Assembly: GCF_002251245.1 (NCBI RefSeq)
Contig: NZ_NPJG01000007.1
Location: 1 to 64,000 of the forward strand
Direction: 5' to 3'
DNA: 64,000 nucleotides
Source of the DNA: Prevotella sp. P5-92
Lineage (GTDB): Bacteria > Bacteroidota > Bacteroidia > Bacteroidales > Bacteroidaceae
Positions 1 to 64,000 of the stretch are shown here, piece after piece (within the stretch, counting starts at the first letter, position 1; every line of letters starts with the position of its first letter). Below the pieces are notes generated by a model. The model was given only the letters and a program-made list of their open reading frames with translations. It did not search any database and was not told where the DNA came from. A program made the translations under genes and the position numbers.

Positions 1-116
1 TTTTAATCTGCGTATTGCCTCAAGTCGCATTGTGGGGTAAGGGGAAGGTATGCACAAATCGGACAAAATTCACGCTCATACTATCATGATGCATAGTGTT
101 CAAGCTCTTTACTGCA

Positions 117-139
117 ATTGAGATTGCCATTGAGATTGC
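117..139. repeat. short direct repeat (11 bp x2)
   Basis: The 11-mer ATTGAGATTGC occurs at 117-127 and again at 129-139. It lies just downstream (in the minus direction) of the lipoprotein gene. Nothing else is recognisable in the first 148 bases; no convincing reading frame or terminator was seen there. Confidence 0.4.
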
Positions 140-148
140 TTGCGGATT

Positions 149-652
149 TTAGGAATAAACAAAGGAATAGTTCACGTTGAAACATACATCAGACACCTTC
201 ATGGTGGTAATGACCATAGACCTATCCTCGGTGGTGAAACAGTATTGGTAGGAAGGTTCATCGGATGCAGATACGAGAGTGTAGTGTTTCTTCAGATAGT
301 CTATTATCAGACGGCTGTTGGAGATAAGTTCCGTATCAATGACTGAATACAGGGTGCTGTCGCTTCGCAAGAAACTATAGAGAATAGCCTCGTTGCCATT
401 ACCCGTCTTATATGCCAACTGAAAACTATCAGCGGTCTTGTTCTCTGCCTCGAAATGGTAACGCATCATTGTAACACTCATGTAAGCTGTTACTTCATCC
501 AAGGACGCACCTTTGATGTGATACGGCTCTACCCATACTTTGAGCTCGGATGATGGTTTTTCAGTTCCTTCGATAATGTCATTATCACCACAAGAGGTAA
601 ACACTGTTGCCACCAACAATGACAGGATGGCGGTTAGGAAATACTTTTTCAT
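149..652 (-). CDS. small lipoprotein of unknown function
   Basis: This 167-residue protein begins with a lipoprotein signal peptide: a Lys-Lys start, a hydrophobic stretch and the lipobox TSCG near residue 20, followed by acidic Asp-Asn-Asp. It should therefore be exported and lipidated. The remaining 145 residues match no family I can name; they look like one compact beta-rich periplasmic or surface domain. It is the last gene of the minus-strand element block, after the ParA pair but separated from it by about 135 bases of AT-rich repeats, so it may have its own promoter. I see no frameshift. The lipoprotein call is secure; a role in conjugation or surface exclusion would be only a guess from position. 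Confidence 0.75.
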   Translation of the reverse strand: MKKYFLTAILSLLVATVFTSCGDNDIIEGTEKPSSELKVWVEPYHIKGASLDEVTAYMSVTMMRYHFEAENKTADSFQLAYKTGNGNEAILYSFLRSDSTLYSVIDTELISNSRLIIDYLKKHYTLVSASDEPSYQYCFTTEDRSMVITTMKVSDVCFNVNYSFVYS

Positions 653-696
653 TGTCTTTTTATTTTATTGGTTACTAATGTTTTGAACTATGTTCT

Positions 697-793
697 CACG
701 TCCACATATATATATGTATTCATGTCTATATGTATTCATGTCCACATGTGTACACGTCCACACATATACATGGCTACTTATCCACATGGCTAC
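697..793. repeat. iteron-like repeats downstream of the par genes
   Basis: The motif CACGTCCACA occurs at 697-706 and 753-762, with the variants CATGTCCACA at 737-746 and CATGTCTATA at 721-730. The 10-mer ACATGGCTAC occurs at 768-777 and 784-793. The TCCAC and GGCTAC words recur upstream of parA near 1941-1960, so the parA gene pair is bracketed by related repeats. A centromere or operator site for the ParA partner is a reasonable inference. Confidence 0.5.
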
Positions 794-1134
794 ATCACCT
801 CATGAATTTCTTTCGACCTGATTTTCTTCACCTTTCCGTGCTTGGACTCATAAGCCTCTATACCTTGTTTCATTACATATTCCATAAAGGAACGGATAGT
901 AAAGCCTTCTTTGTGGGCAATGGCTTGCACCTTGTCCACAAGGGCTTTTGAGCATATAAAGGAGAAGTGTCGCCAAGTGTCATCAGGCTTTTCCTTGGTT
1001 GTTGCTTTCGTAGATGGTGCTAGAGCATCATTCTCTGGTAAAGGAGCAGCCGGATCTTCATACCTGTCCTGCGGCTTGACGACAGCATTTCCCAAGATAT
1101 TGCCAAGCAGGATGTCCATATTCTTCTTTCCCAT
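790..1134 (-). CDS. DUF3408-like small partner of ParA
   Basis: A 114-residue protein encoded 5 bases after parA. The N-terminal half is polar and low in complexity (Pro, Ala, Asp, Thr rich). The C-terminal half (about 60-105) reads like a ribbon-helix-helix or DUF3408 fold, with a beta strand (HFSFICSK) followed by two helices (ALVDKVQAIAHKEGF and SFMEYVMKQGIEAYE). In Bacteroidetes mobile elements a protein of this size and shape usually follows parA. By position it may bind the repeats at 697-793 or 1936-1965 as the centromere-binding or autoregulatory component, but this is inferred. A stop codon overlapping the repeat block supports close co-evolution of gene and site. The family name is tentative. 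Confidence 0.65.
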   Translation of the reverse strand: MGKKNMDILLGNILGNAVVKPQDRYEDPAAPLPENDALAPSTKATTKEKPDDTWRHFSFICSKALVDKVQAIAHKEGFTIRSFMEYVMKQGIEAYESKHGKVKKIRSKEIHEVM

Positions 1135-1139
1135 GGTCT

Positions 1140-1892
1140 TTATTGATTACGTGAAATAATCTCCTCCGTCAACGCAAGGTAATCTTTGGCTCCATTGGAG
1201 TTAGGGTCGTACTCGAAGATGCTTTTTCCGCTTCCTGCCGACTCGGCGAGGGCTATGTTCTCACGGATTCGGGTCTTCATGGTGATGCTTTCGTAGCGAG
1301 ACTTTACGGCTTGCTCAACCACCTTGTTCAGTTTTCGATGGTTGAAGCGGGCTATGAACACACCTCCCAGGCGAAGAGAGGGCTTCACTCTTTGGAGGTT
1401 GGTCACAAAAGCATCAAGCATCCTCATTCCTTTGAGCGGAAGCAGCTCAGGAGTCATTGGCACGATGATTTCATCGGCTGCAAGAAAGGCATTCGTGGTG
1501 ACGATGCCCAATGAAGGTGGGCAGTCGATGAGGATGTATTCATAGTCCTGTCTGATTGGGTCAAGAAGCCTACTGAGCAGCTGTTCTCTTGCCAGGAGAT
1601 TGGTCAGGGCAATCTCCGCACTCGCCATTTCAAGTGAAGATGGCACAAGGTCGAGATTTTCCCTAATATGCTTCACTGGCAATGGTGCTCCATCTACGAG
1701 AGCATCAAAGATGCTGGTCTCAATCTCATCTTCGTTAGGGATGAAATACAATGTGAGATTTGCCTGTCCATCGAGGTCGATGAGCAGGACTTTCTTTCCC
1801 ATTTGCGCCATGCAAGCCCCGATAGAGGCTGTGGAAGTGGTCTTTGACACCCCTCCTTTGTGGTTGGCGAACGTAATGATTTTCTGTTTCAT
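1140..1892 (-). CDS. parA: ParA/Soj-type partition ATPase
   Basis: A 250-residue ParA-family P-loop ATPase. The deviant Walker A motif KGGVSKT lies at residues 12-18, with the signature lysine 12 and catalytic lysine 17. The Walker A' LLIDLDGQ and Walker B ILIDCPPSLG motifs follow. Such proteins form dynamic ATP-dependent filaments or gradients on DNA and, on Bacteroidetes conjugative elements, sit at the head of the partner and transfer genes. I chose the ATG at 1892 because the fold starts directly with MKQKIITF; an ATG at 1931 would add a 13-residue tail reading through the repeats. A TAnnTTTG-like box is at 1977-1984 on the minus strand, with an inverted repeat at 1936-1965 between it and the start, suggesting autoregulation. 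Confidence 0.93.
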   Translation of the reverse strand: MKQKIITFANHKGGVSKTTSTASIGACMAQMGKKVLLIDLDGQANLTLYFIPNEDEIETSIFDALVDGAPLPVKHIRENLDLVPSSLEMASAEIALTNLLAREQLLSRLLDPIRQDYEYILIDCPPSLGIVTTNAFLAADEIIVPMTPELLPLKGMRMLDAFVTNLQRVKPSLRLGGVFIARFNHRKLNKVVEQAVKSRYESITMKTRIRENIALAESAGSGKSIFEYDPNSNGAKDYLALTEEIISRNQ

Positions 1893-1935
1893 ACTTATTT
1901 CCATTATGTATATATGTATAAATGTGTACAACTAT

Positions 1936-1965
1936 ACAAGTCCACAAGGCTACGTGGCTACTTGT
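1936..1965. promoter_or_regulatory. inverted repeat in the parA leader
   Basis: The arms ACAAGT (1936-1941) and ACTTGT (1960-1965) enclose a second pair, CCAC (1942-1945) and GTGG (1954-1957). The site lies between the putative -7 box (1977-1984, minus strand) and the parA start at 1892. It shares TCCAC and GGCTAC words with the repeats after the partner gene, so it is a plausible operator or par site. Confidence 0.5.
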
Positions 1966-2009
1966 ATTAACGTGTACAAAGTTACTGACGTTACTTTGGT
2001 TAGCCTTGT

Positions 2010-2045
2010 CACTTCTCCTGACAGCCTTTATAGTCAGGAGAAGTG
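2010..2045 (-). terminator. 13-bp perfect hairpin between small gene and parA
   Basis: CACTTCTCCTGAC at 2010-2022 pairs perfectly with GTCAGGAGAAGTG at 2033-2045 around a 10-base loop. It starts 9 bases past the stop codon of the small gene at 2054-2221 and lies upstream of the parA promoter. There is no long T tract on the minus strand, so it may be a weak terminator or an mRNA-stabilising 3' structure. Confidence 0.55.
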
Positions 2046-2053
2046 TTAGGTGG

Positions 2054-2221
2054 TCAGAGTATAAACACCTCGTCTCTGAGTACTGTCACCTCTGCACCAT
2101 TGCTCACTTGTACAAGCAGTTCCTTTCCATAATCTTCAATGATTGTAGCAAAGCGGCAGCCTTTCCATGGGGTTCCCAGTTCGCAAGACTCTCCCAATAA
2201 TTCTGATTCATATTCGTACAT
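2054..2221 (-). CDS. small acidic protein, element-associated
   Basis: A 55-residue protein starting MYEYESELLGESCEL. A longer frame from 2251 is possible, but the extra ten residues look unrelated and the shorter start is more natural. It contains a GTPWKGCRFA segment and a beta-rich C-terminal half (LLVQVSNGAEVTVLRDEVFIL), resembling small SH3-like folds. I do not recognise the family. It sits between the interrupted gene at 2278-2859 and the parA leader, between two hairpins, and so may be its own transcription unit. Confidence 0.55.
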   Translation of the reverse strand: MYEYESELLGESCELGTPWKGCRFATIIEDYGKELLVQVSNGAEVTVLRDEVFIL

Positions 2222-2239
2222 ATTCTGTGTAGGTTTAAT

Positions 2240-2270
2240 GCGAGAGCACAAGGCTTGCTCATGCTCTCGC
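2240..2270. terminator. 9-bp perfect hairpin
   Basis: GCGAGAGCA at 2240-2248 pairs with TGCTCTCGC at 2262-2270, with a 13-base loop. It lies just after the stop codon at 2278 of the interrupted gene on the minus strand. On that strand it is followed by ATTAAAC rather than a clean T run, so termination is likely but not certain. Confidence 0.5.
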
Positions 2271-2277
2271 TTGTTTC

Positions 2278-2859
2278 TTATTCAAAAGTGAAGACCCGAA
2301 TATAGAAGTAGGTTTCTTCATTCTCATACTCATACTCGTTGATGAAGTCAACCATCTGTTCCTCTGTGCGTTCTCCTTGTTCGATTCCGGTCTTTGATAC
2401 CCATTCGTTGATAGCATCCTTCACCGTATCGTAAACGTCATCATAAGCGTCCTCAAATGGTTTGCCGTTTGAACTGACACAACACTCTTCGGGGAAAAAA
2501 GAGCCTTCATCATGGACGTAGTAAACTTCGCATCCACATTAACAAACTCGGTAACTGATAGAGAGTTCATCGTGTAGATGATGGTTTATCTCCTCAAAGA
2601 GTTCGGTGCACGCATCCCATGCGCTTTCTGTCTCAAACGATAGAAGAGTATTCTCGTCATCTTCCTCATACTCTGCCCAATAGATATGCCCTCTGACGCT
2701 GATTTGCTTTGCTCCGTAGTCGATGCCATAGAAGTCTGCCAATTCGTTCAGCCATACATTCTTGGTGTTCACATTCATGCCCTGAAGGGTCTTCCAAAGG
2801 TCGCTCACAGCCTTGCGAGAACCTGTCACCTTGTAGGTGGTAGTTGCCTGATTTGCCAT
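2278..2859 (-). pseudogene. element protein interrupted by an in-frame TAA
   Basis: The frame opens at 2859 with MANQATTTYKVTGSRK and runs 106 codons to a TAA at 2539-2541. The same frame then continues without another stop for 87 codons (CGCEVYYVHDEGSFFPEEC onward, ending FYIRVFTFE) to a TAA at 2278. The continuation has no usable ATG near its start, keeps normal protein-like composition, and continues the acidic, aromatic style of the first part. From memory, Bacteroidetes element proteins of this type run about 190 residues uninterrupted, often with Glu at this position; GAA to TAA is a single base change. It could be a recent nonsense mutation, a truncated but still functional protein, or readthrough. 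Function is unknown. Confidence 0.75.
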
Positions 2860-2912
2860 AACTGTCTATTTGTTTATTGTGAAATGTGGGCGGTAGATGC
2901 ACCGCCACACTA

Positions 2913-3158
2913 TTAGTATTCTGCTATTACTGCGAAGGTGGCATGATGTTCAAGCCATTCTCTTACGCATTCCATATTATACTCGCTTGTGATGACTGCC
3001 GTTTGTTCGTCTATTGCGGTGAAACGTGTGCTTTCGTAATCGTCAATCCACTCTTTCAGATTGCCAACTCCCCAAAAAGCCACATCGTTAAAGACTTCAT
3101 CTATTACTGCAATGGGCGAGTTAAATCTGACAACAAGTGTCTTATAATGAGTAATCAT
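2913..3158 (-). CDS. small element protein of unknown function
   Basis: An 81-residue protein starting MITHYKTLVVRF. I chose 3158 over 3185 because a clear AGGAGG-like Shine-Dalgarno site precedes it and the longer frame would overlap the previous gene heavily. The start overlaps the stop of the DUF3873 gene (3155) by 4 bases, so the two are translationally coupled. It shows alternating strands and helices with many aromatic and acidic residues (VAFWGVGNLKEWIDDYES), a style common to accessory proteins of Bacteroidetes conjugative elements. No known catalytic motif is visible. Confidence 0.7.
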   Translation of the reverse strand: MITHYKTLVVRFNSPIAVIDEVFNDVAFWGVGNLKEWIDDYESTRFTAIDEQTAVITSEYNMECVREWLEHHATFAVIAEY

Positions 3159-3376
3159 CTTGTTCCCTCCTTCCTTTTCATCCATTCATCACGCTTCTTC
3201 CGGCACTCTTCAAGCGTTGCGCATACACAAGAGAAGAGTTCGCCGTCCACATGTCGGTAGTCATATTGTACAAGTGTACGTCTCTTTCTGCCTATGCCCG
3301 ACTGATATTTCTCGTATTTCTCAGCACCTGCGATGGTGCAGGTGCTTACTCCATTGATAGTCATTTTCTGTTCCAT
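3155..3376 (-). CDS. DUF3873 family protein
   Basis: A 73-residue protein starting MEQKMTINGVSTCT. It contains the block AEKYEKYQSGIGRKRR followed by YDYRHVDGELFSCV, which I recognise as the DUF3873 family carried by Bacteroidetes conjugative transposons. Upstream in-frame codons reach 3466, but the family begins at about residue 31 of that longer frame, so 3376 is preferred. The C-terminus is basic (RKKRDEWMKRKEGTR). The molecular function of the family is unknown. It is coupled to the next gene by a 4-base overlap, and its start lies just after the stop of the zinc-ribbon gene. Confidence 0.8.
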   Translation of the reverse strand: MEQKMTINGVSTCTIAGAEKYEKYQSGIGRKRRTLVQYDYRHVDGELFSCVCATLEECRKKRDEWMKRKEGTR

Positions 3377-3395
3377 ATCTGAATTGATAGAATTG

Positions 3396-3746
3396 TTACC
3401 ATTCTGTGTAATAACTCTGGTCATTGCTTTCGCATTCTTCTGCCCACTCTTCATCTGTGAAGTCACTATGTAAGCAATCCTCGCTGCAATAGTAGGCTAC
3501 TCCCATATCCACACAATAGCCTTCACGCATGAGTTTGCCGCACTCAGAGCATCTACGGCAGGCTCTGTCAGTGTCCCACCAATAATCCACAAAGGACTCA
3601 GCAATTACGTCTTCGCTTGTGTTCTCGTCCCACTTGTCACGGTAGAAGTCCGCAAACTTGTTCAACTCATCCTTGCTGAAAAGTTCCTGGTCTGTGCCAC
3701 TAACACCCTTGGTCAGTCGGCTCAAAATCGATTCTCTTGTCGTCAT
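3396..3746 (-). CDS. zinc-ribbon-like element protein
   Basis: A 116-residue acidic protein. Residues 1-60 are helical; the centre has cysteine pairs (CRRCSECGKL, then YYCSEDC about 20 residues later) that suit a treble-clef or zinc-ribbon metal site. The tail is very acidic (DEEWAEECESNDQ). I infer a structural zinc-binding protein, perhaps a nucleic-acid or protein adaptor of the element. It is the first gene of a minus-strand run that continues into the DUF3873 gene with 19 bases between stop and next start. No family name is certain. Confidence 0.7.
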   Translation of the reverse strand: MTTRESILSRLTKGVSGTDQELFSKDELNKFADFYRDKWDENTSEDVIAESFVDYWWDTDRACRRCSECGKLMREGYCVDMGVAYYCSEDCLHSDFTDEEWAEECESNDQSYYTEW

Positions 3747-4022
3747 ATTGATATTGTTTTTTCTCCCTTTCGTAGATCAACTACTTCGGGAATGGTTAAA
3801 AATTATGTTGCTTTCAGAAGGTGTTACGGCTATCTTGGCAAGGTTTTGATGCAAAATACTACCCGAAAGGTGTGGAGATTTTCCATCAAAGCGGGCAGCC
3901 TTGACCTTGCAGGAGATGAGACGTAACCATTACCTTCGCAACAGAATTTCTACCGATTCCCAGAAGTCGATGTATGGCAATCATTATAACAGGAACACCC
4001 ATTCGGCAAAGAAAAGGAGATG
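3747..4022. other. intergenic stretch without a gene
   Basis: Between the zinc-ribbon gene and the ssb terminator I find no convincing coding frame on either strand; the 77-codon frames here overlap each other and the terminator and look random. The minus strand carries TATTTTGC near 3852, which only loosely fits a Bacteroidetes -7 box. Confidence 0.4.
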
Positions 4023-4025
4023 CAT

Positions 4026-4050
4026 AAAAAAAGCGACCCGAAGGCCGCTC
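4026..4050 (-). terminator. intrinsic terminator of ssb copy 1
   Basis: Read on the minus strand, AGCGGCC - TTCG - GGTCGCT forms a stem with one G-U pair and a stable tetraloop, followed directly by a run of seven T. It lies 18 bases after the ssb stop codon. Confidence 0.85.
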
Positions 4051-4067
4051 TTTGATGACGAGAAGGG

Positions 4068-4445
4068 TTATTTGCCCTTCTTTGTCTTGCTCTCCTGTGG
4101 AGCAGGAGTTTCTTCTTTCTCCACAGCTTCGTAGAACTTGGTTGCGACGAGAACCACACGGTTGTGCTTAACTCCATCGGCATCCTGCCATTCCTCAGGC
4201 TTGAAGTAGCCTTCTACCGTAAGGAGAGTTCCCTTTACAAGGCGATCGAAGGAAGAGGTGTTCTCGTTTTTGCGCCATGCCTCTACATTCATGAAGGCTG
4301 ATGTGCGGTTTGTTTCCTCGCCATTCTTCTCAGTACGGCTGATGGCCAGTGAGAAACGTGCAACGCTTGCTGTTGAGAACTGATGGATGCTTGCATCCTT
4401 ACCTACGAAACCGCTTACTACGAAAGAATTTTCAATCTTTTTCAT
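4068..4445 (-). CDS. ssb: single-stranded DNA-binding protein, copy 1
   Basis: A 125-residue OB-fold SSB. The strand pattern begins MKKIENSFVVSGFVGKD and contains RFSLAISR, FMNVEAWRK and LLTVEGYFKPEEWQD, the usual beta strands L1 to L45 of bacterial SSB; the tail is short and Lys-rich and lacks the classic DDDIPF tip. This short-tailed type is common on Bacteroidetes conjugative elements, where it protects single-stranded transfer DNA. The second copy at 7248-7625 differs by one residue (Thr to Met in the LLTVEGY strand). It is followed by a strong terminator. The chromosomal housekeeping ssb is not in this window. Confidence 0.93.
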   Translation of the reverse strand: MKKIENSFVVSGFVGKDASIHQFSTASVARFSLAISRTEKNGEETNRTSAFMNVEAWRKNENTSSFDRLVKGTLLTVEGYFKPEEWQDADGVKHNRVVLVATKFYEAVEKEETPAPQESKTKKGK

Positions 4446-4618
4446 AACTTTGATATTTTAGAAGTGAAACATTTATTTTTTACGTTGCTATCAGAGTTGG
4501 CAAGGAAAGCAGGCAAGCAAGGAATTACCGAATTATTTCACCTTGGCACAGAAAAGTTTTTTGGATGATGTCAGACGAAAAAGTTTTTGAAATAATTCAG
4601 GTAATAAGGCACTGATAC

Positions 4619-4647
4619 TTGATACAATGCGGCTTGCACTAACTTTG
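4619..4647 (+). promoter_or_regulatory. Bacteroidetes-type promoter inside repeat copy 1
   Basis: TTG at 4619-4621 and TAACTTTG at 4640-4647, 18 bases apart, pointing away from ssb. The same promoter is in copy 2 at 7799-7827. No conserved reading frame follows, so the product may be an untranslated RNA running toward the inverted repeat at 5049-5089. Confidence 0.5.
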
Positions 4648-5048
4648 CGACGGAAAAAGTAAGTGTGTCTGCTTCGTCCAAAATAAGAAGTGGAGAAAAG
4701 TGCAGAAAATCAAGTAGTCGGTGTTAGGTAAAGGAAACAGGTATCTATATCAGATAAACAAGCGATGCACAAACATCGTGCCGATAGCCGTTGAAGTATG
4801 GTCGGAAACTGAGCAACAGCATGAAGAGATTGGGGATGCAAATACGATGAAAAAGACGGAGAACGCACAAGGAAGGGAACATGAGGAAGGCACACCTGGG
4901 GATTAGGATGTCGAGAGTAAACGCAATACGGTTCTCGCAACGATTCACAGAAGCTAAAGAAAGAAGTAATTCAGCAAGGAGAAAAAAGAAGGACTGACCC
5001 TGCCGTCAATGAGCAGCCATCGGGCTCAACTTATGGCATGTAAGTTTA

Positions 5049-5089
5049 AGTTTAGAAATACTCATGTATATATACATGTTCTCCAAACT
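5049..5089. repeat. inverted repeat with 16-bp palindromic core, copy 1
   Basis: The core CATGTATATATACATG (5063-5078) is a perfect palindrome. It is bracketed by AGTTTAGA (5049-5056) and TCCAAACT (5082-5089), which pair with one mismatch. It marks the right edge of the long repeat; in copy 2 the outer arms are perfect. Confidence 0.7.
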
Positions 5090-5174
5090 CAAATGTTTTC
5101 ATGGTTTCAAGTCTATTACCCATACTTTCGAATGTAAAAAAGACGATTTTCCTTCAGTAGGGAGAAGGTATAAA

Positions 5175-5198
5175 AAAGAGCGACCGAAGCCGCTCTTT
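5175..5198 (-). terminator. hairpin downstream of hipA
   Basis: AAAGAGCG at 5175-5182 pairs with CGCTCTTT at 5191-5198; on the minus strand the stem is followed by TTTTTATAC. It sits 22 bases after the hipA stop and probably ends the hipBA transcript. Confidence 0.7.
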
Positions 5199-5219
5199 AT
5201 GTAGTATCAATATGTAGAT

Positions 5220-6713
5220 TTACCTGGCAAGGTATGTTTCAACCAGTGTATGCAGTTGTTCTATCGAGAGGTTGGAAGTACCTGTTTCTTCAATCTCTGC
5301 ATACGCTGCTTTGTTTTTTGATATAACAAACTTACGCTCTTTTCCTTGTATCTCGCAAAGAAGATGGAAATTGCCTTTGTAAGTTTGTTCTACACGTACA
5401 TTCTCATATAGAATGCCATTAATATCAAATGATGGTGAACTGCTATCAGGCAAGAAGCCCCAATTTGCCAGATGGTTGTTCAAGCAAGTTTCAACAGCAG
5501 CTATCCATTGCTGACCTACACCACATTCTTCTGCGTATTTACGGAACTTACAGATAGCAGAAGCAACCTCTTTGATAATGGTTTCTGCCTTTCTGATACC
5601 ATTATCTTTGGCGAGAGCAAGAGCATCTTCAAAGGTTTGACCTTGCAGCTTTCCTTGCATCATAAGGCAGTGCATAGTCTCTGGAAGGAAACCTCCGACA
5701 TTGAAAATATAGGTCATGTCATATGCTGGCGATAACTGCCAATGACCGTTTTCGTCCATTAGGAAAGAAAAGTTCTTATTGTGGTCATCGGTGTTGTTGG
5801 CAAGGATGTTGAACACCATCCTGCGAAATACCTCTTCCTGTGTGGATTCAGGAAGTCGCATCTTACGACATACCATCAGCAGTTTCTCGTAGCTGTCTGC
5901 TTCGGGGTATAAGGCAGCCAGTGTCTGCATGTGAAGCTTACGTTCCTCATCACGATCGAAACGATGCGTTATGAAGTGATTCTGTCCCTCAACTTCAATA
6001 AGTTCACATGGCATCATGTTGATACCAGCAGCTGTAGCCATTTTGTAATAAGCCATTTCAAGCTCAGCAGAAGAACGTGAAGGATCACCAAACTTAAGAA
6101 TACAGTATTCAAACTCTTTTTGCCCAGCTATCTGTCCGCTTCTTATCTCACCAGTCTTTGGATTTATGGCAATGATGGCTTTAGGCTGTCTGCCACCTGC
6201 AGAGGTGCCAACAGCTATCAAGGATTGCATCGTCAAAGACTCATCTGGCATTATCTTTACGTTCTCACGCTCAGTGAATATCTTTTGAGCCAAGTCCGTC
6301 AAAGCTTTAAGATTGAGTTGTTCGGACTTCTTAATGCCAGATGATTCAGGGATAAACTCCAATGCTCCCATTCCTCGCTTGCCAATGAAAGAGAGAATTT
6401 CAAGAGGAGTGATTTCCTGGTTTCGGATGCCGTTCTGTATTCTCCAACATTCGAAGACTTGATTTCCCCAAGCATCAGGAAGCGAATCAGCAAGAAAAGG
6501 AGGCAATTTACGGTAAAGCTTCATTTCCTTATCTCCCATGATAGGACGACGGCTTGCAGGTGACTTGGTAGAAGCAATAAGAGGGAAAGGATCTAGTTCG
6601 CCACCGATAACAGCAGGATTGAACTCGAAGTACGAAATTCCTTTCCTGCCATCCCATGACAAACGACCGATTTCCTTGTTCCAGAGCATTATTTTAAGGG
6701 AGCTTGTTATCAT
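5220..6713 (-). CDS. hipA: HipA-type serine/threonine kinase toxin
   Basis: A 497-residue HipA. Family members phosphorylate an aminoacyl-tRNA synthetase (GltX in E. coli), raise ppGpp and stop growth, and are held inactive by HipB. The glycine-rich loop GTSAGGRQPKA is at 169-179, RFDRD at 251-255, the catalytic NNTDDHNKNFSF block at 306-317 and the metal-binding YDMTY at 331-335; all key residues are present, so it should be active. The N-terminal subdomain (about 10-110) is fused here, whereas many Bacteroidetes systems encode it separately. About 65 residues at the C-terminus (from about 432) form an additional beta-rich domain beyond the usual kinase end. Its start overlaps the hipB stop by 4 bases. 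It lies between two long direct repeats. Confidence 0.93.
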   Translation of the reverse strand: MITSSLKIMLWNKEIGRLSWDGRKGISYFEFNPAVIGGELDPFPLIASTKSPASRRPIMGDKEMKLYRKLPPFLADSLPDAWGNQVFECWRIQNGIRNQEITPLEILSFIGKRGMGALEFIPESSGIKKSEQLNLKALTDLAQKIFTERENVKIMPDESLTMQSLIAVGTSAGGRQPKAIIAINPKTGEIRSGQIAGQKEFEYCILKFGDPSRSSAELEMAYYKMATAAGINMMPCELIEVEGQNHFITHRFDRDEERKLHMQTLAALYPEADSYEKLLMVCRKMRLPESTQEEVFRRMVFNILANNTDDHNKNFSFLMDENGHWQLSPAYDMTYIFNVGGFLPETMHCLMMQGKLQGQTFEDALALAKDNGIRKAETIIKEVASAICKFRKYAEECGVGQQWIAAVETCLNNHLANWGFLPDSSSPSFDINGILYENVRVEQTYKGNFHLLCEIQGKERKFVISKNKAAYAEIEETGTSNLSIEQLHTLVETYLAR

Positions 6714-7018
6714 GATTTCTTATGTCTAATTCGTTGAACCTTCTTTTCTGACTTGATGAGATATGCAGAATCTGGAAGTTCTGGCATCAGTTCGTCTATA
6801 GTATTTATCTGGCCGATAGCCTTCATCAGCAATAAGAACGTACCAAGCGACATATTGCCTGACGTTCCGTTCTCAAACTTGTGAATGGTAGTAATGGTGA
6901 TACCAGATTGCTCAGAGACATCCTTCTGCGTCATGTTACTACGCAGACGATAATCTTTGAATCTCGCTCCAAGCAGCTTTATCAATTCTGGTATGGAATA
7001 TTCGTAATAGTCAGCCAT
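6710..7018 (-). CDS. hipB: HipB-type antitoxin, XRE-family repressor
   Basis: A 102-residue protein with a Cro/CI helix-turn-helix at about 20-75: RLRSNMTQKDVSEQSGITI then THKFENGTSGNMSLGTFL. It should bind the hipBA promoter and neutralise HipA. The ATGA overlap with hipA (6710-6713) gives translational coupling with antitoxin first, the standard layout. The tail (EKKVQRIRHKKS) is basic. Upstream (7019-7110) is very AT-rich with TATTTTATATT words, a likely operator-promoter region, though I see no exact TAnnTTTG box. Confidence 0.9.
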   Translation of the reverse strand: MADYYEYSIPELIKLLGARFKDYRLRSNMTQKDVSEQSGITITTIHKFENGTSGNMSLGTFLLLMKAIGQINTIDELMPELPDSAYLIKSEKKVQRIRHKKS

Positions 7019-7205
7019 AATGTCACACTTTTATTTTATATTTTGCTATAATTTATATATTGTTTTATCGTCTATTTTATATTATGCTTATATTTACGAC
7101 TGCAAAATTACGCAATGTTTTTGAAATAAATGCATAACGGCAAGGAAAATGTTGGATAAAGAGCAAATTTTATGGTTCTGTAAGGAAAAAGAGAGCCCAA
7201 AACAC

Positions 7206-7230
7206 AAAAAAAGCGACCCGATGGCCGCTC
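7206..7230 (-). terminator. intrinsic terminator of ssb copy 2
   Basis: Same stem as at 4026-4050 (AGCGGCC/GGTCGCT) with loop ATCG instead of TTCG, followed by a T run on the minus strand. Confidence 0.85.
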
Positions 7231-7247
7231 TTTGATGACGAGAAGGG

Positions 7248-7625
7248 TTATTTGCCCTTCTTTGTCTTGCTCTCCTGTGGAGCAGGAGTTTCTTCTTTCT
7301 CCACAGCTTCGTAGAACTTGGTTGCGACGAGAACCACACGGTTGTGCTTGACTCCATCGGCATCCTGCCATTCCTCAGGCTTGAAGTAGCCTTCTACCAT
7401 AAGGAGAGTTCCCTTTACAAGGCGGTCGAAGGAAGATGTGTTCTCATTTTTGCGCCATGCCTCTACATTCATGAAGGCTGATGTGCGGTTTGTTTCCTCG
7501 CCATTCTTCTCAGTACGGCTGATGGCCAGTGAGAAACGTGCAACGCTTGCTGTTGAGAACTGATGGATGCTTGCATCCTTACCTACGAAACCGCTTACTA
7601 CGAAAGAATTTTCAATCTTTTTCAT
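7248..7625 (-). CDS. ssb: single-stranded DNA-binding protein, copy 2
   Basis: A 125-residue SSB identical to the copy at 4068-4445 except for Met in place of Thr in the strand LLMVEGYF. Several of the nucleotide differences between the two genes are synonymous, so both copies appear to have stayed under purifying selection or the duplication is recent. It has its own terminator. It is the first gene upstream of hipB in the minus direction, but the terminator at 7206-7230 and an AT-rich gap separate them. Confidence 0.93.
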   Translation of the reverse strand: MKKIENSFVVSGFVGKDASIHQFSTASVARFSLAISRTEKNGEETNRTSAFMNVEAWRKNENTSSFDRLVKGTLLMVEGYFKPEEWQDADGVKHNRVVLVATKFYEAVEKEETPAPQESKTKKGK

Positions 7626-7798
7626 AACTTTGAAATTTTAGAAGTGAAACATTTATTTTTTACGTTGCTATCAGAGTTAGCAAGGAAAGCAGACAAGCAA
7701 GGAATTACCGAATTATTTCACCTTGGCACAGAAAAGTTTTTTGGATGATGTCAGACGAAAAAGTTTTTGAAATAATTCAGGTAATAAGACACTGGTAC

Positions 7799-7827
7799 TT
7801 GATACAATGCGGCTTGCGCTAACTTTG
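7799..7827 (+). promoter_or_regulatory. Bacteroidetes-type promoter inside repeat copy 2
   Basis: TTG at 7799-7801 and TAACTTTG at 7820-7827, identical in layout to copy 1. The preserved boxes and the variable downstream frames suggest that a transcript, rather than a protein, is conserved. Confidence 0.5.
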
Positions 7828-8226
7828 CGACGGAAAAAGTAAGTGTGTCTGCTTCGTCCAAAACAAGAAGTGGAGAAAAGTGCAGAAAATCAAGTAATCG
7901 GTGTTAGGTAAAGGAAACAGGTATCTATATCAGATAAACAAGCGATGAACAAACATCGTGTCCATAGCCGTTGAAGGATGGTCGGAAACTGAGCAACAGT
8001 ATGAAGAGCTTGGGGATGCAAATACGATGAAAAGACGGAGAACGCACAAGGAAGGGAACATGAGGAAGGCACACCTGGGGATTAGGATGTCGAGAGTAAA
8101 CGCAATGCGGTTCTTGCAACGATTCACAGAAGCAAAAGAAAGAAGTAATTCAGCAAGGAGAAAAAGAAGGACTGACCCTGCCGTCAATGAGCAGCCATCG
8201 GGCTCAACTTATGGCATGTAAGTTTA

Positions 8227-8267
8227 AGTTTAGAATTACTCATGTATATATACATGTTCTCTAAACT
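8227..8267. repeat. inverted repeat with palindromic core, copy 2
   Basis: AGTTTAGA (8227-8234) and TCTAAACT (8260-8267) are perfect complements around the 16-base palindrome CATGTATATATACATG (8241-8256). Compared with copy 1 (one mismatch in the outer arms), the arms have been kept or restored, which hints at a working structure such as a terminator or a protein-binding site. Confidence 0.7.
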
Positions 8268-8273
8268 CAAATG

Positions 8274-8811
8274 TCATGACCTCAAATGGCTTAGAACAGG
8301 AACAGAGATTGAGTTTACAGGTTTATGAAAGCCATATATATGTATATGACGAAATAAACTTGTATGAATAGATGATACTCCATTTTTTCTTTCTCTTTAC
8401 TGAAGAAAGTTAAATTTTGGGGTGTTTTGACTGATTTCAGTATAAAAATGTCACAATGAAAAGTATTTGTGGTAATTTTGCATCATCATTAGAACAGGTA
8501 ATATAGATTGCAACTCATACATCTTATCGGCAAGATGTCGGGCCAAGATAGAATTGCATTCTCCAAAAAGCATGAAAGCATATGTCAGAATGAACACATA
8601 CAAGTTCTTCGAGGTGTTCATGTTGAACAACTGGATCTGCAGAATAAAGCAAGATTACGCTACGTTTTGATATGAGCACATAGCAATATTGTGTTATTGA
8701 ATGTTAAATATGTTAATTTTACAATCTGCAAAATTAGGTTCAAAATGAAAAGAAGAGAAAGCAAAATTTAGACAAATAGCTGATAATCAAGCTAAAATGT
8801 TTTCAAAAGGA
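8274..8811. other. AT-rich stretch without a recognisable gene
   Basis: No coding frame, tRNA or strong hairpin was found. The plus strand has TAATTTTG near 8474 after an AT-rich run, a possible -7 box without a good upstream TTTG. The stretch looks like eroded element DNA. Confidence 0.4.
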
Positions 8812-9245
8812 CAGCGGCTCAACTATCGTTCATTTATTTGTAATACACTGATATTCAGACGTGTTGAACATCTGCGTGGGAAAGTAGAAAATGTTAATTA
8901 GAAGACATCTCCCCAATGGAAGGTCAAATCATGGCAAAACAGCAAAACCGCTGATATTCAAAGGATTAACAGGGAAGTGCAGAGAGTGTGACCAACGGCT
9001 CAATTACCGACCGTTATACACTATATTCACTGATAGTCAGAGTGTTACACGCTCTGTATTGGAAAGTAGGACGTGAAAACAAGAGAAAACAAATAGGAAC
9101 ACTACGGCATATTGCGTTGAGAATCAGTGATTTACAGAAGTAAAACCACCGTTTCCAACAACGGCTCAAACTCTGTTCCTGCATTGTGTTTATATCTGAT
9201 TATCAATGTGTTAGATGCTCTGCATCGGGAAATAGACTTTCCCTT
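8812..9245 (+). repeat. three degenerate repeats of about 75 bp
   Basis: Units start with CGGCTCAA near 8815, 8996 and 9162 and share, in order, CTGATnnTCA, GTGTT, a CTCTG or ATCTG block and GGAAAnTAG, ending near 8886, 9068 and 9235. Spacing is 181 and 166 bases. Read in the frame of the helix-turn-helix remnant, units 2 and 3 resemble each other as protein (NGS...LY.LI..VL.AL), and unit 1 matches with stops. They look like decayed duplications of the 5' end of that gene. Confidence 0.6.
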
Positions 9246-9444
9246 CTTTAGCAAGAAAGCCATTGACGCACATTTTGCTGATCTCCTTGAAGAGATAGAC
9301 ATTGATAATTATTACACTGCAGACCAAATCATGGAGATGTATAATATGACAAGGACAGGCGTTATCACTTTTGTGATGCGTCACAAAGTTCCAAGAGTAA
9401 ACCGTAACGGGAAAGCTTTCTACTCCAAGGTGCATATTGACTGA
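9127..9444 (+). pseudogene. remnant of a helix-turn-helix element protein
   Basis: The frame (105 codons) contains FFSKKAIDAHFADL followed by IDNYYTADQIMEMYNMTRTG and KVPRVNRNGKAFYSKVHID, then a stop. The middle part is a helix-turn-helix unit of the kind found in Bacteroidetes element DNA-binding proteins, which normally continue with a second, similar unit; here the frame stops right after SKVHID. The first 35 codons lie in the third degenerate repeat. I call it a truncated gene; a short functional protein is possible. A hairpin at 9459-9481 follows closely. Confidence 0.55.
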
Positions 9445-9458
9445 TTAATCCTTTTGAC

Positions 9459-9481
9459 GGTGGGAATTTATAGAACCCACC
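9459..9481 (+). terminator. small hairpin after the HTH remnant
   Basis: GGTGGG (9459-9464) pairs with CCCACC (9476-9481) with an 11-base loop, followed by TTATG. It is 15 bases after the stop. Between here and the promoter at 9679 I see no gene. Confidence 0.5.
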
Positions 9482-9678
9482 TTATGTCATACCAAACTAC
9501 ATCTTGGGAAGAATTGGCAAAGAAACCTTCAATCCGCAAGACACTAAAATAGGGAGTGTCGTTATACCAGCAAAAAGCGTAGCGTGAATTTCTCAATATT
9601 CAGTTAACAGGAGTTATCTCATTATTACAATTAAGCTTTTTTTTAATTAATTAGTGTTAATAGGGGGGGGTAATACGC

Positions 9679-9706
9679 TTGTTTCAAAATTTTATTAGTA
9701 CCTTTG
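9679..9706 (+). promoter_or_regulatory. promoter of the fimbrial operon
   Basis: TTG at 9679-9681 and TACCTTTG at 9699-9706, spaced 17 bases, is a strong match to the Bacteroidetes sigma-70 consensus. It is preceded by a run of eight G (about 9663-9670) in an otherwise AT-rich stretch. It is the only good promoter upstream of the six-gene fimbrial run. Confidence 0.75.
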
Positions 9707-9709
9707 CAT

Positions 9710-9727
9710 GCCAATATTAATATTGGC
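9710..9727 (+). promoter_or_regulatory. 18-bp palindrome at the fimbrial transcription start
   Basis: GCCAATATTAATATTGGC is a perfect palindrome that begins 4 bases after the -7 box, so it overlaps the expected start of transcription. It could be an operator for a dimeric regulator or the 5' stem of the transcript. A second small inverted repeat (CAACT/AGTTG) follows at about 9740-9755. Confidence 0.6.
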
Positions 9728-9771
9728 AACAATTAGCGCAACAACTAACGATAGTTGGGAAAAAGTAAAAT

Positions 9772-10377
9772 ATGATTTGGATAACAATGAGCGGTATTAA
9801 GAATCTGGGAAGAAAAGCCCTCTTGCTATTTTTGATATTGTTAACGGGCAACATCATTTCTGCTAAGGCGCAGAATATTGCTGTTAAGAACAATATCCTT
9901 TATGACGCAAGCACAACTCCGAATTTCGGAATAGAACTGAGGCTGTCCAACAAATGGACAGCCGGGATAAACGTCGCCCTTAACCCATGGTCTTTTTCCG
10001 ACAACAAGAAACTCAAGCATCTGCTTGTTGCCCCACAACTTCGCTACTGGTTGTGCGAATCATTCTCAGGACATTACTTCGGAGCAAACATAGCTTATGT
10101 GCATTATAACGTAAGCGACATCAAGTTTCCCTTTGGACTTTATAGTGGTGTTGACGGTGAGCGCCGACAGGGCGACCTTGCCGCCATAGGTGCATCCTAC
10201 GGTTATTCGTGGATACTCTCTCCCCATTGGAGTCTTGAGGCTGAGGCGGGTCTTGACCTCGGCTATACCTGGTCTGACAGGTACGACTCCCCTAAGTGCG
10301 GCACCTACCGTGGTTCCGACAACAAGTTTCTTGTTCTGCCCAAGTTGGCGTTGAACATAGTGTATATAATAAAATAA
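9772..10377 (+). CDS. DUF3575 outer-membrane beta-barrel-like protein
   Basis: A 201-residue exported protein (hydrophobic signal sequence about 13-33, ending at SAKAQ). The mature part opens with IAVKNNILYDASTTPNFGIEL, the hallmark of the DUF3575 family, followed by amphipathic strands typical of a small outer-membrane barrel. Members are encoded at the head of Bacteroidales fimbrial operons and are thought to help assembly or anchoring. ATGs at 9772 and 9787 are both possible; the second gives a more usual signal peptide. It is 21 bases upstream of the next gene and is the first gene after the fimbrial promoter. Confidence 0.85.
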   Translation: MIWITMSGIKNLGRKALLLFLILLTGNIISAKAQNIAVKNNILYDASTTPNFGIELRLSNKWTAGINVALNPWSFSDNKKLKHLLVAPQLRYWLCESFSGHYFGANIAYVHYNVSDIKFPFGLYSGVDGERRQGDLAAIGASYGYSWILSPHWSLEAEAGLDLGYTWSDRYDSPKCGTYRGSDNKFLVLPKLALNIVYIIK

Positions 10378-10398
10378 AGGTAAGGAAAGGATATATTT

Positions 10399-11733
10399 AT
10401 GAAAAGATTTTTTCTGATTATCACTCTCACGGTTATGGCATGTATAGATGCCATATCGCAGACGTCACCGCAGATGTCACTGTGTGTTGACGGTGTGGAG
10501 CGCGAGGGCAATGGCTACCGTGTCCGCTATTCCTTCACCCTGCCTCAGCCGGCATCCGACTATTCCTATCAGGTGACTCCGCTCTTCACCTGCGGCACCG
10601 ACACCATCTTTGAGGAGTCAGTCACTGTGCGCGGCAAGCTCAATGCCAAGAAGCTGCGCCGCCGCGTGGTGCTTGGCGACCGCAATGCCACTCTACCCTC
10701 GTATGTGCCTTCGGGTATCGACTCAGTCATCACTCGCACCGCCTATCTGCCCACCGACCGCTATCCCTGGGTAGTAGGCTCCACACTTCAGATCTGCACG
10801 TCAGTAGAGGGGGAGGGTTGCTGCGAGGTAAGTCCTGCCGTAGTCCTTTGCTGCGACAGTTTCCTCTGCGAGCGTCCCTTCCATCCCGTGTTCTCCCCGG
10901 TTGAGGACAACACCGGCAAGGCGGGCGAACTGCAGCGCAACAATCCCGTGCTTCAGCACATATCCAAGTATCGCCCTTACGACAGCAGCCGCATACTGCG
11001 CAAGGAGGAGGGAGCCTTGTATGTCTTCTTCCCCTTGGCCAAGTGGACACTGCTGCACGATTTCCGCGACAATGCCGCCACTCTCGACACCATCGTGAGC
11101 ATCACTCGCCAGATTATGGCTGACTCCACGTCGAGCGTAAAGCTCATACAGATTATCGGTCTTGCCTCGCCCGAGGGAAGCGTGAAGCGCAACAACCTCT
11201 TGGGTCAGAACCGTGCTGCCGCCCTGCGCGACTATATCAAGCAGAGGGTAAAGACAGGCAATGCCATGTTTGAGCTATGCAACGGCGGTGAGGCATGGAC
11301 AGAGCTGCGCGACCAGATTGCCGACAGCAATATCGAGGGACGCGACCAGCTACTCAACATCATCGACACCGAGAAGAACCCCGACGAGCGTGAGCGCAAG
11401 ATGAAGCGACTCAATGGCGGAAAGACATATAAATACCTTAAGGACAACGTGCTGAGCGACCAGCGCAATTCAGGATACATCCGCATATACTACGACTACG
11501 TGCCCGATTCAGCCGCCGCGGTAATCAACCGTGCCTCAGAACTATTGCGTGAGGAGCGTTATACAGAGGCACTCACGATGCTCCGCACCATAGAGTCAGA
11601 TGAGCGTGCGCAGAACGCCCTCGGCGTAGCCCTCTATATGACGGGCGACAAGCAAGAGGCTCTCTGCCGCTTCCGCCGTGCCGCAGCCTCAGGCAACGAG
11701 GATGCCCTCCGCAACATAGAGCAGTTGGAGTAG
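10399..11733 (+). CDS. DUF3868/OmpA-like fimbrial accessory protein
   Basis: A 444-residue exported protein (signal peptide about 1-20). The N-terminal part (25-165) matches the DUF3868 style: paired beta strands and repeated tyrosine-based turns. The centre (about 205-300) has an OmpA-like C-domain with LIQIIGLASPEGS and the following NNLLGQNRAAALRDYI, which would bind peptidoglycan. The end (370-440) is a pair of TPR-like helices (RYTEALTMLRTIESDERAQ). Such proteins accompany fimbrillins in Bacteroidales operons and probably hold the assembly at the cell wall. The gene is GC-rich, unlike the following fimbrillin. Confidence 0.85.
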   Translation: MKRFFLIITLTVMACIDAISQTSPQMSLCVDGVEREGNGYRVRYSFTLPQPASDYSYQVTPLFTCGTDTIFEESVTVRGKLNAKKLRRRVVLGDRNATLPSYVPSGIDSVITRTAYLPTDRYPWVVGSTLQICTSVEGEGCCEVSPAVVLCCDSFLCERPFHPVFSPVEDNTGKAGELQRNNPVLQHISKYRPYDSSRILRKEEGALYVFFPLAKWTLLHDFRDNAATLDTIVSITRQIMADSTSSVKLIQIIGLASPEGSVKRNNLLGQNRAAALRDYIKQRVKTGNAMFELCNGGEAWTELRDQIADSNIEGRDQLLNIIDTEKNPDERERKMKRLNGGKTYKYLKDNVLSDQRNSGYIRIYYDYVPDSAAAVINRASELLREERYTEALTMLRTIESDERAQNALGVALYMTGDKQEALCRFRRAAASGNEDALRNIEQLE

Positions 11734-11814
11734 CTATTTGGGAGACAGGTGTATCTTCCGCAAAAACACCAATAGAATAGGTAAATAAATTAGTATAAAT
11801 AAATCTTAGTAGTT

Positions 11815-13710
11815 ATGAAGAGAATTAACAATTATGTTCTCAACGGTGCGTTAGCATTGTTGTCAACCGCAGGCTTTGTTGCCTGCTCGTCCTCCGACGA
11901 CGTAACCGATGCTCCCGTCAACCCCACCTATGACGGCAAGAGCGTGAAGACCCAGTTTGCGATTAATATCGCGACACCCTCTAATGGTAAGACAAGGATG
12001 AGTGATGTGAATACTCAGAATAATGGCAATTATCTGGGTATGACTAATGTTAGATTGCTGACATTGGCAGATAGTCCTGCAGATAATATTGAATTGACAA
12101 GCGTTATTCCATTGGCAGATCCAAACACTGATATTACAACTCGAAGCAGTCATATTTATTCAGATGTTAATATACCAGTAGGAACATCTGATTTCTTGTT
12201 CTATTCTACACGCTCAATCCTTGGAACAGATATGGATAATAAGTTCAAAACAGGAGCTATTGTAAGCGACATGTTTACCAAGAATAGTCCCTCATATTTG
12301 TCAACGAAAGATATTAAATTTAACTCAGAAACGATTTTGAGTGCTTCAAATACAGTTGATACATATAAGGCGGCTTTTGAAAATTTCCTTAATAGCGTTA
12401 TAGCAGTTTCAGGTTGGAGCACGACAAATAATAATACTTTGAAATCTGCATATAACAATATAATATCCTCATATTCTAACGGTCAATATGCGGGTTCTGC
12501 AAATGAAATTAAGAAACTAATGACAGATTTGTATAATGCTGTTAACCCAATATCAAGTTCCTCTACTGCTTCAGATGAAGATAAGAATTTGGCTAGTGCT
12601 ATTATGGCTGCTATAAATAATTCAAGTAATGAAGTATATTTTGTAGAGGATGATGCAAATCCTGGTACTTTGAAATATGGTTCTACAGTAGCACAGTTCT
12701 ATTATGATTTCCCATGCTATAATGGACTGCCAGAAGGTTCCGCCTTGTTGACTTTTGACAATAGTTCGAATAAGTTCATTTACGATGCTACTCCGCAGAT
12801 AGGTGGTACAAATAAGGTGAATTCATACAAGCTAACATATCCTCTTCCAATTGTTTATTTCGACAATACACCTGCCAAGTGTATAGATAAAGAGTTGGAA
12901 ACTTCAGAATGGAAGACAACAACATCCGATTGGGATTATTCTACAAATTGGACAACAGGTTGGTATAATAGTGTTAAAGCAACATCACGTTCTATAGCTC
13001 TTCAGAATAATATCAATTATGGTGTAGCTTGTCTTGAAACTAAGTTTTCTTGTGAGGGTACAACTCTCGAAGATAATAGAAAAAATGTTGTTACTGGTTC
13101 ACAGAATCAGACGATAACAATTCCGTCAGAAGGTTTTCAGGTTACAGGTATTCTGATTGGTGGACAGCCAGAAAATGTGAATTGGCAGTTTATTAATGCA
13201 GGAACTAATAGAGATTATGTTGTTTATGACAAAGAACTATCAGATATCAAAGCAGGGAGGAATGGAGCATCTTCAGCTGCAAATTACACACTTGTGTTTG
13301 ATAATTGGACTTCTGCTTCAACACAGGAACCAGTAAACGTAGCTATAGAACTTGTGAACACAGCTGCTGATTTCTATGGTGTAGATGGTATAGTTGCAAA
13401 AGGTCAGAAGTTCTATCTTATTGGTCGCTTAGATCCTACTTCTGCGGCTACTGATATTAAATGGCCTACCTATAATGATACTCAAGGTGAAAATACATTA
13501 CCAACTTCATATCAAGGCAGATATCCAGTTAAGTTTAATACAAAACGCGTATTTGTTCAGGACTATACTACTAAAGCCAACTTCACTATCAATAGCTTGA
13601 AGAACGCATACGTAACAATTCCCGACCTCCGTGCAACGAAGCTCCAGCTCGGTCTTTCTGTTGACCTTAAGTGGCAGAGTGGTTTGACATTTGATGTTCC
13701 TATTGAGTAA
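11815..13710 (+). CDS. Mfa1/FimA-type fimbrillin (shaft subunit)
   Basis: A 631-residue fimbrillin precursor. The lipoprotein signal has the lipobox GFVACSSS at about residue 25, followed by an acidic linker and the segment GKTRMSDV, a likely trypsin-like processing site of the kind that releases the donor strand in Mfa1/FimA. The C-terminal strand motif (LQLGLSVDLKWQSG) fits the conserved end of shaft subunits. It is the largest and most variable-looking subunit of the operon. Codons from about 11960 to 13560 are clearly AT-rich, while both ends are GC-rich like the neighbours, pointing to exchange of the central antigenic part. A hairpin follows the stop. Confidence 0.85.
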   Translation: MKRINNYVLNGALALLSTAGFVACSSSDDVTDAPVNPTYDGKSVKTQFAINIATPSNGKTRMSDVNTQNNGNYLGMTNVRLLTLADSPADNIELTSVIPLADPNTDITTRSSHIYSDVNIPVGTSDFLFYSTRSILGTDMDNKFKTGAIVSDMFTKNSPSYLSTKDIKFNSETILSASNTVDTYKAAFENFLNSVIAVSGWSTTNNNTLKSAYNNIISSYSNGQYAGSANEIKKLMTDLYNAVNPISSSSTASDEDKNLASAIMAAINNSSNEVYFVEDDANPGTLKYGSTVAQFYYDFPCYNGLPEGSALLTFDNSSNKFIYDATPQIGGTNKVNSYKLTYPLPIVYFDNTPAKCIDKELETSEWKTTTSDWDYSTNWTTGWYNSVKATSRSIALQNNINYGVACLETKFSCEGTTLEDNRKNVVTGSQNQTITIPSEGFQVTGILIGGQPENVNWQFINAGTNRDYVVYDKELSDIKAGRNGASSAANYTLVFDNWTSASTQEPVNVAIELVNTAADFYGVDGIVAKGQKFYLIGRLDPTSAATDIKWPTYNDTQGENTLPTSYQGRYPVKFNTKRVFVQDYTTKANFTINSLKNAYVTIPDLRATKLQLGLSVDLKWQSGLTFDVPIE

Positions 13711-13725
13711 TACAATAAATACTCT

Positions 13726-13770
13726 GTTATAATGGCGTCACGAGATCTATTGTCGTGATGCCATTATAAC
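13726..13770 (+). terminator. intercistronic hairpin after the fimbrillin gene
   Basis: GTTATAATGGCGTCACGA (13726-13743) pairs with TCGTGATGCCATTATAAC (13753-13770) with a single G-T (wobble) in 18 positions. There is no T tract. Placed 16 bases after the fimbrillin stop and 38 bases before the anchor gene, it is best read as an mRNA-stabilising or attenuating element that lets the shaft subunit exceed the anchor. Confidence 0.7.
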
Positions 13771-13808
13771 GGTATTAACAACAACAATATCATATATATA
13801 ATAAGGTA

Positions 13809-14834
13809 ATGAGAAGCAAGTATTGTCTGCTGATGCTGCCCGCTGCGGCGGTGGTGCTCTCGTCGTGCTCCATCATCGACGAGGACAACTCCGACTGCGG
13901 ATTGGACAACAAAATCGTATATCGCCTGAAACTCAGAACAAACATCCAAACCGAACTCGAAACACAGCTCGGCACGGAGGAGGAACGCCCCGTGGCACAA
14001 GCACTCAGCTCCTCACTCAGCGGTATATTCACTGACTGGGCACACGACATCTCTCTCTCATTCTATGACACCGACGACAAACTGTATAAAACGGAAAAGC
14101 ATACGATGGATGCGTCGCAAGCCGAATACGTGGTGTATCTGCCAGAACGTGACTACCGTAATCTCGTTGTGGCAAATATAGCCGACGCTGAAAATATCCG
14201 CCCCCTCGATGACACCCATCCCGATGACATGAAGTTGCAGTATGACAACCTCACCGACACCCTCAACAGCCACACCACCGGTCTCTTCACCGCAAGACAG
14301 GTGATAGAGGTGTGCGGCTGCACCGAGACATATTACGTTGATCTGTATATGGCTAACAGCTGCGCCGCCCTTGTGGTGGATACCACGGGTGTGGATATAC
14401 GCGGCATGAAGGTGTTCACCCAGGACTTAGCCACCTCCTTCGCCGTGGCTGACAGCACCTACGCCTTCACAGCCAATCCCGTGGTGCGCTCAACTGAGAT
14501 ACCTCTCCCTGGTCAGCACCGCACCTGCCATTATGCCGTTAGCTTCCCGTCGAGGAACAACACCGTAGTCACCGCTTCCGCCGTCAGTCAAGCCCCGGCA
14601 AGGGCAGACTCCCAGGCAGAGACCCTCTTCCGCATAAAGGCATACATAACCCTCCCCGACGGCTCTGTCACTGAGAACATCATCTCTGTGGAGCAACCCC
14701 TCCTCGCCGGTTATCTCAAGATAATAAAGATGAAGATGAAGCAGGACGGCTCGCTCACTCCCGAGAGTCACGACGTGGGAGTAAGCGTGACGCTGGACTG
14801 GAAGCAAGGGGGGACTTATGAGCCGGAGATATAG
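13809..14834 (+). CDS. Mfa2/FimB-family fimbrial anchor lipoprotein
   Basis: A 341-residue lipoprotein with lipobox LSSCS near residue 20 and the following acidic DEDNSDCG typical of the FimB/Mfa2 family, which fix fimbriae to the outer membrane and limit their length. The family has two transthyretin-like domains; strands such as EYVVYLPERDYRNLVVAN fit the first, and YYVDLYMANSCAALVVD begins the second. The C-terminal strand ends in VSVTLDWKQGG, similar to the shaft subunit's last strand. It stops 22 bases before the next lipoprotein. Confidence 0.85.
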   Translation: MRSKYCLLMLPAAAVVLSSCSIIDEDNSDCGLDNKIVYRLKLRTNIQTELETQLGTEEERPVAQALSSSLSGIFTDWAHDISLSFYDTDDKLYKTEKHTMDASQAEYVVYLPERDYRNLVVANIADAENIRPLDDTHPDDMKLQYDNLTDTLNSHTTGLFTARQVIEVCGCTETYYVDLYMANSCAALVVDTTGVDIRGMKVFTQDLATSFAVADSTYAFTANPVVRSTEIPLPGQHRTCHYAVSFPSRNNTVVTASAVSQAPARADSQAETLFRIKAYITLPDGSVTENIISVEQPLLAGYLKIIKMKMKQDGSLTPESHDVGVSVTLDWKQGGTYEPEI

Positions 14835-14856
14835 AAGCCTTGATTTTTTTTTAGAG

Positions 14857-16275
14857 ATGATGATAACTGATTTGAAGAACATATTTTTTACTATGGCAGT
14901 GTTTTTGGCGGCTGCCTTCGTCACCTCTTGTTCGGATGACGACAGTCTTGCCTCGCGAGGTCTGGAGACAGTTGAGATGCCTATCTCCATCTCCATCCCC
15001 GCCGAAGGCTTCGTCAATCCCACTGATGTGGGCATAGGCAATGATGAGCCTGCTTCGACGTTAGCCGTCACCCGCGCCCTTGGAGACCCCGGTGAAGCGG
15101 AGTCCTTTGTCCTCCCCCAATATCTCTACATATACCTCGTTACCACCACAACCTCTGGTACCACCCAAGTCATCTTCAAGAAGCAAGAGGTGAACCCCGA
15201 GGACTGGAAGCTCTCCACTTCCGGAGGTAACACAAATGATCACTTCTCGGCTAAGGATGGCCTTTATGTCTATCAAGGTCATCTCTCCATCAACCTCCCG
15301 CTCAACCGCAAGGAGGGCAGGGTGTATGTGGTGGCAAGCAATCTGGACTTGGATGACAGTGGCACAGAAAAGAAATATAATCTCGTGACCGATGTCTCGT
15401 CTTGGAGTTCTTATACAGATGTCGAGGATAAAGTTACGTTCACCAACCAGTCTTCCTTGCGTAACAATATGCAGAACCTTTATTCCTCGCCATATAACCT
15501 CAAAAACAACGACGGCAAATATTACGGCATCATAAAAGACTATGCCTCAAATGTGCCGCACATCGACATGGTGCTGTATCATGTGGCAACAAAGGTTGAC
15601 TTGCAATGGACTATCGACGAGCAGTTTCAAGGCACTAAGGCATGGAAGCAGGTGGAAAAGGAATCAAATGGTTCAGATGATACAATGCGCAGCACAATGG
15701 ATAACACATCCGAAGACTACAACAAGGTGTTCTTCTCCTACATCGAGGCGCGACTCCTGCCTAAGGAACAACTGCCAATATTCAAGCCGATGAATGTGAC
15801 GTCATACTCTGGGTCATTCGATGCGGCTTTTCTCGGAGAAGAGAAGGATACGGGAAATAGTCAGTCATATACAGATGCTAATGGAAAAACCAAAACAAGA
15901 AAGGAATACTACCAAGTGCTCCCGAAAACAGAAAAGTCGGGCATGTACTACGGTCGCAAGGCCATCTATGTGATGCCGAAATTTGTTGAATCAGATTCTG
16001 GAGATTATTACGACATTACGTTGAAGATACTGGTGAACAATTACACCACCTCAGAGAAAAAAGAGGATGGATCATATTCTTCCCTTCTCTCTAAAGAAGA
16101 CCATGCCACCACAGGTCATCATGCCCAGATAAAGATAATGAAGTCACGCCTCGACGATGCTTCTAAAAGCACCGACGGCAATCCGATATTCACCCCATGG
16201 ATAAGGGCGACAATCCATGTCAACATTGTGAAAGACGTGGAAAACATAGTGAAGTTTACCGATCCAGTTCAGTAA
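14857..16275 (+). CDS. fimbrial minor-subunit lipoprotein (Mfa3/4-like)
   Basis: A 472-residue lipoprotein starting at 14857; the frame is open from 14818, but that start lies inside the previous gene and precedes the signal peptide by 13 residues. The lipobox is FVTSCSDDD near residue 24. The mature N-terminus (VEMPISISIPAEGF) and repeated paired strands (KNDGKYYGIIKDY, VPHIDMVLYHVATKVDLQW) are typical of Bacteroidales fimbrillin-like proteins. Position after the anchor and before the giant protein suggests an adaptor or tip subunit, as mfa3 and mfa4 are in Porphyromonas gingivalis. Which one it corresponds to cannot be said from the sequence alone. Confidence 0.75.
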   Translation: MMITDLKNIFFTMAVFLAAAFVTSCSDDDSLASRGLETVEMPISISIPAEGFVNPTDVGIGNDEPASTLAVTRALGDPGEAESFVLPQYLYIYLVTTTTSGTTQVIFKKQEVNPEDWKLSTSGGNTNDHFSAKDGLYVYQGHLSINLPLNRKEGRVYVVASNLDLDDSGTEKKYNLVTDVSSWSSYTDVEDKVTFTNQSSLRNNMQNLYSSPYNLKNNDGKYYGIIKDYASNVPHIDMVLYHVATKVDLQWTIDEQFQGTKAWKQVEKESNGSDDTMRSTMDNTSEDYNKVFFSYIEARLLPKEQLPIFKPMNVTSYSGSFDAAFLGEEKDTGNSQSYTDANGKTKTRKEYYQVLPKTEKSGMYYGRKAIYVMPKFVESDSGDYYDITLKILVNNYTTSEKKEDGSYSSLLSKEDHATTGHHAQIKIMKSRLDDASKSTDGNPIFTPWIRATIHVNIVKDVENIVKFTDPVQ

Positions 16276-16292
16276 ATAAAATAGATAATAAT

Positions 16293-19200
16293 ATGCTGAT
16301 TAAAAGAAGATTATACACTACGATAATAGCCTTGCTTGCCCTCTGCACCACGGCTTTTGCGCAGACGGGTAGCTTCAGCGGTCCTGTACGATATGTCACA
16401 ACGTCGGGCAACTATGCCAACGACGGAACATCGTGGGCGCAGGCTAAGAACAACCTGCAGGATGCCATAGAGTCGCTTCACGACTATATGACCCGAAACG
16501 GCATCACGGAGGGACGCGTGTATGTGGCGGCTGGAACATACCGACCCACCACTTCTACCCCCGGTGGCGATGGTGTGCTATATACTTCTTTTCTCATATA
16601 TGAAGGCATAACGGTGTATGGAGGATTTGATGCTGCAAATCCCGAAGCCACTCCCGAAGAACGTATCGTCTTTGATGCTGACGGTTCGGAAAGGACAATC
16701 TCTCAGGCCACAGGATTGAAGTGGCGAATGAAGAACACCACCACGCTCAGCGGTAATCACAGTAGCTCTACGGAAGACCCGATGAAGTGGAACTCATTAA
16801 AGAACGAATACGACGAGTCGTTTACGGGCAACTCATACCATGTGGTATGGTTTGCCACCAACACCTCAACCCATTCCTCCGGTCTTAATGACAAGAACCG
16901 CGGCGTGGCTCTTGCCCATACCGCCGGTCTCGACGGCTTTACCATACGCGACGGCAATGCCTCCAACCGCACCGTGCCCGAGCAAACTGACGGCTCTCAT
17001 GCTTATCACAACAGTTATGGCGGCGGAGTGTATATGGTGGGCAACACCGTGATGCGCAACTGTATCATCCGCCAGAACTCATCGTCGCTGCGTGGTGGAG
17101 GTGTGTATATGGACGGCGGAGGACTGATGGAGCAATGCTATGTCACCCAGAACCAGTCGGGTGGAGTGGGTGTTACCGACGGTTATGGAGGTGGAGTGGC
17201 TTGCGACGATGGCGGCATAGTGCGCCATTGCCTCATCGAGAACAATGCCGCAAGATGTGGCGGCGGACTCTCCATAGCTTTCTCCTCGCAGCCTGCCAAC
17301 GACAATGCGAGATATGCTTCATTCGCCACAGGATGCGTGGTGAACAACAACACATCATCGGCAGAGGCAGGAGGAGTATTTATGAAGAATGGCGGTCTGC
17401 TCAACCACCTCACCATCACATACAACAAATGTGTGGGAGCGGGAGTGGTGTATAACAACCGGCGCTACGGACGCAGTGGCGGACTCTATGTGGATGGCGG
17501 CGGTATGGTGACCAACTCCGTGATATGGGGCAATGAGGTGGCTGCCAACAACAATGTGCAGTATGCCACATACCGTGAGCATGCCTCTACACCAAAGGTG
17601 AAGCTCGACTTCGTGGCTCTCTCCAAATACAACTACGTCGATTGGAGCGGTACGGTGAAGCGCACCAACGGAGTGTATTCCTTGAATGAGGAAAATAGCA
17701 ACACCTCGACTCCGGGATATTACCCTGACTTCACCGACGTTCCCGGCTCTGCTGGTGTGATTGACAATACTACTGCCACGGGGCGATGGAATCCCCGCGC
17801 CTCGTCATATCTGCGTCATCAGGGTATGCAGCTCAACGACTATCCCACTTCCGGTAATTATGACACCAACGGCAATGACATCGTTGCTGCCCATATCACT
17901 GAGGATATCATAGGCAATCAGTTTGCCCCCCGCTGCGTGCTTGGGGCTTTTGTGGCCAATAGCCTTAATGGTGCAAGTGCCTCGGTGGCAAGTATTGAGG
18001 ACAATACCACTCCGATAAGGACAGTGTTTATCGACCCCACCACCGATGCCGTAGTGTCGCTTGATAATGATGCGACGTTGGGAAGCTCTTGGGAGAACGC
18101 TTTCAGCAATATCAACGATGCTTTGGATTATGTGAAAACGCTTAAACCAATGGCAGACAGCCCCGTGCAGATTCTTGTCAAGCAGGGCACTGCCACAACG
18201 GCTGGAAATTCCTATCTGCCCCATATCCGCTCGTCTTTTATAGATCTTCCGAGCCACGTGCGACTGTATGGCGGTTTCGCCTCGTCGCTCACTAATATTG
18301 ACATTTCCAAGCGCAATCCTAAGGCTTACCCAACCCGCATAACTGCCAACATCACTGGTAGCGACTATGCCGAAAACGGTTGTCATATCATCACAGTGCG
18401 CCATGGAGCGACCGACGTCATTGTGGATGGATTGCAGCTCTACTTCGCCAATGCCCAGACGAGCAGTGTGCTGCCCACCCTCGCTTTGGAGGGAGGTGCG
18501 GGCATAGCCGTCATCAACAGTTATGACAACCTTCCGATGAATGACATTAAGATACGCAACTGTATAGTAGCCAACTGCACCGCCTCGCAAGGCTCCGCCC
18601 TTTTCCTGCGCAACACTCCAGGAGCCGTGATGCAGGTGGATGTGGAGAACTGCATCTTCCATAACAATGCCGTGACCCGTCAGCAGGCAGCCACCGTTGA
18701 GGCTACGGGCAGCAACGCCACGCTCACCCTCAACCACTGTCTCATCCGTGGCAACGTGGGATATGGCGTGATGGCAACTGATAATGCCAACATCAAGGTG
18801 AAGAACACTGCCCTTCATGCCAATATCAATTATGGCTCAAATAGCGGCTCTTCTAATCTGAAGATTACCGACCTTACTGCCACGGAGTCCAATCCCGACC
18901 CTAATGTCGTAACCTTCACAACATCAAGTGGAAAAATAGAATTATCCGACGGAGCAACGAAAGCAAATAATATGATGGACTTGGGAGTTAGTGATGCTGT
19001 TGCAATCGCAGTAGCCACCTCCAAGTTCTCCTATCACTCCTCATATACCTCCACCTATCCCAAGTTCGTCAACCCCACGAGCAACATTGGAGTGAACAAG
19101 GAGGGCGACGTGACGATGTACGGTGGCGACCCCAACTGGATGCCGATGAACACCAATCCCATGGTGAATGCCGCAAACGAGACAGGTTCCTCAGCCACTG

Positions 19201-22200
19201 ATTCTAACTTTGGCAAGGACATGACAACTGTATTCTTCCGCAACTATGGCGGTGCAGCCGACATTGGTGCAGTGGAGAACCACAATGAAGTGACAGAAGG
19301 TGACACTTCCAATGAGGATGTTGAGGGAGGCTACCAGCCACCTTACGGCAAGGTTATTTATGTGCGTGACTACCGCAATGCCGACGGAACAATAGACTAC
19401 TCAAGGGATGGTGACGGTTCATCATGGCAGAATGCCATCAATGGAAACCTCGAGTCAGACAAATATACGAACAACCACAACTTTAGCGGAGTGGATGCCG
19501 AGTTGTATGAGGAAGGTTATCAGCTCACAGGTCTCCAGTGGGCAGTGGACGAGGCTTTTGCCCGCTCGTTGGAGAGGAATGCAGACAATTTAATCAAATA
19601 CACAGAGATTCCAGGTGTGACGCACTTCAATCCCGGAAGTCAAAGCACAGTCAATCCTAACCGTACAACTATAGATGTCTCAACTGTTGACAAGAGTAAG
19701 CGAGTTCAAGTCTGGATAGGCGAGGGTGAATACATCCGTCGCGAAGGCTTCTTCATGCGTGATGCAGTGGATGTATATGGTGGTTTCCCTGGCAAGGGAG
19801 GCGACCCTCAATCCCCTGGTATGAAAGAGCGTGTACCCAAGACCTCTATCCTTGAGACATTGACAAATGGCGAGGTGACTGAGACAGGTGTTACTGGTAC
19901 AGGAGCATGGGGGCCTCAGGTGGATGACTATAAAAACAATTTAGGTCTTTATAAGAATCAAATATCAAATTTTGAACCTGTTGATCGGACAAACTGGAGA
20001 ATAAAGAGTTTTTCTTCAGAAGAGGTCAATGGAGAAGGCTCGAATGGTAGGGTAGAACAGGCTATTGATAATAGTACATCTACTTATTGGCATACAATAA
20101 AAAAAGGAACCAATCAACAGCACATAACATTGGATTTGTCGTCATCGCAAAGTTTTAATGCGGTGAAATTATATGCGAGAAATTATAAGATTAAGAATAT
20201 TTTGATAGAGTATTGTGATAATTCCCCAGTCACTGATTATGACTTGTGGACGGATAACAAAAAACAATTCTCTTATACTATGTCAAACGAGAATCCATGC
20301 TATTGTTTTATGGGAGAGGCTGCTACAGCTCGTTATGTCAGAATCAATATCATAAATACTTATTCCAACAGCTATACCGATTTGAAGGAAATATATTTGG
20401 GAACAGGTACATCTTCTTCTGATTTTTCCCCTTTAGATAGAACTCAGTGGACTGTAGAGGAATTTTCCACTGAAGAAACTAATGGTGAGGGTACTACAGG
20501 AAGGGCTGCACATGCAATTGACGGTGATGAAAATACTTATTGGCATACAGCTTGGAAGGATCCATCTTTACCTACTTTGCCACAATACATCACTATTGAT
20601 ATGAGACAGGAGTATTCCATAAGTCAAATGAAATTGATAAGTAGAAGCTATAAGCCAAATTCAATAACGATTGATTATTCATCAGATTATTCTTCTTGGA
20701 ATACTATATCAGGATTAACAGTTGATAATGAATTAGAGAGCCTTACAGACTTTGGTTCCACAATTAGTGCCAGATATATCAAACTAACAGTAAATTCTGT
20801 ATATGGTGACGGAAAATATTTTGACCCCAAAGACATACAGTTTGGAAACAACGGAATATTTGTTAAAGGTGTTTCCGGGGGGTATACATACGATCTCAAT
20901 GCATATCAGATGGCATACAAGACACAACGCGTATTGACCCAGCCATATCCTTATTTTAAAGGAAAAGGAAATATCAATGGTAGCACTCAAGGAAATAACC
21001 TGGAGTTTGATAACAACCCAATTAATCCATTCTGTGTCATTACCAGTTGGGATGGTTTTGTTATCCGCAACGGAAGAACCAAGATTACACATCAGCGTGA
21101 CGGTGGAGCTGGAGTGGCTTTGCGTATCAATGGACGTTTGGCTAACTGTGTGATAACAAATAATATTCTGTCGTCAAAATCAAATACTCGTGGAGGTGGC
21201 ATATTCCAAAATGGTGGAATAATTGAAAACTGTGAGATTGATGGTAATATATTAAATGGTGAAGGCGGTTCTGACAATAATGTCTTTGGTGGAGGACTTT
21301 ATCAAAGAACTGGTACTGTATTCAACACTTCTGTCATTCATAATAAGATTACAGGTAACGGAACAAGGCAAGGTACTGGCGTGTTCTTTGAGAATGGTAG
21401 ATTCTATAATAATACAATTACGGCTAATGAAGGACCATATACACTGTATTCTGGAAAATGGTTCTCAAATGGCCGTATAGATGTGTATAACTCCATTATT
21501 TATAATAATACAACAAATAATACCAAAGAATTCGACTGTAATACAGGCGAAGGTAATATAACTCTGAAAAACTGTCTGTTTAAGAATAAAACTACTCACA
21601 GGACTTTTGACAATTCCTATACTAATGTTGATGCTTCTTCATTCGTTTATATGGATGACAAGAGTTTGTCAGTCTCAGACCTCTTCAACGATCCGGACAA
21701 TGGTGACTATAGTCTGAAAGAAGGGGCTATTGCCATTAACATGGGAACTGACCAGTTGGGTAAGAATATGGAGGGTACTGCCGATATTGTGCTTCCTTCA
21801 TACGACGCGCAATATGCCGACCGCATCCAAGACTGTACCGTGGATATCGGTGCATACGAGTTTAATGGAGCTTATAGCATTACGCCGGATGAGACGACAA
21901 GCACAGACAAGGCGGTATTCTATGTCACTCAAAACGGACGCGGCACTGGCTCGGCTGCCAATCCTGAGAATGCCGCTTGCTGGACTAAGTTGCAGAAGGT
22001 GCTGGATGCTGCGGGAAGATATTTGTATTCGCATAAAGGCGATGTAGTCAAGAAACAAGTGATTGTGAAGTTGGCGGGCGATGCACCAACGGAAAGTGTG
22101 GAGAGCGGAAATAAAACCTACAAGTATTCTGGCTTTGTATATCGCCCCCGCCGCTCAAACAAGGTGACGGCTTCGGGACAGGAGGTGAACACACGCGACT

Positions 22201-25200
22201 ATACTATCATCGTGCCTCATGGAGTGGAGGTATGGGGAGGATATAGCGACGCCTACACAAGTGCTGACGACAACGGATTCTATACCAAGGACTCTGAGGG
22301 CAACTATACCGACAACCGCGACGTGCTGAAAAACCGCACTACCCTCAGCGGTGTGTATCAGGCTGACGACCAGGATGTAAACGTATATAATGTGGTGACG
22401 TTTACCAATGATACATATACCGAAGAGGGAACACTCAAGACACAAGATGCTCTTAAAAACATATCAGCCCGTGCCGTGCTCGACGGACTATTCATAGAAG
22501 ACGGTAATGCCGACGGCGAGAAGCAATCTACGGGACAAAGAACAGACACTCGTGTGGGTGGGGCTGCCATCGTCACGGGATATGCACATATACGCAACTG
22601 CGTGGTGCAGAACAACAAGGCTACGGATGCCGGGGGTGGACTGTATCTCGAAGAGGGCGCATTGGTGAGCGGAAGTATCGTGCAATATAACGAGGTAACC
22701 AAGGGTGACGGAGGAGGACTATACGTGGAAGAACCGGCATCGGCATCCTCTGAGAATGTCAACGCCGCAACCAACCCTGCCCGCATCTTCACGTCCGACA
22801 TCATATATAACACGGCAAGCGGAGCGGGAGGAGGTATCTCGTTCACCACCGACGGCACGCCGAATGTCAGGGCAAACAGTGTGCTGTTCTGGCAGAACAC
22901 GGGTAGCGAGCAGTCGAACGTCAACGGAATGGTGACACCCTCGGATGCAGGGAACACCAACCTTACCATCGACGACTATCCCATATCCTTCTGCGCCACA
23001 GAGACTACTCGTGAACCGGGTATCAACAACATCGCAGTGCATACCGATGTGGATAAGGGTGTGCGCTTCGCCACAGAAACGTACAACCATGACTATACCG
23101 ACAGCGAGGGAAAGGCTGTCAATAGAATGCATAATAGTTATGAGTTCTATAATATAAAGAAATACAGTCTGTTGGCGCGTGGAGGTATGGAGTATAAGGA
23201 CTATAAAGCCCTTGTCGAGAGTGATGCCCTTACCGCCGAAGACATGGCGAATGTGACCCGCACATTTCAGGGCAACGACTTCATTGACATCGGGGCCAGG
23301 GCCATCGGCGAACTGGTGCTGCCTGTGGCTACTGCCGGCAATCTCATGACCCGCATCTTTGTGGTGAAAAACGAGGAGGACGTGGCTACTACATCAGTGG
23401 AGGTGATGCAGAACCAGACAGTAAGCCCTTATTACCAGCAGGAAGGCTCGTCGTTCGCCTATCCCATGCGCTATCTCGACGATGCACTTGAATACGTGAG
23501 GGATGCACGTAAGCTGAAGAAACTTAATGATGCACAAACCGACTCTGTGTATGCATATAAAAACCAGGAGTTTGAGATTATCCTCAGCGGCGGTACATAT
23601 TACCCCATGCGTAACATCAAGGGAGAATATGTGAACAGCCGCGGACGTACATATCTCGTGCCTGAAGGCGTGACCATCGTGGGAGGTGTGGAAGTGAAGC
23701 AGACAAGCACAAGCGATGGAGAGTCGTATTATGGAAATATCGCTTCTGTTGGAAATCTTCAAGAAAGCAATGTTGCATCGACAACATTTACTCATGGCAA
23801 TTCAACCGTCGTTATCTCCCATCCCGAGATTAAGGACATCATAAATAGCAGAAAGCTCTCCGACATCAACCACAACAACATTGCTGAACCGTGGGAGATG
23901 GCAGTGCAGACCATTCTGTCAGGACAGGTGGTGAACGGTAATTCCAATGAAAATGTATATCACGTTATTGCTTGTATTGCTGATGAAAAACACGTAGGAG
24001 GACTGCCTGATGCTACGATTACATATCACGACAGCAAGAGTGAGAAATATGACTCAAATGCCGGCAACGGCACTGTTCCATGGGAGCGTGGTGTGCCTGT
24101 CATCATCGACGGTGTGGAGATCGAGGACGGCATGGCTATAGGATATGACGCAACAGCCGTGAACAGTAAATCAACATACTATAAGGGGGGTGCCATCTGT
24201 GTCGAAGGCAACTGGACTACAGGTGATTTCTTAAGAACATATACGGATGGTAGCGGCAATGCTATCGAGAGGCCTGTAGGATATAGAAGCATACCTATTG
24301 AGGTGCGCAACTGCAACTTCCGCAACAACGGAGGATGCCTTGGAGGTGCCATCTTCACCGACAGCGAACTGAAGGTGTTCGCCTGCAACTTCGTGCAGAA
24401 CTATGCCAAGGTGGAGACTGACAAAGTCAACGGCACCAACGTGACATACGCAGGACGTGGCGGCGCCATCAACGCCAGCTACAACACCGTGATAGTAAAC
24501 TCGCTGTTTGCAAACAACGAGGCTGACACAAACTATCCAAATGACGGAGGCGACCTGACAGGTTTGGGAGGTGCTGTGCTGCTCGGAGAGTATGCCTCGC
24601 TACACATGATAAACTGTGACGTGGTTCGCAACCTTGCTTACGGTTATCCTGCCGTTTATTGTTATTCAGCAAACAAGGGCGGAGACACTACGAACCCCGA
24701 CCTCGTGAAAAACAATCCGCATAAGATTGTCAACACCATATTCTGGGGCAATGAGGTGACGGGTGACAGCGGGATGGACAAGGTTGCCAACTTTGCCCAG
24801 GACTTAAATAGTAGTACCAAGAACGCCGAGATGCTGTGGTTCTGCGCTTACGAGGCAGGTAAGGGCAACGCCCCTGTAAACTCCAATAAAAACATAGATT
24901 ACCGACTTCAGGATTATACGGGATTCGGAACTTTCATACCTTCGCTGTGGACTGGCAAATATAACTATCTCGATGCGGATAACACAACTATCAAAGAGTC
25001 AACAGAAGATAATCCCGACAAGGATCCCGGGACAGGGCTCAACCCCGTGACTTGCAATATCATCATAGACTCTGACAACGACGCCATCAACGGACCGAAC
25101 TTTATCAACCCGTCGTCAAAGGCAGGAAAGGCTGGATATTACACCTCTGCCGACTGGATGATAGGTCGTATCAACAACCTCGTGGATAATGGATGGACAT

Positions 25201-28200
25201 TCCTCCAGCAAGACCTGAAGGGTGATGACCCTAAGTTTGTCTATATTGACGATGAGGGAAATACCGTTAGTCAGAGCACCTCAGGGGCAAAGGCGGCGGG
25301 TGCCGGTATCTACCGCCGCACTGCTTACGACTATGACAATGTCAACACGGGTGAGACGGCTGTGCCTATAGGCAAAGACGAGTATATGACATACGCCGAT
25401 GGTACGGGCAAGGCGATGCTGCGTATTTCCACTGACCCTAACCCTACTCACCACCAAACTTACATTGATCTCGGCGTGTATGAATACCAGCACGTTAAGC
25501 TCGACCCGTCGGTGGAGGACGGACATATCGATGTGCTTTGGGTGACGCAGCAGGAGAGAACCAGTGCCTCGGTGGCTGACGGCAAGACTTGGGCAACGGC
25601 TACGAGCGACGTGCAGCGAGCTATAGAGACCTTGCTCGCATCGCGCAACGGACACGACAAGGAAATCCGTATGCTCGAAGGACGATACCAACCCGTATAT
25701 ACCATCAACGGCAATCTCGGTTTCACTATCACTACCGACATCACCACGGGTGTAGTGCCGCCCGATTGGAGTGGCTCGACATCCAAGGGTGTGAACTCCC
25801 TTACTATACGTGGAGGCTATAGTAAGGATGTGCAGGGATTGGAGAACATTCACGACTATCCCGTATATCTTTTTGCTTCAGAACGCTCAGGTGTGGATGG
25901 CAATCTGCTCGGACATGTGTTTGTGATAGGTGATGTAAGGCAGAGGGAATCGTCGGGTTCTTCTACAGATAATAAGGTTACTACCAATGTGAAAGACTAT
26001 GTAGTTCCTGTATATCTCGACGGATTGACCTTCTGTAATATTAAGTCTAAGCCGCATAAAGATATTGCCGGAAACAGTTGCTCAGGCGGAGCCGCTGTGT
26101 TCTATAAGGATCAGAAGATAGATGACAATACTTTTGTTGGCAAATCATACGTTACGGAGAATGGAGAGAATGTCAGCGATAATGGTGTTGAATATACACA
26201 ATATCCAATCAGCGGCACAGAATCTAAATATCCTCTCTATAAGCTGACGATGAACCGCTGCGACTTCCTCATCAATGGAGCAACCTCAGAAGTGCCGGCA
26301 GTAACGATAGGCGAGGGTGGAGGTGAGGCTCTGATATATAACTCCGTATTCCATAGTAATACGGGTAGTCCGCTCGTCGGTACAGACACTAAGGTGGTAA
26401 ACTGCACTTTTGCTCTCAATGGCGGTAGTATTCAATTCAGTAACACTGAACAGGGCAAGTCGGAAATGCATAACTCTGTGCTTTGGAGAAATAATGGATA
26501 TGAGACTACTGATGAATGGACAGGACTTTCCTCTGGAAGTATGACATATAATGCCATATCGTCGCTCAGTCCAGAATATGAAGTCAATAATAATGTGACC
26601 TTGTCATCTGACAACAACAACGTGCTGCAAGGCCCGAACTTCTTTGACCCCGCATTGTCTGCTGCCGATGATGACAATTGGGCTAAGGCTTCGCGTGACT
26701 TCCGTGTCAACCCGAGTGCAAAGATTATCGGTAAGGCATCGCCTAAGAAATATGTGGAACTCGTGAAGGACCTCACGGGAAGGTATCCTTATACTTCTGA
26801 CGTGGCTATTTCGAATGCCAATGATGTCAACGACCCATATTATGTGGACTTGGTGAAGCAGGACTTCGACCTTGCCGCCAACACCCGCCATTACGGCTCT
26901 GCCGGTATGGAGCGTGGAGCTTACGAATGTATTGCCACTCTGAGCCGTGTGCTCTATGTCAATCCCGAACGTGTGTCGTCAAGTGCCGACTACAATGGAT
27001 TCTCATGGGAAAAGGCATATACCAAGGGCAATCTCCAGAAAGCCATCGATGCCGCAGCCGTTTATTCTAACGTACATAATAAAGAGAAATCGTATGTCTT
27101 TGTCAAGGGTATGGCCACATCTACCGGTGAGACCATCACCATGCGCGACAACGTAACGCTTTATGGAAGTCTGCCGTCAACCACAGGCATCAATACGGGA
27201 GTAGTGGAGACAACGCATGATGACGGAAGTAAGTCATACGATGACGACAAGATTATAGATTATATCAAGGCAATGGATTCCGACCGCGACGGTATGGCTT
27301 CTTCTTATTCCAAGCATACCATAGTCAATGGAGTCAAATCGACAGAGGATTTGGACTATTGCCTCTTCGACGGCCTTCTGATTGGTAATGCCGATAACGG
27401 TGATGCAAACTCATCCGCTTCGCCCGTGGTGGATATACAGAAAGGCAATGTGGCTCTACGCAACTCCATCATTGCCAACAATGAGATTACTTCCACTAAC
27501 CAGCCGCTTGTCAATATGAAGTCGGGACTGCTCTACAACACGCTCATACGTGACAACAAGGTGGCTGAAACTTCAGATGCTCTCGTCTCGCTTGAAGCTA
27601 ACGGCTATATGCTCAACTGCACCGTAGTAGGAGGTGACTTGGCTCAAGTCACCCCCGCCTCAAATGCCATTAATAATATAATGTATAAGGAGACAGACGC
27701 GGCCATGCCTTTCGCCCCGTATTTCCGTCATTCTTCTACGGCTTATCATGGAAAGATACCTGAGGCTGATGTAAGCAACCGCAACCTCTGGTATCAGTTG
27801 CATGAGAGAACTACTAATATTGAAGGAGGCGACAATGGCACGTCAAAAGATGCCGCTGGCAAATACGATGGTAAGAGCCATGTGTCAGAAAACCTCAAGC
27901 AGTATGTTGATTATACCTCAGACCGTGACCTTCTCGGCAATCCCCGGTTCCTTGGTACCCGGGTGGATAAAGGATGCTTTGAGACATGGTCAACGGGTGC
28001 GATGACGGAGTCAGGCACTGTAGATCCCAATGATCTCTTTGTCGATGCTGACCCTGATAATTACAACAGACAGAATTATCCGCACGAGGGTTCGGTGGTT
28101 TATCTGCAGCCAGCAGGTAAATTAGTATGTAAGAATATAACCGACGGAGCGGGTAATGTGACATCGCATTACTTTACCGATGACAATCCTCTGCGCCCTG

Positions 28201-29723
28201 GCTACGTCCTTTCATTAGAGGGCGGTTCGCTCTACGGTCAGGGCAACACAATCCACCTCCGCTATGTGTCTGCCGAGAGAACAATTGAGGGACAATACTC
28301 CCTCTTCTCACTGCCATTTGACATGGACTATGGGACGGACGATAAGGGCGTAATGCCTTTCGTTACTACCACCACCTACGATTCAAATAACAATGTTACG
28401 GAAAAAGCCGTTGCCCCATTCTCTCGATACGAGTATGACGGTGAGGCACGAAGCCACTATAAGTACAGCTTTGCAGAGAGCAACTCTACATGCTGGAAAC
28501 AGCTCACTACAGCTACCCGAACAGCTAACGAGGGTATGCTCATCGACCGAGGCTCTACAGCTACAAAGCAAACACTTCGCTTCACCGCATACGGAGCGAC
28601 TGCCGCTGACTATCCTTATCGCGAGTCTGCCGATGAGGATTATGTCACCCTCACTCAATATGACGACCGCACATCAACCGGCGGCGGCTCTGACTTTACC
28701 TCTGTATATAATATGGGATGGAATCTCAAGGGCATGCCTTATCTCATCAGTGCATATCCAATATCCAAACAGATGGAAGATGGCTCCTATGCCATGAATG
28801 TGCCGCATGTCATATACACTATGGAACCCAAGGGAAGCTATGTGACGAAGCGATCGTGGGAATCTGATAACACACTCTCGCCCGGAGATGCCTTCTTCAC
28901 ACAGACGGCAACCATCAACGATGTAGAGAAACTCCAATTTGCCCAGCTCTTCTATACCTCTTCTGCTACTCCTAACACGGCCAGCACCCGTTCCGCCCTC
29001 AACATCTACTTGTCTTACGCAGATGCAACAAGTGAGGATGCCTCTAGGAGCGTTGGCGTTTCACATGCGGCTGGCGTTGTCAGTCTGCAGCCAGTGGATA
29101 ACACCTCTGACGAGTACGCATCCTTGGTATATTCCATCAACCGCGACGGAGCGAAGTTCATGTCGATGAATCCCGCTATCCCCGACATAGCCGTATGCGG
29201 AGCAGGAGGCGAGATGATGTCGTTGGTAGGTGCTGCTCCTGTTGAAAAGGAAATATCCTTGGCTACGAGGGTTGGCTCAACCGGTCGTTACACCTTCTCG
29301 CTCGATAGGAGTGCAGGCGTTTCACCCGCCACCACCGAGGTATGGCTAAAGGACTATCAAACGGGCATTGTCACTAATCTCATGGAAGAGGCTTATACTG
29401 CCGAGATTACCGCAGGCGAGACTCCTGCATCCCCGGTGCTTACCACAGGTAGATTCTCATTGACAATCGGCGGTGTGCGTCCTGACATCGGTGAACGTGA
29501 TGAAAACAGTGCCAGATGGACAATATCCATCAACCATTGCCGTGTGTCGGTCTCTGGTCTCTCCACAGATTCCGATGTCCTCTTCTACACCACCGATGGC
29601 ATACTCCGCCATCGTGCCACTCCATTCCTTGGCAAATGCGAGGCAGAGCTTTCTCCTGGTGTATATGTAGTCAGGGCAGAGGGAAATAGCAAGGTTATAG
29701 GGCTTGTAAGGAGAGATAAATAG
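16293..29723 (+). CDS. giant beta-helix surface adhesin, probable T9SS cargo
   Basis: A 4476-residue protein; the ATG at 16293 begins a clean signal peptide (MLIKRRLY..., ending AFAQT), whereas the frame's earlier ATG at 16197 lies inside the previous gene. It has seven right-handed beta-helix modules of 350-830 residues, at about 30-551, 573-990, 1019-1853, 1872-2336, 2353-3065, 3080-3546 and 3552-3895. Each opens with a pattern like VxYV...GxSWxxA...LQxAI and most close with a pattern like D-I-G-A-Y-E or R-G-A-Y-E. Two discoidin (F5/8 type C)-like domains sit in module 3, at about 1227-1372 and 1378-1525. The last 90 residues (ending GVYVVRAEGNSKVIG) resemble a type A T9SS sorting domain. 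As the last gene of the fimbrial operon it may play the tip-adhesin part that Mfa5 plays in Porphyromonas. The gene has no frameshift over 13.4 kb. Confidence 0.88.
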   Translation: MLIKRRLYTTIIALLALCTTAFAQTGSFSGPVRYVTTSGNYANDGTSWAQAKNNLQDAIESLHDYMTRNGITEGRVYVAAGTYRPTTSTPGGDGVLYTSFLIYEGITVYGGFDAANPEATPEERIVFDADGSERTISQATGLKWRMKNTTTLSGNHSSSTEDPMKWNSLKNEYDESFTGNSYHVVWFATNTSTHSSGLNDKNRGVALAHTAGLDGFTIRDGNASNRTVPEQTDGSHAYHNSYGGGVYMVGNTVMRNCIIRQNSSSLRGGGVYMDGGGLMEQCYVTQNQSGGVGVTDGYGGGVACDDGGIVRHCLIENNAARCGGGLSIAFSSQPANDNARYASFATGCVVNNNTSSAEAGGVFMKNGGLLNHLTITYNKCVGAGVVYNNRRYGRSGGLYVDGGGMVTNSVIWGNEVAANNNVQYATYREHASTPKVKLDFVALSKYNYVDWSGTVKRTNGVYSLNEENSNTSTPGYYPDFTDVPGSAGVIDNTTATGRWNPRASSYLRHQGMQLNDYPTSGNYDTNGNDIVAAHITEDIIGNQFAPRCVLGAFVANSLNGASASVASIEDNTTPIRTVFIDPTTDAVVSLDNDATLGSSWENAFSNINDALDYVKTLKPMADSPVQILVKQGTATTAGNSYLPHIRSSFIDLPSHVRLYGGFASSLTNIDISKRNPKAYPTRITANITGSDYAENGCHIITVRHGATDVIVDGLQLYFANAQTSSVLPTLALEGGAGIAVINSYDNLPMNDIKIRNCIVANCTASQGSALFLRNTPGAVMQVDVENCIFHNNAVTRQQAATVEATGSNATLTLNHCLIRGNVGYGVMATDNANIKVKNTALHANINYGSNSGSSNLKITDLTATESNPDPNVVTFTTSSGKIELSDGATKANNMMDLGVSDAVAIAVATSKFSYHSSYTSTYPKFVNPTSNIGVNKEGDVTMYGGDPNWMPMNTNPMVNAANETGSSATDSNFGKDMTTVFFRNYGGAADIGAVENHNEVTEGDTSNEDVEGGYQPPYGKVIYVRDYRNADGTIDYSRDGDGSSWQNAINGNLESDKYTNNHNFSGVDAELYEEGYQLTGLQWAVDEAFARSLERNADNLIKYTEIPGVTHFNPGSQSTVNPNRTTIDVSTVDKSKRVQVWIGEGEYIRREGFFMRDAVDVYGGFPGKGGDPQSPGMKERVPKTSILETLTNGEVTETGVTGTGAWGPQVDDYKNNLGLYKNQISNFEPVDRTNWRIKSFSSEEVNGEGSNGRVEQAIDNSTSTYWHTIKKGTNQQHITLDLSSSQSFNAVKLYARNYKIKNILIEYCDNSPVTDYDLWTDNKKQFSYTMSNENPCYCFMGEAATARYVRINIINTYSNSYTDLKEIYLGTGTSSSDFSPLDRTQWTVEEFSTEETNGEGTTGRAAHAIDGDENTYWHTAWKDPSLPTLPQYITIDMRQEYSISQMKLISRSYKPNSITIDYSSDYSSWNTISGLTVDNELESLTDFGSTISARYIKLTVNSVYGDGKYFDPKDIQFGNNGIFVKGVSGGYTYDLNAYQMAYKTQRVLTQPYPYFKGKGNINGSTQGNNLEFDNNPINPFCVITSWDGFVIRNGRTKITHQRDGGAGVALRINGRLANCVITNNILSSKSNTRGGGIFQNGGIIENCEIDGNILNGEGGSDNNVFGGGLYQRTGTVFNTSVIHNKITGNGTRQGTGVFFENGRFYNNTITANEGPYTLYSGKWFSNGRIDVYNSIIYNNTTNNTKEFDCNTGEGNITLKNCLFKNKTTHRTFDNSYTNVDASSFVYMDDKSLSVSDLFNDPDNGDYSLKEGAIAINMGTDQLGKNMEGTADIVLPSYDAQYADRIQDCTVDIGAYEFNGAYSITPDETTSTDKAVFYVTQNGRGTGSAANPENAACWTKLQKVLDAAGRYLYSHKGDVVKKQVIVKLAGDAPTESVESGNKTYKYSGFVYRPRRSNKVTASGQEVNTRDYTIIVPHGVEVWGGYSDAYTSADDNGFYTKDSEGNYTDNRDVLKNRTTLSGVYQADDQDVNVYNVVTFTNDTYTEEGTLKTQDALKNISARAVLDGLFIEDGNADGEKQSTGQRTDTRVGGAAIVTGYAHIRNCVVQNNKATDAGGGLYLEEGALVSGSIVQYNEVTKGDGGGLYVEEPASASSENVNAATNPARIFTSDIIYNTASGAGGGISFTTDGTPNVRANSVLFWQNTGSEQSNVNGMVTPSDAGNTNLTIDDYPISFCATETTREPGINNIAVHTDVDKGVRFATETYNHDYTDSEGKAVNRMHNSYEFYNIKKYSLLARGGMEYKDYKALVESDALTAEDMANVTRTFQGNDFIDIGARAIGELVLPVATAGNLMTRIFVVKNEEDVATTSVEVMQNQTVSPYYQQEGSSFAYPMRYLDDALEYVRDARKLKKLNDAQTDSVYAYKNQEFEIILSGGTYYPMRNIKGEYVNSRGRTYLVPEGVTIVGGVEVKQTSTSDGESYYGNIASVGNLQESNVASTTFTHGNSTVVISHPEIKDIINSRKLSDINHNNIAEPWEMAVQTILSGQVVNGNSNENVYHVIACIADEKHVGGLPDATITYHDSKSEKYDSNAGNGTVPWERGVPVIIDGVEIEDGMAIGYDATAVNSKSTYYKGGAICVEGNWTTGDFLRTYTDGSGNAIERPVGYRSIPIEVRNCNFRNNGGCLGGAIFTDSELKVFACNFVQNYAKVETDKVNGTNVTYAGRGGAINASYNTVIVNSLFANNEADTNYPNDGGDLTGLGGAVLLGEYASLHMINCDVVRNLAYGYPAVYCYSANKGGDTTNPDLVKNNPHKIVNTIFWGNEVTGDSGMDKVANFAQDLNSSTKNAEMLWFCAYEAGKGNAPVNSNKNIDYRLQDYTGFGTFIPSLWTGKYNYLDADNTTIKESTEDNPDKDPGTGLNPVTCNIIIDSDNDAINGPNFINPSSKAGKAGYYTSADWMIGRINNLVDNGWTFLQQDLKGDDPKFVYIDDEGNTVSQSTSGAKAAGAGIYRRTAYDYDNVNTGETAVPIGKDEYMTYADGTGKAMLRISTDPNPTHHQTYIDLGVYEYQHVKLDPSVEDGHIDVLWVTQQERTSASVADGKTWATATSDVQRAIETLLASRNGHDKEIRMLEGRYQPVYTINGNLGFTITTDITTGVVPPDWSGSTSKGVNSLTIRGGYSKDVQGLENIHDYPVYLFASERSGVDGNLLGHVFVIGDVRQRESSGSSTDNKVTTNVKDYVVPVYLDGLTFCNIKSKPHKDIAGNSCSGGAAVFYKDQKIDDNTFVGKSYVTENGENVSDNGVEYTQYPISGTESKYPLYKLTMNRCDFLINGATSEVPAVTIGEGGGEALIYNSVFHSNTGSPLVGTDTKVVNCTFALNGGSIQFSNTEQGKSEMHNSVLWRNNGYETTDEWTGLSSGSMTYNAISSLSPEYEVNNNVTLSSDNNNVLQGPNFFDPALSAADDDNWAKASRDFRVNPSAKIIGKASPKKYVELVKDLTGRYPYTSDVAISNANDVNDPYYVDLVKQDFDLAANTRHYGSAGMERGAYECIATLSRVLYVNPERVSSSADYNGFSWEKAYTKGNLQKAIDAAAVYSNVHNKEKSYVFVKGMATSTGETITMRDNVTLYGSLPSTTGINTGVVETTHDDGSKSYDDDKIIDYIKAMDSDRDGMASSYSKHTIVNGVKSTEDLDYCLFDGLLIGNADNGDANSSASPVVDIQKGNVALRNSIIANNEITSTNQPLVNMKSGLLYNTLIRDNKVAETSDALVSLEANGYMLNCTVVGGDLAQVTPASNAINNIMYKETDAAMPFAPYFRHSSTAYHGKIPEADVSNRNLWYQLHERTTNIEGGDNGTSKDAAGKYDGKSHVSENLKQYVDYTSDRDLLGNPRFLGTRVDKGCFETWSTGAMTESGTVDPNDLFVDADPDNYNRQNYPHEGSVVYLQPAGKLVCKNITDGAGNVTSHYFTDDNPLRPGYVLSLEGGSLYGQGNTIHLRYVSAERTIEGQYSLFSLPFDMDYGTDDKGVMPFVTTTTYDSNNNVTEKAVAPFSRYEYDGEARSHYKYSFAESNSTCWKQLTTATRTANEGMLIDRGSTATKQTLRFTAYGATAADYPYRESADEDYVTLTQYDDRTSTGGGSDFTSVYNMGWNLKGMPYLISAYPISKQMEDGSYAMNVPHVIYTMEPKGSYVTKRSWESDNTLSPGDAFFTQTATINDVEKLQFAQLFYTSSATPNTASTRSALNIYLSYADATSEDASRSVGVSHAAGVVSLQPVDNTSDEYASLVYSINRDGAKFMSMNPAIPDIAVCGAGGEMMSLVGAAPVEKEISLATRVGSTGRYTFSLDRSAGVSPATTEVWLKDYQTGIVTNLMEEAYTAEITAGETPASPVLTTGRFSLTIGGVRPDIGERDENSARWTISINHCRVSVSGLSTDSDVLFYTTDGILRHRATPFLGKCEAELSPGVYVVRAEGNSKVIGLVRRDK

Positions 29724-29757
29724 GGAATTTTGTAATATGTCATAATAATACCTAATC

Positions 29758-29827
29758 ATAATTTTAGTAGATACCCAGTATAATTTTAAGTAGATAGCCA
29801 TTATAATTTATAGTTGATACCCAAAGT
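29758..29827. repeat. three tandem AT-rich repeats of 22-25 bp
   Basis: ATAATTTTAGTAGATACCCAG-like units at 29758-29779, 29780-29802 and 29803-29827 share ATAATTT, AGTAGAT or AGTTGAT, and ACCC or GCC. They begin 34 bases after the giant gene's stop. No terminator stem is evident. Confidence 0.7.
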
Positions 29828-29857
29828 AAATGTATCACAATAGGGCAAATGGTTTAT

Positions 29858-29941
29858 GTTCCGCAGTGCGGAATGTACGTTCCGCAGTGGCGTATGTACA
29901 TTCCGCAGTGGTGAACGTACGTTCCGCACTGCGGAATATAA
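29858..29941. repeat. four tandem 21-bp repeats with TTCCGCA cores
   Basis: Units at 29858-29878, 29879-29899, 29900-29920 and 29921-29941 each start with GTTCCGCA or ATTCCGCA and end with TGTAC, CGTAC or a variant. The outermost units contain full palindromes (TTCCGCAGTGCGGAA and TTCCGCACTGCGGAA), so the array is nearly symmetric. The rest of 29724-30156 carries no gene that I can support. Confidence 0.85.
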
Positions 29942-30156
29942 CTTAATTCCCCGTTTTATCCAAATTCACTTCCCCTTTCCTTATACATTTCCATCGAGCA
30001 AGATGATACATTCACTTCAGTAATTCACAAAAACCTTAAATAAGATAAATTTTCTTTGTATTTTCGAAGATATTTATTACTTTTACGTATTTAATTCGAA
30101 ATAAATCGATATACTAATGAATATACCTCAATCAGACATATTGTCAACAAGTCGCC

Positions 30157-30558
30157 TTGGGAAAATATTCTCAAATACGGTGGCTACATACAAATACTTT
30201 TGGTTTGTATCCATTATGCAGATACATGCCAAAGAGGACTGCCAAGTCATGGAGTCTCATCCCTGGCTATCCTGTGTCGCCAGGTCATGCCCTCATTATT
30301 CCCAAACGTCATGTTGCCTCGTATTTCGATCTCACCAATCACGAGCGCGAAGCGATGAACGTAATGCTTCAGTATGTACGTCAAAAGGTTGAAGAGCGGT
30401 ATCATCCCGATGGATTTAACGTTGGTATCAATATTGGCGAGGCTGCCGGACAGAGTGTCTTCCACTGCCATATGCACCTTATTCCTAGATACAAGGGTGA
30501 TGTGCCAAATCAGAAAGGCGGGGTGAGGGGAGTTATTCCGAGTAAACAGAAGTATTGA
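30157..30558 (+). CDS. HIT-family nucleotide hydrolase or transferase
   Basis: A 133-residue histidine-triad protein. The motif VFHCHMHLIPRYKGD near the C-terminus contains the His-x-His-x-His triad with the catalytic middle histidine, preceded by YPVSPGHALIIPKRH and PDGFNVGINIGEAAGQ and followed by GGVRGVIPSKQKY, all typical of the bacterial branch acting on Ap4A-like or AMP-linked substrates. The first 35 residues do not carry the usual CxxC zinc pair (only one Cys), and the frame is open a little upstream of 30157, so the true start and N-terminus are uncertain; divergence or a frameshift upstream are both possible. Confidence 0.85.
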   Translation: MGKYSQIRWLHTNTFGLYPLCRYMPKRTAKSWSLIPGYPVSPGHALIIPKRHVASYFDLTNHEREAMNVMLQYVRQKVEERYHPDGFNVGINIGEAAGQSVFHCHMHLIPRYKGDVPNQKGGVRGVIPSKQKY

Positions 30559-30594
30559 TATAAAAAAAATTATAAATATATATCATCAATATTG

Positions 30595-30622
30595 TTTGTC
30601 TCGCAAATTATCATTATTTTTG
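30595..30622 (+). promoter_or_regulatory. promoter before the broken BRO-N gene
   Basis: TTTG at 30595-30598 and TATTTTTG at 30615-30622, 16 bases between boxes, 45 bases upstream of the ATG at 30667. Confidence 0.5.
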
Positions 30623-30666
30623 CAGACGCATACCAAAAGGTATTGCAAACTAAAGTTGAAGGCTAT

Positions 30667-30869
30667 ATGACGAAACGTGAAATATCCAAACTGTTTGAAG
30701 ACAGAAAGATTCGTACCGTATGGGACGATAAGGAAGAGAAGTGGTACTTCTCTATTGTTGAAGAATGAAAAGCAGGGACGAAGGTCTTAATGTCAACTGG
30801 GGTACAATTTGTACCCTGGTTCCGTTGGTCAGCGAAGATGGCAAAAAACACTTGCAATCTATCGTAGAG
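30667..30869 (+). pseudogene. broken BRO-N-type (phage antirepressor-like) gene
   Basis: A 33-codon frame (30667-30768) reads MTKREISKLFEDRKIR followed by TVWDDKEEKWYFSIV, which I recognise as the start of BRO-N domain proteins; the expected continuation VDVVAVLT is missing. A second frame starts at the overlapping ATGA (30765) and runs 34 codons to 30869, with LVPLVSEDGKKHLQ, which resembles a later stretch of the same family. So at least one internal deletion and a frame change have destroyed the gene. Intact members are about 270 residues. It is probably a prophage or element scar. Confidence 0.7.
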
Positions 30870-30905
30870 TGACTGCAATGAAAAGGATTGAAAACGGTCG
30901 GATTT

Positions 30906-30977
30906 GAATCATAGGGGACAGGTACATTGGTTCACTCTTTCGGGTCGATGAACTAAGTGAACCTATCCCTATGATTC
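30906..30977. repeat. nested inverted repeat between convergent genes
   Basis: GAATCATAGGG (30906-30916) pairs with CCCTATGATTC (30967-30977), and inside it GGTTCAC (30929-30935) pairs with GTGAACC (30957-30963). It directly follows the stop of the Rpn gene on the minus strand and the broken BRO-N gene on the plus strand, so it could serve as a two-way terminator. Confidence 0.7.
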
Positions 30978-30979
30978 GC

Positions 30980-31882
30980 TTATAGTTTCATTATGTCATT
31001 TTCTGACAATCCCGTTGCCTTAATGATATCTGCAATGCTTAAGCCCATCGACTTTAAGTTCTTGGCTGTTAACATAATACCTTCTGCACGACCTTCTGCA
31101 CGGCCTTTTGCACGGCCTTCTGCACGGCCAATTTCTATGCCTTTTATAACACCCTTTTCCTCCGCTGTGTCCAAACTGTTCTTCATATCACGATAGGCCT
31201 TGAGGCTATCCTCGTACTCACGAAGTTCTGTTGGGGTAAATCTTGCTATTTCTGCCACCTGGAACAGACGGTCGAAAATCTTGTCTCGAAGTGCAGCCGG
31301 GCGGTCTGTGAGTTTGGCAAGATTCTTCAAGGCGTAAATCCACTTGTCATATAGAGTGACAAGTTCGTCCTCAGTCTTGTTGAACTTGGTCACTTCAACA
31401 TATATAAACTCCAACTTGTCGTAGAAGACACGCTTTGTTGCGGTGTCGCAGAGCTGAACCTGATGGCTAATTGCCTGTTGGTCAAAGGCTTCTTCATTCA
31501 TTTCGTAATTGACCAAAGCAACGGTATAGACTGGGTCAAGCTTAAAATCCCAATCTCCCTTAGGTGCCTGTTCGCGTATAGGGTATGTAGAATAGAATAC
31601 TGTCCTGTCCTTCAAATACTTCTGCGATGCATTCTGCATCTCGACAGTGAACTTCTCTCCATCGACACTCTCACAATAGACGTCAAAAATGGCCTTGCGC
31701 TCGGTGTATATGTCACCAACGTGTTCGGAGTTATTGTATTTCAAGTCCTTGATTACCTTACGTCCGGCGAACAGGCAATTAAGGAAATTTATCAGCAGAT
31801 CCTTGTTGGGGGCTGTGCCGAATATCCGCTTAAAGCCGAAGTCGGTGAGCAAACTGATGTATCTGTCTTCTATTGCTGCCAT
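30980..31882 (-). CDS. Rpn/PD-(D/E)XK nuclease family transposase-like protein
   Basis: A 300-residue protein of the recombination-promoting nuclease (PD-(D/E)XK transposase) family very common in Prevotella and Bacteroides. It starts with the family signature ISLLTDFGFKRIFG; the active-site core is FDVYCESVDGEKFTVEMQ (about 68-85), giving the D...ExQ pattern. The tail from about 240 carries RAEG/RAKG repeats encoded by 12-bp DNA repeats and then a short helix-turn-helix-like end (LSIADIIKATGLSENDI). E. coli RpnA cuts DNA and stimulates RecA-independent recombination; the role here is unknown. It has a good promoter and ends at a nested inverted repeat. Confidence 0.88.
   Translation of the reverse strand: MAAIEDRYISLLTDFGFKRIFGTAPNKDLLINFLNCLFAGRKVIKDLKYNNSEHVGDIYTERKAIFDVYCESVDGEKFTVEMQNASQKYLKDRTVFYSTYPIREQAPKGDWDFKLDPVYTVALVNYEMNEEAFDQQAISHQVQLCDTATKRVFYDKLEFIYVEVTKFNKTEDELVTLYDKWIYALKNLAKLTDRPAALRDKIFDRLFQVAEIARFTPTELREYEDSLKAYRDMKNSLDTAEEKGVIKGIEIGRAEGRAKGRAEGRAEGIMLTAKNLKSMGLSIADIIKATGLSENDIMKL
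31081..31128. repeat. four 12-bp coding repeats in the Rpn gene
   Basis: The 12-mer CCTTCTGCACGG and close variants run head to tail at 31081-31092, 31093-31104, 31105-31116 and 31117-31128, encoding Arg-Ala-(Glu/Lys)-Gly units. Copy number can be expected to vary by slippage. Confidence 0.85.
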
Positions 31883-31912
31883 ATCATTATCTCTTTAATT
31901 GTTCTTCGGCGG

Positions 31913-31944
31913 CAAAATTATAAAGAAAATATGAAATCTCCAAA
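31913..31944 (-). promoter_or_regulatory. promoter of the Rpn gene
   Basis: On the minus strand TTTG (31944-31941) is followed 20 bases later by TAATTTTG (31920-31913), about 31 bases before the ATG. Confidence 0.7.
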
Positions 31945-32063
31945 TTTTTGGCGGAATTTCTTATGCGCCGGGGGCTTTTTATTACCTTGATTATTAGCCG
32001 CTGGCGAGATTCCCACGCTCCCAGTGGCTGCGCTGCGTTACGTAGTAGTTTGCGATATAGGAT

Positions 32064-32098
32064 ACTCCAGTTGGTTACAAATTGTAACCAACTGGAGT
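32064..32098. repeat. 17-bp perfect inverted repeat, near-contiguous
   Basis: ACTCCAGTTGGTTACAA (32064-32080) and its exact complement (32082-32098) are separated by a single A. Over 31945-32405 I see no gene. Another imperfect stem (AGCCGCTGG/CCAGTGGCT) lies near 31997-32029. The palindrome may be a terminator-like structure or the relic of a small palindromic mobile repeat. Confidence 0.8.
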
Positions 32099-32392
32099 TA
32101 TATATAAAATGTGTTTGTTTATTTAGAATAGCTTGACTCTTTCTCTCTTCAGTTCATCGTATAAGTCCACGGGGCTTAACTGCCAATAGTGGGTGTTGGC
32201 AGTGGAGTCTATTTCCCTCTATTTATTGACATCTATCATAATTAAGGCTTAATAATTGATATTCATCAATGTATCCGTTGTTTCCACCTATTCCGCCCAA
32301 CGGTATCAAGAACTTTCCGTATTCTCTCGATATTCTTTTGTTTGGGTTTTGCTAAACCAGAAGCATATTTTAAGCAAATCTCTTGGTGGTTA

Positions 32393-32413
32393 GAATAATA
32401 ATATGTATCTTTG
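32393..32413 (+). promoter_or_regulatory. candidate promoter in an otherwise empty region
   Basis: TATCTTTG at 32406-32413 fits the -7 consensus; upstream is CTTGGTGG near 32382. It directly precedes two short frames. Confidence 0.45.
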
Positions 32414-32431
32414 CAACAAAAATGAACAACT

Positions 32432-32521
32432 ATGATATACTTGAATCTGTTTCAACGGGAATCTACGGGAAGAAATGATAGACCAGTGGACGACGTGGTG
32501 ATGAATGTAACGGTTATATAA
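32432..32521 (+). CDS. candidate small protein of 29 residues
   Basis: The frame reads MIYLNLFQRESTGRND then RPVDDVVMNVTVI. It starts 18 bases after a good -7 box. An 18-codon frame starting at 32422 overlaps it. No family is recognised and the end overlaps the convergent frame at 32514-32714, so this is tentative; it may be a remnant of a longer gene. Confidence 0.25.
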   Translation: MIYLNLFQRESTGRNDRPVDDVVMNVTVI

Positions 32522-32714
32522 AACACAGAGACCTCGCCGTGTTTATTTGTTTCATCAAGCGCAGGGCACGATTGTAGTCTTCGTTCATGAAGATGGTGAT
32601 GTCGTGGGGACTGCGGGTGGTGGAGATGACGACGGAGTATTCTATGCCTCCACCAAAGAGAAGGGTGGAGGCAAGGGCGAGGAAGATGTCTTTTAATATG
32701 GTTGTTATCTTCAT
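32514..32714 (-). CDS. possible small membrane protein after the esterase
   Basis: A 66-residue frame beginning 11 bases after the carboxylesterase stop, so it would be in the same transcript. It has a hydrophobic segment at about 8-30 (DIFLALASTLLFGGGIEYSV) and a polar C-terminal half. No family is recognised. It may be real because of its spacing and the signal-like start, but short chance frames are common; confidence is low. Confidence 0.35.
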   Translation of the reverse strand: MKITTILKDIFLALASTLLFGGGIEYSVVISTTRSPHDITIFMNEDYNRALRLMKQINTARSLCFI

Positions 32715-32725
32715 ATCATGTCAAA

Positions 32726-34336
32726 TTATTTCTTCATCAGGCATTTGTCGATGAAGCGATAGCGGGCTTCGACGTCGGGAAGAATCTCCTGGCGCGACTG
32801 GCGGTCAATCATCATCACGGGGGCTACAGCCTTGCCGTTGATGGGATCCCATGTGGGCAGACCGAGTCCGTTGGGGTTGCCTGTCTTAATGAAGTTGACG
32901 AAGAACTTGAGGAATACCTCTGACACAGCATAGTCGTCGGCTTTCCAGTCGAAGACATCGTTGGTGGGGAGGTTGCCCATCTGATATTCGATGTCGGCGG
33001 AGTGGACTGCTCCGGGTGTCGGCGGCATTGCGGGAGCTGAGTCGTCCTTTTTCTGTACCCCGCCTGCAAGGCCTGCCACGAGGTCTTTCTGCTTCATATC
33101 AGGACGGGGGTGGCAATACTTGTAGCGATATACGGGCTTGGGACTTGTGCTCTGCTGCATGTCGAGCCATTTCCATGTGGAATAGACTATGAAGATGTCG
33201 CCGCCAAGGGCATAGCCGGGCAATCCGAAGATGTCGGCATCGGTGTGTATGCCATATAGGGGCAGCACTTCGCTTGCCTTCACTCCAAGCCAGTTTTCAA
33301 CGGCAGGGGAGAGGCCGGCGATGGTGGGCGCTCCGCCTGCGAGGAAGGCGAAGGCGGGCATCTCGGCATTGTTGTTGCCGATGAGGCATGGCACTTGTGC
33401 CTGTTCGCCTGCAGCATAGATATCCATGGGTTGTTTGGGCATGAAATACCCGTCGATGTTGTATGTGGGCACGCTCTTCACGGCTGCAAGGCGCATGAGT
33501 TCGTCGGCTGACAGTTTTCTTAAATCTGCTATTTTCTTATACCCCATGCTCTTCACCTTTTCCACACCGAGCTGTTCAGCCTCCGCGAGAGTCTTCCAAC
33601 GGTCTTTGCCGAGGACGGAGCCGCTGGAGCCCATAGCCTGTGCGATGATGTTGCGGCTAAGGGGAGAAGCCATCAGAGCACTCACCGACATGGATCCAGC
33701 CGATTCACCCATAATGGTGATGCGGTCGGGGTCGCCACCGAAGGCAGAGATATTCTCCTTCACCCACTGTATGGCAGCCACCTGGTCGAGAAAACCATAG
33801 TTGCCCGACCCACGATAGGCGGTCTCTTTCGACAACTCGGGATGGGCGAAGAATCCGAAGATGCCTTCGCGGTAGTTGGCGGTGATGGCTACGATGCCGT
33901 TGCGGGCGAGTGTCATTCCTGCATAGCGGGGTTCGCTGCCGCTGCCTGCCATTAGTCCGCCGCCGTTGAAGTAGATGAACACGGGCAACTTCTCGTTCCA
34001 TGTCTTCGACGGGGTCCATATATTAAGGTAGAGGCAGTCTTCGCTCATCTCCTTAGTGCCGAACATCATGTCGCCAAAGAGGTTTTCCTGCATGGGATTT
34101 GGACCGAAGTCCTTTGCCTGTCTCACTCCCTCCCATTTCTCCACGGGCTGTGGAGCCTTCCATCTGAGGTTGCCAACTGGTGGTGCAGCAAATGGCACGC
34201 CTTTGAATACTTTTACTCCCGAGCAGTCGATGCCCTCGAGGATTCCGTTTACTGTCTGCACCTGTGGTGCTGTCTGTGCTGCCGCTGTGATGTATGTTGC
34301 GGCGAGCATGACAATTGATAGAATAATATTTTTCAT
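32726..34336 (-). CDS. exported type B carboxylesterase
   Basis: A 536-residue alpha/beta-hydrolase of the carboxylesterase/lipase type B family with a signal peptide (ending TAAAQ). The N-terminus VQTVNGILEG...VFKGVPFAAPP is the family signature; the oxyanion hole is YFNGGGLMAGSG, the nucleophile motif is GESAGS and the triad histidine is probably in AVHSADIEY near the C-terminus. It probably deacylates a sugar or aromatic ester in the periplasm, or a feruloyl or similar ester from plant material. No obvious operon partner other than a small downstream frame. Start chosen at the signal peptide; an AT-rich promoter region upstream has no clear boxes. Confidence 0.9.
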   Translation of the reverse strand: MKNIILSIVMLAATYITAAAQTAPQVQTVNGILEGIDCSGVKVFKGVPFAAPPVGNLRWKAPQPVEKWEGVRQAKDFGPNPMQENLFGDMMFGTKEMSEDCLYLNIWTPSKTWNEKLPVFIYFNGGGLMAGSGSEPRYAGMTLARNGIVAITANYREGIFGFFAHPELSKETAYRGSGNYGFLDQVAAIQWVKENISAFGGDPDRITIMGESAGSMSVSALMASPLSRNIIAQAMGSSGSVLGKDRWKTLAEAEQLGVEKVKSMGYKKIADLRKLSADELMRLAAVKSVPTYNIDGYFMPKQPMDIYAAGEQAQVPCLIGNNNAEMPAFAFLAGGAPTIAGLSPAVENWLGVKASEVLPLYGIHTDADIFGLPGYALGGDIFIVYSTWKWLDMQQSTSPKPVYRYKYCHPRPDMKQKDLVAGLAGGVQKKDDSAPAMPPTPGAVHSADIEYQMGNLPTNDVFDWKADDYAVSEVFLKFFVNFIKTGNPNGLGLPTWDPINGKAVAPVMMIDRQSRQEILPDVEARYRFIDKCLMKK

Positions 34337-34417
34337 ACTTATTGGTTTATATTACTGTTTTCGGCGGCTAAGTTAATCATTTTCTTTGAATTTTGCAATA
34401 AAAAAACAATTTTTTGC

Positions 34418-34446
34418 TTGTTTTCCCAATAAAAAATATATCTTTG
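34418..34446 (+). promoter_or_regulatory. promoter of the flavin reductase-rubredoxin gene
   Basis: TTG at 34418-34420 and TATCTTTG at 34439-34446, with 18 bases between them. It is about 50 bases before the ATG. Confidence 0.7.
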
Positions 34447-34497
34447 CAAGCGAAACTTGAATTAATTTATAACAAAGTACTTTAAAATAAATAAGAA

Positions 34498-35100
34498 ATG
34501 GATAATACCGCATTTTTTAAGCTGTCATACGGACTGTTTGTAGTGACAGCACACGAAGGAGACAAGGACAATGGCTGCATCACCAATACCGTTGTGCAGC
34601 AGACCATCACGCCTAACCGTATCTCCGTGACAATAAACAAAAACAACTATACGCACGACATGATAAAGCGTACGGGAGTGTTTAACGTGTCGGTGCTCTC
34701 GGAGAAGGCTAAGTTTGAGACGTTTAAGCACTGGGGATTCCAGAGCGGCAAGGATGTAGATAAGACCGTGGGCATCACCTACTTCAGACTGGAGAATGGC
34801 GTAATATATATAGTAGATGGTGTCAATGCGGTGATGTGTGCCAAGGTGGAGCAAGAGGTGGATCTTGGCACTCACACCATGTTTATTGCCGAGGTGACCG
34901 ACGCGTTCAGCACGGAGGAAGACTCTTCAGCCACCTACGCCTTTTACCACAAGAACATCAAGCCCGCACCACAGCCGGCAAAGAAGAAAGGATGGATATG
35001 CACGGTGTGTGGATATATCTATGAGGGAGAGGTGCTGCCTGAGGATTTCATCTGTCCTACATGCAAGCATCCTGCCTCTGACTTCAAGAGAATAGAATAA
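34498..35100 (+). CDS. flavin reductase-rubredoxin fusion (high molecular weight rubredoxin)
   Basis: A 200-residue fusion. Residues 1-150 are a FMN-binding flavin reductase-like domain (YGLFVVTAHEGDKDNGCITN, then QQTITPNRISVTINKNNYTH). After a Pro-Ala-Lys linker the C-terminal 45 residues are rubredoxin, with CTVCGY and CPTCKH binding one iron. Such proteins pass electrons from NADH to reverse rubrerythrins or flavodiiron proteins in anaerobes and so help detoxify O2 or peroxide. A reverse rubrerythrin is encoded further on at 42998. An 11-bp inverted repeat follows the stop and may end the transcript. Confidence 0.9.
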   Translation: MDNTAFFKLSYGLFVVTAHEGDKDNGCITNTVVQQTITPNRISVTINKNNYTHDMIKRTGVFNVSVLSEKAKFETFKHWGFQSGKDVDKTVGITYFRLENGVIYIVDGVNAVMCAKVEQEVDLGTHTMFIAEVTDAFSTEEDSSATYAFYHKNIKPAPQPAKKKGWICTVCGYIYEGEVLPEDFICPTCKHPASDFKRIE

Positions 35101-35131
35101 GAGCCGTTGGATGTTAGTTCTTTTCCAACTA

Positions 35132-35190
35132 CGAAGGTGTGAAGGTGGTCATAGCTTTTTCTTACAACTATAGGCGACCTCACACCTTCG
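35132..35190 (+). terminator. long-loop inverted repeat after the rubredoxin gene
   Basis: CGAAGGTGTGA (35132-35142) pairs with TCACACCTTCG (35180-35190) around a 37-base loop. The 3' side is followed by CTATTTCTGTT. It probably ends the upstream transcript. Confidence 0.5.
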
Positions 35191-35324
35191 CTATTTCTGT
35201 TATCGTAGCCAAAAATACCACTATTTATACTCTTTGAGTCCATTATTTCTGCTTTTTAGTGCAAAGTTATATTTTTTTTAGAAAAAAAAAGAATTAAAAC
35301 GATGAATAATTCAAATATTTTGTG

Positions 35325-35332
35325 TATTTTTG
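35325..35332 (+). promoter_or_regulatory. -7 box upstream of the AraC-type regulator
   Basis: TATTTTTG at 35325-35332, 34 bases before the ATG; the upstream TTTG box is not clear. Confidence 0.4.
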
Positions 35333-35366
35333 CCGGTGAATTTATTAATCAAAAATAGTTTAGGTT

Positions 35367-35831
35367 ATGGCTAAGTATAATATTACCGAGAAGAAAGAGA
35401 AGGAAGCGGCCTACAGAACACTGGTCAATCCTCAGTTGATGGACGAGATGAAGGAAAAGATTCTCGACATTATCGTGATGAAGAAAAAGTATAAGGACAA
35501 GGACTATTCCGCAAAGAAACTCGCGGAAGACCTTGGCACTAACACAAGGTATATCTCTGCAGTAGTCAACGTAAGATTTCACATGAACTACACGTCGTTT
35601 GTTAACAAGTTCCGCATTGAGGAGGCAATGACGATACTTACCGACAGACGATACCAAGACCTGAATATGGAAGAGGTGAGCGACATGGTGGGCTTTGCCA
35701 ACAGACAGTCGTTCTACGCCTCGTTCTATAAGATAATGAACATGACGCCACGCGACTATCGCCTGCAGCACCAGGAGCACCAGGCAAAGGCCAAGGCTGC
35801 ACGCCTGAAGAAGAGACAAGACGAAGAATAA
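35367..35831 (+). CDS. AraC-type helix-turn-helix regulator
   Basis: A 154-residue protein that is mostly a tandem AraC-type DNA-binding domain (about 25-140). The first HTH is YSAKKLAEDLGTNTRYIS and the second NMEEVSDMVGFANRQSFYAS followed by YKIMNMTPRDYR. There is no sensor or receiver domain, so the signal must come from a partner or the concentration of the protein itself. The tail is very basic and Lys/Gln-rich. It ends 10 bases before the DPP III gene, so the two are co-transcribed and possibly linked in function. Confidence 0.85.
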   Translation: MAKYNITEKKEKEAAYRTLVNPQLMDEMKEKILDIIVMKKKYKDKDYSAKKLAEDLGTNTRYISAVVNVRFHMNYTSFVNKFRIEEAMTILTDRRYQDLNMEEVSDMVGFANRQSFYASFYKIMNMTPRDYRLQHQEHQAKAKAARLKKRQDEE

Positions 35832-35841
35832 GAGAGGACTG

Positions 35842-37821
35842 ATGGACGTGAAAAAGGACGGTGAGGAACTGATGTATGTTGACGAACGTTTTGCCGACGT
35901 GCAGATACTCAGATACTATGTAAGAGGATATGATGATCTCACGGACGAGCAAAAGCTATATACCTATTACTTGGCTGACGCCATGAAGTGGGGACGGGAT
36001 ATAATATACGATCAGAACTGCAAGTACAATCTGAAGATACGCACGGCGCTTGAGGCTATATACACCGACGGGCATACCGACCGCGACAGCGGGGAGTATA
36101 AGGCCCTGGAGCTGTATCTAAAGCAGGTGTGGTTTGCCAACGGCATCCACCACCACTACAGCATGGACAAGTTTGTGCCAGGTTTTTCTGAAGGATACTT
36201 CCGCAGAGTGGCACCGGCAGCCTGCAGACGCATGCTGCCCCATCTCGGCGCCGACGAGATTGACGCGATGATAGACGAGATATCACCCGTGATCTTCGAC
36301 CCGCAGATGATGGCGAAGAGGGTGAACAAAGCCCCCGGATGCGACCTTGTTGCCACCTCGGCATGCAACTACTACGACGGGGTGAAGCAGGAGGAGGCTG
36401 AGCGGTTCTATGCAGAGAAGAAAGCTTCGTGGACAAAGAATGCCCCTTCGTTCGGACTCAACTCACGACTGGTGAAGGATGAGAACGGCATACACGAGGA
36501 GGTGTGGGGAAGGCATGGAAAGTATGGAAAGTTGATAGACAAGATTTGCATCAACCTCGAGAAGGCACGACAATATGCCGAGAACAACCGGCAACGGAAG
36601 GTAATAGACCTGCTCGTGAAATACTACGAGACAGGCGACCTCAGCGTCTTCGACGACTATTCGATTGAATGGCTGAAGGAGACGGAGGGAAAGATTGACT
36701 TCATCAACGGATTTATTGAGGTTTATGGCGACCCCCTCGGACTGAAAGGTTCATGGGAGGGACTGTTAGAGATGGTGGACGAGGAAGCCACAAAACGATG
36801 CCAGAAGATAAGCGACAACGCACAGTGGTTTGAGGACCACTCGCCAGTAGATGAGCGATTCCGCAAGGCTGAGGTGAAAGGCGTGGTGGCAAAGGCCGTG
36901 CAGGCGTTAGCTCTCGGCGGCGACGAATATCCCTCGACTGCCATTGGCATCAACCTGCCCAACGCCGACTGGATACGTGCTCAGCATGGCAGCAAGAGCG
37001 TTACTATAAGCAATATCACCGAGGCATATAATGTGGCTGCAAGAGGTAATGGAATGCTGGAGGAGTTTGTGTGTGATGAGTTGACAGTGAAGATGATACG
37101 ACGTTATGGCGACCGTTGCGACGAACTACATACCGACCTTCATGAGTGTCTCGGACATGGTAGCGGACAACTGCTGCCTGGCACCGACCCAGACGCACTG
37201 AAGGCCTATGGCAATACGATAGAAGAGGCCCGCGCCGACCTGTTTGCACTCTATTATATAGCCGATGAGAAACTCGTGGAACTCGGTCTGCTGGAAGATA
37301 GGGAGGCATACAAGTCGAACTATTACACCTATATGATGAACGGACTGATGACTCAGCTCGTTAGAATAAAGCCAGGCTGCCAAATAGAGGAGGCACACAT
37401 GCGCAACAGGGCTCTAATAGCACGGTGGTGTATGGCAAATGGCGACGCAGTGAGAATGGTGAAAAGAGACGGGAAGACCGTCGTGGTGGTAAACGACTAC
37501 GAGGGTCTGCGCCAGCAGATAGCACAGTTGCTCGCTGAGATGCAGCGTATAAAGAGCGAAGGCGACTACGATGCCGCCAAAGCCCTCGTGGAGGAATATG
37601 GCGTGAAGATAGACCCGCAGTTGCACGAGGAGGTGCTTGACAGATACCACCGCCTTGACATCGCTCCGTATAAGGGATTCCTTAATCCCGACTTTATTGT
37701 CGGGGGTGATACACGTCAGGAAGAACCGACGCTGAAGACTGCAAAAGACATAAGGCTTAGTTACAAGACGACCTTCGTGGAGCAGATGTTGGAGTATAGT
37801 AGGAGGTATAACGGGAACTGA
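35842..37821 (+). CDS. dipeptidyl-peptidase III (M49 zinc peptidase)
   Basis: A 659-residue M49 metallopeptidase, which removes dipeptides from the N-terminus of short peptides. The zinc motif HECLGH (HEXXGH type) occurs in HTDLHECLGHGSGQ, and the second ligand region EEARAD lies downstream; both are as in Bacteroides DPP III. No signal peptide is visible in the chosen start (MDVKKDGEELMYVDE), so a cytoplasmic location is most likely. It is co-transcribed with the AraC-type regulator. Short direct repeats (CTGATTGCTGATG) follow the stop at 37820-37852. Confidence 0.92.
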   Translation: MDVKKDGEELMYVDERFADVQILRYYVRGYDDLTDEQKLYTYYLADAMKWGRDIIYDQNCKYNLKIRTALEAIYTDGHTDRDSGEYKALELYLKQVWFANGIHHHYSMDKFVPGFSEGYFRRVAPAACRRMLPHLGADEIDAMIDEISPVIFDPQMMAKRVNKAPGCDLVATSACNYYDGVKQEEAERFYAEKKASWTKNAPSFGLNSRLVKDENGIHEEVWGRHGKYGKLIDKICINLEKARQYAENNRQRKVIDLLVKYYETGDLSVFDDYSIEWLKETEGKIDFINGFIEVYGDPLGLKGSWEGLLEMVDEEATKRCQKISDNAQWFEDHSPVDERFRKAEVKGVVAKAVQALALGGDEYPSTAIGINLPNADWIRAQHGSKSVTISNITEAYNVAARGNGMLEEFVCDELTVKMIRRYGDRCDELHTDLHECLGHGSGQLLPGTDPDALKAYGNTIEEARADLFALYYIADEKLVELGLLEDREAYKSNYYTYMMNGLMTQLVRIKPGCQIEEAHMRNRALIARWCMANGDAVRMVKRDGKTVVVVNDYEGLRQQIAQLLAEMQRIKSEGDYDAAKALVEEYGVKIDPQLHEEVLDRYHRLDIAPYKGFLNPDFIVGGDTRQEEPTLKTAKDIRLSYKTTFVEQMLEYSRRYNGN

Positions 37822-38008
37822 TGGCTGATTGCTGATGACTGATTGCTGATGTTCGCCGTTGTAGGGTCTTTACTTTATGTAAGACCGCAACCCGATTAGC
37901 ATCGTCTGTTGTGACAGATATTTCGGCGGTTTTGAGATGGATTTTTGGCGAGCATTTTGACCCTTTTGCAGCGGAATGCTGTTACCAAATAAATATATTT
38001 ATTTTTTG

Positions 38009-38635
38009 ATGAGAAATAACGAAGAGATAAACGAGAAAGTGAAGGAGATAAAGAGGTCGTTCCGACTGATGATGGACGGAGTGGCCTCGCAGTCGATGCG
38101 CGAGAAAGGACTGAACTACCACGTCAATTGGGGCGCGTCGATACCCATGCTCAAGCAGAAGGCGGCGGAGATAGGCAAGGACTATGACCTCTCCATAGCC
38201 TTGTGGAAAGAAAATGTGCGCGAGTGTAAGATACTCGCCACGATGATAATGCCTGCCGATGTGATACTGCCCGAGGTGGTGGATATATGGATGGAGCAGA
38301 CACCGTCGCAGGAGATAGCCGAGATGGCTTCGTTCCATCTATACCAGCACCTGCCCTTTGCCGCCGAGAAAGCGTATATGTGGATAGCGTCGGCGACAGA
38401 GATGCAACAGCTCTGCGGCTTTCACGTGCTCTCCCGTATCTTCGGTCGCGGTCAGGAACCCAACGAGCGAGGCATCAACGAGTTTCTCGACCAGGCGCTT
38501 GCTGCCCTCCAAGGACCCTCGTTGGCGGTGCGCAAGGCAGCCCTTTCAGCCTTGCTAAGGTTTGCTGATTTGGGTCTTGTATATGAAAGATTGGCTAAAA
38601 CTGCCGCAAAAAGCATTAATTTAGACGTTTTTTAG
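38009..38635 (+). CDS. HEAT-like DNA alkylation repair protein
   Basis: A 208-residue all-helical protein matching the AlkD/AlkC-like DNA alkylation repair family: MMDGVASQSMREKGLNYHVNW is the typical opening and the helices include ILPEVVDIWMEQTPSQEIAEM. Such proteins remove alkylated purines by base capture. An upstream ATG at 37976 is possible, but the family starts at MRNNEE and the extra residues are AT-rich. The gene is followed by the fur-like promoter at 38646. Confidence 0.7.
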   Translation: MRNNEEINEKVKEIKRSFRLMMDGVASQSMREKGLNYHVNWGASIPMLKQKAAEIGKDYDLSIALWKENVRECKILATMIMPADVILPEVVDIWMEQTPSQEIAEMASFHLYQHLPFAAEKAYMWIASATEMQQLCGFHVLSRIFGRGQEPNERGINEFLDQALAALQGPSLAVRKAALSALLRFADLGLVYERLAKTAAKSINLDVF

Positions 38636-38645
38636 GCCATAATGT

Positions 38646-38675
38646 TTTGTATGTCCCAAAAAATATGTAATTTTG
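38646..38675 (+). promoter_or_regulatory. promoter of the fur-like/purA/hisS run
   Basis: TTTG at 38646-38649 and TAATTTTG at 38668-38675, 18 bases between them. It lies 24 bases before the fur-like ATG. Confidence 0.7.
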
Positions 38676-38699
38676 CGCTTGAATTTTAAAGCAAACCCG

Positions 38700-39173
38700 A
38701 TGAAACAGGACGAAGCTAAGGTGAGGGCATTGGAGATACTCGACGGTTTTCTCGAGCAGAACAAACATAGAAAGACTTCGGAGCGATATGCCATACTCGA
38801 CGCGGTGGCAGCGATGCGCGACAACTTCACGCTGGAAGAGCTCGGCAGAAAACTGATGAACGATTTGCGCTTCCCCGTAAGCCGGGGCACTCTATATAAC
38901 ACGCTCAACCTGTTTGTGAAGTTGAGAATAGTGATGCGTCACCGCATCTTGAATGTCACCTCATATGAGTTCTGCCGTAACGAAGGACGCAGCATAAAAA
39001 TGGTGTGCTCTACGTGCGGCAAGGTGTCGTTGATGAAGTCGCAAGTGATTGATAACACCATAGACACACTGCATATGAAGCGATTCAAATGTGACAGTTA
39101 TGCACTCTATCTGTATGGCATATGCAGCACATGCCAGGCAAAGATGACGAGGACTAAAAAGAAGGATAATTAA
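38700..39173 (+). CDS. Fur-family regulator without the usual His metal site
   Basis: A 157-residue Fur-family protein. I use the ATG at 38700 (MKQDEAK) because the extra nine residues from 38673 are AT-rich and lie over the promoter. The winged-helix part (about 15-85, RKTSERYAILDAVAAM, SRGTLYNTLNLFVKL) is intact. The structural zinc pairs CSTCG and CSTCQ are both present. However, the HHDH-like sensor motif that precedes the first CxxC in Fur, Zur and PerR is replaced by RSIKMVC, so regulatory metal binding is probably altered or lost. It directly precedes purA (18 bases), a known Bacteroidales arrangement. Confidence 0.85.
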   Translation: MKQDEAKVRALEILDGFLEQNKHRKTSERYAILDAVAAMRDNFTLEELGRKLMNDLRFPVSRGTLYNTLNLFVKLRIVMRHRILNVTSYEFCRNEGRSIKMVCSTCGKVSLMKSQVIDNTIDTLHMKRFKCDSYALYLYGICSTCQAKMTRTKKKDN

Positions 39174-39191
39174 AAATATATCTATACAAAT

Positions 39192-40463
39192 ATGAATAAA
39201 GGTAAAGTTGACGTCCTGCTCGGACTGCAGTGGGGCGACGAAGGCAAAGGAAAGGTCGTTGACGTGCTGACACCACAATACGACGTAGTGGCACGCTTCC
39301 AGGGTGGTCCTAACGCTGGACACACGTTGGAGTTTGAAGGAGAGAAATATGTACTCCGTAGCATACCCTCAGGTATATTCCAAGGAGGAAAGGTAAACAT
39401 CATAGGCAATGGCGTGGTGCTGGCACCAGACCTGTTTATGGACGAGGCAAAAGCCCTTGAGGCTACAGGCCACAACCTGCGTGAGCGTCTTCACATATCA
39501 CGCAAGGCACATCTTATCATGCCTACACACCGCGTGCTCGACGCTGCCTATGAGGCTGCCAAAGGAAAGAGCAAGGTGGGCACCACGGGAAAGGGCATCG
39601 GTCCTACATATACCGACAAGGTGTCGCGTACGGGACTACGCGTGGGAGATATCTTCGACGATTTCAACCGTAAGTATGCCGAGCGCAAAGCACGTCATGA
39701 GGAGATTCTGAAGTCGATGGGCTTCGAGTATGACATCACCGAGGTGGAGAAGAAATGGATGGAAGGCATAGAGTATCTCAGACAGTTCCCCGTGGTGGAT
39801 TCAGAACACGAGATAAACGGACTGCTGCGTGAAGGAAAGTCGATACTCTGCGAGGGTGCTCAGGGCACACTGCTCGACGTGGATTTCGGTAGCTATCCCT
39901 TCGTCACCTCATCGAACACCATCTGTGCAGGAGCCTGCACCGGACTGGGTATAGGACCGAACAAGATAGGCGAGGTGTATGGAATCATGAAGGCATACTG
40001 CACACGCGTGGGAGCAGGACCATTCCCTACAGAACTCTTCGACGAGACAGGAGCCACCATACGACAGATAGGACATGAGTATGGAGCAGTGACAGGACGC
40101 GAGCGCCGTTGCGGATGGATAGACCTCGTGGCACTGCGCTACTCGATTATGGTCAACGGCGTGACACAGCTCATCATGATGAAGAGCGACGTGCTCGACG
40201 GCTTCGACACTATCAAAGCATGTGTGGCATACAAGCAGAACGGCAAGGAGATCAACTACTTCCCGTACAATATCGAAGAAGGAATAGAGCCTGTGTATGT
40301 AGAACTGCCAGGATGGAAGACCGACATGACACAGTTTACGTCAGAGGAGCAGTTCCCAGAGGCCTTCAGCAACTATATCAAGTTCCTTGAAGAGCAGCTC
40401 GAGACCCCGATAAAGATTATCTCTATCGGTCCGGATCGTGCACAGACCATAGTAAGAAAATAA
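39192..40463 (+). CDS. purA: adenylosuccinate synthetase
   Basis: A 423-residue PurA that joins IMP and aspartate with GTP to give adenylosuccinate in the first committed step to AMP. The signature [16 protein letters not shown] is at about 8-23, with [14 protein letters not shown] and the C-terminal GPDRAQTIV as expected. Length is normal for the family. It follows the fur-like gene by 18 bases and precedes hisS by 16 bases, all on the plus strand. Confidence 0.97.
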
Positions 40464-40479
40464 CAATCAAGAAGAGATA

Positions 40480-41841
40480 ATGGCTCAGAAACCAAGCATT
40501 CCAAAAGGAACACGCGACTTCTCCCCAGTGGAGATGGCAAAGCGTAACTATATCTTCGACATCATACGCGAGGTGTATGCTCTCTATGGCTTCCTGCAGA
40601 TAGAGACACCTGCCATGGAGACACTGCAGACCCTGATGGGCAAATATGGCGAGGAAGGCGACAAACTGCTGTTTAAGATACTCAACAGCGGCGACTATCT
40701 CAACAAAATCTCTGATGAGGACCTCATGGAACGGAATACCTTGAAGCTCGCCGCACGGCTCTGCGAGAAAGGACTGCGCTACGACCTCACCGTGCCCTTT
40801 GCACGATATGTGGTGATGCATCGCGACGAACTGCAGCTGCCGTTCAAGAGGTATCAGATACAGCCGGTATGGCGTGCCGACCGTCCGCAGAAGGGACGCT
40901 ATCGCGAGTTTTATCAGTGTGATGCTGACGTGGTGGGCAGCGACTCGCTGATGAATGAGGTGGAGCTGATGCAGATAGTTGACACGGTATTCTCGCGATT
41001 CGGCGTGAGGGTGCAGATACTCATCAACAACCGGAAGATTCTCACCGGCATCGCCGAAGTGATTGGCGAGGCAGATAAGATAGTGGATATCACGGTGGCA
41101 ATAGACAAGCTCGATAAGATAGGCATTGACAACGTCAACGACGAATTACGTGCCGACGGCATCAGCGAGGAGGCGATAGAGAAGCTACAGCCCATCATCA
41201 ACCTCACGGGTACTAATGCAGAGAAGCTGAACGTCATTGCCGACGTGCTCGCATCGAGCGAGACAGGCCTGAAGGGCGTGGAGGAGACAAGATACATACT
41301 TGACACCCTCCAGCAGGTGGGACTAAACAATGAGATAAAGCTCGACCTGACCCTCGCACGCGGTCTTAACTACTACACCGGAGCCATCTTTGAGGTGAAG
41401 GCATTGGACACTCCAATGGGCAGCATCACCGGCGGAGGACGCTACGACAACCTCACAGGTATCTTCGGTATGCCTGGCATCAGTGGAGTGGGTATCTCGT
41501 TTGGTGCAGACCGCATCTTCGACGTGCTCAACGCCCTCGACCTCTATCCAAAGGAGGCGGTAAGCAGCACCCAACTGCTCTTTGTGAATTTCGGCGAACG
41601 CGAGACGGCATACTGTTTGCCCATCGTGGCAAAGGCTCGCAAGGCGGGCATACGTACAGAGATGTATCCCGACGCGGCAAAGATGAAGAAGCAGATGAGC
41701 TATGCAAACGCCAAGGGCATCGCCTATGTGGCGATAGCCGGCGAAAACGAGATGGCCGAAGGTAAGGTGATGTTGAAGAATATGACCACCGGCGAGCAGG
41801 CGTTGGTGACTCCCGACGAACTGTTGGGCATGATAAGATAA
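40480..41841 (+). CDS. hisS: histidyl-tRNA synthetase
   Basis: A 453-residue class II synthetase. It opens with [13 protein letters not shown] (motif 1 region), has RYEF-type motif 2 area in [18 protein letters not shown], and the histidine-specific [12 protein letters not shown] and TGGGRYDNL blocks; the C-terminal anticodon-binding domain (about 365-453) is complete. It charges tRNA-His in the cytoplasm. The end is 21 bases before the esterase gene, which is probably in the same transcript although functionally unrelated. Confidence 0.97.
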
Positions 41842-41862
41842 GCATCAAAGTCGAAAGAAAAC

Positions 41863-42879
41863 ATGATGAAGAGACTTAAGAATTATATGATAGGCAGTAT
41901 GGCAGCAGTTGTTGCCTGCTGCCTTTTCTTGTCGTTAAAGACAGAGGAACGCTTCCGCGTGTTTATGATAGGTGACTCGACGATGGCAAACAAACAGTAC
42001 GAGAAGACGCCTGAAAGAGGGTGGGGCATGGTGCTCCAGTGCTTCTTCGACGACGAGGTGGTTATAGACAACCATGCTGTCAACGGCCGCTCGTCGAAAA
42101 GCTTCATAGCAGAGGGACGCTGGCAAAAGGTGATAGACCAGGTGAAGCCGGGCGACTATGTGGTGATACAGTTTGGCCACAACGACGAGAAGCCCCAGCC
42201 CGAACGACATACCGACCCTGGCACGACGTTTGACGCCAACCTGAGACGCTTTGTGGTGGAGACACGCGAGAAGGGCGGCATACCGATACTGATGAATGCC
42301 GTGGTGAGACGCAACTTCGTAGTGGAAAAGGTGAAGAACGACGACGACGAGAAGCTGCGCCTTATTGACGCACAGGCGAAGAACGACGTGATAGAAGACG
42401 ACACACTGCGCGACACCCACGGGAAGTATCTCGACTCGCCACGCGACGTGGCAAAAGAGCAAGGCTGCGTGTTTATAGACGCCAACCGCATCACGCATGA
42501 GTTGGAACAGTCGTTGGGACGCGAGGCATCGAAGAAGCTGCACATGTGGTATGAGCCCGGCGAGACGAGTCTGATACCTAACGGACGACGCGACAACACA
42601 CATTATAATATATATGGTGCGCATGTGGTGGCTCGGCTCTTGGCCAAGGCTATGGGCCACGAGGTGAAACAGCTGCGCCGGCATCTCGTAAACTACGACA
42701 TGGCAGTGTCAAAAAACGGACAAGGCGACTATTTCACCATAGAAGAAGCGCTTGCCGCCATACCAGAAGGAAAGAAGACCACCATCCAGATACTGGGAGG
42801 CGAGTGGCAACGACCGGTAGTACCAAAGGCAAAGAAGGTAAAATTTGTGTTGCGTAATGGTGCAAAATGGAAAAAATAA
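41863..42879 (+). CDS. SGNH rhamnogalacturonan acetylesterase fused to a pectinesterase fragment
   Basis: A 338-residue exported enzyme. After a signal-anchor (about 8-25), the SGNH/GDSL domain shows block I MIGDSTMAN, block II around NHAVNGRSSKSF, block III QFGHNDEKP and block V DNTHYN, the pattern of carbohydrate esterase family 12 (rhamnogalacturonan acetylesterase). The last 60 residues (AVSKNGQGDYFTIEEALAAI, then a GGEW stretch and VPKAKKVKFVLRNG) match the first strands of a pectin methylesterase (CE8), which then stops: the CE8 catalytic residues are absent. So either a larger two-domain enzyme has been cut short or the fragment is used as a binding extension. Confidence 0.85.
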   Translation: MMKRLKNYMIGSMAAVVACCLFLSLKTEERFRVFMIGDSTMANKQYEKTPERGWGMVLQCFFDDEVVIDNHAVNGRSSKSFIAEGRWQKVIDQVKPGDYVVIQFGHNDEKPQPERHTDPGTTFDANLRRFVVETREKGGIPILMNAVVRRNFVVEKVKNDDDEKLRLIDAQAKNDVIEDDTLRDTHGKYLDSPRDVAKEQGCVFIDANRITHELEQSLGREASKKLHMWYEPGETSLIPNGRRDNTHYNIYGAHVVARLLAKAMGHEVKQLRRHLVNYDMAVSKNGQGDYFTIEEALAAIPEGKKTTIQILGGEWQRPVVPKAKKVKFVLRNGAKWKK

Positions 42880-42910
42880 TGTAAAATACAGCAAAAAAAT
42901 AAAGAAAAAC

Positions 42911-42941
42911 TTGTAAGAATACCTATTTTTTAGTATATTTG
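42911..42941 (+). promoter_or_regulatory. promoter of the rubrerythrin gene
   Basis: TTG at 42911-42913 and TATATTTG at 42934-42941, 20 bases apart, about 57 bases before the ATG. Confidence 0.75.
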
Positions 42942-42997
42942 CATCAAGTTTTCGGAAAGGTAAAAACAAAAACATTAACTTATAAAGAACATTTATT

Positions 42998-43552
42998 ATG
43001 AAGAAAAAGTTTATCTGTTCAGTTTGCGGATACATCTACGAAGGTGAGACCGCTCCAGAGAAGTGTCCATTGTGTAAGGCTCCAGCTGAGAAGTTCTCTG
43101 AGCTTAAAGACAACGGCGAGGCTAACTTCGCTACAGTACACGTGCTCGGCGCAGCCCGCAACGAGGGTGCTAACGAGGAAATGATCAAGGACCTTGAGGC
43201 TCACTTCAACGGCGAGTGCACAGAGGTAGGAATGTATCTTGCAATGAGCCGCCAGGCTGATCGCGAGGGTTATCCAGAAATAGCTGAGGCTTACAAGCGT
43301 TACGCCTTCGAGGAGGCAGAGCACGCTTCTAAGTTTGCTGAGCTGCTGGGCGACGTCCTCGGTGACACCAAGGCAAACCTCGAGGCACGTATCGCTGCAG
43401 AGAAGGGCGCATGTGAGGATAAGTTCCGCATCGCAAAGAACGCCAAGGCTGCCGGTATGGATGCAACACACGATACAGTACACGAGATGGCAAAGGACGA
43501 GGCTCGTCACTGCGCTGGCTTCATGGGTCTGTACAAGCGTTATTTCAAGTAA
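42998..43552 (+). CDS. reverse rubrerythrin
   Basis: A 184-residue protein with the rubredoxin-like domain first (CSVCGY at 8-13, CPLCKAP at about 27-33) and the four-helix diiron domain after it ([45 protein letters not shown]), the reverse of the classic order. It reduces hydrogen peroxide to water in anaerobes and could accept electrons from the flavin reductase-rubredoxin fusion encoded at 34498. It has its own promoter and ends in a strong terminator. Confidence 0.93.
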
Positions 43553-43580
43553 TCTTATTGCTGAAATACAATAAATGGAG

Positions 43581-43619
43581 AAAAAAGCCGTTTCATTATA
43601 TAGATGAAACGGCTTTTTT
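43581..43619 (+). terminator. intrinsic terminator overlapping the next start codon
   Basis: AAAAAAGCCGTTTCAT (43581-43596) pairs perfectly with ATGAAACGGCTTTTTT (43604-43619), with a 7-base loop, ending in a T run. The ATG of the downstream lipoprotein is the first three bases of the 3' arm. Confidence 0.9.
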
Positions 43620-45043
43620 ATATCCTAATGGCTGCCATGGCTCTTGTCGCCGGGGCATGCTCTGACGACTCGTTTACCACGAGCCGAAAATATCTGTTGT
43701 CTTTTTCCACCGACACGCTCACGATGGACACTGTGTTTAGTGGTGTACCCTCATCGACATATTCTTTTATGGTGTATAACCGCAACGACAAGGCTTTGCG
43801 TATCAACCAGGCACGTCTGATGCGTGGCAACCAGACTGGCTTCAGGGTGAATGTCGATGGACAGTATCTCGACAATGCCAATGGGTCGCAGGCACAAGAC
43901 TTCGAAGTGCGTGGCGGTGACAGTCTGCGTGTGTTTGTTGAGCTCACCTCGTTTCAGGCTAACAGCGACGTGCCGGAAGTGGTGGAGGACGAACTGCTCT
44001 TTGTGCTTGAGAGCGGTGAGCAGCAGAGGATACCGCTCCGTGCCCATTCATGGGACGCTATATGTCTTCGTGACCTGAAGGTGAGCAGGGACACTACCAT
44101 CACGGCCCTGAAGCCGATAGTGGTGTATGGTGGCATCAGGGTGGATAGCGGTGCCGTGTTGAAGGTGATTTCACCGGCAAACCTCTATTTCCACTATGGT
44201 GCAGGCATCGATGTTTATGGTCGTCTCGTGGTGGAGGGCAGGCAGGGCAACGAGGTGGTGATGCGTGGTGACCGTCTCGACCATATGTTCGACTACCTGC
44301 CATACGACAGGGTGAGCGGACAATGGCGAGGCATAAGGTTTATGCCCTCATCGACACGAAATGAGATTACCTATGCCGACATACACAGTGCCGACGATGC
44401 TCTTGTGTGTGATTCAGCCGCTTTCGACCCGACGGAGTGCAGGCTAAGCCTCACCAATGCCACAATACATAACTGCAATGGATATGGTCTCTCGGCAGTA
44501 AGCTCGTATGTGAAGATGGTGAACTGCCAGGTGAGCAACACCTTTGGCGACTGTATATCGGTGGTAGGCGGACGTCTTGAGGTGACATACACCACGGTAG
44601 CTCAGTTCTATCCTTTCTCAGCCGACCGTGGTGCAGCCATCAGCTTCTGTGGTTTGGAGACACTCGCTCATAGAGGAAGCATGGAGTGTGTTAACAGTGT
44701 GTTCACGGGATATTACGACGATGTGATGATGGGCGACACGCTGATGTATGACTTCCAGTTTACCAACTGTTTCATACGTACACCGGAGATTGCCGACACA
44801 GTGTTCCGTGACGCCCATTTCAAGGATGTGGTGTTTGAGTCGCCCGTGGATTCATGTTACGGAAAAAACCATTTCGTATGTGTGGATATAGACCGTCAAT
44901 ACTACGACTTCCATCTCGACTCCCTCTCCGCCCTTCATACCAAAGCCCTCCCCTTGGAGGCTGTCCGCGACGACCGTGACGGTAAGATGCGCGGGACAGA
45001 GCCGACCATCGGGTGCTATGAGGGATTTGGAATTAAGGATTAA
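43604..45043 (+). CDS. exported lipoprotein with right-handed beta-helix
   Basis: A 479-residue lipoprotein (lipobox VAGACSDD near residue 19). Residues about 35-145 form beta-sandwich-like strands; the centre (about 160-400) has the inverted strand pattern of a right-handed parallel beta-helix (LYFHYGAGIDVYGRLVVEG, TYADIHSADDALV, ATIHNCNGYGLSAVSSYVKM). It probably sits on the outer surface and binds a carbohydrate or peptide. The N-terminal ATG is inside the rubrerythrin terminator stem, so transcript made by read-through would have a hidden start; no other promoter is visible. It converges with the NRPS gene 32 bases later. Confidence 0.8.
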   Translation: MKRLFYILMAAMALVAGACSDDSFTTSRKYLLSFSTDTLTMDTVFSGVPSSTYSFMVYNRNDKALRINQARLMRGNQTGFRVNVDGQYLDNANGSQAQDFEVRGGDSLRVFVELTSFQANSDVPEVVEDELLFVLESGEQQRIPLRAHSWDAICLRDLKVSRDTTITALKPIVVYGGIRVDSGAVLKVISPANLYFHYGAGIDVYGRLVVEGRQGNEVVMRGDRLDHMFDYLPYDRVSGQWRGIRFMPSSTRNEITYADIHSADDALVCDSAAFDPTECRLSLTNATIHNCNGYGLSAVSSYVKMVNCQVSNTFGDCISVVGGRLEVTYTTVAQFYPFSADRGAAISFCGLETLAHRGSMECVNSVFTGYYDDVMMGDTLMYDFQFTNCFIRTPEIADTVFRDAHFKDVVFESPVDSCYGKNHFVCVDIDRQYYDFHLDSLSALHTKALPLEAVRDDRDGKMRGTEPTIGCYEGFGIKD

Positions 45044-45075
45044 GGGGTTGGAATTTTGGATCCGGAATTAGGAAG

Positions 45076-48000
45076 TTATAGCTTCCAGTGTTTTTTTAGG
45101 ATAGCTATGAACTGTTTCAAGTTACGTTGTTCCCTGAAATACATGTGTGAGCAGTCGATAAAGAATAAGGGTGAATTGGGATAGTGAGTTCTCCAATTCT
45201 CAATATTCTCGCTCCATGCCCTACGCAAATTTTTCTTATAGAGTTTTATTTCTTGGGCATTGTCGGTGTTAGGAAGGTTGTCCATGGGTTGGTTGACCAT
45301 GACATGAACCACAGGACCAGAATAGTTGAGTGGAGGCATCGAGTGATAGATGCTGTCGAAGATCCTGACGCGCTCGGGACTATTGGCATATCCAGCGCCA
45401 ATATTCAGTCTATTGTATAGAGTCCTGTCGTAGATACCTTCAATATTCAAGACCTGAAGTTTTAGTCCGTCATGGTGCTCTTGCATATATGCCGCCAGGG
45501 CAAGGGACAGTTCTGCACCGACACAATAGCCAGTGATAGCAAATATCTCCTTGTCTTTAAGAGCCACGGAGATGATGTCGTCATACACTTGGAGAAGACC
45601 GTCAAGCGTCACCTCTTTCTTGTTGAGGAAATGGTTGATGAACGACTCGATGCAGAAGACGGAGAAATGCTTTTCGAGACAGCTTACCACAGGTTCGTTG
45701 TAAGGATAGTAGTCAACAAAGCCATTAATGAAGATGATGACTGGTTTGTCAGTATAACTACCCTCGCTCCAGAAATATATTTTTTTGTCAACCTCTTTTT
45801 CAAGGTTAGCAATGGTGATGGCATTCTTAACGTCGAAGGTGGTGAAATAAAGGTTTTCGGCAGTTGCTGCCTTGGAAACAAAAGAGGCAATCTTGGCTTC
45901 TGTCATACCGTGAAAGAGCTGTGTGTCGGCGGAGATAGACTCATCATGACACATATCTCGAGCTATGCGCAGAAGCTTATGTAGGGTGGAGTTGTCGCTA
46001 TTTTTGTTGATGGAATCAATGAAAGACGCTAACTCAGAGAGAGAAGCATACTGATAAATGTTGGTGACACTCAAGTTGACGCCCAGACGCTCGTGGATGG
46101 CATAGATGAGTTTGATAATGGAGATAGAATCGCCGCCAAGGGATGAGAACGTGTCGGAACGGCCAATGAAATCCACCTTGGTTATGTCGCTCCATATCTT
46201 TGCCAAAATCTTCTCGGTGAATGTCACGGGTACGAGATAGTCCTCAATATCCTTGTTTTCGTTGGGAGAAGGGAGTTTGGAACGATCGACCTTCCCGCTC
46301 GTATTATATGGGAAGCTCTTCAAAGGAACTATGAAGGCGGGAAGCATATATACTTGCAGATTCTGGGTCAGGTAGAGGCGCAGAGCGTCGATATTAAACG
46401 ACTTAGGATCCGTTACCTGGATGTAGGCCACGATTGTCTTTATGCCGTCGTTGTCGCGGACGACAGCAACAGCATCGCTTATGCCGTGGCCATAGTTCTT
46501 GATTTTCGACTCTATCTCTCCCAATTCGATGCGGAAGCCGTTTATCTTCACCTGAAAGTCAGAACGACCATGAAAAATAAGGTGACCGTTGGGAAGCCGT
46601 GCCGCAATATCGCCGCTCTTGTATAATGAAGTGTTGTTGCCGGCAAGGCGGTCTTGCCTGGAGACATAAGGGTTGTCAACAAACTTCCTGGCGTTGAGAT
46701 CATGAAGGTTGAGATAGCCGCCGGTGAGTTTATGTCCTCCGATATGGAGTTCGCCAATGGCATAGTCTGGAAGGAGATGTAAGTTGTCGTCGAGAACATA
46801 ACAGGTAACACCGGGCATGTTCATGCCAATGTCGTTGGTGCACGACTCTGCGGATATGATATTATATGTAGTGTCAACGGTGTTTTCAGACGGTCCATAT
46901 ACATTGATCAACGTCCTTCCCTTGCTCCAGAACTCCAAGGCCTCCTTTGTAGTGGTGTCGCCGCCGATGATGATATAGGACAGCGACGGGATATCAACGT
47001 GAGGCAGATTAGACAGCATGATGGCCGGAAGAGTAATCAAGGTGATATTGTTACGGAGGAGGAAAGAGACGAGCAGCTGGGAGTCTTTCCTCTCTGTATC
47101 TAATGGCAAGTATAGGGTGCAACCGGATGCCAAGGACGGGAATATCTCTACAACAGAAGCATCGAAGACGACATTGATATACTGCATGATGCGTGTTGAT
47201 AAATTTAGGTTGAGGAGTGAGATATTGTTGGCTATGGTATATGCCAATAACCTATGGCTGATGGGGATACCCTTAGCCATACCAGTGGTGCCCGACGTGT
47301 AAATGATATATGCAGTGTCGTCTAACGACGGTGGCTGAAGAGCGAGGGTGTCGTCAGTGTCGGGTATTCGCTTGACGTTTATGGTGGGGAGAGTCTCGAA
47401 GCAATCCTCTGTCTCGTCACACACGACGACGAGGGACAGGCGGCAGTCGTCGGCTATATGACGGATGCGGCTCTTGGGGTTGTTACTGTCAAAGGGTACG
47501 TAAGTGTTGCCAGACATGAGAATGCCCAGAATGCCGATGATAGTGTCGGCGCTTTTGGGAATGGACAGTCCCACGTTGCTATGAACGATATTCATGCTCC
47601 TGAGATGAAGAGCCAGGGCACGGCTCTTATGATAGAGCTCAGAGTAGGAGAGCGACGTGCTATCGTAAACCACTGCCGGCTGTTGGGGAAACGAGTTGAC
47701 AACAGACTTAAAACGACTCAAGAACGATACGGGCTCTTCTACCTTGTGAAGAAAAGAGTTCTCAATGTCTGTTAGTGCCTTTTCTTTTTCTGGGGAGACT
47801 AGACGGATGTCGGAGAGTCTGATATCGGGATTGTCGGCAAACTGACAGAGCACATAAGAGAACAATTGCGTGAGCGACTCTATCAGTTTTCTGTCTATCT
47901 TGGGGTTATGTCTGATCTCGCAGCTTACGACACTGTCAGTCTCGATGGAAAGCATGATATCTGTTGACAACGGCATGTGTACATGTTTCCAAAGCCGTGT

Positions 48001-49080
48001 GGTACAACCCTGAAACTCGAGTTGTATGCTATTGAGACATAGCGGATAGTTGATGCCCACGTTTAGCGGTGTTAATACTCCGTTGTTATTTTCTTGGTGA
48101 AACAACTCGCTGAGATGAAAATGGCAGTGAGCCCTCTCGTTGTCCCTGTTTTCGTTAGAGTAAGTGAGAAGGTCGAGGAAAGACTCGAAATCACCGAAGG
48201 CGAATCTTATGGGCAGATTATTGATATATGTGCCGTAGATAGCTTTGTCTTTCGGCAACATGTTGAGTGAATGTACCAAAAGCAGTTCGCGCGTGTTGAA
48301 CATCTTGGATAGGGCAAAAGCCCATGCCGAGGAGTAGATGCGGAAAAGAGTGGTATGAAGGCTTTGGCACAAAGAGGTCAGCCGTTGCTCCAGTGCGGGA
48401 CTTAAGGTGAAGGGGAACGAATATGACGACTCGTCATCATCAGATATTGACGCCTCTTGCGTCATGGAGATGCTTATGGGCGTATTGGAAATATACTGTC
48501 TCCAATATTTCTCATTGTCTTCCTTAGACTGGGAGAAAAGATCTTCTAAGGATGTAGTATGGCAGATGATGTCGTTGGTCTGTGGGCAAGGCGAGTAACG
48601 GTGTTCTCTCAGCTGGTTGTAAATGACTGACAACCTGTCGAAGAATAGTCGGGCAGTATTGCCGTCGAGAACGATATGGTGTATGAGATGGAGCAAGAAA
48701 AAGTCGTTGCCTGACTTGATGCAATAGAACCGGCACGGAAACTCGCAGTTTAAGTTGAAAGGTCGTTTGGCCAAAGTCTCAATAGCAGAGTCCAGAGAGC
48801 CGTATTCGATGATGTCTTTACTGTCCAGGACGTGTAGAGGCACAGCGAAATTATCAGAGTCATGAACGAAATAAACATTGTTGTCAACAACTTGTATGGT
48901 AGAGGAAAACGGCAGATATTCGAGCATGATGTTTCTGTAAGTCTCCCTAAGTGTAGAAACAGACAGATCGCCAGAAATCTGAAAAGTGAAGTTTATCTCA
49001 TTATATTCAGATGAGGGATATTTCAGACAGTCGTCCAAATATAGTTTTTCTTGAAGTATGTTCAATCTTATCTTGTTCAT
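45076..49080 (-). CDS. one-module NRPS (C-A-T-TE) with Cys-type thioesterase
   Basis: A 1334-residue nonribosomal peptide synthetase. Condensation: about 1-430, active motif HHIVLDG at 134-140. Adenylation: about 455-940, with YTSGTTG (594-600), NVYGPSENT (726-734), YKSGDIA (820-826), and the A10 lysine K930. Peptidyl carrier: GGDS with phosphopantetheine serine S985. Thioesterase: 1110-1334, nucleophile elbow GYCVG with Cys1186 instead of Ser, likely Glu1214 and His1312. The specificity code, aligned by eye to GrsA, is D640 A641 V644 T683 I704 G706 V727 V735 D736 K930. No elongation module follows, so the condensation domain likely attaches an acyl or aminoacyl donor to one amino acid. It is coupled (2-base gap) to the receptor gene upstream. 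Confidence 0.9.
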   Translation of the reverse strand: MNKIRLNILQEKLYLDDCLKYPSSEYNEINFTFQISGDLSVSTLRETYRNIMLEYLPFSSTIQVVDNNVYFVHDSDNFAVPLHVLDSKDIIEYGSLDSAIETLAKRPFNLNCEFPCRFYCIKSGNDFFLLHLIHHIVLDGNTARLFFDRLSVIYNQLREHRYSPCPQTNDIICHTTSLEDLFSQSKEDNEKYWRQYISNTPISISMTQEASISDDDESSYSFPFTLSPALEQRLTSLCQSLHTTLFRIYSSAWAFALSKMFNTRELLLVHSLNMLPKDKAIYGTYINNLPIRFAFGDFESFLDLLTYSNENRDNERAHCHFHLSELFHQENNNGVLTPLNVGINYPLCLNSIQLEFQGCTTRLWKHVHMPLSTDIMLSIETDSVVSCEIRHNPKIDRKLIESLTQLFSYVLCQFADNPDIRLSDIRLVSPEKEKALTDIENSFLHKVEEPVSFLSRFKSVVNSFPQQPAVVYDSTSLSYSELYHKSRALALHLRSMNIVHSNVGLSIPKSADTIIGILGILMSGNTYVPFDSNNPKSRIRHIADDCRLSLVVVCDETEDCFETLPTINVKRIPDTDDTLALQPPSLDDTAYIIYTSGTTGMAKGIPISHRLLAYTIANNISLLNLNLSTRIMQYINVVFDASVVEIFPSLASGCTLYLPLDTERKDSQLLVSFLLRNNITLITLPAIMLSNLPHVDIPSLSYIIIGGDTTTKEALEFWSKGRTLINVYGPSENTVDTTYNIISAESCTNDIGMNMPGVTCYVLDDNLHLLPDYAIGELHIGGHKLTGGYLNLHDLNARKFVDNPYVSRQDRLAGNNTSLYKSGDIAARLPNGHLIFHGRSDFQVKINGFRIELGEIESKIKNYGHGISDAVAVVRDNDGIKTIVAYIQVTDPKSFNIDALRLYLTQNLQVYMLPAFIVPLKSFPYNTSGKVDRSKLPSPNENKDIEDYLVPVTFTEKILAKIWSDITKVDFIGRSDTFSSLGGDSISIIKLIYAIHERLGVNLSVTNIYQYASLSELASFIDSINKNSDNSTLHKLLRIARDMCHDESISADTQLFHGMTEAKIASFVSKAATAENLYFTTFDVKNAITIANLEKEVDKKIYFWSEGSYTDKPVIIFINGFVDYYPYNEPVVSCLEKHFSVFCIESFINHFLNKKEVTLDGLLQVYDDIISVALKDKEIFAITGYCVGAELSLALAAYMQEHHDGLKLQVLNIEGIYDRTLYNRLNIGAGYANSPERVRIFDSIYHSMPPLNYSGPVVHVMVNQPMDNLPNTDNAQEIKLYKKNLRRAWSENIENWRTHYPNSPLFFIDCSHMYFREQRNLKQFIAILKKHWKL

Positions 49081-49082
49081 TA

Positions 49083-51491
49083 TCAGAAGAAATATGTAAG
49101 TTTAAATACAAGATTAAATCTTTCTTGGGGGATAGGCACGATAAAGCTGCCGCCCTGCAAATAGTCATTGTTGGTGATGTTATATAGATCTAACGAACCT
49201 TTTATGGCTTTGTATTGACAGTCGATGCCTGTGTTGACCACAGCGCAGCTACTCAGTTGGTACAGTGGGTCGGAGAAGCTGTTACAGTTGACAAAGATGA
49301 GATTAGACGTCAGTGGCGAATATTGTTTTGTGACGAACGATATGTTGGCCTTGACATTCATCTTCCAGTCTTTTTTCTCCAGTAGTCTGTAGCAGGTTAT
49401 GGCGTTGAGCTTGAAGTCGGGCACACCGTTGATGTGTGAGTCGGTAACGATATAATTTTCGCTGTCAATGACTAGCTGGTAAGAGAAGTTCAACTGCGCA
49501 TACCATCTGTTCTTTTGGTAAGACAAGACATTCTCGATTCCCAGAACCCTGAGCGAACCAGCATTTGACAATATATTGCCTGTGGTGCTGGGATTGAAAT
49601 AGATATTATCAGAGAGAGAGTTGTAGTAGATGTTGCAATCATACTTCAGCGACAGAGACTTGAAGTGGTGGCTGTAGCTGAGTTGGATGGCGTCCATCTT
49701 TTCCGCTTCCAGGTTGCTGCCGCCTTCGTATGTGGATATTGTTGTAGCGCGGTAGAAGTAAGGTGCATCGACAAAAGAGTGGGCATAGCCCAATTTTAGG
49801 TTGCTGTAAGGAGAGATCTTATAAACCAATGACAGACGTGGCGAGATCTCGTTAAGATTCTTGTCGTTGTAGCGGTGTTTGTTGTCGTAGCGAATACCTC
49901 CATTGAAGATGATACGGTTGTTCCACGATAACTTAAGCTGCGAGAATGCAGACATATACAATTCGTTGCCGGTGATGATAGACCTGTTAGCGTCGGAGAA
50001 AGTGATGAGGACTCTATCAAAATGGTCGCCGCATATCATCGTATTGTCTTTCATCGTGTAGTTCTCGATCTGTACTCCACACAACAATGCGCCGTTTAAG
50101 GACTGAGTTCCGAAAGAGTAGGTGGACTGAAGTATGCCGCCATAGGTATAGTCGTTCCATGCTTGTACCTGATACAAGCCATTGTCGCATGTGCCAGGTA
50201 GTGCCGGTCCGGGATTGAGGATCTCGCCCGGTCCGACAGGCATGAACCTACTGTCCTCCATGATAGAGTCGCCGCAGACATCATAGTTAGAGCAGCTTTC
50301 CATATCCACGTAGGTCTGGAGCTTTGCCGACCATTTCTGCCATGACTTCTCGTAAGATAGTTCGATGTGAGTGTTGTCTCTTGAATGTCCTGGTGTAGTC
50401 CCGTTAATTTCCCTGTATCTGTCGTATGAATAAGGAGCTAGGTGCAGGAGGTTGGAGTAAGCCACTACCTTTTTTGAGCTTTGCGTGTTTAAGAGGAAAA
50501 TGAAACCGTTCCATCTAGCCGTTATGCCGATGTCGTATGAAGGTTTGTGGTTAAATCCATTAAGATACATATACCCTGGTGTAGGCACGCGACCATAGAA
50601 TTCCTTGTCACCCATCTGGATGTCGCGTCTCTCACCTTCTGAAGAGTAGCACGAAGCCCATGCGAGGAAGTCGATGCCGTAAGCGCTTTTTCCCATTAGC
50701 AGGTCAGCCTGGTATGTGTTGTTTTTACCTATGCCAGTCTTTATCTTCAGGCCATCGACATCAGCTCCCCTCTTTGTGATGATATTTACCACGGCGGTCA
50801 AAGCCACATTGCCATAGAGCGAAGAAGCAGGGCCGCGGAGCACCTCTATCTGCTTTATCTTCTCCAGGCTTGTGCGGAAGTCTGGCTGTTCGGAGTTGGT
50901 AGTTCGGCTGTTAAGACGGTGTCCGTCAAGCATGATAAGAATCTTTTCCTGAGTAGAGGAATAGACACCGTGCATGGATACGTTAGTCTCCAATCCTTCC
51001 ACCTTCGACATTCCCGGTACGAACATCACGAGCAGGTCGCCCAGGTTTCTCGCTCCACTTGCCTCTATCATCTCTTCGGTAATGAGAGTCACTGGGACAG
51101 GAGCCTCGTCGATGCTCTCGGCCTGTTGTGAGGCGGTGGTGATGGTGGCAGTCTTGCCGCTCTTCATCTTCTCGATCATATCCGCAAAGCGGAGAGGGTC
51201 GGAGAGGGTGGGAGAGTAGTAAGGGTTCTCCTTAAGTAGCAGCGAGGCGTAGTGTGTTGACTGTTCGTTGTCGTCTTTTTCAAGATAACAGAGCGAGAGA
51301 ATATGGTAGGCTGTGCTACGTGTGCGTGAGCTGAGGTTAGACATGTTGTCGGTGAGCAGTGTTACTGCAGTGTCGAATTGGCCTATTCTGTATGCAGCCT
51401 CTGCTTGTCGGCATATCTCCACGTCACTCTGTGCCTGAGCGAACGACGAGAGTGATAAGAGTATGGCTGCTATGATGAGGAGTCGTTTCAT
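49083..51491 (-). CDS. TonB-dependent receptor with N-terminal TPR region
   Basis: An 802-residue outer-membrane receptor. After the signal peptide comes a 90-residue TPR-like helical region (about 28-110). The plug follows (APVPVTLITEEMIEASGARNL, then VLRGPASSLYGN and NIITKRG) and then a 22-strand barrel ending in aromatic YFF. The usual TonB box near the N-terminus is not obvious. By its place between kinases and the NRPS it probably imports the product, an iron or metal complex of it, or a signal. The start is directly abutting the stop of the kinase gene (51492), so the two are co-translated. Confidence 0.9.
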   Translation of the reverse strand: MKRLLIIAAILLSLSSFAQAQSDVEICRQAEAAYRIGQFDTAVTLLTDNMSNLSSRTRSTAYHILSLCYLEKDDNEQSTHYASLLLKENPYYSPTLSDPLRFADMIEKMKSGKTATITTASQQAESIDEAPVPVTLITEEMIEASGARNLGDLLVMFVPGMSKVEGLETNVSMHGVYSSTQEKILIMLDGHRLNSRTTNSEQPDFRTSLEKIKQIEVLRGPASSLYGNVALTAVVNIITKRGADVDGLKIKTGIGKNNTYQADLLMGKSAYGIDFLAWASCYSSEGERRDIQMGDKEFYGRVPTPGYMYLNGFNHKPSYDIGITARWNGFIFLLNTQSSKKVVAYSNLLHLAPYSYDRYREINGTTPGHSRDNTHIELSYEKSWQKWSAKLQTYVDMESCSNYDVCGDSIMEDSRFMPVGPGEILNPGPALPGTCDNGLYQVQAWNDYTYGGILQSTYSFGTQSLNGALLCGVQIENYTMKDNTMICGDHFDRVLITFSDANRSIITGNELYMSAFSQLKLSWNNRIIFNGGIRYDNKHRYNDKNLNEISPRLSLVYKISPYSNLKLGYAHSFVDAPYFYRATTISTYEGGSNLEAEKMDAIQLSYSHHFKSLSLKYDCNIYYNSLSDNIYFNPSTTGNILSNAGSLRVLGIENVLSYQKNRWYAQLNFSYQLVIDSENYIVTDSHINGVPDFKLNAITCYRLLEKKDWKMNVKANISFVTKQYSPLTSNLIFVNCNSFSDPLYQLSSCAVVNTGIDCQYKAIKGSLDLYNITNNDYLQGGSFIVPIPQERFNLVFKLTYFF

Positions 51492-52331
51492 TTATTTCTT
51501 ATTTATCGGGATGATGAGTGAGAATGAGGAACCGCTGCCTAAAGTAGAGTCAAACTCTATGCGTCCTCCATGCTGATGGATGATGTTGAGAGTGATAGCC
51601 ATGCCTAAGCCGGTGCCCTGTCCCACGGGTTTGGTGGTGAAGAAGTTGTCGTAGAGCTTTTGTTTGACTTCGTCTGTCATGCCGCCGCCATTGTCGTCGA
51701 AGCGCAGACGGAGCATCTCGCCTTCTGATGATGTAGTCACCTGCAGTTCTGGGTGATACTGTTCGCCTTCGATATTGGCCCGTTCCCAGATGGCATAGAA
51801 AGCGTTGTTTACCACGTTGAGGATGGCGCGGCTGATGTCTTGTGGTACTATGGCAATATCGGTAAGGGTGTCGTCGTACTGTTCCTTTATCGACGCGTTG
51901 AACCCGTTGTAGTTAGCTCTCATGGCATGGTAGCCGAGCCACACGTATTCGTGGACGAGGGCATTGATATTGGTGGGAATGCGTAGTCCTTCCTTTCCTC
52001 TTGAATACTGCAGGATATTTTGTATAATGCTGGTGGCACGTTCACCGTGCTCACGTATCTTGGCGATATTCTCCTTCAGGTCGGCCATGATATCCTCGAT
52101 GTCCTCCATATCGTCTGACGAGATTTTATCGGCATTGTCGTCGATATCGTCAGCCAGGTCTTTTATAAGCGTGTCTGAGAGTTTGCTGAAGTTGATGACG
52201 AAGTTGAGTGGGTTTCTTATCTCATGAACTATGCCAGCTGTCAGCAATCCCAATGATGCCAGTTTCTCCTGTTCTTTTATCTGCTGTTGGAGAGCCTCTA
52301 TCTGTTCTTTCAATTGTTCTGTTGTTTCCAT
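51492..52331 (-). CDS. soluble histidine kinase
   Basis: A 279-residue histidine kinase. The N-terminal 25 residues are a coiled coil; the H-box is GIVHEIRNPLNF with phospho-acceptor His36, a long acidic helix follows, and the ATPase half carries the N box NVVNNAFYA, the G1 box DDNGGGM and the G2 box GQGTGLGM. It has no transmembrane segment or sensor domain, so it must be recruited by a partner, most likely the propeller sensor encoded 11 bases upstream. A probable target is the receiver domain of the PP2C protein encoded by the first gene of the operon. Confidence 0.9.
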   Translation of the reverse strand: METTEQLKEQIEALQQQIKEQEKLASLGLLTAGIVHEIRNPLNFVINFSKLSDTLIKDLADDIDDNADKISSDDMEDIEDIMADLKENIAKIREHGERATSIIQNILQYSRGKEGLRIPTNINALVHEYVWLGYHAMRANYNGFNASIKEQYDDTLTDIAIVPQDISRAILNVVNNAFYAIWERANIEGEQYHPELQVTTSSEGEMLRLRFDDNGGGMTDEVKQKLYDNFFTTKPVGQGTGLGMAITLNIIHQHGGRIEFDSTLGSGSSFSLIIPINKK

Positions 52332-52342
52332 ACCCTATAAGT

Positions 52343-55300
52343 TTAAGACTTTTTAATAGGCAATGTTATTGTAAACGTTGTCTCTACTTCCTTAGTTGAT
52401 TCTATCTTTATGTCTCCGCCGTGGTTGAGAATGATCTCACGGCTTAGATATAATCCCACGCCAACGGCTTCTGCTGTTGTCTTAGTGGTAAAGAATGGAT
52501 CGAAGACCTTGCCGATGATGGTCTTTTCAATACCGATACCGTTGTCGTATATGGCTATTATGGCGTTGTTGCCGTCGCTGCTTGTGGAAAGCGACAGTCT
52601 CATGGTAGGCTGGTAAGGCTTCTGTTTGTATTTCTTACATACAGCATATACGCCGTTTCCGATGATGCTCATTATCACGCGGCTAATTTGGTCGGCATCA
52701 ACCATTGCCATGATGTTATCGTCGAGGCCTTGTGTCTCGACCGCGATGCCACACTCCCTGATGTTGTCGGCGAAATACTGTTGTGTCATCTCGATGTTCT
52801 TGCGGCATACTGCAGCTACGTCAGTCTCGACGAAGTTACATTTCCTGTCTTTGAGCATCTCCTCCATGGCCTTAAGTATTCGTGTGGTGTTGATGCCGTG
52901 TTCTTCGATCTTTGTGAGGTTGGTCTTGAGCATGTCAACGATATCCATACAATCCTCGTAGTTGTCGGGTGTCATCTTTTCTTCGTCGTCCTCGAGGTTT
53001 TCGGTGATGTCTTTTATTAGTCCGAGGCTCATGTGCGAAAAGTTGTTAACGTAATTCATCGGGTTGAGGATTCTGTCCACGAGACCCTGTGTGAGTTTGC
53101 CGACGGTGGCCATGCGTTCTTGTCTGAGTAGCTGGTATTGTGCGGCATTAAGCTCGTCAAGGGCTTTCTCAAGACTGTTTGACTTCTCCTCGATCTCGTC
53201 TTTCTGCTGACGTATCTGTGAGGTGCGTTCCTCGACGATAGTCTCGAGTCTCAACTTTTCCTTGAGCAGTCGGCTCATGCGCCATCTAACCACGGCATAG
53301 GTAATGATGGCGAGCAGCATGACATAGAGAAGTATGAAATACCATCTGAGATAAATGGGGTAGTGAACTATGAGGTTCAGGCTGACGGGCTTGGTCGTTG
53401 TACCGTATCTGTCGCGTGCCCTAACCTCAAAAGTGTAGTTGCCCGATCGAGGGTTGGAGAGCTTCACCATGGTCTCCTTTGTCCATTCCGACCAGGGCTG
53501 ATGGCTGCCGAGCCGATAACTGTATTCGGTGTCGCCGATGGTAGATGTAATGTCGGTGGAGAAGTGTATGGTGATGCTGTTGACATCGCTGTCGAAGTCA
53601 AGGCTGCTGAAAGGCATTTTAGTGTCGAGTCTGTCTCCGTTGCTGAATCCTCCCCAAAGTACGGAGTCGTTGTCCATGACGATACGTCTGATATATACCG
53701 CCGCCTTATGGTTGAGGTCGGCGTCCTTGTATGCTGAGTTCCAGCAGATGAGTCCGAAGTTTCCGCCCATCCAGACATTGCCTCCATTGATGTCCATAGC
53801 CCTGACGTTCATGTCGTGGACTGGTCGCAGGAGACTGTTGGTCTTTTTGTAGTCCCCGTTCCATGAGTGGACTTGGAGGTTCTTTCCCTCGTTGTCTGTT
53901 GACCATATCTCGTCGGCATAGGGGAAGACGAGTTGTGGATATTTTCTTGAGTTGTCCCATTTGTCGTTGGAGTTGTATCTCACCATTTTCTTGCTCGTGT
54001 TGTCCCAAATAAAGCTTCCCGTCCTACCGTTTATAATGATCTCGCCGTCGCGTTCGATGATGGTATAGTTATATCGCCCCTCTTTGGTTGTCTCACCTTC
54101 AGGAAGCACCTCGTTGAGTTTGCGGTAGTCGCCAGTGCATCTGAATACCTGTCCATATATGTTTCTTATCCAGAGACTTCCATCGGATGACTTAAAGAAA
54201 TGTGTTGCTTTCTCGATGGTGTTTATCTTGCGTGACAGTCCACCGCCGTTGTCGGTGTTTTGTCCGAAAGCATTTTTGTTGATATTCCGTTTAGGGTCGG
54301 CGATGAGGAATACTCCATCCACTTCTCCCGCATAGTATGTGCCGTCGCCATTGGAGATGGTCTGTACGGTGTGTTTCTTTGTCAGTTGTCTCGCCTTTCC
54401 GTTTTCTATCAAGAAGACACCCTCAGCTGTAGATGCTACGAGGCTGCCGTTGGAGTCGTTGGAGATATTCCAGCAGGCATTAGAGATGTTTCCCACTCTT
54501 TCAAAGGTGTTGTTGCGTTTGACGAACAGACCTCTCAGTGTTCCTACATACAGCGAGCCGGCGGTATGATTAATGCTGAGTACCTCGCCGAACAGTCCGT
54601 CGCTAGCCTGGAAGCTGGTGTAGGCGGTCTTCACGTCTGCAACGAACACACCATTGTCTGTCGCTCCCCATACGTTGCCGTACCGGTCGCAATAAACGGC
54701 ATTGATGTTGTCGTCGCAGAGACCGTTACGCTCGGTGAGATGGTAGGTCTCGTTGCCAGAGGCATCGGTCACTACGAGTCCGCCACCCGCTGTAGCCATC
54801 ACGAGACTGCCATCGTCGAGGGTGGTCTTGTCGTTGATCTTTACACCTTTATATGTGGCGGTAGTCACGGATGGGGTCTTCATGATGATATAGTTGTCCA
54901 TGGAGTGGTCTTCGATGCCGGCAGTGCCGATAGACGTCTCGATACATATCTTCCCGTTTTTCTCGCTGATGCCTGTCACTTCGCCGATGAAGCCTTTGTT
55001 GTCGCGCGAGAAGACGGTCTTCAGTTCCATATTACCGTTTTTTCCAGAGGTAAGGTACCCTAACACATTATAACCTCCCACCCATATACGGCCTTTAGAG
55101 TCGAGATAGAGTCGGGTGATTCGGAATATGCCGGGAGCGTGTATAACGTGCCATTCAGCGTGGTCGTAGTACAAGAGCCCTTCGAAGTTAGCGACATAGA
55201 CACGTCCTTTGTCGTCGCATATCACATCGAAGTTACGGTTGTGCGCGTTATATGCAGCAGGACGGAAATTCACAAAGAACGGATGTCCTACGTTAGCCCT

Positions 55301-55357
55301 TGCATCTGTGACGGCAAGGTAGAGCAGCAGTATGAGAATAGAAAGAAGTCTCTTCAT
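52343..55357 (-). CDS. propeller sensor kinase with a degenerate H-box
   Basis: A 1004-residue membrane protein. A signal peptide is followed by about 650 residues of seven-bladed-propeller repeats (blocks such as DDKGRVYVANFEGLLYYD and DSKGRIWVGGYN) and a Y_Y_Y domain (SYRLGSHQPWSEWT), one transmembrane segment (about 675-695), a coiled coil, and a kinase core. The H-box reads GLVDRILNPMNY, with Asp761 where the partner kinase has His. The ATPase half keeps the N box (Asn901), YDNGIGI and GVGLYLS, so ATP binding looks intact. This may be a conserved subfamily in Bacteroidales, with phosphotransfer supplied by the histidine kinase encoded next. The large propeller would sense a periplasmic ligand. 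Confidence 0.9.
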   Translation of the reverse strand: MKRLLSILILLLYLAVTDARANVGHPFFVNFRPAAYNAHNRNFDVICDDKGRVYVANFEGLLYYDHAEWHVIHAPGIFRITRLYLDSKGRIWVGGYNVLGYLTSGKNGNMELKTVFSRDNKGFIGEVTGISEKNGKICIETSIGTAGIEDHSMDNYIIMKTPSVTTATYKGVKINDKTTLDDGSLVMATAGGGLVVTDASGNETYHLTERNGLCDDNINAVYCDRYGNVWGATDNGVFVADVKTAYTSFQASDGLFGEVLSINHTAGSLYVGTLRGLFVKRNNTFERVGNISNACWNISNDSNGSLVASTAEGVFLIENGKARQLTKKHTVQTISNGDGTYYAGEVDGVFLIADPKRNINKNAFGQNTDNGGGLSRKINTIEKATHFFKSSDGSLWIRNIYGQVFRCTGDYRKLNEVLPEGETTKEGRYNYTIIERDGEIIINGRTGSFIWDNTSKKMVRYNSNDKWDNSRKYPQLVFPYADEIWSTDNEGKNLQVHSWNGDYKKTNSLLRPVHDMNVRAMDINGGNVWMGGNFGLICWNSAYKDADLNHKAAVYIRRIVMDNDSVLWGGFSNGDRLDTKMPFSSLDFDSDVNSITIHFSTDITSTIGDTEYSYRLGSHQPWSEWTKETMVKLSNPRSGNYTFEVRARDRYGTTTKPVSLNLIVHYPIYLRWYFILLYVMLLAIITYAVVRWRMSRLLKEKLRLETIVEERTSQIRQQKDEIEEKSNSLEKALDELNAAQYQLLRQERMATVGKLTQGLVDRILNPMNYVNNFSHMSLGLIKDITENLEDDEEKMTPDNYEDCMDIVDMLKTNLTKIEEHGINTTRILKAMEEMLKDRKCNFVETDVAAVCRKNIEMTQQYFADNIRECGIAVETQGLDDNIMAMVDADQISRVIMSIIGNGVYAVCKKYKQKPYQPTMRLSLSTSSDGNNAIIAIYDNGIGIEKTIIGKVFDPFFTTKTTAEAVGVGLYLSREIILNHGGDIKIESTKEVETTFTITLPIKKS

Positions 55358-55371
55358 AAGCTTTTTTGCAG

Positions 55372-56916
55372 TTAATTTTTGAAGGTTACACGAGGCACGT
55401 TATTGCCTATGTAGTAGTTCCACTCGTCGTCGGTGAAGTCGCGTTTGAGTGCTTTCTGTATCTGTCGTGCCATGGCATCGGTAGAGATGATGAATCTCGA
55501 CACCGTACCAGACTCATCCCCCACGTATATCACATCATCGTCGGCATTGGAAAGGCAGTAAGCCCATCCAGCGAGGTCGCGCAGCGCTACAGCCTCGCTG
55601 TTAGCCGCATCAGCGTCCCAAAGGTTTACTACCCTGTCGTAGCTAGAGGAAAAGAGGAAGTCGTTGTTGAAGCAGAGGTCGGTAATCTCGGAGCGGTGTC
55701 CCACGAGTTTCTGTCGGCTATAGCCATTGACATCGAGGAGATAGATGTCGCCACTGGTAGTGCCAATGGCTGCTTGCTGACGTTTGTCAGACCAGGTGTA
55801 TGCAGTGACGGTTCCTTTCACCATGAGTTCTTTCTTGTCAATCTTTCCGTCAGGATTGATGGCCCAGACACCTCCGTCTTTCCCAAAAATCATCACCGTG
55901 CCGTTACGATCACCGATGGCGGTTATAGGTTGGCCGATATCGTATGTCTTCTTCACCATGCGCCGTGTGGTGTCGAAGAGGTAGGCGTGACTTGCCGACA
56001 CGATGAGCATCTGTCTCTTGCCAAGTCTTACGATACGTTGCCATCCCTTGTTTTCTGGCAGTATGATGGGAGCGGTAACTTGCTGGTTGACAATAGACAA
56101 GAGGGTGCCATTAAATGCGAGGGCGAAGATGGTGCCTTCGCTGTCAGTGGCAACACCTCTGAAGCTGCAGCTATTGTCGTTAGTGAGAAGCTGTTTTGTC
56201 CATTTACCACTGTCGTAGTTCCATCGTGTGATCTCGCCGTATCTGCTTACAGAGACGTAGTCGCCCGTCTTGCTGATACGTGTTATTTCTGAGACTCCTC
56301 CCCTATGGATAAGACTTGAAGAAAAGCTATTGCTGTTTTGGCTTAACGACTTGAATATTACTGGAATATTGACATTGCCTTTGTAGTCGATGGTGAATTT
56401 CCATGCGGCGAAAGCCAAGAGCTTCGATGCGTCGTGGTTGCCGGCAAGATACTGTGTGGATGATAGTGAAGCAAGGGAACGTCCGAGGGCGATATAACTC
56501 AGCGTGTCAGCCACGTTGCGAGCGTGCTCGGCTTGTCGCTGTTGGGTGACAGCTAATTCGCGCTGCTGTTCGGCCATGGAACGAGCTTCCACTTCATTGC
56601 GCGCAGCTTCCTGAGCTTTCATCTGTTCGCTTTCGGCCCTTGACCTCATCTGGTCGGCAATGTTCATCTGATAGAGAGCTTCCTCGCGTCGTTTGTCGGA
56701 TATCTCCATCTGCTGGTAGGCAATGTCTTCCATCTGTTTGCTGATACGTTCCACTACAAAGGAGTTGCCTTCCGTCTGTTCGTATTTCCCCACCTTCTGT
56801 CGTAGAACCTCATTCTCGGCGTGAAGCTTCTCGTTGGTTCTATACAGGAGCGATGTAGCGATGGCAAGAGCCACTGCCGCTACACCTATTATATACAAAG
56901 TAATGCTTTTCTTCAC
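55372..56916 (-). CDS. membrane-anchored coiled-coil WD40-like protein
   Basis: A 514-residue protein with one transmembrane helix at about 6-24, then a long charged coiled coil (about 30-145, rich in Glu, Gln and Met), and a C-terminal beta-propeller (WD40-like) from about 190, with blades such as HRSEITDLCFNNDFLFSSSYDRVVNLWD. The end DDEWNYYIGNNVPRVTF is a motif I associate with WD40 proteins that follow signalling modules. No catalytic domain is visible, so it is probably a scaffold. Its coiled coil could bring the PP2C and kinase proteins to the membrane. The gene is 32 bases after the PP2C stop and 14 before the sensor kinase. Confidence 0.85.
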   Translation of the reverse strand: MKKSITLYIIGVAAVALAIATSLLYRTNEKLHAENEVLRQKVGKYEQTEGNSFVVERISKQMEDIAYQQMEISDKRREEALYQMNIADQMRSRAESEQMKAQEAARNEVEARSMAEQQRELAVTQQRQAEHARNVADTLSYIALGRSLASLSSTQYLAGNHDASKLLAFAAWKFTIDYKGNVNIPVIFKSLSQNSNSFSSSLIHRGGVSEITRISKTGDYVSVSRYGEITRWNYDSGKWTKQLLTNDNSCSFRGVATDSEGTIFALAFNGTLLSIVNQQVTAPIILPENKGWQRIVRLGKRQMLIVSASHAYLFDTTRRMVKKTYDIGQPITAIGDRNGTVMIFGKDGGVWAINPDGKIDKKELMVKGTVTAYTWSDKRQQAAIGTTSGDIYLLDVNGYSRQKLVGHRSEITDLCFNNDFLFSSSYDRVVNLWDADAANSEAVALRDLAGWAYCLSNADDDVIYVGDESGTVSRFIISTDAMARQIQKALKRDFTDDEWNYYIGNNVPRVTFKN

Positions 56917-56948
56917 GTCGGTAGTGTCTTAGTGTCTATTGATACTCT

Positions 56949-58118
56949 TTATTCCAGTCTCCTAATAGCCATCAGCGTGATGTCGTCGCTCTGCGGTTCC
57001 TTGCCGGAAAAGTCATTCACGTCTTTCAATATTTCCTGGCATATGTCATGGCTGCTCTTACCGGCTCCCTTGTTTTCGAGTGTGGTCTCGAGGCCCTTCT
57101 CGTCGAACATCTCACCGCTTGTGTTAAACGCTTCGGTGACACCATCGGTAAACAATACGAGCATGTCGCCCTTGTCGAGTTGGAGTGTTGACTGTGTGAA
57201 CGTGAAGTCGTCGAACATTCCTGCAACGATATTCTCGCTCATGGGTAGGGCGTCGACGGTTCCGTCAGCCCGTACCACATATGGCGGGTTATGTCCTGCA
57301 TTAGTGTATTCAACAAGGCCTGTATCGGTGTTATATATACCATAGAATACGGTGACAAACATCGAGTCGATGCTTTCGTGGCAGAGCATGTTGTTGACAT
57401 AGTTGAGACATTCGTTGGTGTCTATGCCTCTCATGCCAGTGGCTCTAAGGAGAGTGCGGCTGACTGCCATGAAGATCGATGCGGGAACACCCTTGCCTGA
57501 GACGTCAGCAATGACAAATCCCAGTCTTTTCTCGTCTATCTTGAAGAAATCAAAAAAGTCGCCGCCCACCTCTTTTGCTGGCGTCATGGTGGCGAAGAGA
57601 TCTACCATGTCAGCCATTTCCTCAATAGGCGGGAATTTCTGAGGTAGTATAGCCTGCTGTATCTCGCCGGCAACGGCAAGGTCGCTCTTTATCGATACCA
57701 GTTGTGTGTGCTCCTGTTGCGATTTCCTGACGAACTCTATCTCCTCTATCGCCTTCTCAATGGTGCGTGAGAGGTCGTCAAGGTCGATGGGCTTGGTGGC
57801 GAAGTCGAACGCGCCGTTGTTCATGGCCGAGCGTATGTTGCCCATGTCGCCATAAGCAGATACCATGATGCACTTCAGTGCGGGGTTTCTCATCTCGTTG
57901 ATCTTTGTGAGCAATGTGATTCCGTCCATCTCCGGCATGTTGATGTCGCTGAGGATAATGTCGAAATCCTTTTTCTCGAGCATCATCTTTAGAGCTTCGA
58001 GACCGTTGTGTGCAAAGCTGAATTCATATTCACCTTTCCTTATTTTCCTTCTGAAGTATTGCGTGAGTAGGATCTCCAAGTCGAGCTCGTCGTCAACGCT
58101 TAATATCTTTACTGCCAT
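56949..58118 (-). CDS. receiver domain-PP2C (RsbU/SpoIIE-type) phosphatase
   Basis: A 389-residue response regulator. The receiver (about 1-125) has acidic DDE near residue 9, phospho-acceptor Asp58 in ILSDINMPEMDG, Ser/Thr in MVSAYG and the switch Lys in ATKPIDLDD. The output is a SpoIIE/RsbU-like PP2C phosphatase (about 155-389) with metal residues in KEVGGDFFDFF, VIADVSGKGVPA, FTDGVTEA and QSDDITLMAI. Such proteins dephosphorylate an anti-anti-sigma factor or another phosphoserine protein. No anti-sigma partner lies next to it, so the substrate is unknown. It is the first gene of the operon and has a good promoter. Confidence 0.93.
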   Translation of the reverse strand: MAVKILSVDDELDLEILLTQYFRRKIRKGEYEFSFAHNGLEALKMMLEKKDFDIILSDINMPEMDGITLLTKINEMRNPALKCIMVSAYGDMGNIRSAMNNGAFDFATKPIDLDDLSRTIEKAIEEIEFVRKSQQEHTQLVSIKSDLAVAGEIQQAILPQKFPPIEEMADMVDLFATMTPAKEVGGDFFDFFKIDEKRLGFVIADVSGKGVPASIFMAVSRTLLRATGMRGIDTNECLNYVNNMLCHESIDSMFVTVFYGIYNTDTGLVEYTNAGHNPPYVVRADGTVDALPMSENIVAGMFDDFTFTQSTLQLDKGDMLVLFTDGVTEAFNTSGEMFDEKGLETTLENKGAGKSSHDICQEILKDVNDFSGKEPQSDDITLMAIRRLE

Positions 58119-58164
58119 ATTTCGAAGATTATTGTTACTATTCGAGTTGATATTTTTTTCTCTG

Positions 58165-58195
58165 CAAAGTTAATACATTTATTGTAATATGCAAA
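58165..58195 (-). promoter_or_regulatory. promoter of the NRPS-signalling operon
   Basis: On the minus strand TTTG (58195-58192) is followed 19 bases later by TAACTTTG (58172-58165). Transcription would start near 58158, about 40 bases before the PP2C start. No other equally good promoter is seen further down the operon, whose inter-gene gaps are 32, 14, 11, 0 and 2 bases. Confidence 0.75.
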
Positions 58196-58446
58196 GAAAA
58201 GACGCAAAAAAATCTGTTTTGTATCAAAAAAACTCTAAATTTTCACTTTTGTATAGTTTTCAGCAAGCATTTGGTAATGAGAAGGGGAGTGATTGCGGTT
58301 ATCAGACTGCCATTTTGTCAGTGATGATAGTCGTTAAACACATCTTCCTATCGTTTGGCATGATAGTTGCTATGGACGATATCGGAAGAGTAAGCACAGC
58401 CTTTCTCTTCCAGAAAACAAATAACAAATATAAAACAAATAAAGAC
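58196..58446 (+). other. upstream region of htpG
   Basis: The htpG frame is open from 58189, but the first 86 codons look unlike HtpG and contain no conserved part, so I treat 58196-58446 as the 5' region. I do not see a clear -7 box; a heat-shock-type element may lie here. Confidence 0.5.
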
Positions 58447-60504
58447 ATGCAAAAAGGAAATATTGGGGTTACTACAGAAAACATTTTCCCCGTAATAAAG
58501 AAATTCTTGTATTCCGACCATGAGATCTTCCTGCGTGAGATGATCTCGAATGCCGTAGATGCGACACAGAAGATGAAGACTCTCTCTGAGAGAGGTGACT
58601 TCAAAGGTGAACTTGGAGACCTTACCGTAAGGGTGAGCGTAGATAAGGAGGCAAAGACCATCACCATCAGCGACCGTGGTATCGGTATGACAGAAGAAGA
58701 GATCGACAAGTATATCAATCAGATAGCTTTCTCGGGAGTCAACGATTTCCTTGAGAAATATAAGGACAACGCGAACAATATCATAGGCCATTTCGGACTT
58801 GGCTTCTACTCGTCGTTTATGGTCAGCGATAAGGTGGAGATCATAACACGAAGCTATAAGGATGGTGCCAAGGCTGTGAAATGGAGCTGCGACGGCAGTC
58901 CGTCGTACGAGATAGACGGTGCAGAGAGGGATAGCCGCGGTTCGGATATCGTGCTCCACGTGTCGGACGACTGCAGCGAGTATCTTGAAAAGGCAACCAT
59001 CGAGGGTTTGCTCAACAAATACTGCAAGTTTATGCCAGTGCCAGTGGCTTTCGGCAAGAAAACAGAATGGAAGGACGGTAAGCAGGTGGATACCGACGAG
59101 GATAATGTCATCAACAACGTAGAACCACTTTGGACCAAGACTCCGAGCACGCTGAATGACGAGGACTACAAGTCGTTCTATCGCACGCTCTACCCAATGC
59201 ACGACGAGCCGATGTTCTGGATACACCTCAACGTGGATTATCCATTCAATCTTACGGGAATCCTTTATTTCCCACGTATTAAGTCAAATCTCGACTTGCA
59301 GCGCAACAAGATACAGCTCTACTGTAATCAGGTGTTTGTTACAGACCAGGTGGAAGGCATCGTGCCAGAGTTCCTCACACTGCTCCATGGCGTCATCGAT
59401 TCACCAGACATCCCACTTAACGTAAGCCGTTCTTATCTCCAGAGTGACAGGGATGTGAAGAAGATCTCTACATATATCACAAAGAAAGTCAGCGACCGCC
59501 TGCAGAGCCTTTTCAAGGAAGACAGGAAAGGATTTGAGGAAAAATGGGACGATCTGAAACTCTTCATCAACTATGGTATGCTCAGCGACGAGTCGTTCTA
59601 CGACCGTGCCAAAGACTATGCCCTCTTTAAGGATGTTGACGGAAAGTATTTCACCTACGATGAGTACCGCACTCTCATCAAAGAACAGCAGACAGACAAG
59701 GACGGACAGCTCGTATATCTTTATACGACAGACAGTGAGGAGCAGTATTCGTATATCGAAGCTGCAAAGGTGAAGGGCTACAGCATACTGCAGTTTGACG
59801 GACAGCTTGACACGCCGACAGTATCGATGTTTGAGCAGAAGTTTGAGAAGAGTCACTTCACACGTGTTGACGCTGACATCATCGACCGTCTTATACATAA
59901 GGAGGACGACACAAAGGAAACCCTCGACAACGACAAGAAAGACAATCTCATGACGGTGTTCAAGACACAGTTGCCAAAACTCGAGAAAGCTGAGATATAT
60001 GTCGATGTAGAAGCAATGGGCGAGAGCCAGCAGCCGGTGGTCATCACCCAGAGTGAATATATGCGACGCATGAAGGATATGAGCAAGTATCAACAAGGTA
60101 TGGGCTTCTATGCACAGATGCCTGACTCATACAGCCTAGTGCTTAACAGCGATCATCCACTGGTGAAGAAAGTGCTTGCCGATTGTGAGGAGAAAACCGC
60201 AGAAGCACTCAAGCCAATTGTCAGCGAAATACGTGGACAGGAAGCGAGACTTGCCGCACTCAACCAGGTACAAGACAAGAAGAAGCCTGAGGAAATAACA
60301 GAAGAAGAGAAAAAAGACTTGAGCAACACACAGAAGGCACTGCAGGATGAGAAAGACAAGAAACTCGATGTAATTAGTAAGTATGCCAAGGGAAATAGTA
60401 TCGTACACCAACTTATCGACCTCGCACTGCTCCAGAATGGTATGCTGAAGGGAGCCGCTCTCGATGCCTTCCTCAAACGCTCAGTAGAACTCATAGAAAA
60501 GTAA
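58447..60504 (+). CDS. htpG: Hsp90-family chaperone HtpG
   Basis: A 685-residue HtpG starting MQKGNIGVTTENIFPVIK. The GHKL ATPase has the catalytic Glu in SDHEIFLREMISNAVDA, DRGIGMT and GHFGLGFYS. The middle and C-terminal domains are complete, ending in a helix-rich dimerisation part with an unusually charged insert of Lys and Glu (about 590-640). It refolds or holds client proteins in the cytoplasm. I chose 58447 because an upstream in-frame start at 58189 adds 86 unrelated residues. A terminator follows at 60549-60580. Confidence 0.95.
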   Translation: MQKGNIGVTTENIFPVIKKFLYSDHEIFLREMISNAVDATQKMKTLSERGDFKGELGDLTVRVSVDKEAKTITISDRGIGMTEEEIDKYINQIAFSGVNDFLEKYKDNANNIIGHFGLGFYSSFMVSDKVEIITRSYKDGAKAVKWSCDGSPSYEIDGAERDSRGSDIVLHVSDDCSEYLEKATIEGLLNKYCKFMPVPVAFGKKTEWKDGKQVDTDEDNVINNVEPLWTKTPSTLNDEDYKSFYRTLYPMHDEPMFWIHLNVDYPFNLTGILYFPRIKSNLDLQRNKIQLYCNQVFVTDQVEGIVPEFLTLLHGVIDSPDIPLNVSRSYLQSDRDVKKISTYITKKVSDRLQSLFKEDRKGFEEKWDDLKLFINYGMLSDESFYDRAKDYALFKDVDGKYFTYDEYRTLIKEQQTDKDGQLVYLYTTDSEEQYSYIEAAKVKGYSILQFDGQLDTPTVSMFEQKFEKSHFTRVDADIIDRLIHKEDDTKETLDNDKKDNLMTVFKTQLPKLEKAEIYVDVEAMGESQQPVVITQSEYMRRMKDMSKYQQGMGFYAQMPDSYSLVLNSDHPLVKKVLADCEEKTAEALKPIVSEIRGQEARLAALNQVQDKKKPEEITEEEKKDLSNTQKALQDEKDKKLDVISKYAKGNSIVHQLIDLALLQNGMLKGAALDAFLKRSVELIEK

Positions 60505-60548
60505 TTATTGACACATATTACTGCATAAATAGTGAATAAAACCGATAA

Positions 60549-60580
60549 AAAGGCTCGTTTTCTCATGGAAACGAGCCTTT
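60549..60580 (+). terminator. htpG terminator
   Basis: AAAGGCTCGTTT (60549-60560) pairs with AAACGAGCCTTT (60569-60580) with an 8-base loop, followed by TTTT. Preceded by an A run, so it may work in both directions. Confidence 0.85.
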
Positions 60581-60614
60581 TTTGGGGGTGTTTTAGAAAA
60601 AAGTGAGAAAAAAA

Positions 60615-60646
60615 TTTGGTTGTTTCGAAAAAAGTCAGTACCTTTG
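60615..60646 (+). promoter_or_regulatory. promoter of the tRNA-Arg pair
   Basis: TTTG at 60615-60618 and TACCTTTG at 60639-60646, 20 bases between them; the first tRNA begins 32 bases downstream. Confidence 0.8.
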
Positions 60647-60677
60647 CACCGCAATTAAGGAAAGAGGGACTTTCAAC

Positions 60678-60751
60678 GGTTCCGTAGCTCAACTGAATAG
60701 AGCATCTGACTACGGATCAGAAGGTTGTGGGTTTGAATCCCGCCGGAATCA
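60678..60751 (+). tRNA. tRNA-Arg(ACG), copy 1
   Basis: 74 nt cloverleaf: acceptor stem GGTTCCG/CGGAATC with one G-U pair, discriminator A, D-stem region GCTC...GAGC, anticodon stem TCTGA/TCAGA with loop CTACGGA (anticodon ACG), and T-loop GGGTTTGAATCCC. The CCA end is not encoded. The next copy is 41 bases downstream. Confidence 0.93.
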
Positions 60752-60792
60752 CTTGAAGTGAACTCGAAGTACAAAAATTGACATTAAGGATT

Positions 60793-60866
60793 GGTTCCGT
60801 AGCTCAACTGAATAGAGCATCTGACTACGGATCAGAAGGTTGTGGGTTTGAATCCCGCCGGAATCA
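60793..60866 (+). tRNA. tRNA-Arg(ACG), copy 2
   Basis: Identical in all 74 bases to the copy at 60678-60751, including acceptor, anticodon loop and T-arm. It probably arose by tandem duplication and lies in the same transcript, which ends in the hairpin at 60873-60907. Two copies suit a heavily used CGN codon family. Confidence 0.93.
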
Positions 60867-60872
60867 CTTGAT

Positions 60873-60907
60873 AAAGCCAAGAAGTCATTTTGACTTCTTG
60901 GCTTTTT
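60873..60907 (+). terminator. terminator after the tRNA pair
   Basis: AAAGCCAAGAAGTCA (60873-60887) pairs with TGACTTCTTGGCTTT (60891-60905) with a 3-base loop, followed by TTGTTG. It is also a plausible terminator for queF in the opposite direction. Confidence 0.85.
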
Positions 60908-60968
60908 GTTGTATCATTGTCAGAAACAAAAAGCTGCGATAGAGGGTTGTTTATCGCAGCTGACAGAA

Positions 60969-61427
60969 TTATTCATGAATAGCCAAACGCTGGTTGGCGA
61001 GTGCCTCGTATTTCGTTCCGGGACGACCATAGTTAGCGTATGGATGGATGCTGATACCGCCTCGCGGGGTAAACAGTCCCACCACCTCGATATACTTCGG
61101 ATCCATAAGGCGAATGAGGTCTTTCATTATGATGTTTACACAGTCCTCATGGAAGTCGCCATGATTACGAAAACTGAAGAGATAGAGTTTGAGACTTTTG
61201 CTCTCGACCATCTTGACGTCAGGGATATAACGGATGACTATTTCCGCAAAATCAGGCTGACCGGTAATGGGGCAGAGGGAGGTGAACTCTGGACAATTGA
61301 ACTTTACCCAATAGTCGTTCTCCTGATGCTTGTTGATGAATGTCTCCAATACATCAGGTGCATAGTCCATGGAGTATTTAGTGTTGTTGCCTAAAGCATG
61401 TAGGTCTTCGTTTTTTCTTGTTTCCAT
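60969..61427 (-). CDS. queF: NADPH-dependent preQ0 reductase QueF
   Basis: A 152-residue single-domain QueF that reduces preQ0 to preQ1 for queuosine synthesis. The catalytic cysteine is in [13 protein letters not shown], the NADPH-binding motif in [15 protein letters not shown], and the Glu/His region in [11 protein letters not shown]. Length fits the short type. It lies 11 bases after yhhQ on the same strand, so both are under the riboswitch at 62138-62172. No queC or queD is in the window. Confidence 0.95.
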
Positions 61428-61438
61428 ATGAGTGGATA

Positions 61439-62134
61439 TTATTCTTTGAATTCCTTGATCTTGAAAATGTTGTAGTCGATATTATCGTCGAACGTGTCCT
61501 CGTCCTCATGTCGCTTGGTGATGCGTACCACCTGAATAGTGATAGGGAGAGCAATGAGTTCGTACAATGTCTTTAGCACCACCTGTGAAAGCATGAGCAC
61601 GGGAAGCTCGCTTCCAGGAATAACGCCCCAAAACGCGATAGGGAAGAAGATGAGCGAATCTGCCGTCTCGCCAAAAATGGTGCTGAGGATTGCACGACGC
61701 GAGAAATGCCTTCCTTCAGATGAGATCTTCATGCGACTCATGACATAGGCATTGATGAAAGAGCCAATGATGAAAGCAAGGAAAGAAGCAAACACGATGC
61801 GCGGGGCAAGTCCGAAGATAGCGTGGAAACCCTCTTCGTTGTCCCAATAAGGTGCTCCTGGGATGGCATCACACAAGGCGCCAAACATGACAAAGATGAA
61901 GTTCATGGCGAAGCCATACCAGATGAGCAGTCGTGTTTTGGAATAGCCCCATACCTCACATACACAGTCGTTAATGATGTATGAGACGGGGAAGACAAGC
62001 AGTCCGCCAGTGATGCTGATGGGACCGAAAGACATTTGCTTTGTTCCGAGTACGTTTGCCGTGATGAGGCAAACGCAGAAGAGCATGCCGAAAAGCATAA
62101 AAAGCACGCTCACTTGACGTTTTGTACTTTTCAT
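61439..62134 (-). CDS. yhhQ: queuosine precursor transporter (YhhQ/DUF165)
   Basis: A 231-residue inner-membrane protein with about six transmembrane segments. The DUF165 signature is in [20 protein letters not shown], and the second conserved half in [16 protein letters not shown]. It imports preQ0 or preQ1, which fits the next gene being queF. The start codon at 62134 is 3 bases after the riboswitch tail, so binding of preQ1 would hide it. Confidence 0.93.
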
Positions 62135-62137
62135 TTT

Positions 62138-62172
62138 GTTGTTTTTTAAAGGAGGTTAGACAATGACTCCTA
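62138..62172 (-). promoter_or_regulatory. likely preQ1-I riboswitch upstream of yhhQ-queF
   Basis: On the minus strand: P1 5' arm AGGAG (62171-62167), 12-nt loop TCATTGTCTAAC (62166-62155), P1 3' arm CTCCT (62154-62150), then TT plus six A (62149-62142) and CAAC. The loop UUG (62163-62161) can pair with CAA of the tail (62141-62139), as UAG pairs with CUA in the B. subtilis aptamer. The A-rich tail is typical. The aptamer ends 3 bases before the yhhQ ATG, which suggests control of translation. Confidence 0.8.
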
Positions 62173-62213
62173 TTAATGAATACTAAATATCTCCGAAGAG
62201 ACTGATTAATTAT

Positions 62214-63197
62214 TTATATGTTGCTAAGAAGATAAGCCATATATGTTGCGAAGCCGAGGGTAAGTATGCCACCTTCCCATCGTTCCACTGTGAGTTTAGT
62301 CTTGGAGAAGAGCCACAGCACAAGCATTGAGACAACCATGGTGAGGATGTCGATGATGTTGATGCCGTTGATCTGCATAGGGCAGATGACTGCCGTGGAG
62401 CCGAGAATGGCAAGGGTGTTGAACACGTTGCTGCCAATGACGTTGCCAATGGCTATGGCGGAGTTGCCTTTCTTTGCCGCCACCACACTGGTGGCTAACT
62501 CGGGAAGCGAGGTGCCTCCGGCCACGATGGTTAGACCTACTATGCTTTCGCTGATGCCGAGCGTCAGTGCCACGTAGGAGGCCGAGCTGACGAAGAGGTT
62601 GCTGCCGAAGATGAGCATTGCCAGTCCGCATATGAAGAAGGTGATGTTCTTCATGAGATCAAACAGGCTATTGTCTCTTGACTGTAGCTGACTGTCTTCG
62701 TGTTGTGTGGCAGTCTTGGCTTTGTTCTTGCGTGCCATGCGTAGGGTATAGTTCATGAAATACATGAACACGGCGAGGAGCACGATGCCGTCGAGACGGC
62801 TGATGCTATTTCCCGATAGTGATATGGCGGGACGGTCTATGCAGAGCACGAGCAACATTATGGCAGCAACGATAGCCCAGACCATATCTTTGTTCACGGT
62901 GACGCGTGTCACATTTATGGGTGCTACCATGGCGGTGACGCCAACGATGAGCAGTACATTGAAGATATTGCTGCCGACTACGTTGCCGACAGCCATATCG
63001 GGAGTGCCGTTGAGTGCCGACATTAGGCTGACGAAGAACTCTGGTGCCGATGTACCAGCAGCCACGATGGTGAGTCCAATGACTATCTCGGGTATGTTCA
63101 TCCTTCTTGCGAGTGCCGAGGCACCGGCTGTCAGTCTGTCTGCTCCGTAAAGCACGATAGATATACCTATTATTATATATAATGAGTTGAGTAGCAT
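62214..63197 (-). CDS. Ca2+/Na+ antiporter of the CaCA family
   Basis: A 327-residue membrane protein with two inverted halves. Alpha-repeat 1: AAGTSAPEFFVSLM and NVVGSNIFN; alpha-repeat 2: AGGTSLPELATSVV and NVIGSNVFN. The acidic residues that bind Ca2+ (the Glu in each repeat) are intact. About ten transmembrane segments are visible, and a short charged loop (around 160-190, ARKNKAKTATQHEDS) joins the halves. It expels Ca2+ in exchange for Na+ or H+ at the inner membrane, like E. coli YrbG. It is 5 bases after purN on the same strand. Confidence 0.93.
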   Translation of the reverse strand: MLLNSLYIIIGISIVLYGADRLTAGASALARRMNIPEIVIGLTIVAAGTSAPEFFVSLMSALNGTPDMAVGNVVGSNIFNVLLIVGVTAMVAPINVTRVTVNKDMVWAIVAAIMLLVLCIDRPAISLSGNSISRLDGIVLLAVFMYFMNYTLRMARKNKAKTATQHEDSQLQSRDNSLFDLMKNITFFICGLAMLIFGSNLFVSSASYVALTLGISESIVGLTIVAGGTSLPELATSVVAAKKGNSAIAIGNVIGSNVFNTLAILGSTAVICPMQINGINIIDILTMVVSMLVLWLFSKTKLTVERWEGGILTLGFATYMAYLLSNI

Positions 63198-63202
63198 GGA
63201 TA

Positions 63203-63775
63203 CTATGATTGTTGGTTAATGACACGTGAGATGATAGTGGGGAAATGTTCTTTCTCCAAGGCATGTACCTTTTCGGCAATGTCGTCAGGGGTATCATCGG
63301 GCGAGAGGGCGGTGGTTGCTTGGAAGATAATCTCTCCATCGTCGCACTGTTGGCTGACATAGTGAATGGTAATGCCTGTGACAGTATCGCTGGCTGCTTT
63401 TACGGCCTCGTGTACGTGCCTGCCATACATGCCCTTGCCACCATATTTCGGCAATAACGAAGGGTGGATGTTGACGATGCGACGCGGAAAGGCGTTGATG
63501 AGCCACGAGGGAACCATCAGCAGAAAGCCAGCGAGGACGATGAAGTCGATGTCGTAACGGCGTAGCAAAGCCATCATGGTGTATTCGTCGTTAAAGTCGG
63601 ATTTTGTTACCACATGGCATGGGATGCCAAGGAGTTTGGCGCGTGTCACTACAAAAGCATCTGCCTTGTTGCAAACGAGCAGTGCCACCTTTGCTGACAA
63701 GTCGGTGAGGAAGTGGCGGGAGATATTCTCGAAGTTGCTCCCGCTGCCAGAGGCAAAGATTGCGATATTAGTCAT
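63203..63775 (-). CDS. purN: phosphoribosylglycinamide formyltransferase
   Basis: A 190-residue PurN starting MTNIAIFASGSGSNFE. It transfers formyl from 10-formyl-THF to GAR in purine synthesis. The catalytic set is visible: the Asn-His in NIHPSLLPKYGGKGMYG, and the Asp in CDDGEIIFQ. The frame stays open to 63889, but the start at 63775 is right because the upstream codons belong to the overlapping S4 gene. The start overlaps the S4 stop by 8 bases. Confidence 0.95.
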   Translation of the reverse strand: MTNIAIFASGSGSNFENISRHFLTDLSAKVALLVCNKADAFVVTRAKLLGIPCHVVTKSDFNDEYTMMALLRRYDIDFIVLAGFLLMVPSWLINAFPRRIVNIHPSLLPKYGGKGMYGRHVHEAVKAASDTVTGITIHYVSQQCDDGEIIFQATTALSPDDTPDDIAEKVHALEKEHFPTIISRVINQQS

Positions 63776-64000
63776 CGTCGTCCTCCCAATCGTCAAAGTC
63801 GAAGCCCTCCATGGCAGGATCGATGAATGCGTCGAGTGAGCGGCGTTCCTTCTTAGTGGGTCTGCCAGTGCCTCGTGCCCTGTCAACAAATCCGCTTATC
63901 CGGTTCATCTCGAGCAGTTCATACTGGTCGGGAGTGGTGACATTCTCATAGATCTCAGGCAACAGTTTGGCTCCCACTCTCATCTCGATGGCTTTAAGAA
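63768..64000 (-). CDS. S4-domain RNA-binding protein (Hsp15-like), 3' part
   Basis: The frame runs off the right edge: before the internal ATG at 63983 it continues as LKAIE toward 64000. The visible C-terminal part (RVGAKLLPEIYENVTTPDQ, RGTGRPTKKERRSLDAF, then an acidic end) matches the C-terminal extension of Bacteroidetes S4-domain proteins of the Hsp15/RqcH-partner type, which bind RNA or 50S subunits. The S4 domain itself is outside the window. It overlaps purN by 8 bases at its stop, so the two genes are coupled. Confidence 0.85.
   Translation of the reverse strand, partial: LKAIEMRVGAKLLPEIYENVTTPDQYELLEMNRISGFVDRARGTGRPTKKERRSLDAFIDPAMEGFDFDDWEDDDD

Follow-up and report, generated by a model that had tools for sequence, protein, structure and literature searches.

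A conserved Prevotella signalling cassette with an exchangeable NRPS and TonB-dependent receptor that may sense a self-made product

In Prevotella-type bacteria, the gene of an NRPS, predicted to be a small peptide synthetase, and the adjoining TonB-dependent receptor gene move from genome to genome as a matched pair, and the signalling genes around them remain in place; Prevotella sp. P5-92 carries both in a six-gene operon. Since the pair is exchanged on fixed signalling genes, these bacteria likely make and sense a chemical signal of their own. We conclude that the NRPS product is likely what the receptor recognises, and that the receptor likely signals onward by a relay across the envelope that appears to be undescribed. 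To this point the co-variation of the two proteins and their exchange as a block, together with an Asp/His split between two kinases and the different partners tracked by the two halves of the receptor. That the whole is a conserved signalling cassette with a variable NRPS/receptor pair, by which the cell senses its own small-peptide signal, we regard as probable on balance.

The operon lies on the minus strand of the window, i.e. the whole stretch of 64,000 nucleotides analysed here (contig NZ_NPJG01000007.1). Its six open reading frames, with spacers of 32, 14, 11, 0 and 2 bases in the ORF list of the window, stand exactly where a previous sequence-only reading had placed them, and their order and spacing uphold its view of one compact operon. 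At the promoter position given there (58165..58195, minus strand), TTTG (58195-58192), 19 bases and TAACTTTG (58172-58165) are read, and this candidate promoter, TTTG-N19-TAACTTTG, fits the TTTG/TAnnTTTG form of Bacteroidetes promoters. The genes encode a response regulator of 389 amino acids with a SpoIIE/PP2C phosphatase output (56949..58118; PF00072, PF07228), a predicted periplasmic WD40 protein of 514 amino acids with an N-terminal anchor, a coiled coil and a WD40-type propeller (55372..56916), HK1 with a predicted periplasmic two-component propeller and Y_Y_Y sensor and a pseudo-histidine-kinase domain marked by GLVDRILNP (52343..55357), HK2 as a soluble histidine kinase with intact His, paralogous to the HK1 kinase region (51492..52331), the TonB-dependent receptor (49083..51491) and a single-module NRPS (45076..49080). 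The domain identities proposed before agree with Pfam, which found receiver and SpoIIE/PP2C domains, WD40-type propeller matches mostly under the curated cut-offs, Reg_prop, Y_Y_Y and HATPase in HK1, HisKA and HATPase in HK2, Plug and TonB barrel in the receptor, and Condensation, AMP-binding and PP-binding in the NRPS. NCBIfam returned the same kinds for five proteins and left the WD40 protein unmatched.

Conservation was judged on 122 loci chosen by HK1, a set that was not dereplicated and in which many loci derive from draft metagenome assemblies with possible chimeras. A scan of genome contigs gave no locus with a single protein, and L033 and L089 with an alignment; L089 was left out of the counts because its gene lengths and 200843-base contig are those of L225, and two hits outside the genus covering the propeller part only (G584, G673) were left out of the locus reading. 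All five core genes (receiver-PP2C, WD40, HK1, HK2 and TonB receptor) are present in 96/122 loci, with PP2C in 109, WD40 in 120, HK2 in 104 and the TonB gene in 112, a co-occurrence that exceeds chance. The NRPS occurs in 30 of the 122 loci or, counting only the 92 whose receptor gene is complete and whose sequence suffices for a judgement, in 28. One cassette with the NRPS is carried by the two-contig genome G265. The five-gene signalling cassette is conserved and the NRPS is its optional cargo; in the 64 of 92 judgeable cassettes without an NRPS, the receptor must therefore see another ligand. NRPS, receptor and signalling genes do belong together, as the sequence-only reading had claimed, but its NRPS is not a fixed member, which rules out a fixed six-gene system, and among the signalling genes HK2 and PP2C can be absent from a cassette.

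As to an NRPS standing apart from the other genes, the two orthologues of the window's NRPS that were placed (L033, L214) both lie in complete cassettes. Contig sizes of 21579, 35157 and 8018 bases recur between NRPS hits P0008, P0009 and P0014 and TonB hits P0214, P0215 and P0222, which indirectly suggests a TonB partner for these NRPSs. The genus has many NRPS genes of lesser relatedness, which were checked for a cassette only in part. A short Asp-type HK1, HK2 and PP2C occur together without WD40 or TonB genes in three loci (L283, L284, L285). An AAA_14 gene following the cassette in 18 loci of the first set, like other recurrent neighbours, was rejected as a part of it and attributed to local synteny.

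The exchange of the pair can be followed in two comparisons of loci. Between L223 and L224, four core proteins are 93-98% identical, the TonB receptors 41% and the NRPSs 29%, and the DNA similarity ends within the tonB gene and returns just past the NRPS stop. Between L147 and L151, identity reaches 100% for TonB and 99% for the NRPS versus 72-94% for the core, with 98-100% DNA identity over the TonB/NRPS block and 62-90% outside. On the TonB tree, presence of the NRPS switches 4 times, on the HK1 tree 11 times, the shuffled mean being about 24. The two genes are at most 25 bases apart or overlap in 27/28 loci; a MATE gene lies between them in L177.

Co-variation was ambiguous in the first 12 loci, where the outcome changed with the measure used (0.37, p 0.005; after removal of two near-duplicates 0.23, p 0.09; with normalised bits 0.03, p 0.38), and was repeated on 28 loci. 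There, the Pearson correlation was 0.83 for TonB and NRPS versus 0.50 for TonB and HK1. Given HK1, the TonB-NRPS partial correlation was 0.81 (p 0.0002), and 0.75 without NRPSs at least 70% identical (n = 21), with a WD40 control of -0.03. Rank-based partials were smaller, at 0.27 (p 0.0002, n = 28) and 0.23 (p 0.004, n = 21), the WD40 control giving 0.09 (p 0.06) and 0.10 (p 0.07), respectively. Among the 23 loci having HK2, partials with the NRPS were 0.80 for TonB, 0.18 (p 0.019) for HK2, 0.05 for PP2C and -0.11 for WD40; restricted to the eight loci in which HK2 directly adjoins the NRPS, the value for HK2 was 0.35 (p 0.08). Receptors were 54-71% identical in the 22 pairs whose NRPSs are 45-60% identical.

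The two halves of the receptor track different partners, the barrel going with the NRPS and the TPR domain with HK1 and WD40. In the 20 loci with the gene order TonB-NRPS, the partial with the NRPS was 0.94 for the barrel and 0.23 for the TPR domain, which correlated with HK1 at r 0.87, and in the small sample of eight loci ordered HK2-NRPS-TonB it was 0.73 for the barrel versus 0.53 for the N-terminal part. Over 91 loci, the TPR domain correlated at 0.74 with the HK1 propeller and at 0.37 with its own plug, while plug and barrel reached 0.86. The TPR domain also tracks the NRPS somewhat: given HK1, its partial was 0.45, that of the barrel 0.79 (n = 28).

A TPR-like domain (residues ~20-112; 51150..51434, minus strand) is predicted from sequence and models ahead of the plug (128-232) and barrel, and its co-variation with HK1 makes it the predicted signalling face. 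The fold search was largely one of residues 111-802, and for this reason the N-terminus was folded by itself, from a single sequence. The barrel fold matches BtuB, FecA and Cir, and the receptor thus has the TonB-dependent fold of FecA/FpvA-type signalling. No STN match was found in the window's receptor, and neither a FecR anti-sigma nor an ECF sigma factor among its six operon genes (Pfam, NCBIfam).

Where the sequence-only reading had seen a propeller sensor kinase, the propeller was confirmed; an ordinary sensor kinase is ruled out, as the phospho-acceptor His of HK1 is replaced by Asp in 122/122 copies. HK2 keeps its His in 104/104. The kinase regions share 31% identity, and the G2 box reads AVGVG in HK1 versus GTGLG in HK2. 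By these residues, HK1 is a pseudokinase. HK2 is absent from 18 loci, two of which (L172, L173) are cut off by contig ends; 15 of the 16 uncut ones belong to genomes with HK2 in another cassette, so that HK2 could serve in trans. L189 is an orphan HK1, and in G130 the HK1 cassette is present and HK2 was not found. In L286, a locus from outside the genus, the His of the HK1-like kinase is intact, and no HK2 gene adjoins it. From the linkage and paralogy of HK1 and HK2 we infer that the former binds and controls the latter, and the probable role of HK1 is that of a DivL-like pseudokinase that steers HK2. DivL has a Tyr at the acceptor place, where HK1 has Asp. DivL and CckA likewise pair a pseudo-histidine kinase with an active kinase that it regulates (PMC9430884), but here HK2 is soluble and sensorless and the output is PP2C instead of CtrA.

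The receiver Asp was found by pattern in 101/109 PP2C copies and by alignment in seven of the other eight; its seeming absence was a pattern artefact in these seven, and the eighth (L153) is cut off. The cassette PP2C is the sole SpoIIE match over the cut-off in the window's genome, and an RsbW-like/RsbV-like pair lies elsewhere in it. The parts of a partner-switching system, a SpoIIE-type phosphatase and an RsbV/RsbW-like pair, co-exist in this one genome, from which PP2C would be linked to RsbV/RsbW. SpoIIE matches were found in 11/27 chosen genomes without the cassette. In 100/120 copies, the WD40 protein has a hydrophobic stretch close to its N-terminus, with the more positive charge on the N-side of the stretch in 92 of the 100.

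The NRPS module comprises C, A and carrier domains, with HHIVLDG, YTSGTTG and GGDSI read. Of the C-A-T-TE architecture assigned to it previously, C, A and T stood; the TE (45076..45978, minus strand) had no Pfam match and no significant PDB sequence match and is a putative one, read from the motif GYCVG and from an acid and a His that are conserved, as a putative triad Cys1186-Glu1214-His1312. In addition, the stretch ~1030-1100, which separates carrier domain and TE, resembles a further carrier domain in degenerate form. PF00975 was found in 3/7 scanned cassette NRPSs (L143, L151, L176), one over the cut-off. Cassette NRPSs, including that of L176, carry one to three A domains; many positions of the A-domain codes are unread and the reading is unreliable, so no substrate is claimed. 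MbtH gave no Pfam match in the window's operon. GYC is invariant in the window's NRPS and six relatives, and these seven aligned sequences keep E/D at ~+28 from the nucleophile and show no conserved acid at the later, post beta-7 position. The nucleophile is Cys in 19 and Ser in 9 of the 30 cassette NRPSs, two being without the motif, which rules out a Cys-TE as the mark of all of them; among 16 TE-annotated relatives taken as control, 11 had Ser, 4 Cys (P0081 with two candidate motifs) and one none. Cys-thioesterases are described in ObiF1, SulM and AB3403, with the acid at the ordinary position in AB3403 and after beta-7 in ObiF and SulM (PMC6668435, PMC11298585). The window's TE shares the GxCxG motif after a C-A-T module with ObiF1 and the Cys nucleophile with SulM and AB3403, but its acid lies ~28 residues after the Cys, as in AB3403, and a beta-lactone product by analogy to ObiF is thus unsupported.

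The operon could instead serve the uptake of a metallophore or nutrient carrier, with an NRPS-made chelator imported in its loaded form through the TonB receptor and the kinase and phosphatase genes only regulating the operon. This option, also named in the sequence-only reading, would account for the barrel fold and for a synthetase-receptor co-variation as strong as in pyoverdine systems, where r was 0.88 versus 0.51 (PMC11734721). We nevertheless consider it unlikely, though not far-fetched, as an enzyme with one to three A domains is rather small to build a strong chelator, genes for chelator formation were seen neither in the operon nor among ten scanned flanking genes and tailoring genes not in the operon, Pfam found no inner-membrane transporter in the operon, and most judgeable cassettes do without the NRPS. 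Very improbable is an antibiotic with self-uptake or immunity, an NRPS-made antagonist which the cassette would sense as a danger or self cue: the Cys nucleophile shared with the beta-lactone/beta-lactam enzymes ObiF and SulM and the MATE gene of L177 would fit, against which stand the ordinary position of the TE acid, Ser in 9 of the 28 cassette NRPSs whose TE motif could be read and the lack of a recognised resistance or immunity gene in the operon (Pfam).

Linkage alone might also explain the co-variation if NRPS and barrel were exchanged as neighbours in one block and the receptor did not recognise the product. Neighbouring genes recombine jointly in any case, the exchanged block is indeed contiguous, its two genes are close or overlapping, and HK2, which adjoins it, carries a similar, weak signal. 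That signal, however, is far under the receptor's in the same 23 loci, the distant barrel tracks the NRPS better than the nearer receptor part in the eight loci ordered HK2-NRPS-TonB, and receptor and NRPS diverge jointly, which makes this explanation quite unlikely in our view.

Self-sensing, already raised in the sequence-only reading, appears to be the best reading given the co-variation and swap evidence over 28 loci. Its binding, transfer and output steps are those that we infer: the NRPS would make an amino-acid or N-acyl amino-acid product, which would exit the cell (no exporter adjoins the window's operon) and bind its cognate receptor in the outer membrane at the barrel. The periplasmic TPR domain of the receptor would then pass the signal on to both the HK1 propeller and the anchored WD40 protein, and HK1, with Asp for His, would set the activity of soluble HK2, which would phosphorylate the receiver of the PP2C protein. 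The phosphatase may act on an RsbV/STAS-type antagonist and so free a regulator.

The operon likely works in the manner of pyoverdine/FpvA or agr signalling, from other parts. As with FecA and FpvA, ligand binding is likely reported to an inner-membrane protein by a TonB receptor that has an additional N-terminal domain in the periplasm, and as with FpvA the ligand would be NRPS-made and synthetase and receptor co-vary, their distance matrices correlating well over background in both systems (PMC11734721). Unlike in those systems, the N-terminal domain is TPR-like, the relay would consist of WD40 protein, pseudokinase, kinase and PP2C, no chelating part is recognised, a single operon joins receptor and NRPS to a conserved transducer, and the exchange breakpoint of L223/L224 is inside the receptor gene. 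In agr-type pherotype quorum sensing, a hypervariable signal-maker and receptor stand beside a conserved downstream transducer, an arrangement resembling the cassette; here, the signal would be non-ribosomal, the receptor is a TonB barrel, and the kinase part is conserved and degenerate.

A rumen survey reported thousands of NRPS clusters, some differentially expressed in Prevotella, and the terms TonB and two-component are absent from its main text (PMC8241843); literature searches confined to open-licence PMC papers showed none that describes this gene set. The cassette links a class of such NRPS clusters to a defined relay and a matched receptor, and ligand, receptor and output thereby become testable together. 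It offers an apparently undescribed TonB signalling route in an operon without STN, FecR or sigma parts, with a pseudokinase whose His-to-Asp change recurs in every copy read and with receptor halves that vary with different partners. Tentatively, and with some doubt, we suggest an allelic pherotype language of Prevotella-type bacteria, in which an interchangeable lineage cartridge (an NRPS of one to three modules and the receptor plug-barrel) sits on a fixed transducer and the dialect is swapped by recombination inside the receptor gene. If this is true, the fixed transducer would run from the TPR domain through WD40 protein, propeller pseudokinase and shared kinase to PP2C, and cells would sense self and ignore or eavesdrop on others.

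The six ORFs that the sequence-only reading had joined into one operon were recovered from the window with exactly the order, strand and spacers it had given, and Pfam confirmed their domains; NCBIfam named the same kind of protein as Pfam for five of them. The stretch TTTG-N19-TAACTTTG at 58195-58165 (-) is a candidate promoter of the Bacteroidetes form. Upstream, a divergent HSP90 (htpG-like) gene borders the operon; on its downstream side stands a convergent ORF that ends at 45043, and no further same-strand gene lies within 200 bases past the NRPS gene. Elsewhere in the window, a 4508-aa ORF (16197-29723, +) carries F5/8-type C and beta-helix domains. Ahead of it (9772-16275, +) lie a DUF3575 gene, an ORF weakly matching TPR and three more for which Pfam gave no convincing hit; together they look like a giant surface-protein locus. 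At 5220-7018 (-), a HipA-like gene and the small gene that overlaps it on the upstream side are toxin-antitoxin-like, and two tRNA-Arg(acg) genes stand in tandem at 60678-60867 (+).

With the propeller sensor kinase (HK1) as query (E <= 1e-60), matches were found in 52 of 150 genomes of the window's genus and in 140 of 398 in a larger genus sample, the window's genome counted in. The 122 loci compared comprise 120 regions fetched around some of the HK1 matches listed, plus the window's own locus and L033 from a named Prevotella MAG; L089 was left out as a duplicate of L225. The WD40 gene was present in 120 loci, the TonB-dependent receptor gene in 112, the receiver-PP2C gene in 109 and the soluble kinase gene (HK2) in 104, and 96 held the complete five-gene core, contig ends explaining some of the missing genes. 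An NRPS gene stood on the same strand in 30 of the 122; where it accompanied a complete receptor gene (28 loci), the receptor preceded it in 20 and the order was HK2-NRPS-TonB in eight. Beyond the genus, the search matched seven other genomes in an order sample of 393. Among the five such loci read, one (L282) was a full five-gene cassette, and three (L283, L284 and L285) combined a short Asp-type HK1-like pseudokinase, duplicated in L285, with HK2 and receiver-PP2C, with no WD40 or TonB match; these three sets belong to another family of the same order. An orphan HK1 copy was seen in L189 (genome G025, 4919-7396, +), where the sequence read held none of the remaining cassette genes. A family of genes of about 395 aa directly follows the cassette in L149 (11708-12895; AAA_14) and 17 other first-set loci, and an ORF of this size also follows it at many NRPS loci.

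Pairwise protein identities over the 28 loci having both NRPS and receptor link these two proteins. TonB identity was at least 57% in the 32 pairs with NRPS identity of at least 60%, and at most 56% in the 306 pairs with NRPS identity below 35%, yet HK1 reached 95% in the latter. The receptor correlated with the NRPS at Pearson r 0.83 versus 0.50 with HK1, and the partial correlation given HK1 was 0.81 (p 0.0002), or 0.75 (p 0.0002) after dereplication (n=21), with a WD40 control of -0.03 (p 0.66). Rank-based partials were smaller, at 0.27 (p 0.0002) and 0.23 (p 0.004), with WD40 controls of 0.09 (p 0.06) and 0.10 (p 0.07), and the outcome was mixed in a preliminary comparison of 12 loci. Within the receptor, partials with the NRPS were 0.79 for the barrel, 0.64 for the plug and 0.45 for the N-terminal TPR domain, while correlation with HK1 was highest for the TPR domain (r 0.72; barrel 0.47, plug 0.34). 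In 91 loci, taken whether or not they had an NRPS, the TPR domain correlated with the propellers of HK1 (0.74) and WD40 (0.71); within the receptor itself its values were only 0.37 for the plug and 0.58 for the barrel (plug-barrel 0.86). A single receptor gene thus has two evolutionary partners.

Individual loci show block exchange. Between L223 and L224, PP2C, WD40, HK1 and HK2 are 93-98% identical, the receptor 41% and the NRPS 29%; the blastn alignment ran through the core and ~746 bases into tonB (87%), broke off there with no match reported until just past the NRPS stop, and resumed at 93%. L147 and L151 are the reverse case, with 98-100% DNA identity (300-base windows) over NRPS and TonB, continuing into the next gene, and 62-90% outside. 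In L219/L220, TonB (80%) and NRPS (83%) are conserved versus WD40 (39%) and HK1 (51%), and a second variable block may exist there. Draft metagenome assemblies may be chimeric; the exchanged blocks nonetheless have homologous flanks on both sides. On quick LG trees of 92 judgeable loci (28 with NRPS), NRPS presence required four changes when mapped to the receptor phylogeny and 11 when mapped to that of HK1, against a mean of about 24 on either for shuffled labels. At L144 the receptor falls in the window's clade and no NRPS is present.

The kinase regions of HK1 and HK2 are paralogous (31% identity). The HK1 H-box reads GL[IV]DRILNP, with Asp at the phospho-acceptor position in 122 of 122 copies from a sample biased to this form by its Asp-type query, which still recovered a His form in L286; the G2 box is also altered. 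HK2 kept the His in 104 of 104 copies. HK2 was missing from 18 loci, two of them (L172, L173) truncated by contig ends; in 15 of the remaining 16 the genome carries HK2 in another cassette, the exception, G130, is a draft genome 85% complete. L286 (genome G734, 6350-12572), the fifth of the loci read outside the genus, holds WD40, PP2C and an HK1-like kinase whose His is intact, with no adjoining HK2 gene, and may represent an ancestral or a fused version of the relay; the two HK2-like matches in its genome both fall within large ORFs (1080 and 1258 aa). This pattern would be expected if HK1, lacking His autophosphorylation, acts through HK2, for which DivL/CckA (PMC9430884) is the known precedent. 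On the output side, the cassette PP2C is the only above-cut-off SpoIIE-type match in the window's genome, which carries an RsbW-like/RsbV-like pair on another contig. Since SpoIIE matches occurred in 11 of 27 chosen genomes without the cassette as well as in 30 of 30 with it, a PP2C-RsbV/RsbW link is suggestive only.

The NRPS of the window has the layout C-A-T-TE, and what looks like a degenerate carrier domain precedes the TE. An ACPS/PPTase-type gene is present in the same genome, where a search with this NRPS found no second NRPS, only a 563-aa ORF (E 1e-6). The TE nucleophile is a Cys that is invariant among this NRPS and six relatives; position +28 is Glu or Asp, and a His is conserved as well. 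The Cys is shared with ObiF and SulM, but the catalytic acid lies elsewhere in these enzymes (PMC6668435, PMC11298585), and a strained-ring product is therefore not implied. Cassette NRPSs have one to three A domains and a Cys (19 of 28 readable) or Ser (9 of 28) nucleophile. A MATE gene (9255-10583, +) separates TonB from NRPS in L177 and is a candidate exporter of the product.

Of the defining parts of cell-surface signalling, the receptor fold is the sole one found in the operon, and the cassette is hence not assigned to that class. Mere linkage of neighbouring genes would also let NRPS and receptor vary together, and in the 23 HK2-bearing loci the small HK2 partial with the NRPS (0.18, p 0.019) may be a measure of it; the receptor stood at 0.80, PP2C at 0.05 (p 0.23) and WD40 at -0.11. 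We rank linkage third, below metallophore uptake by the receptor. The same kind of matrix correlation was reported for pyoverdine and FpvA (0.88 versus 0.51; PMC11734721). Above both we place self-sensing of the NRPS product: as the barrel tracks the NRPS and the TPR domain the transducer, the simplest account of these comparisons would be product binding at the barrel, which the TPR domain then reports.
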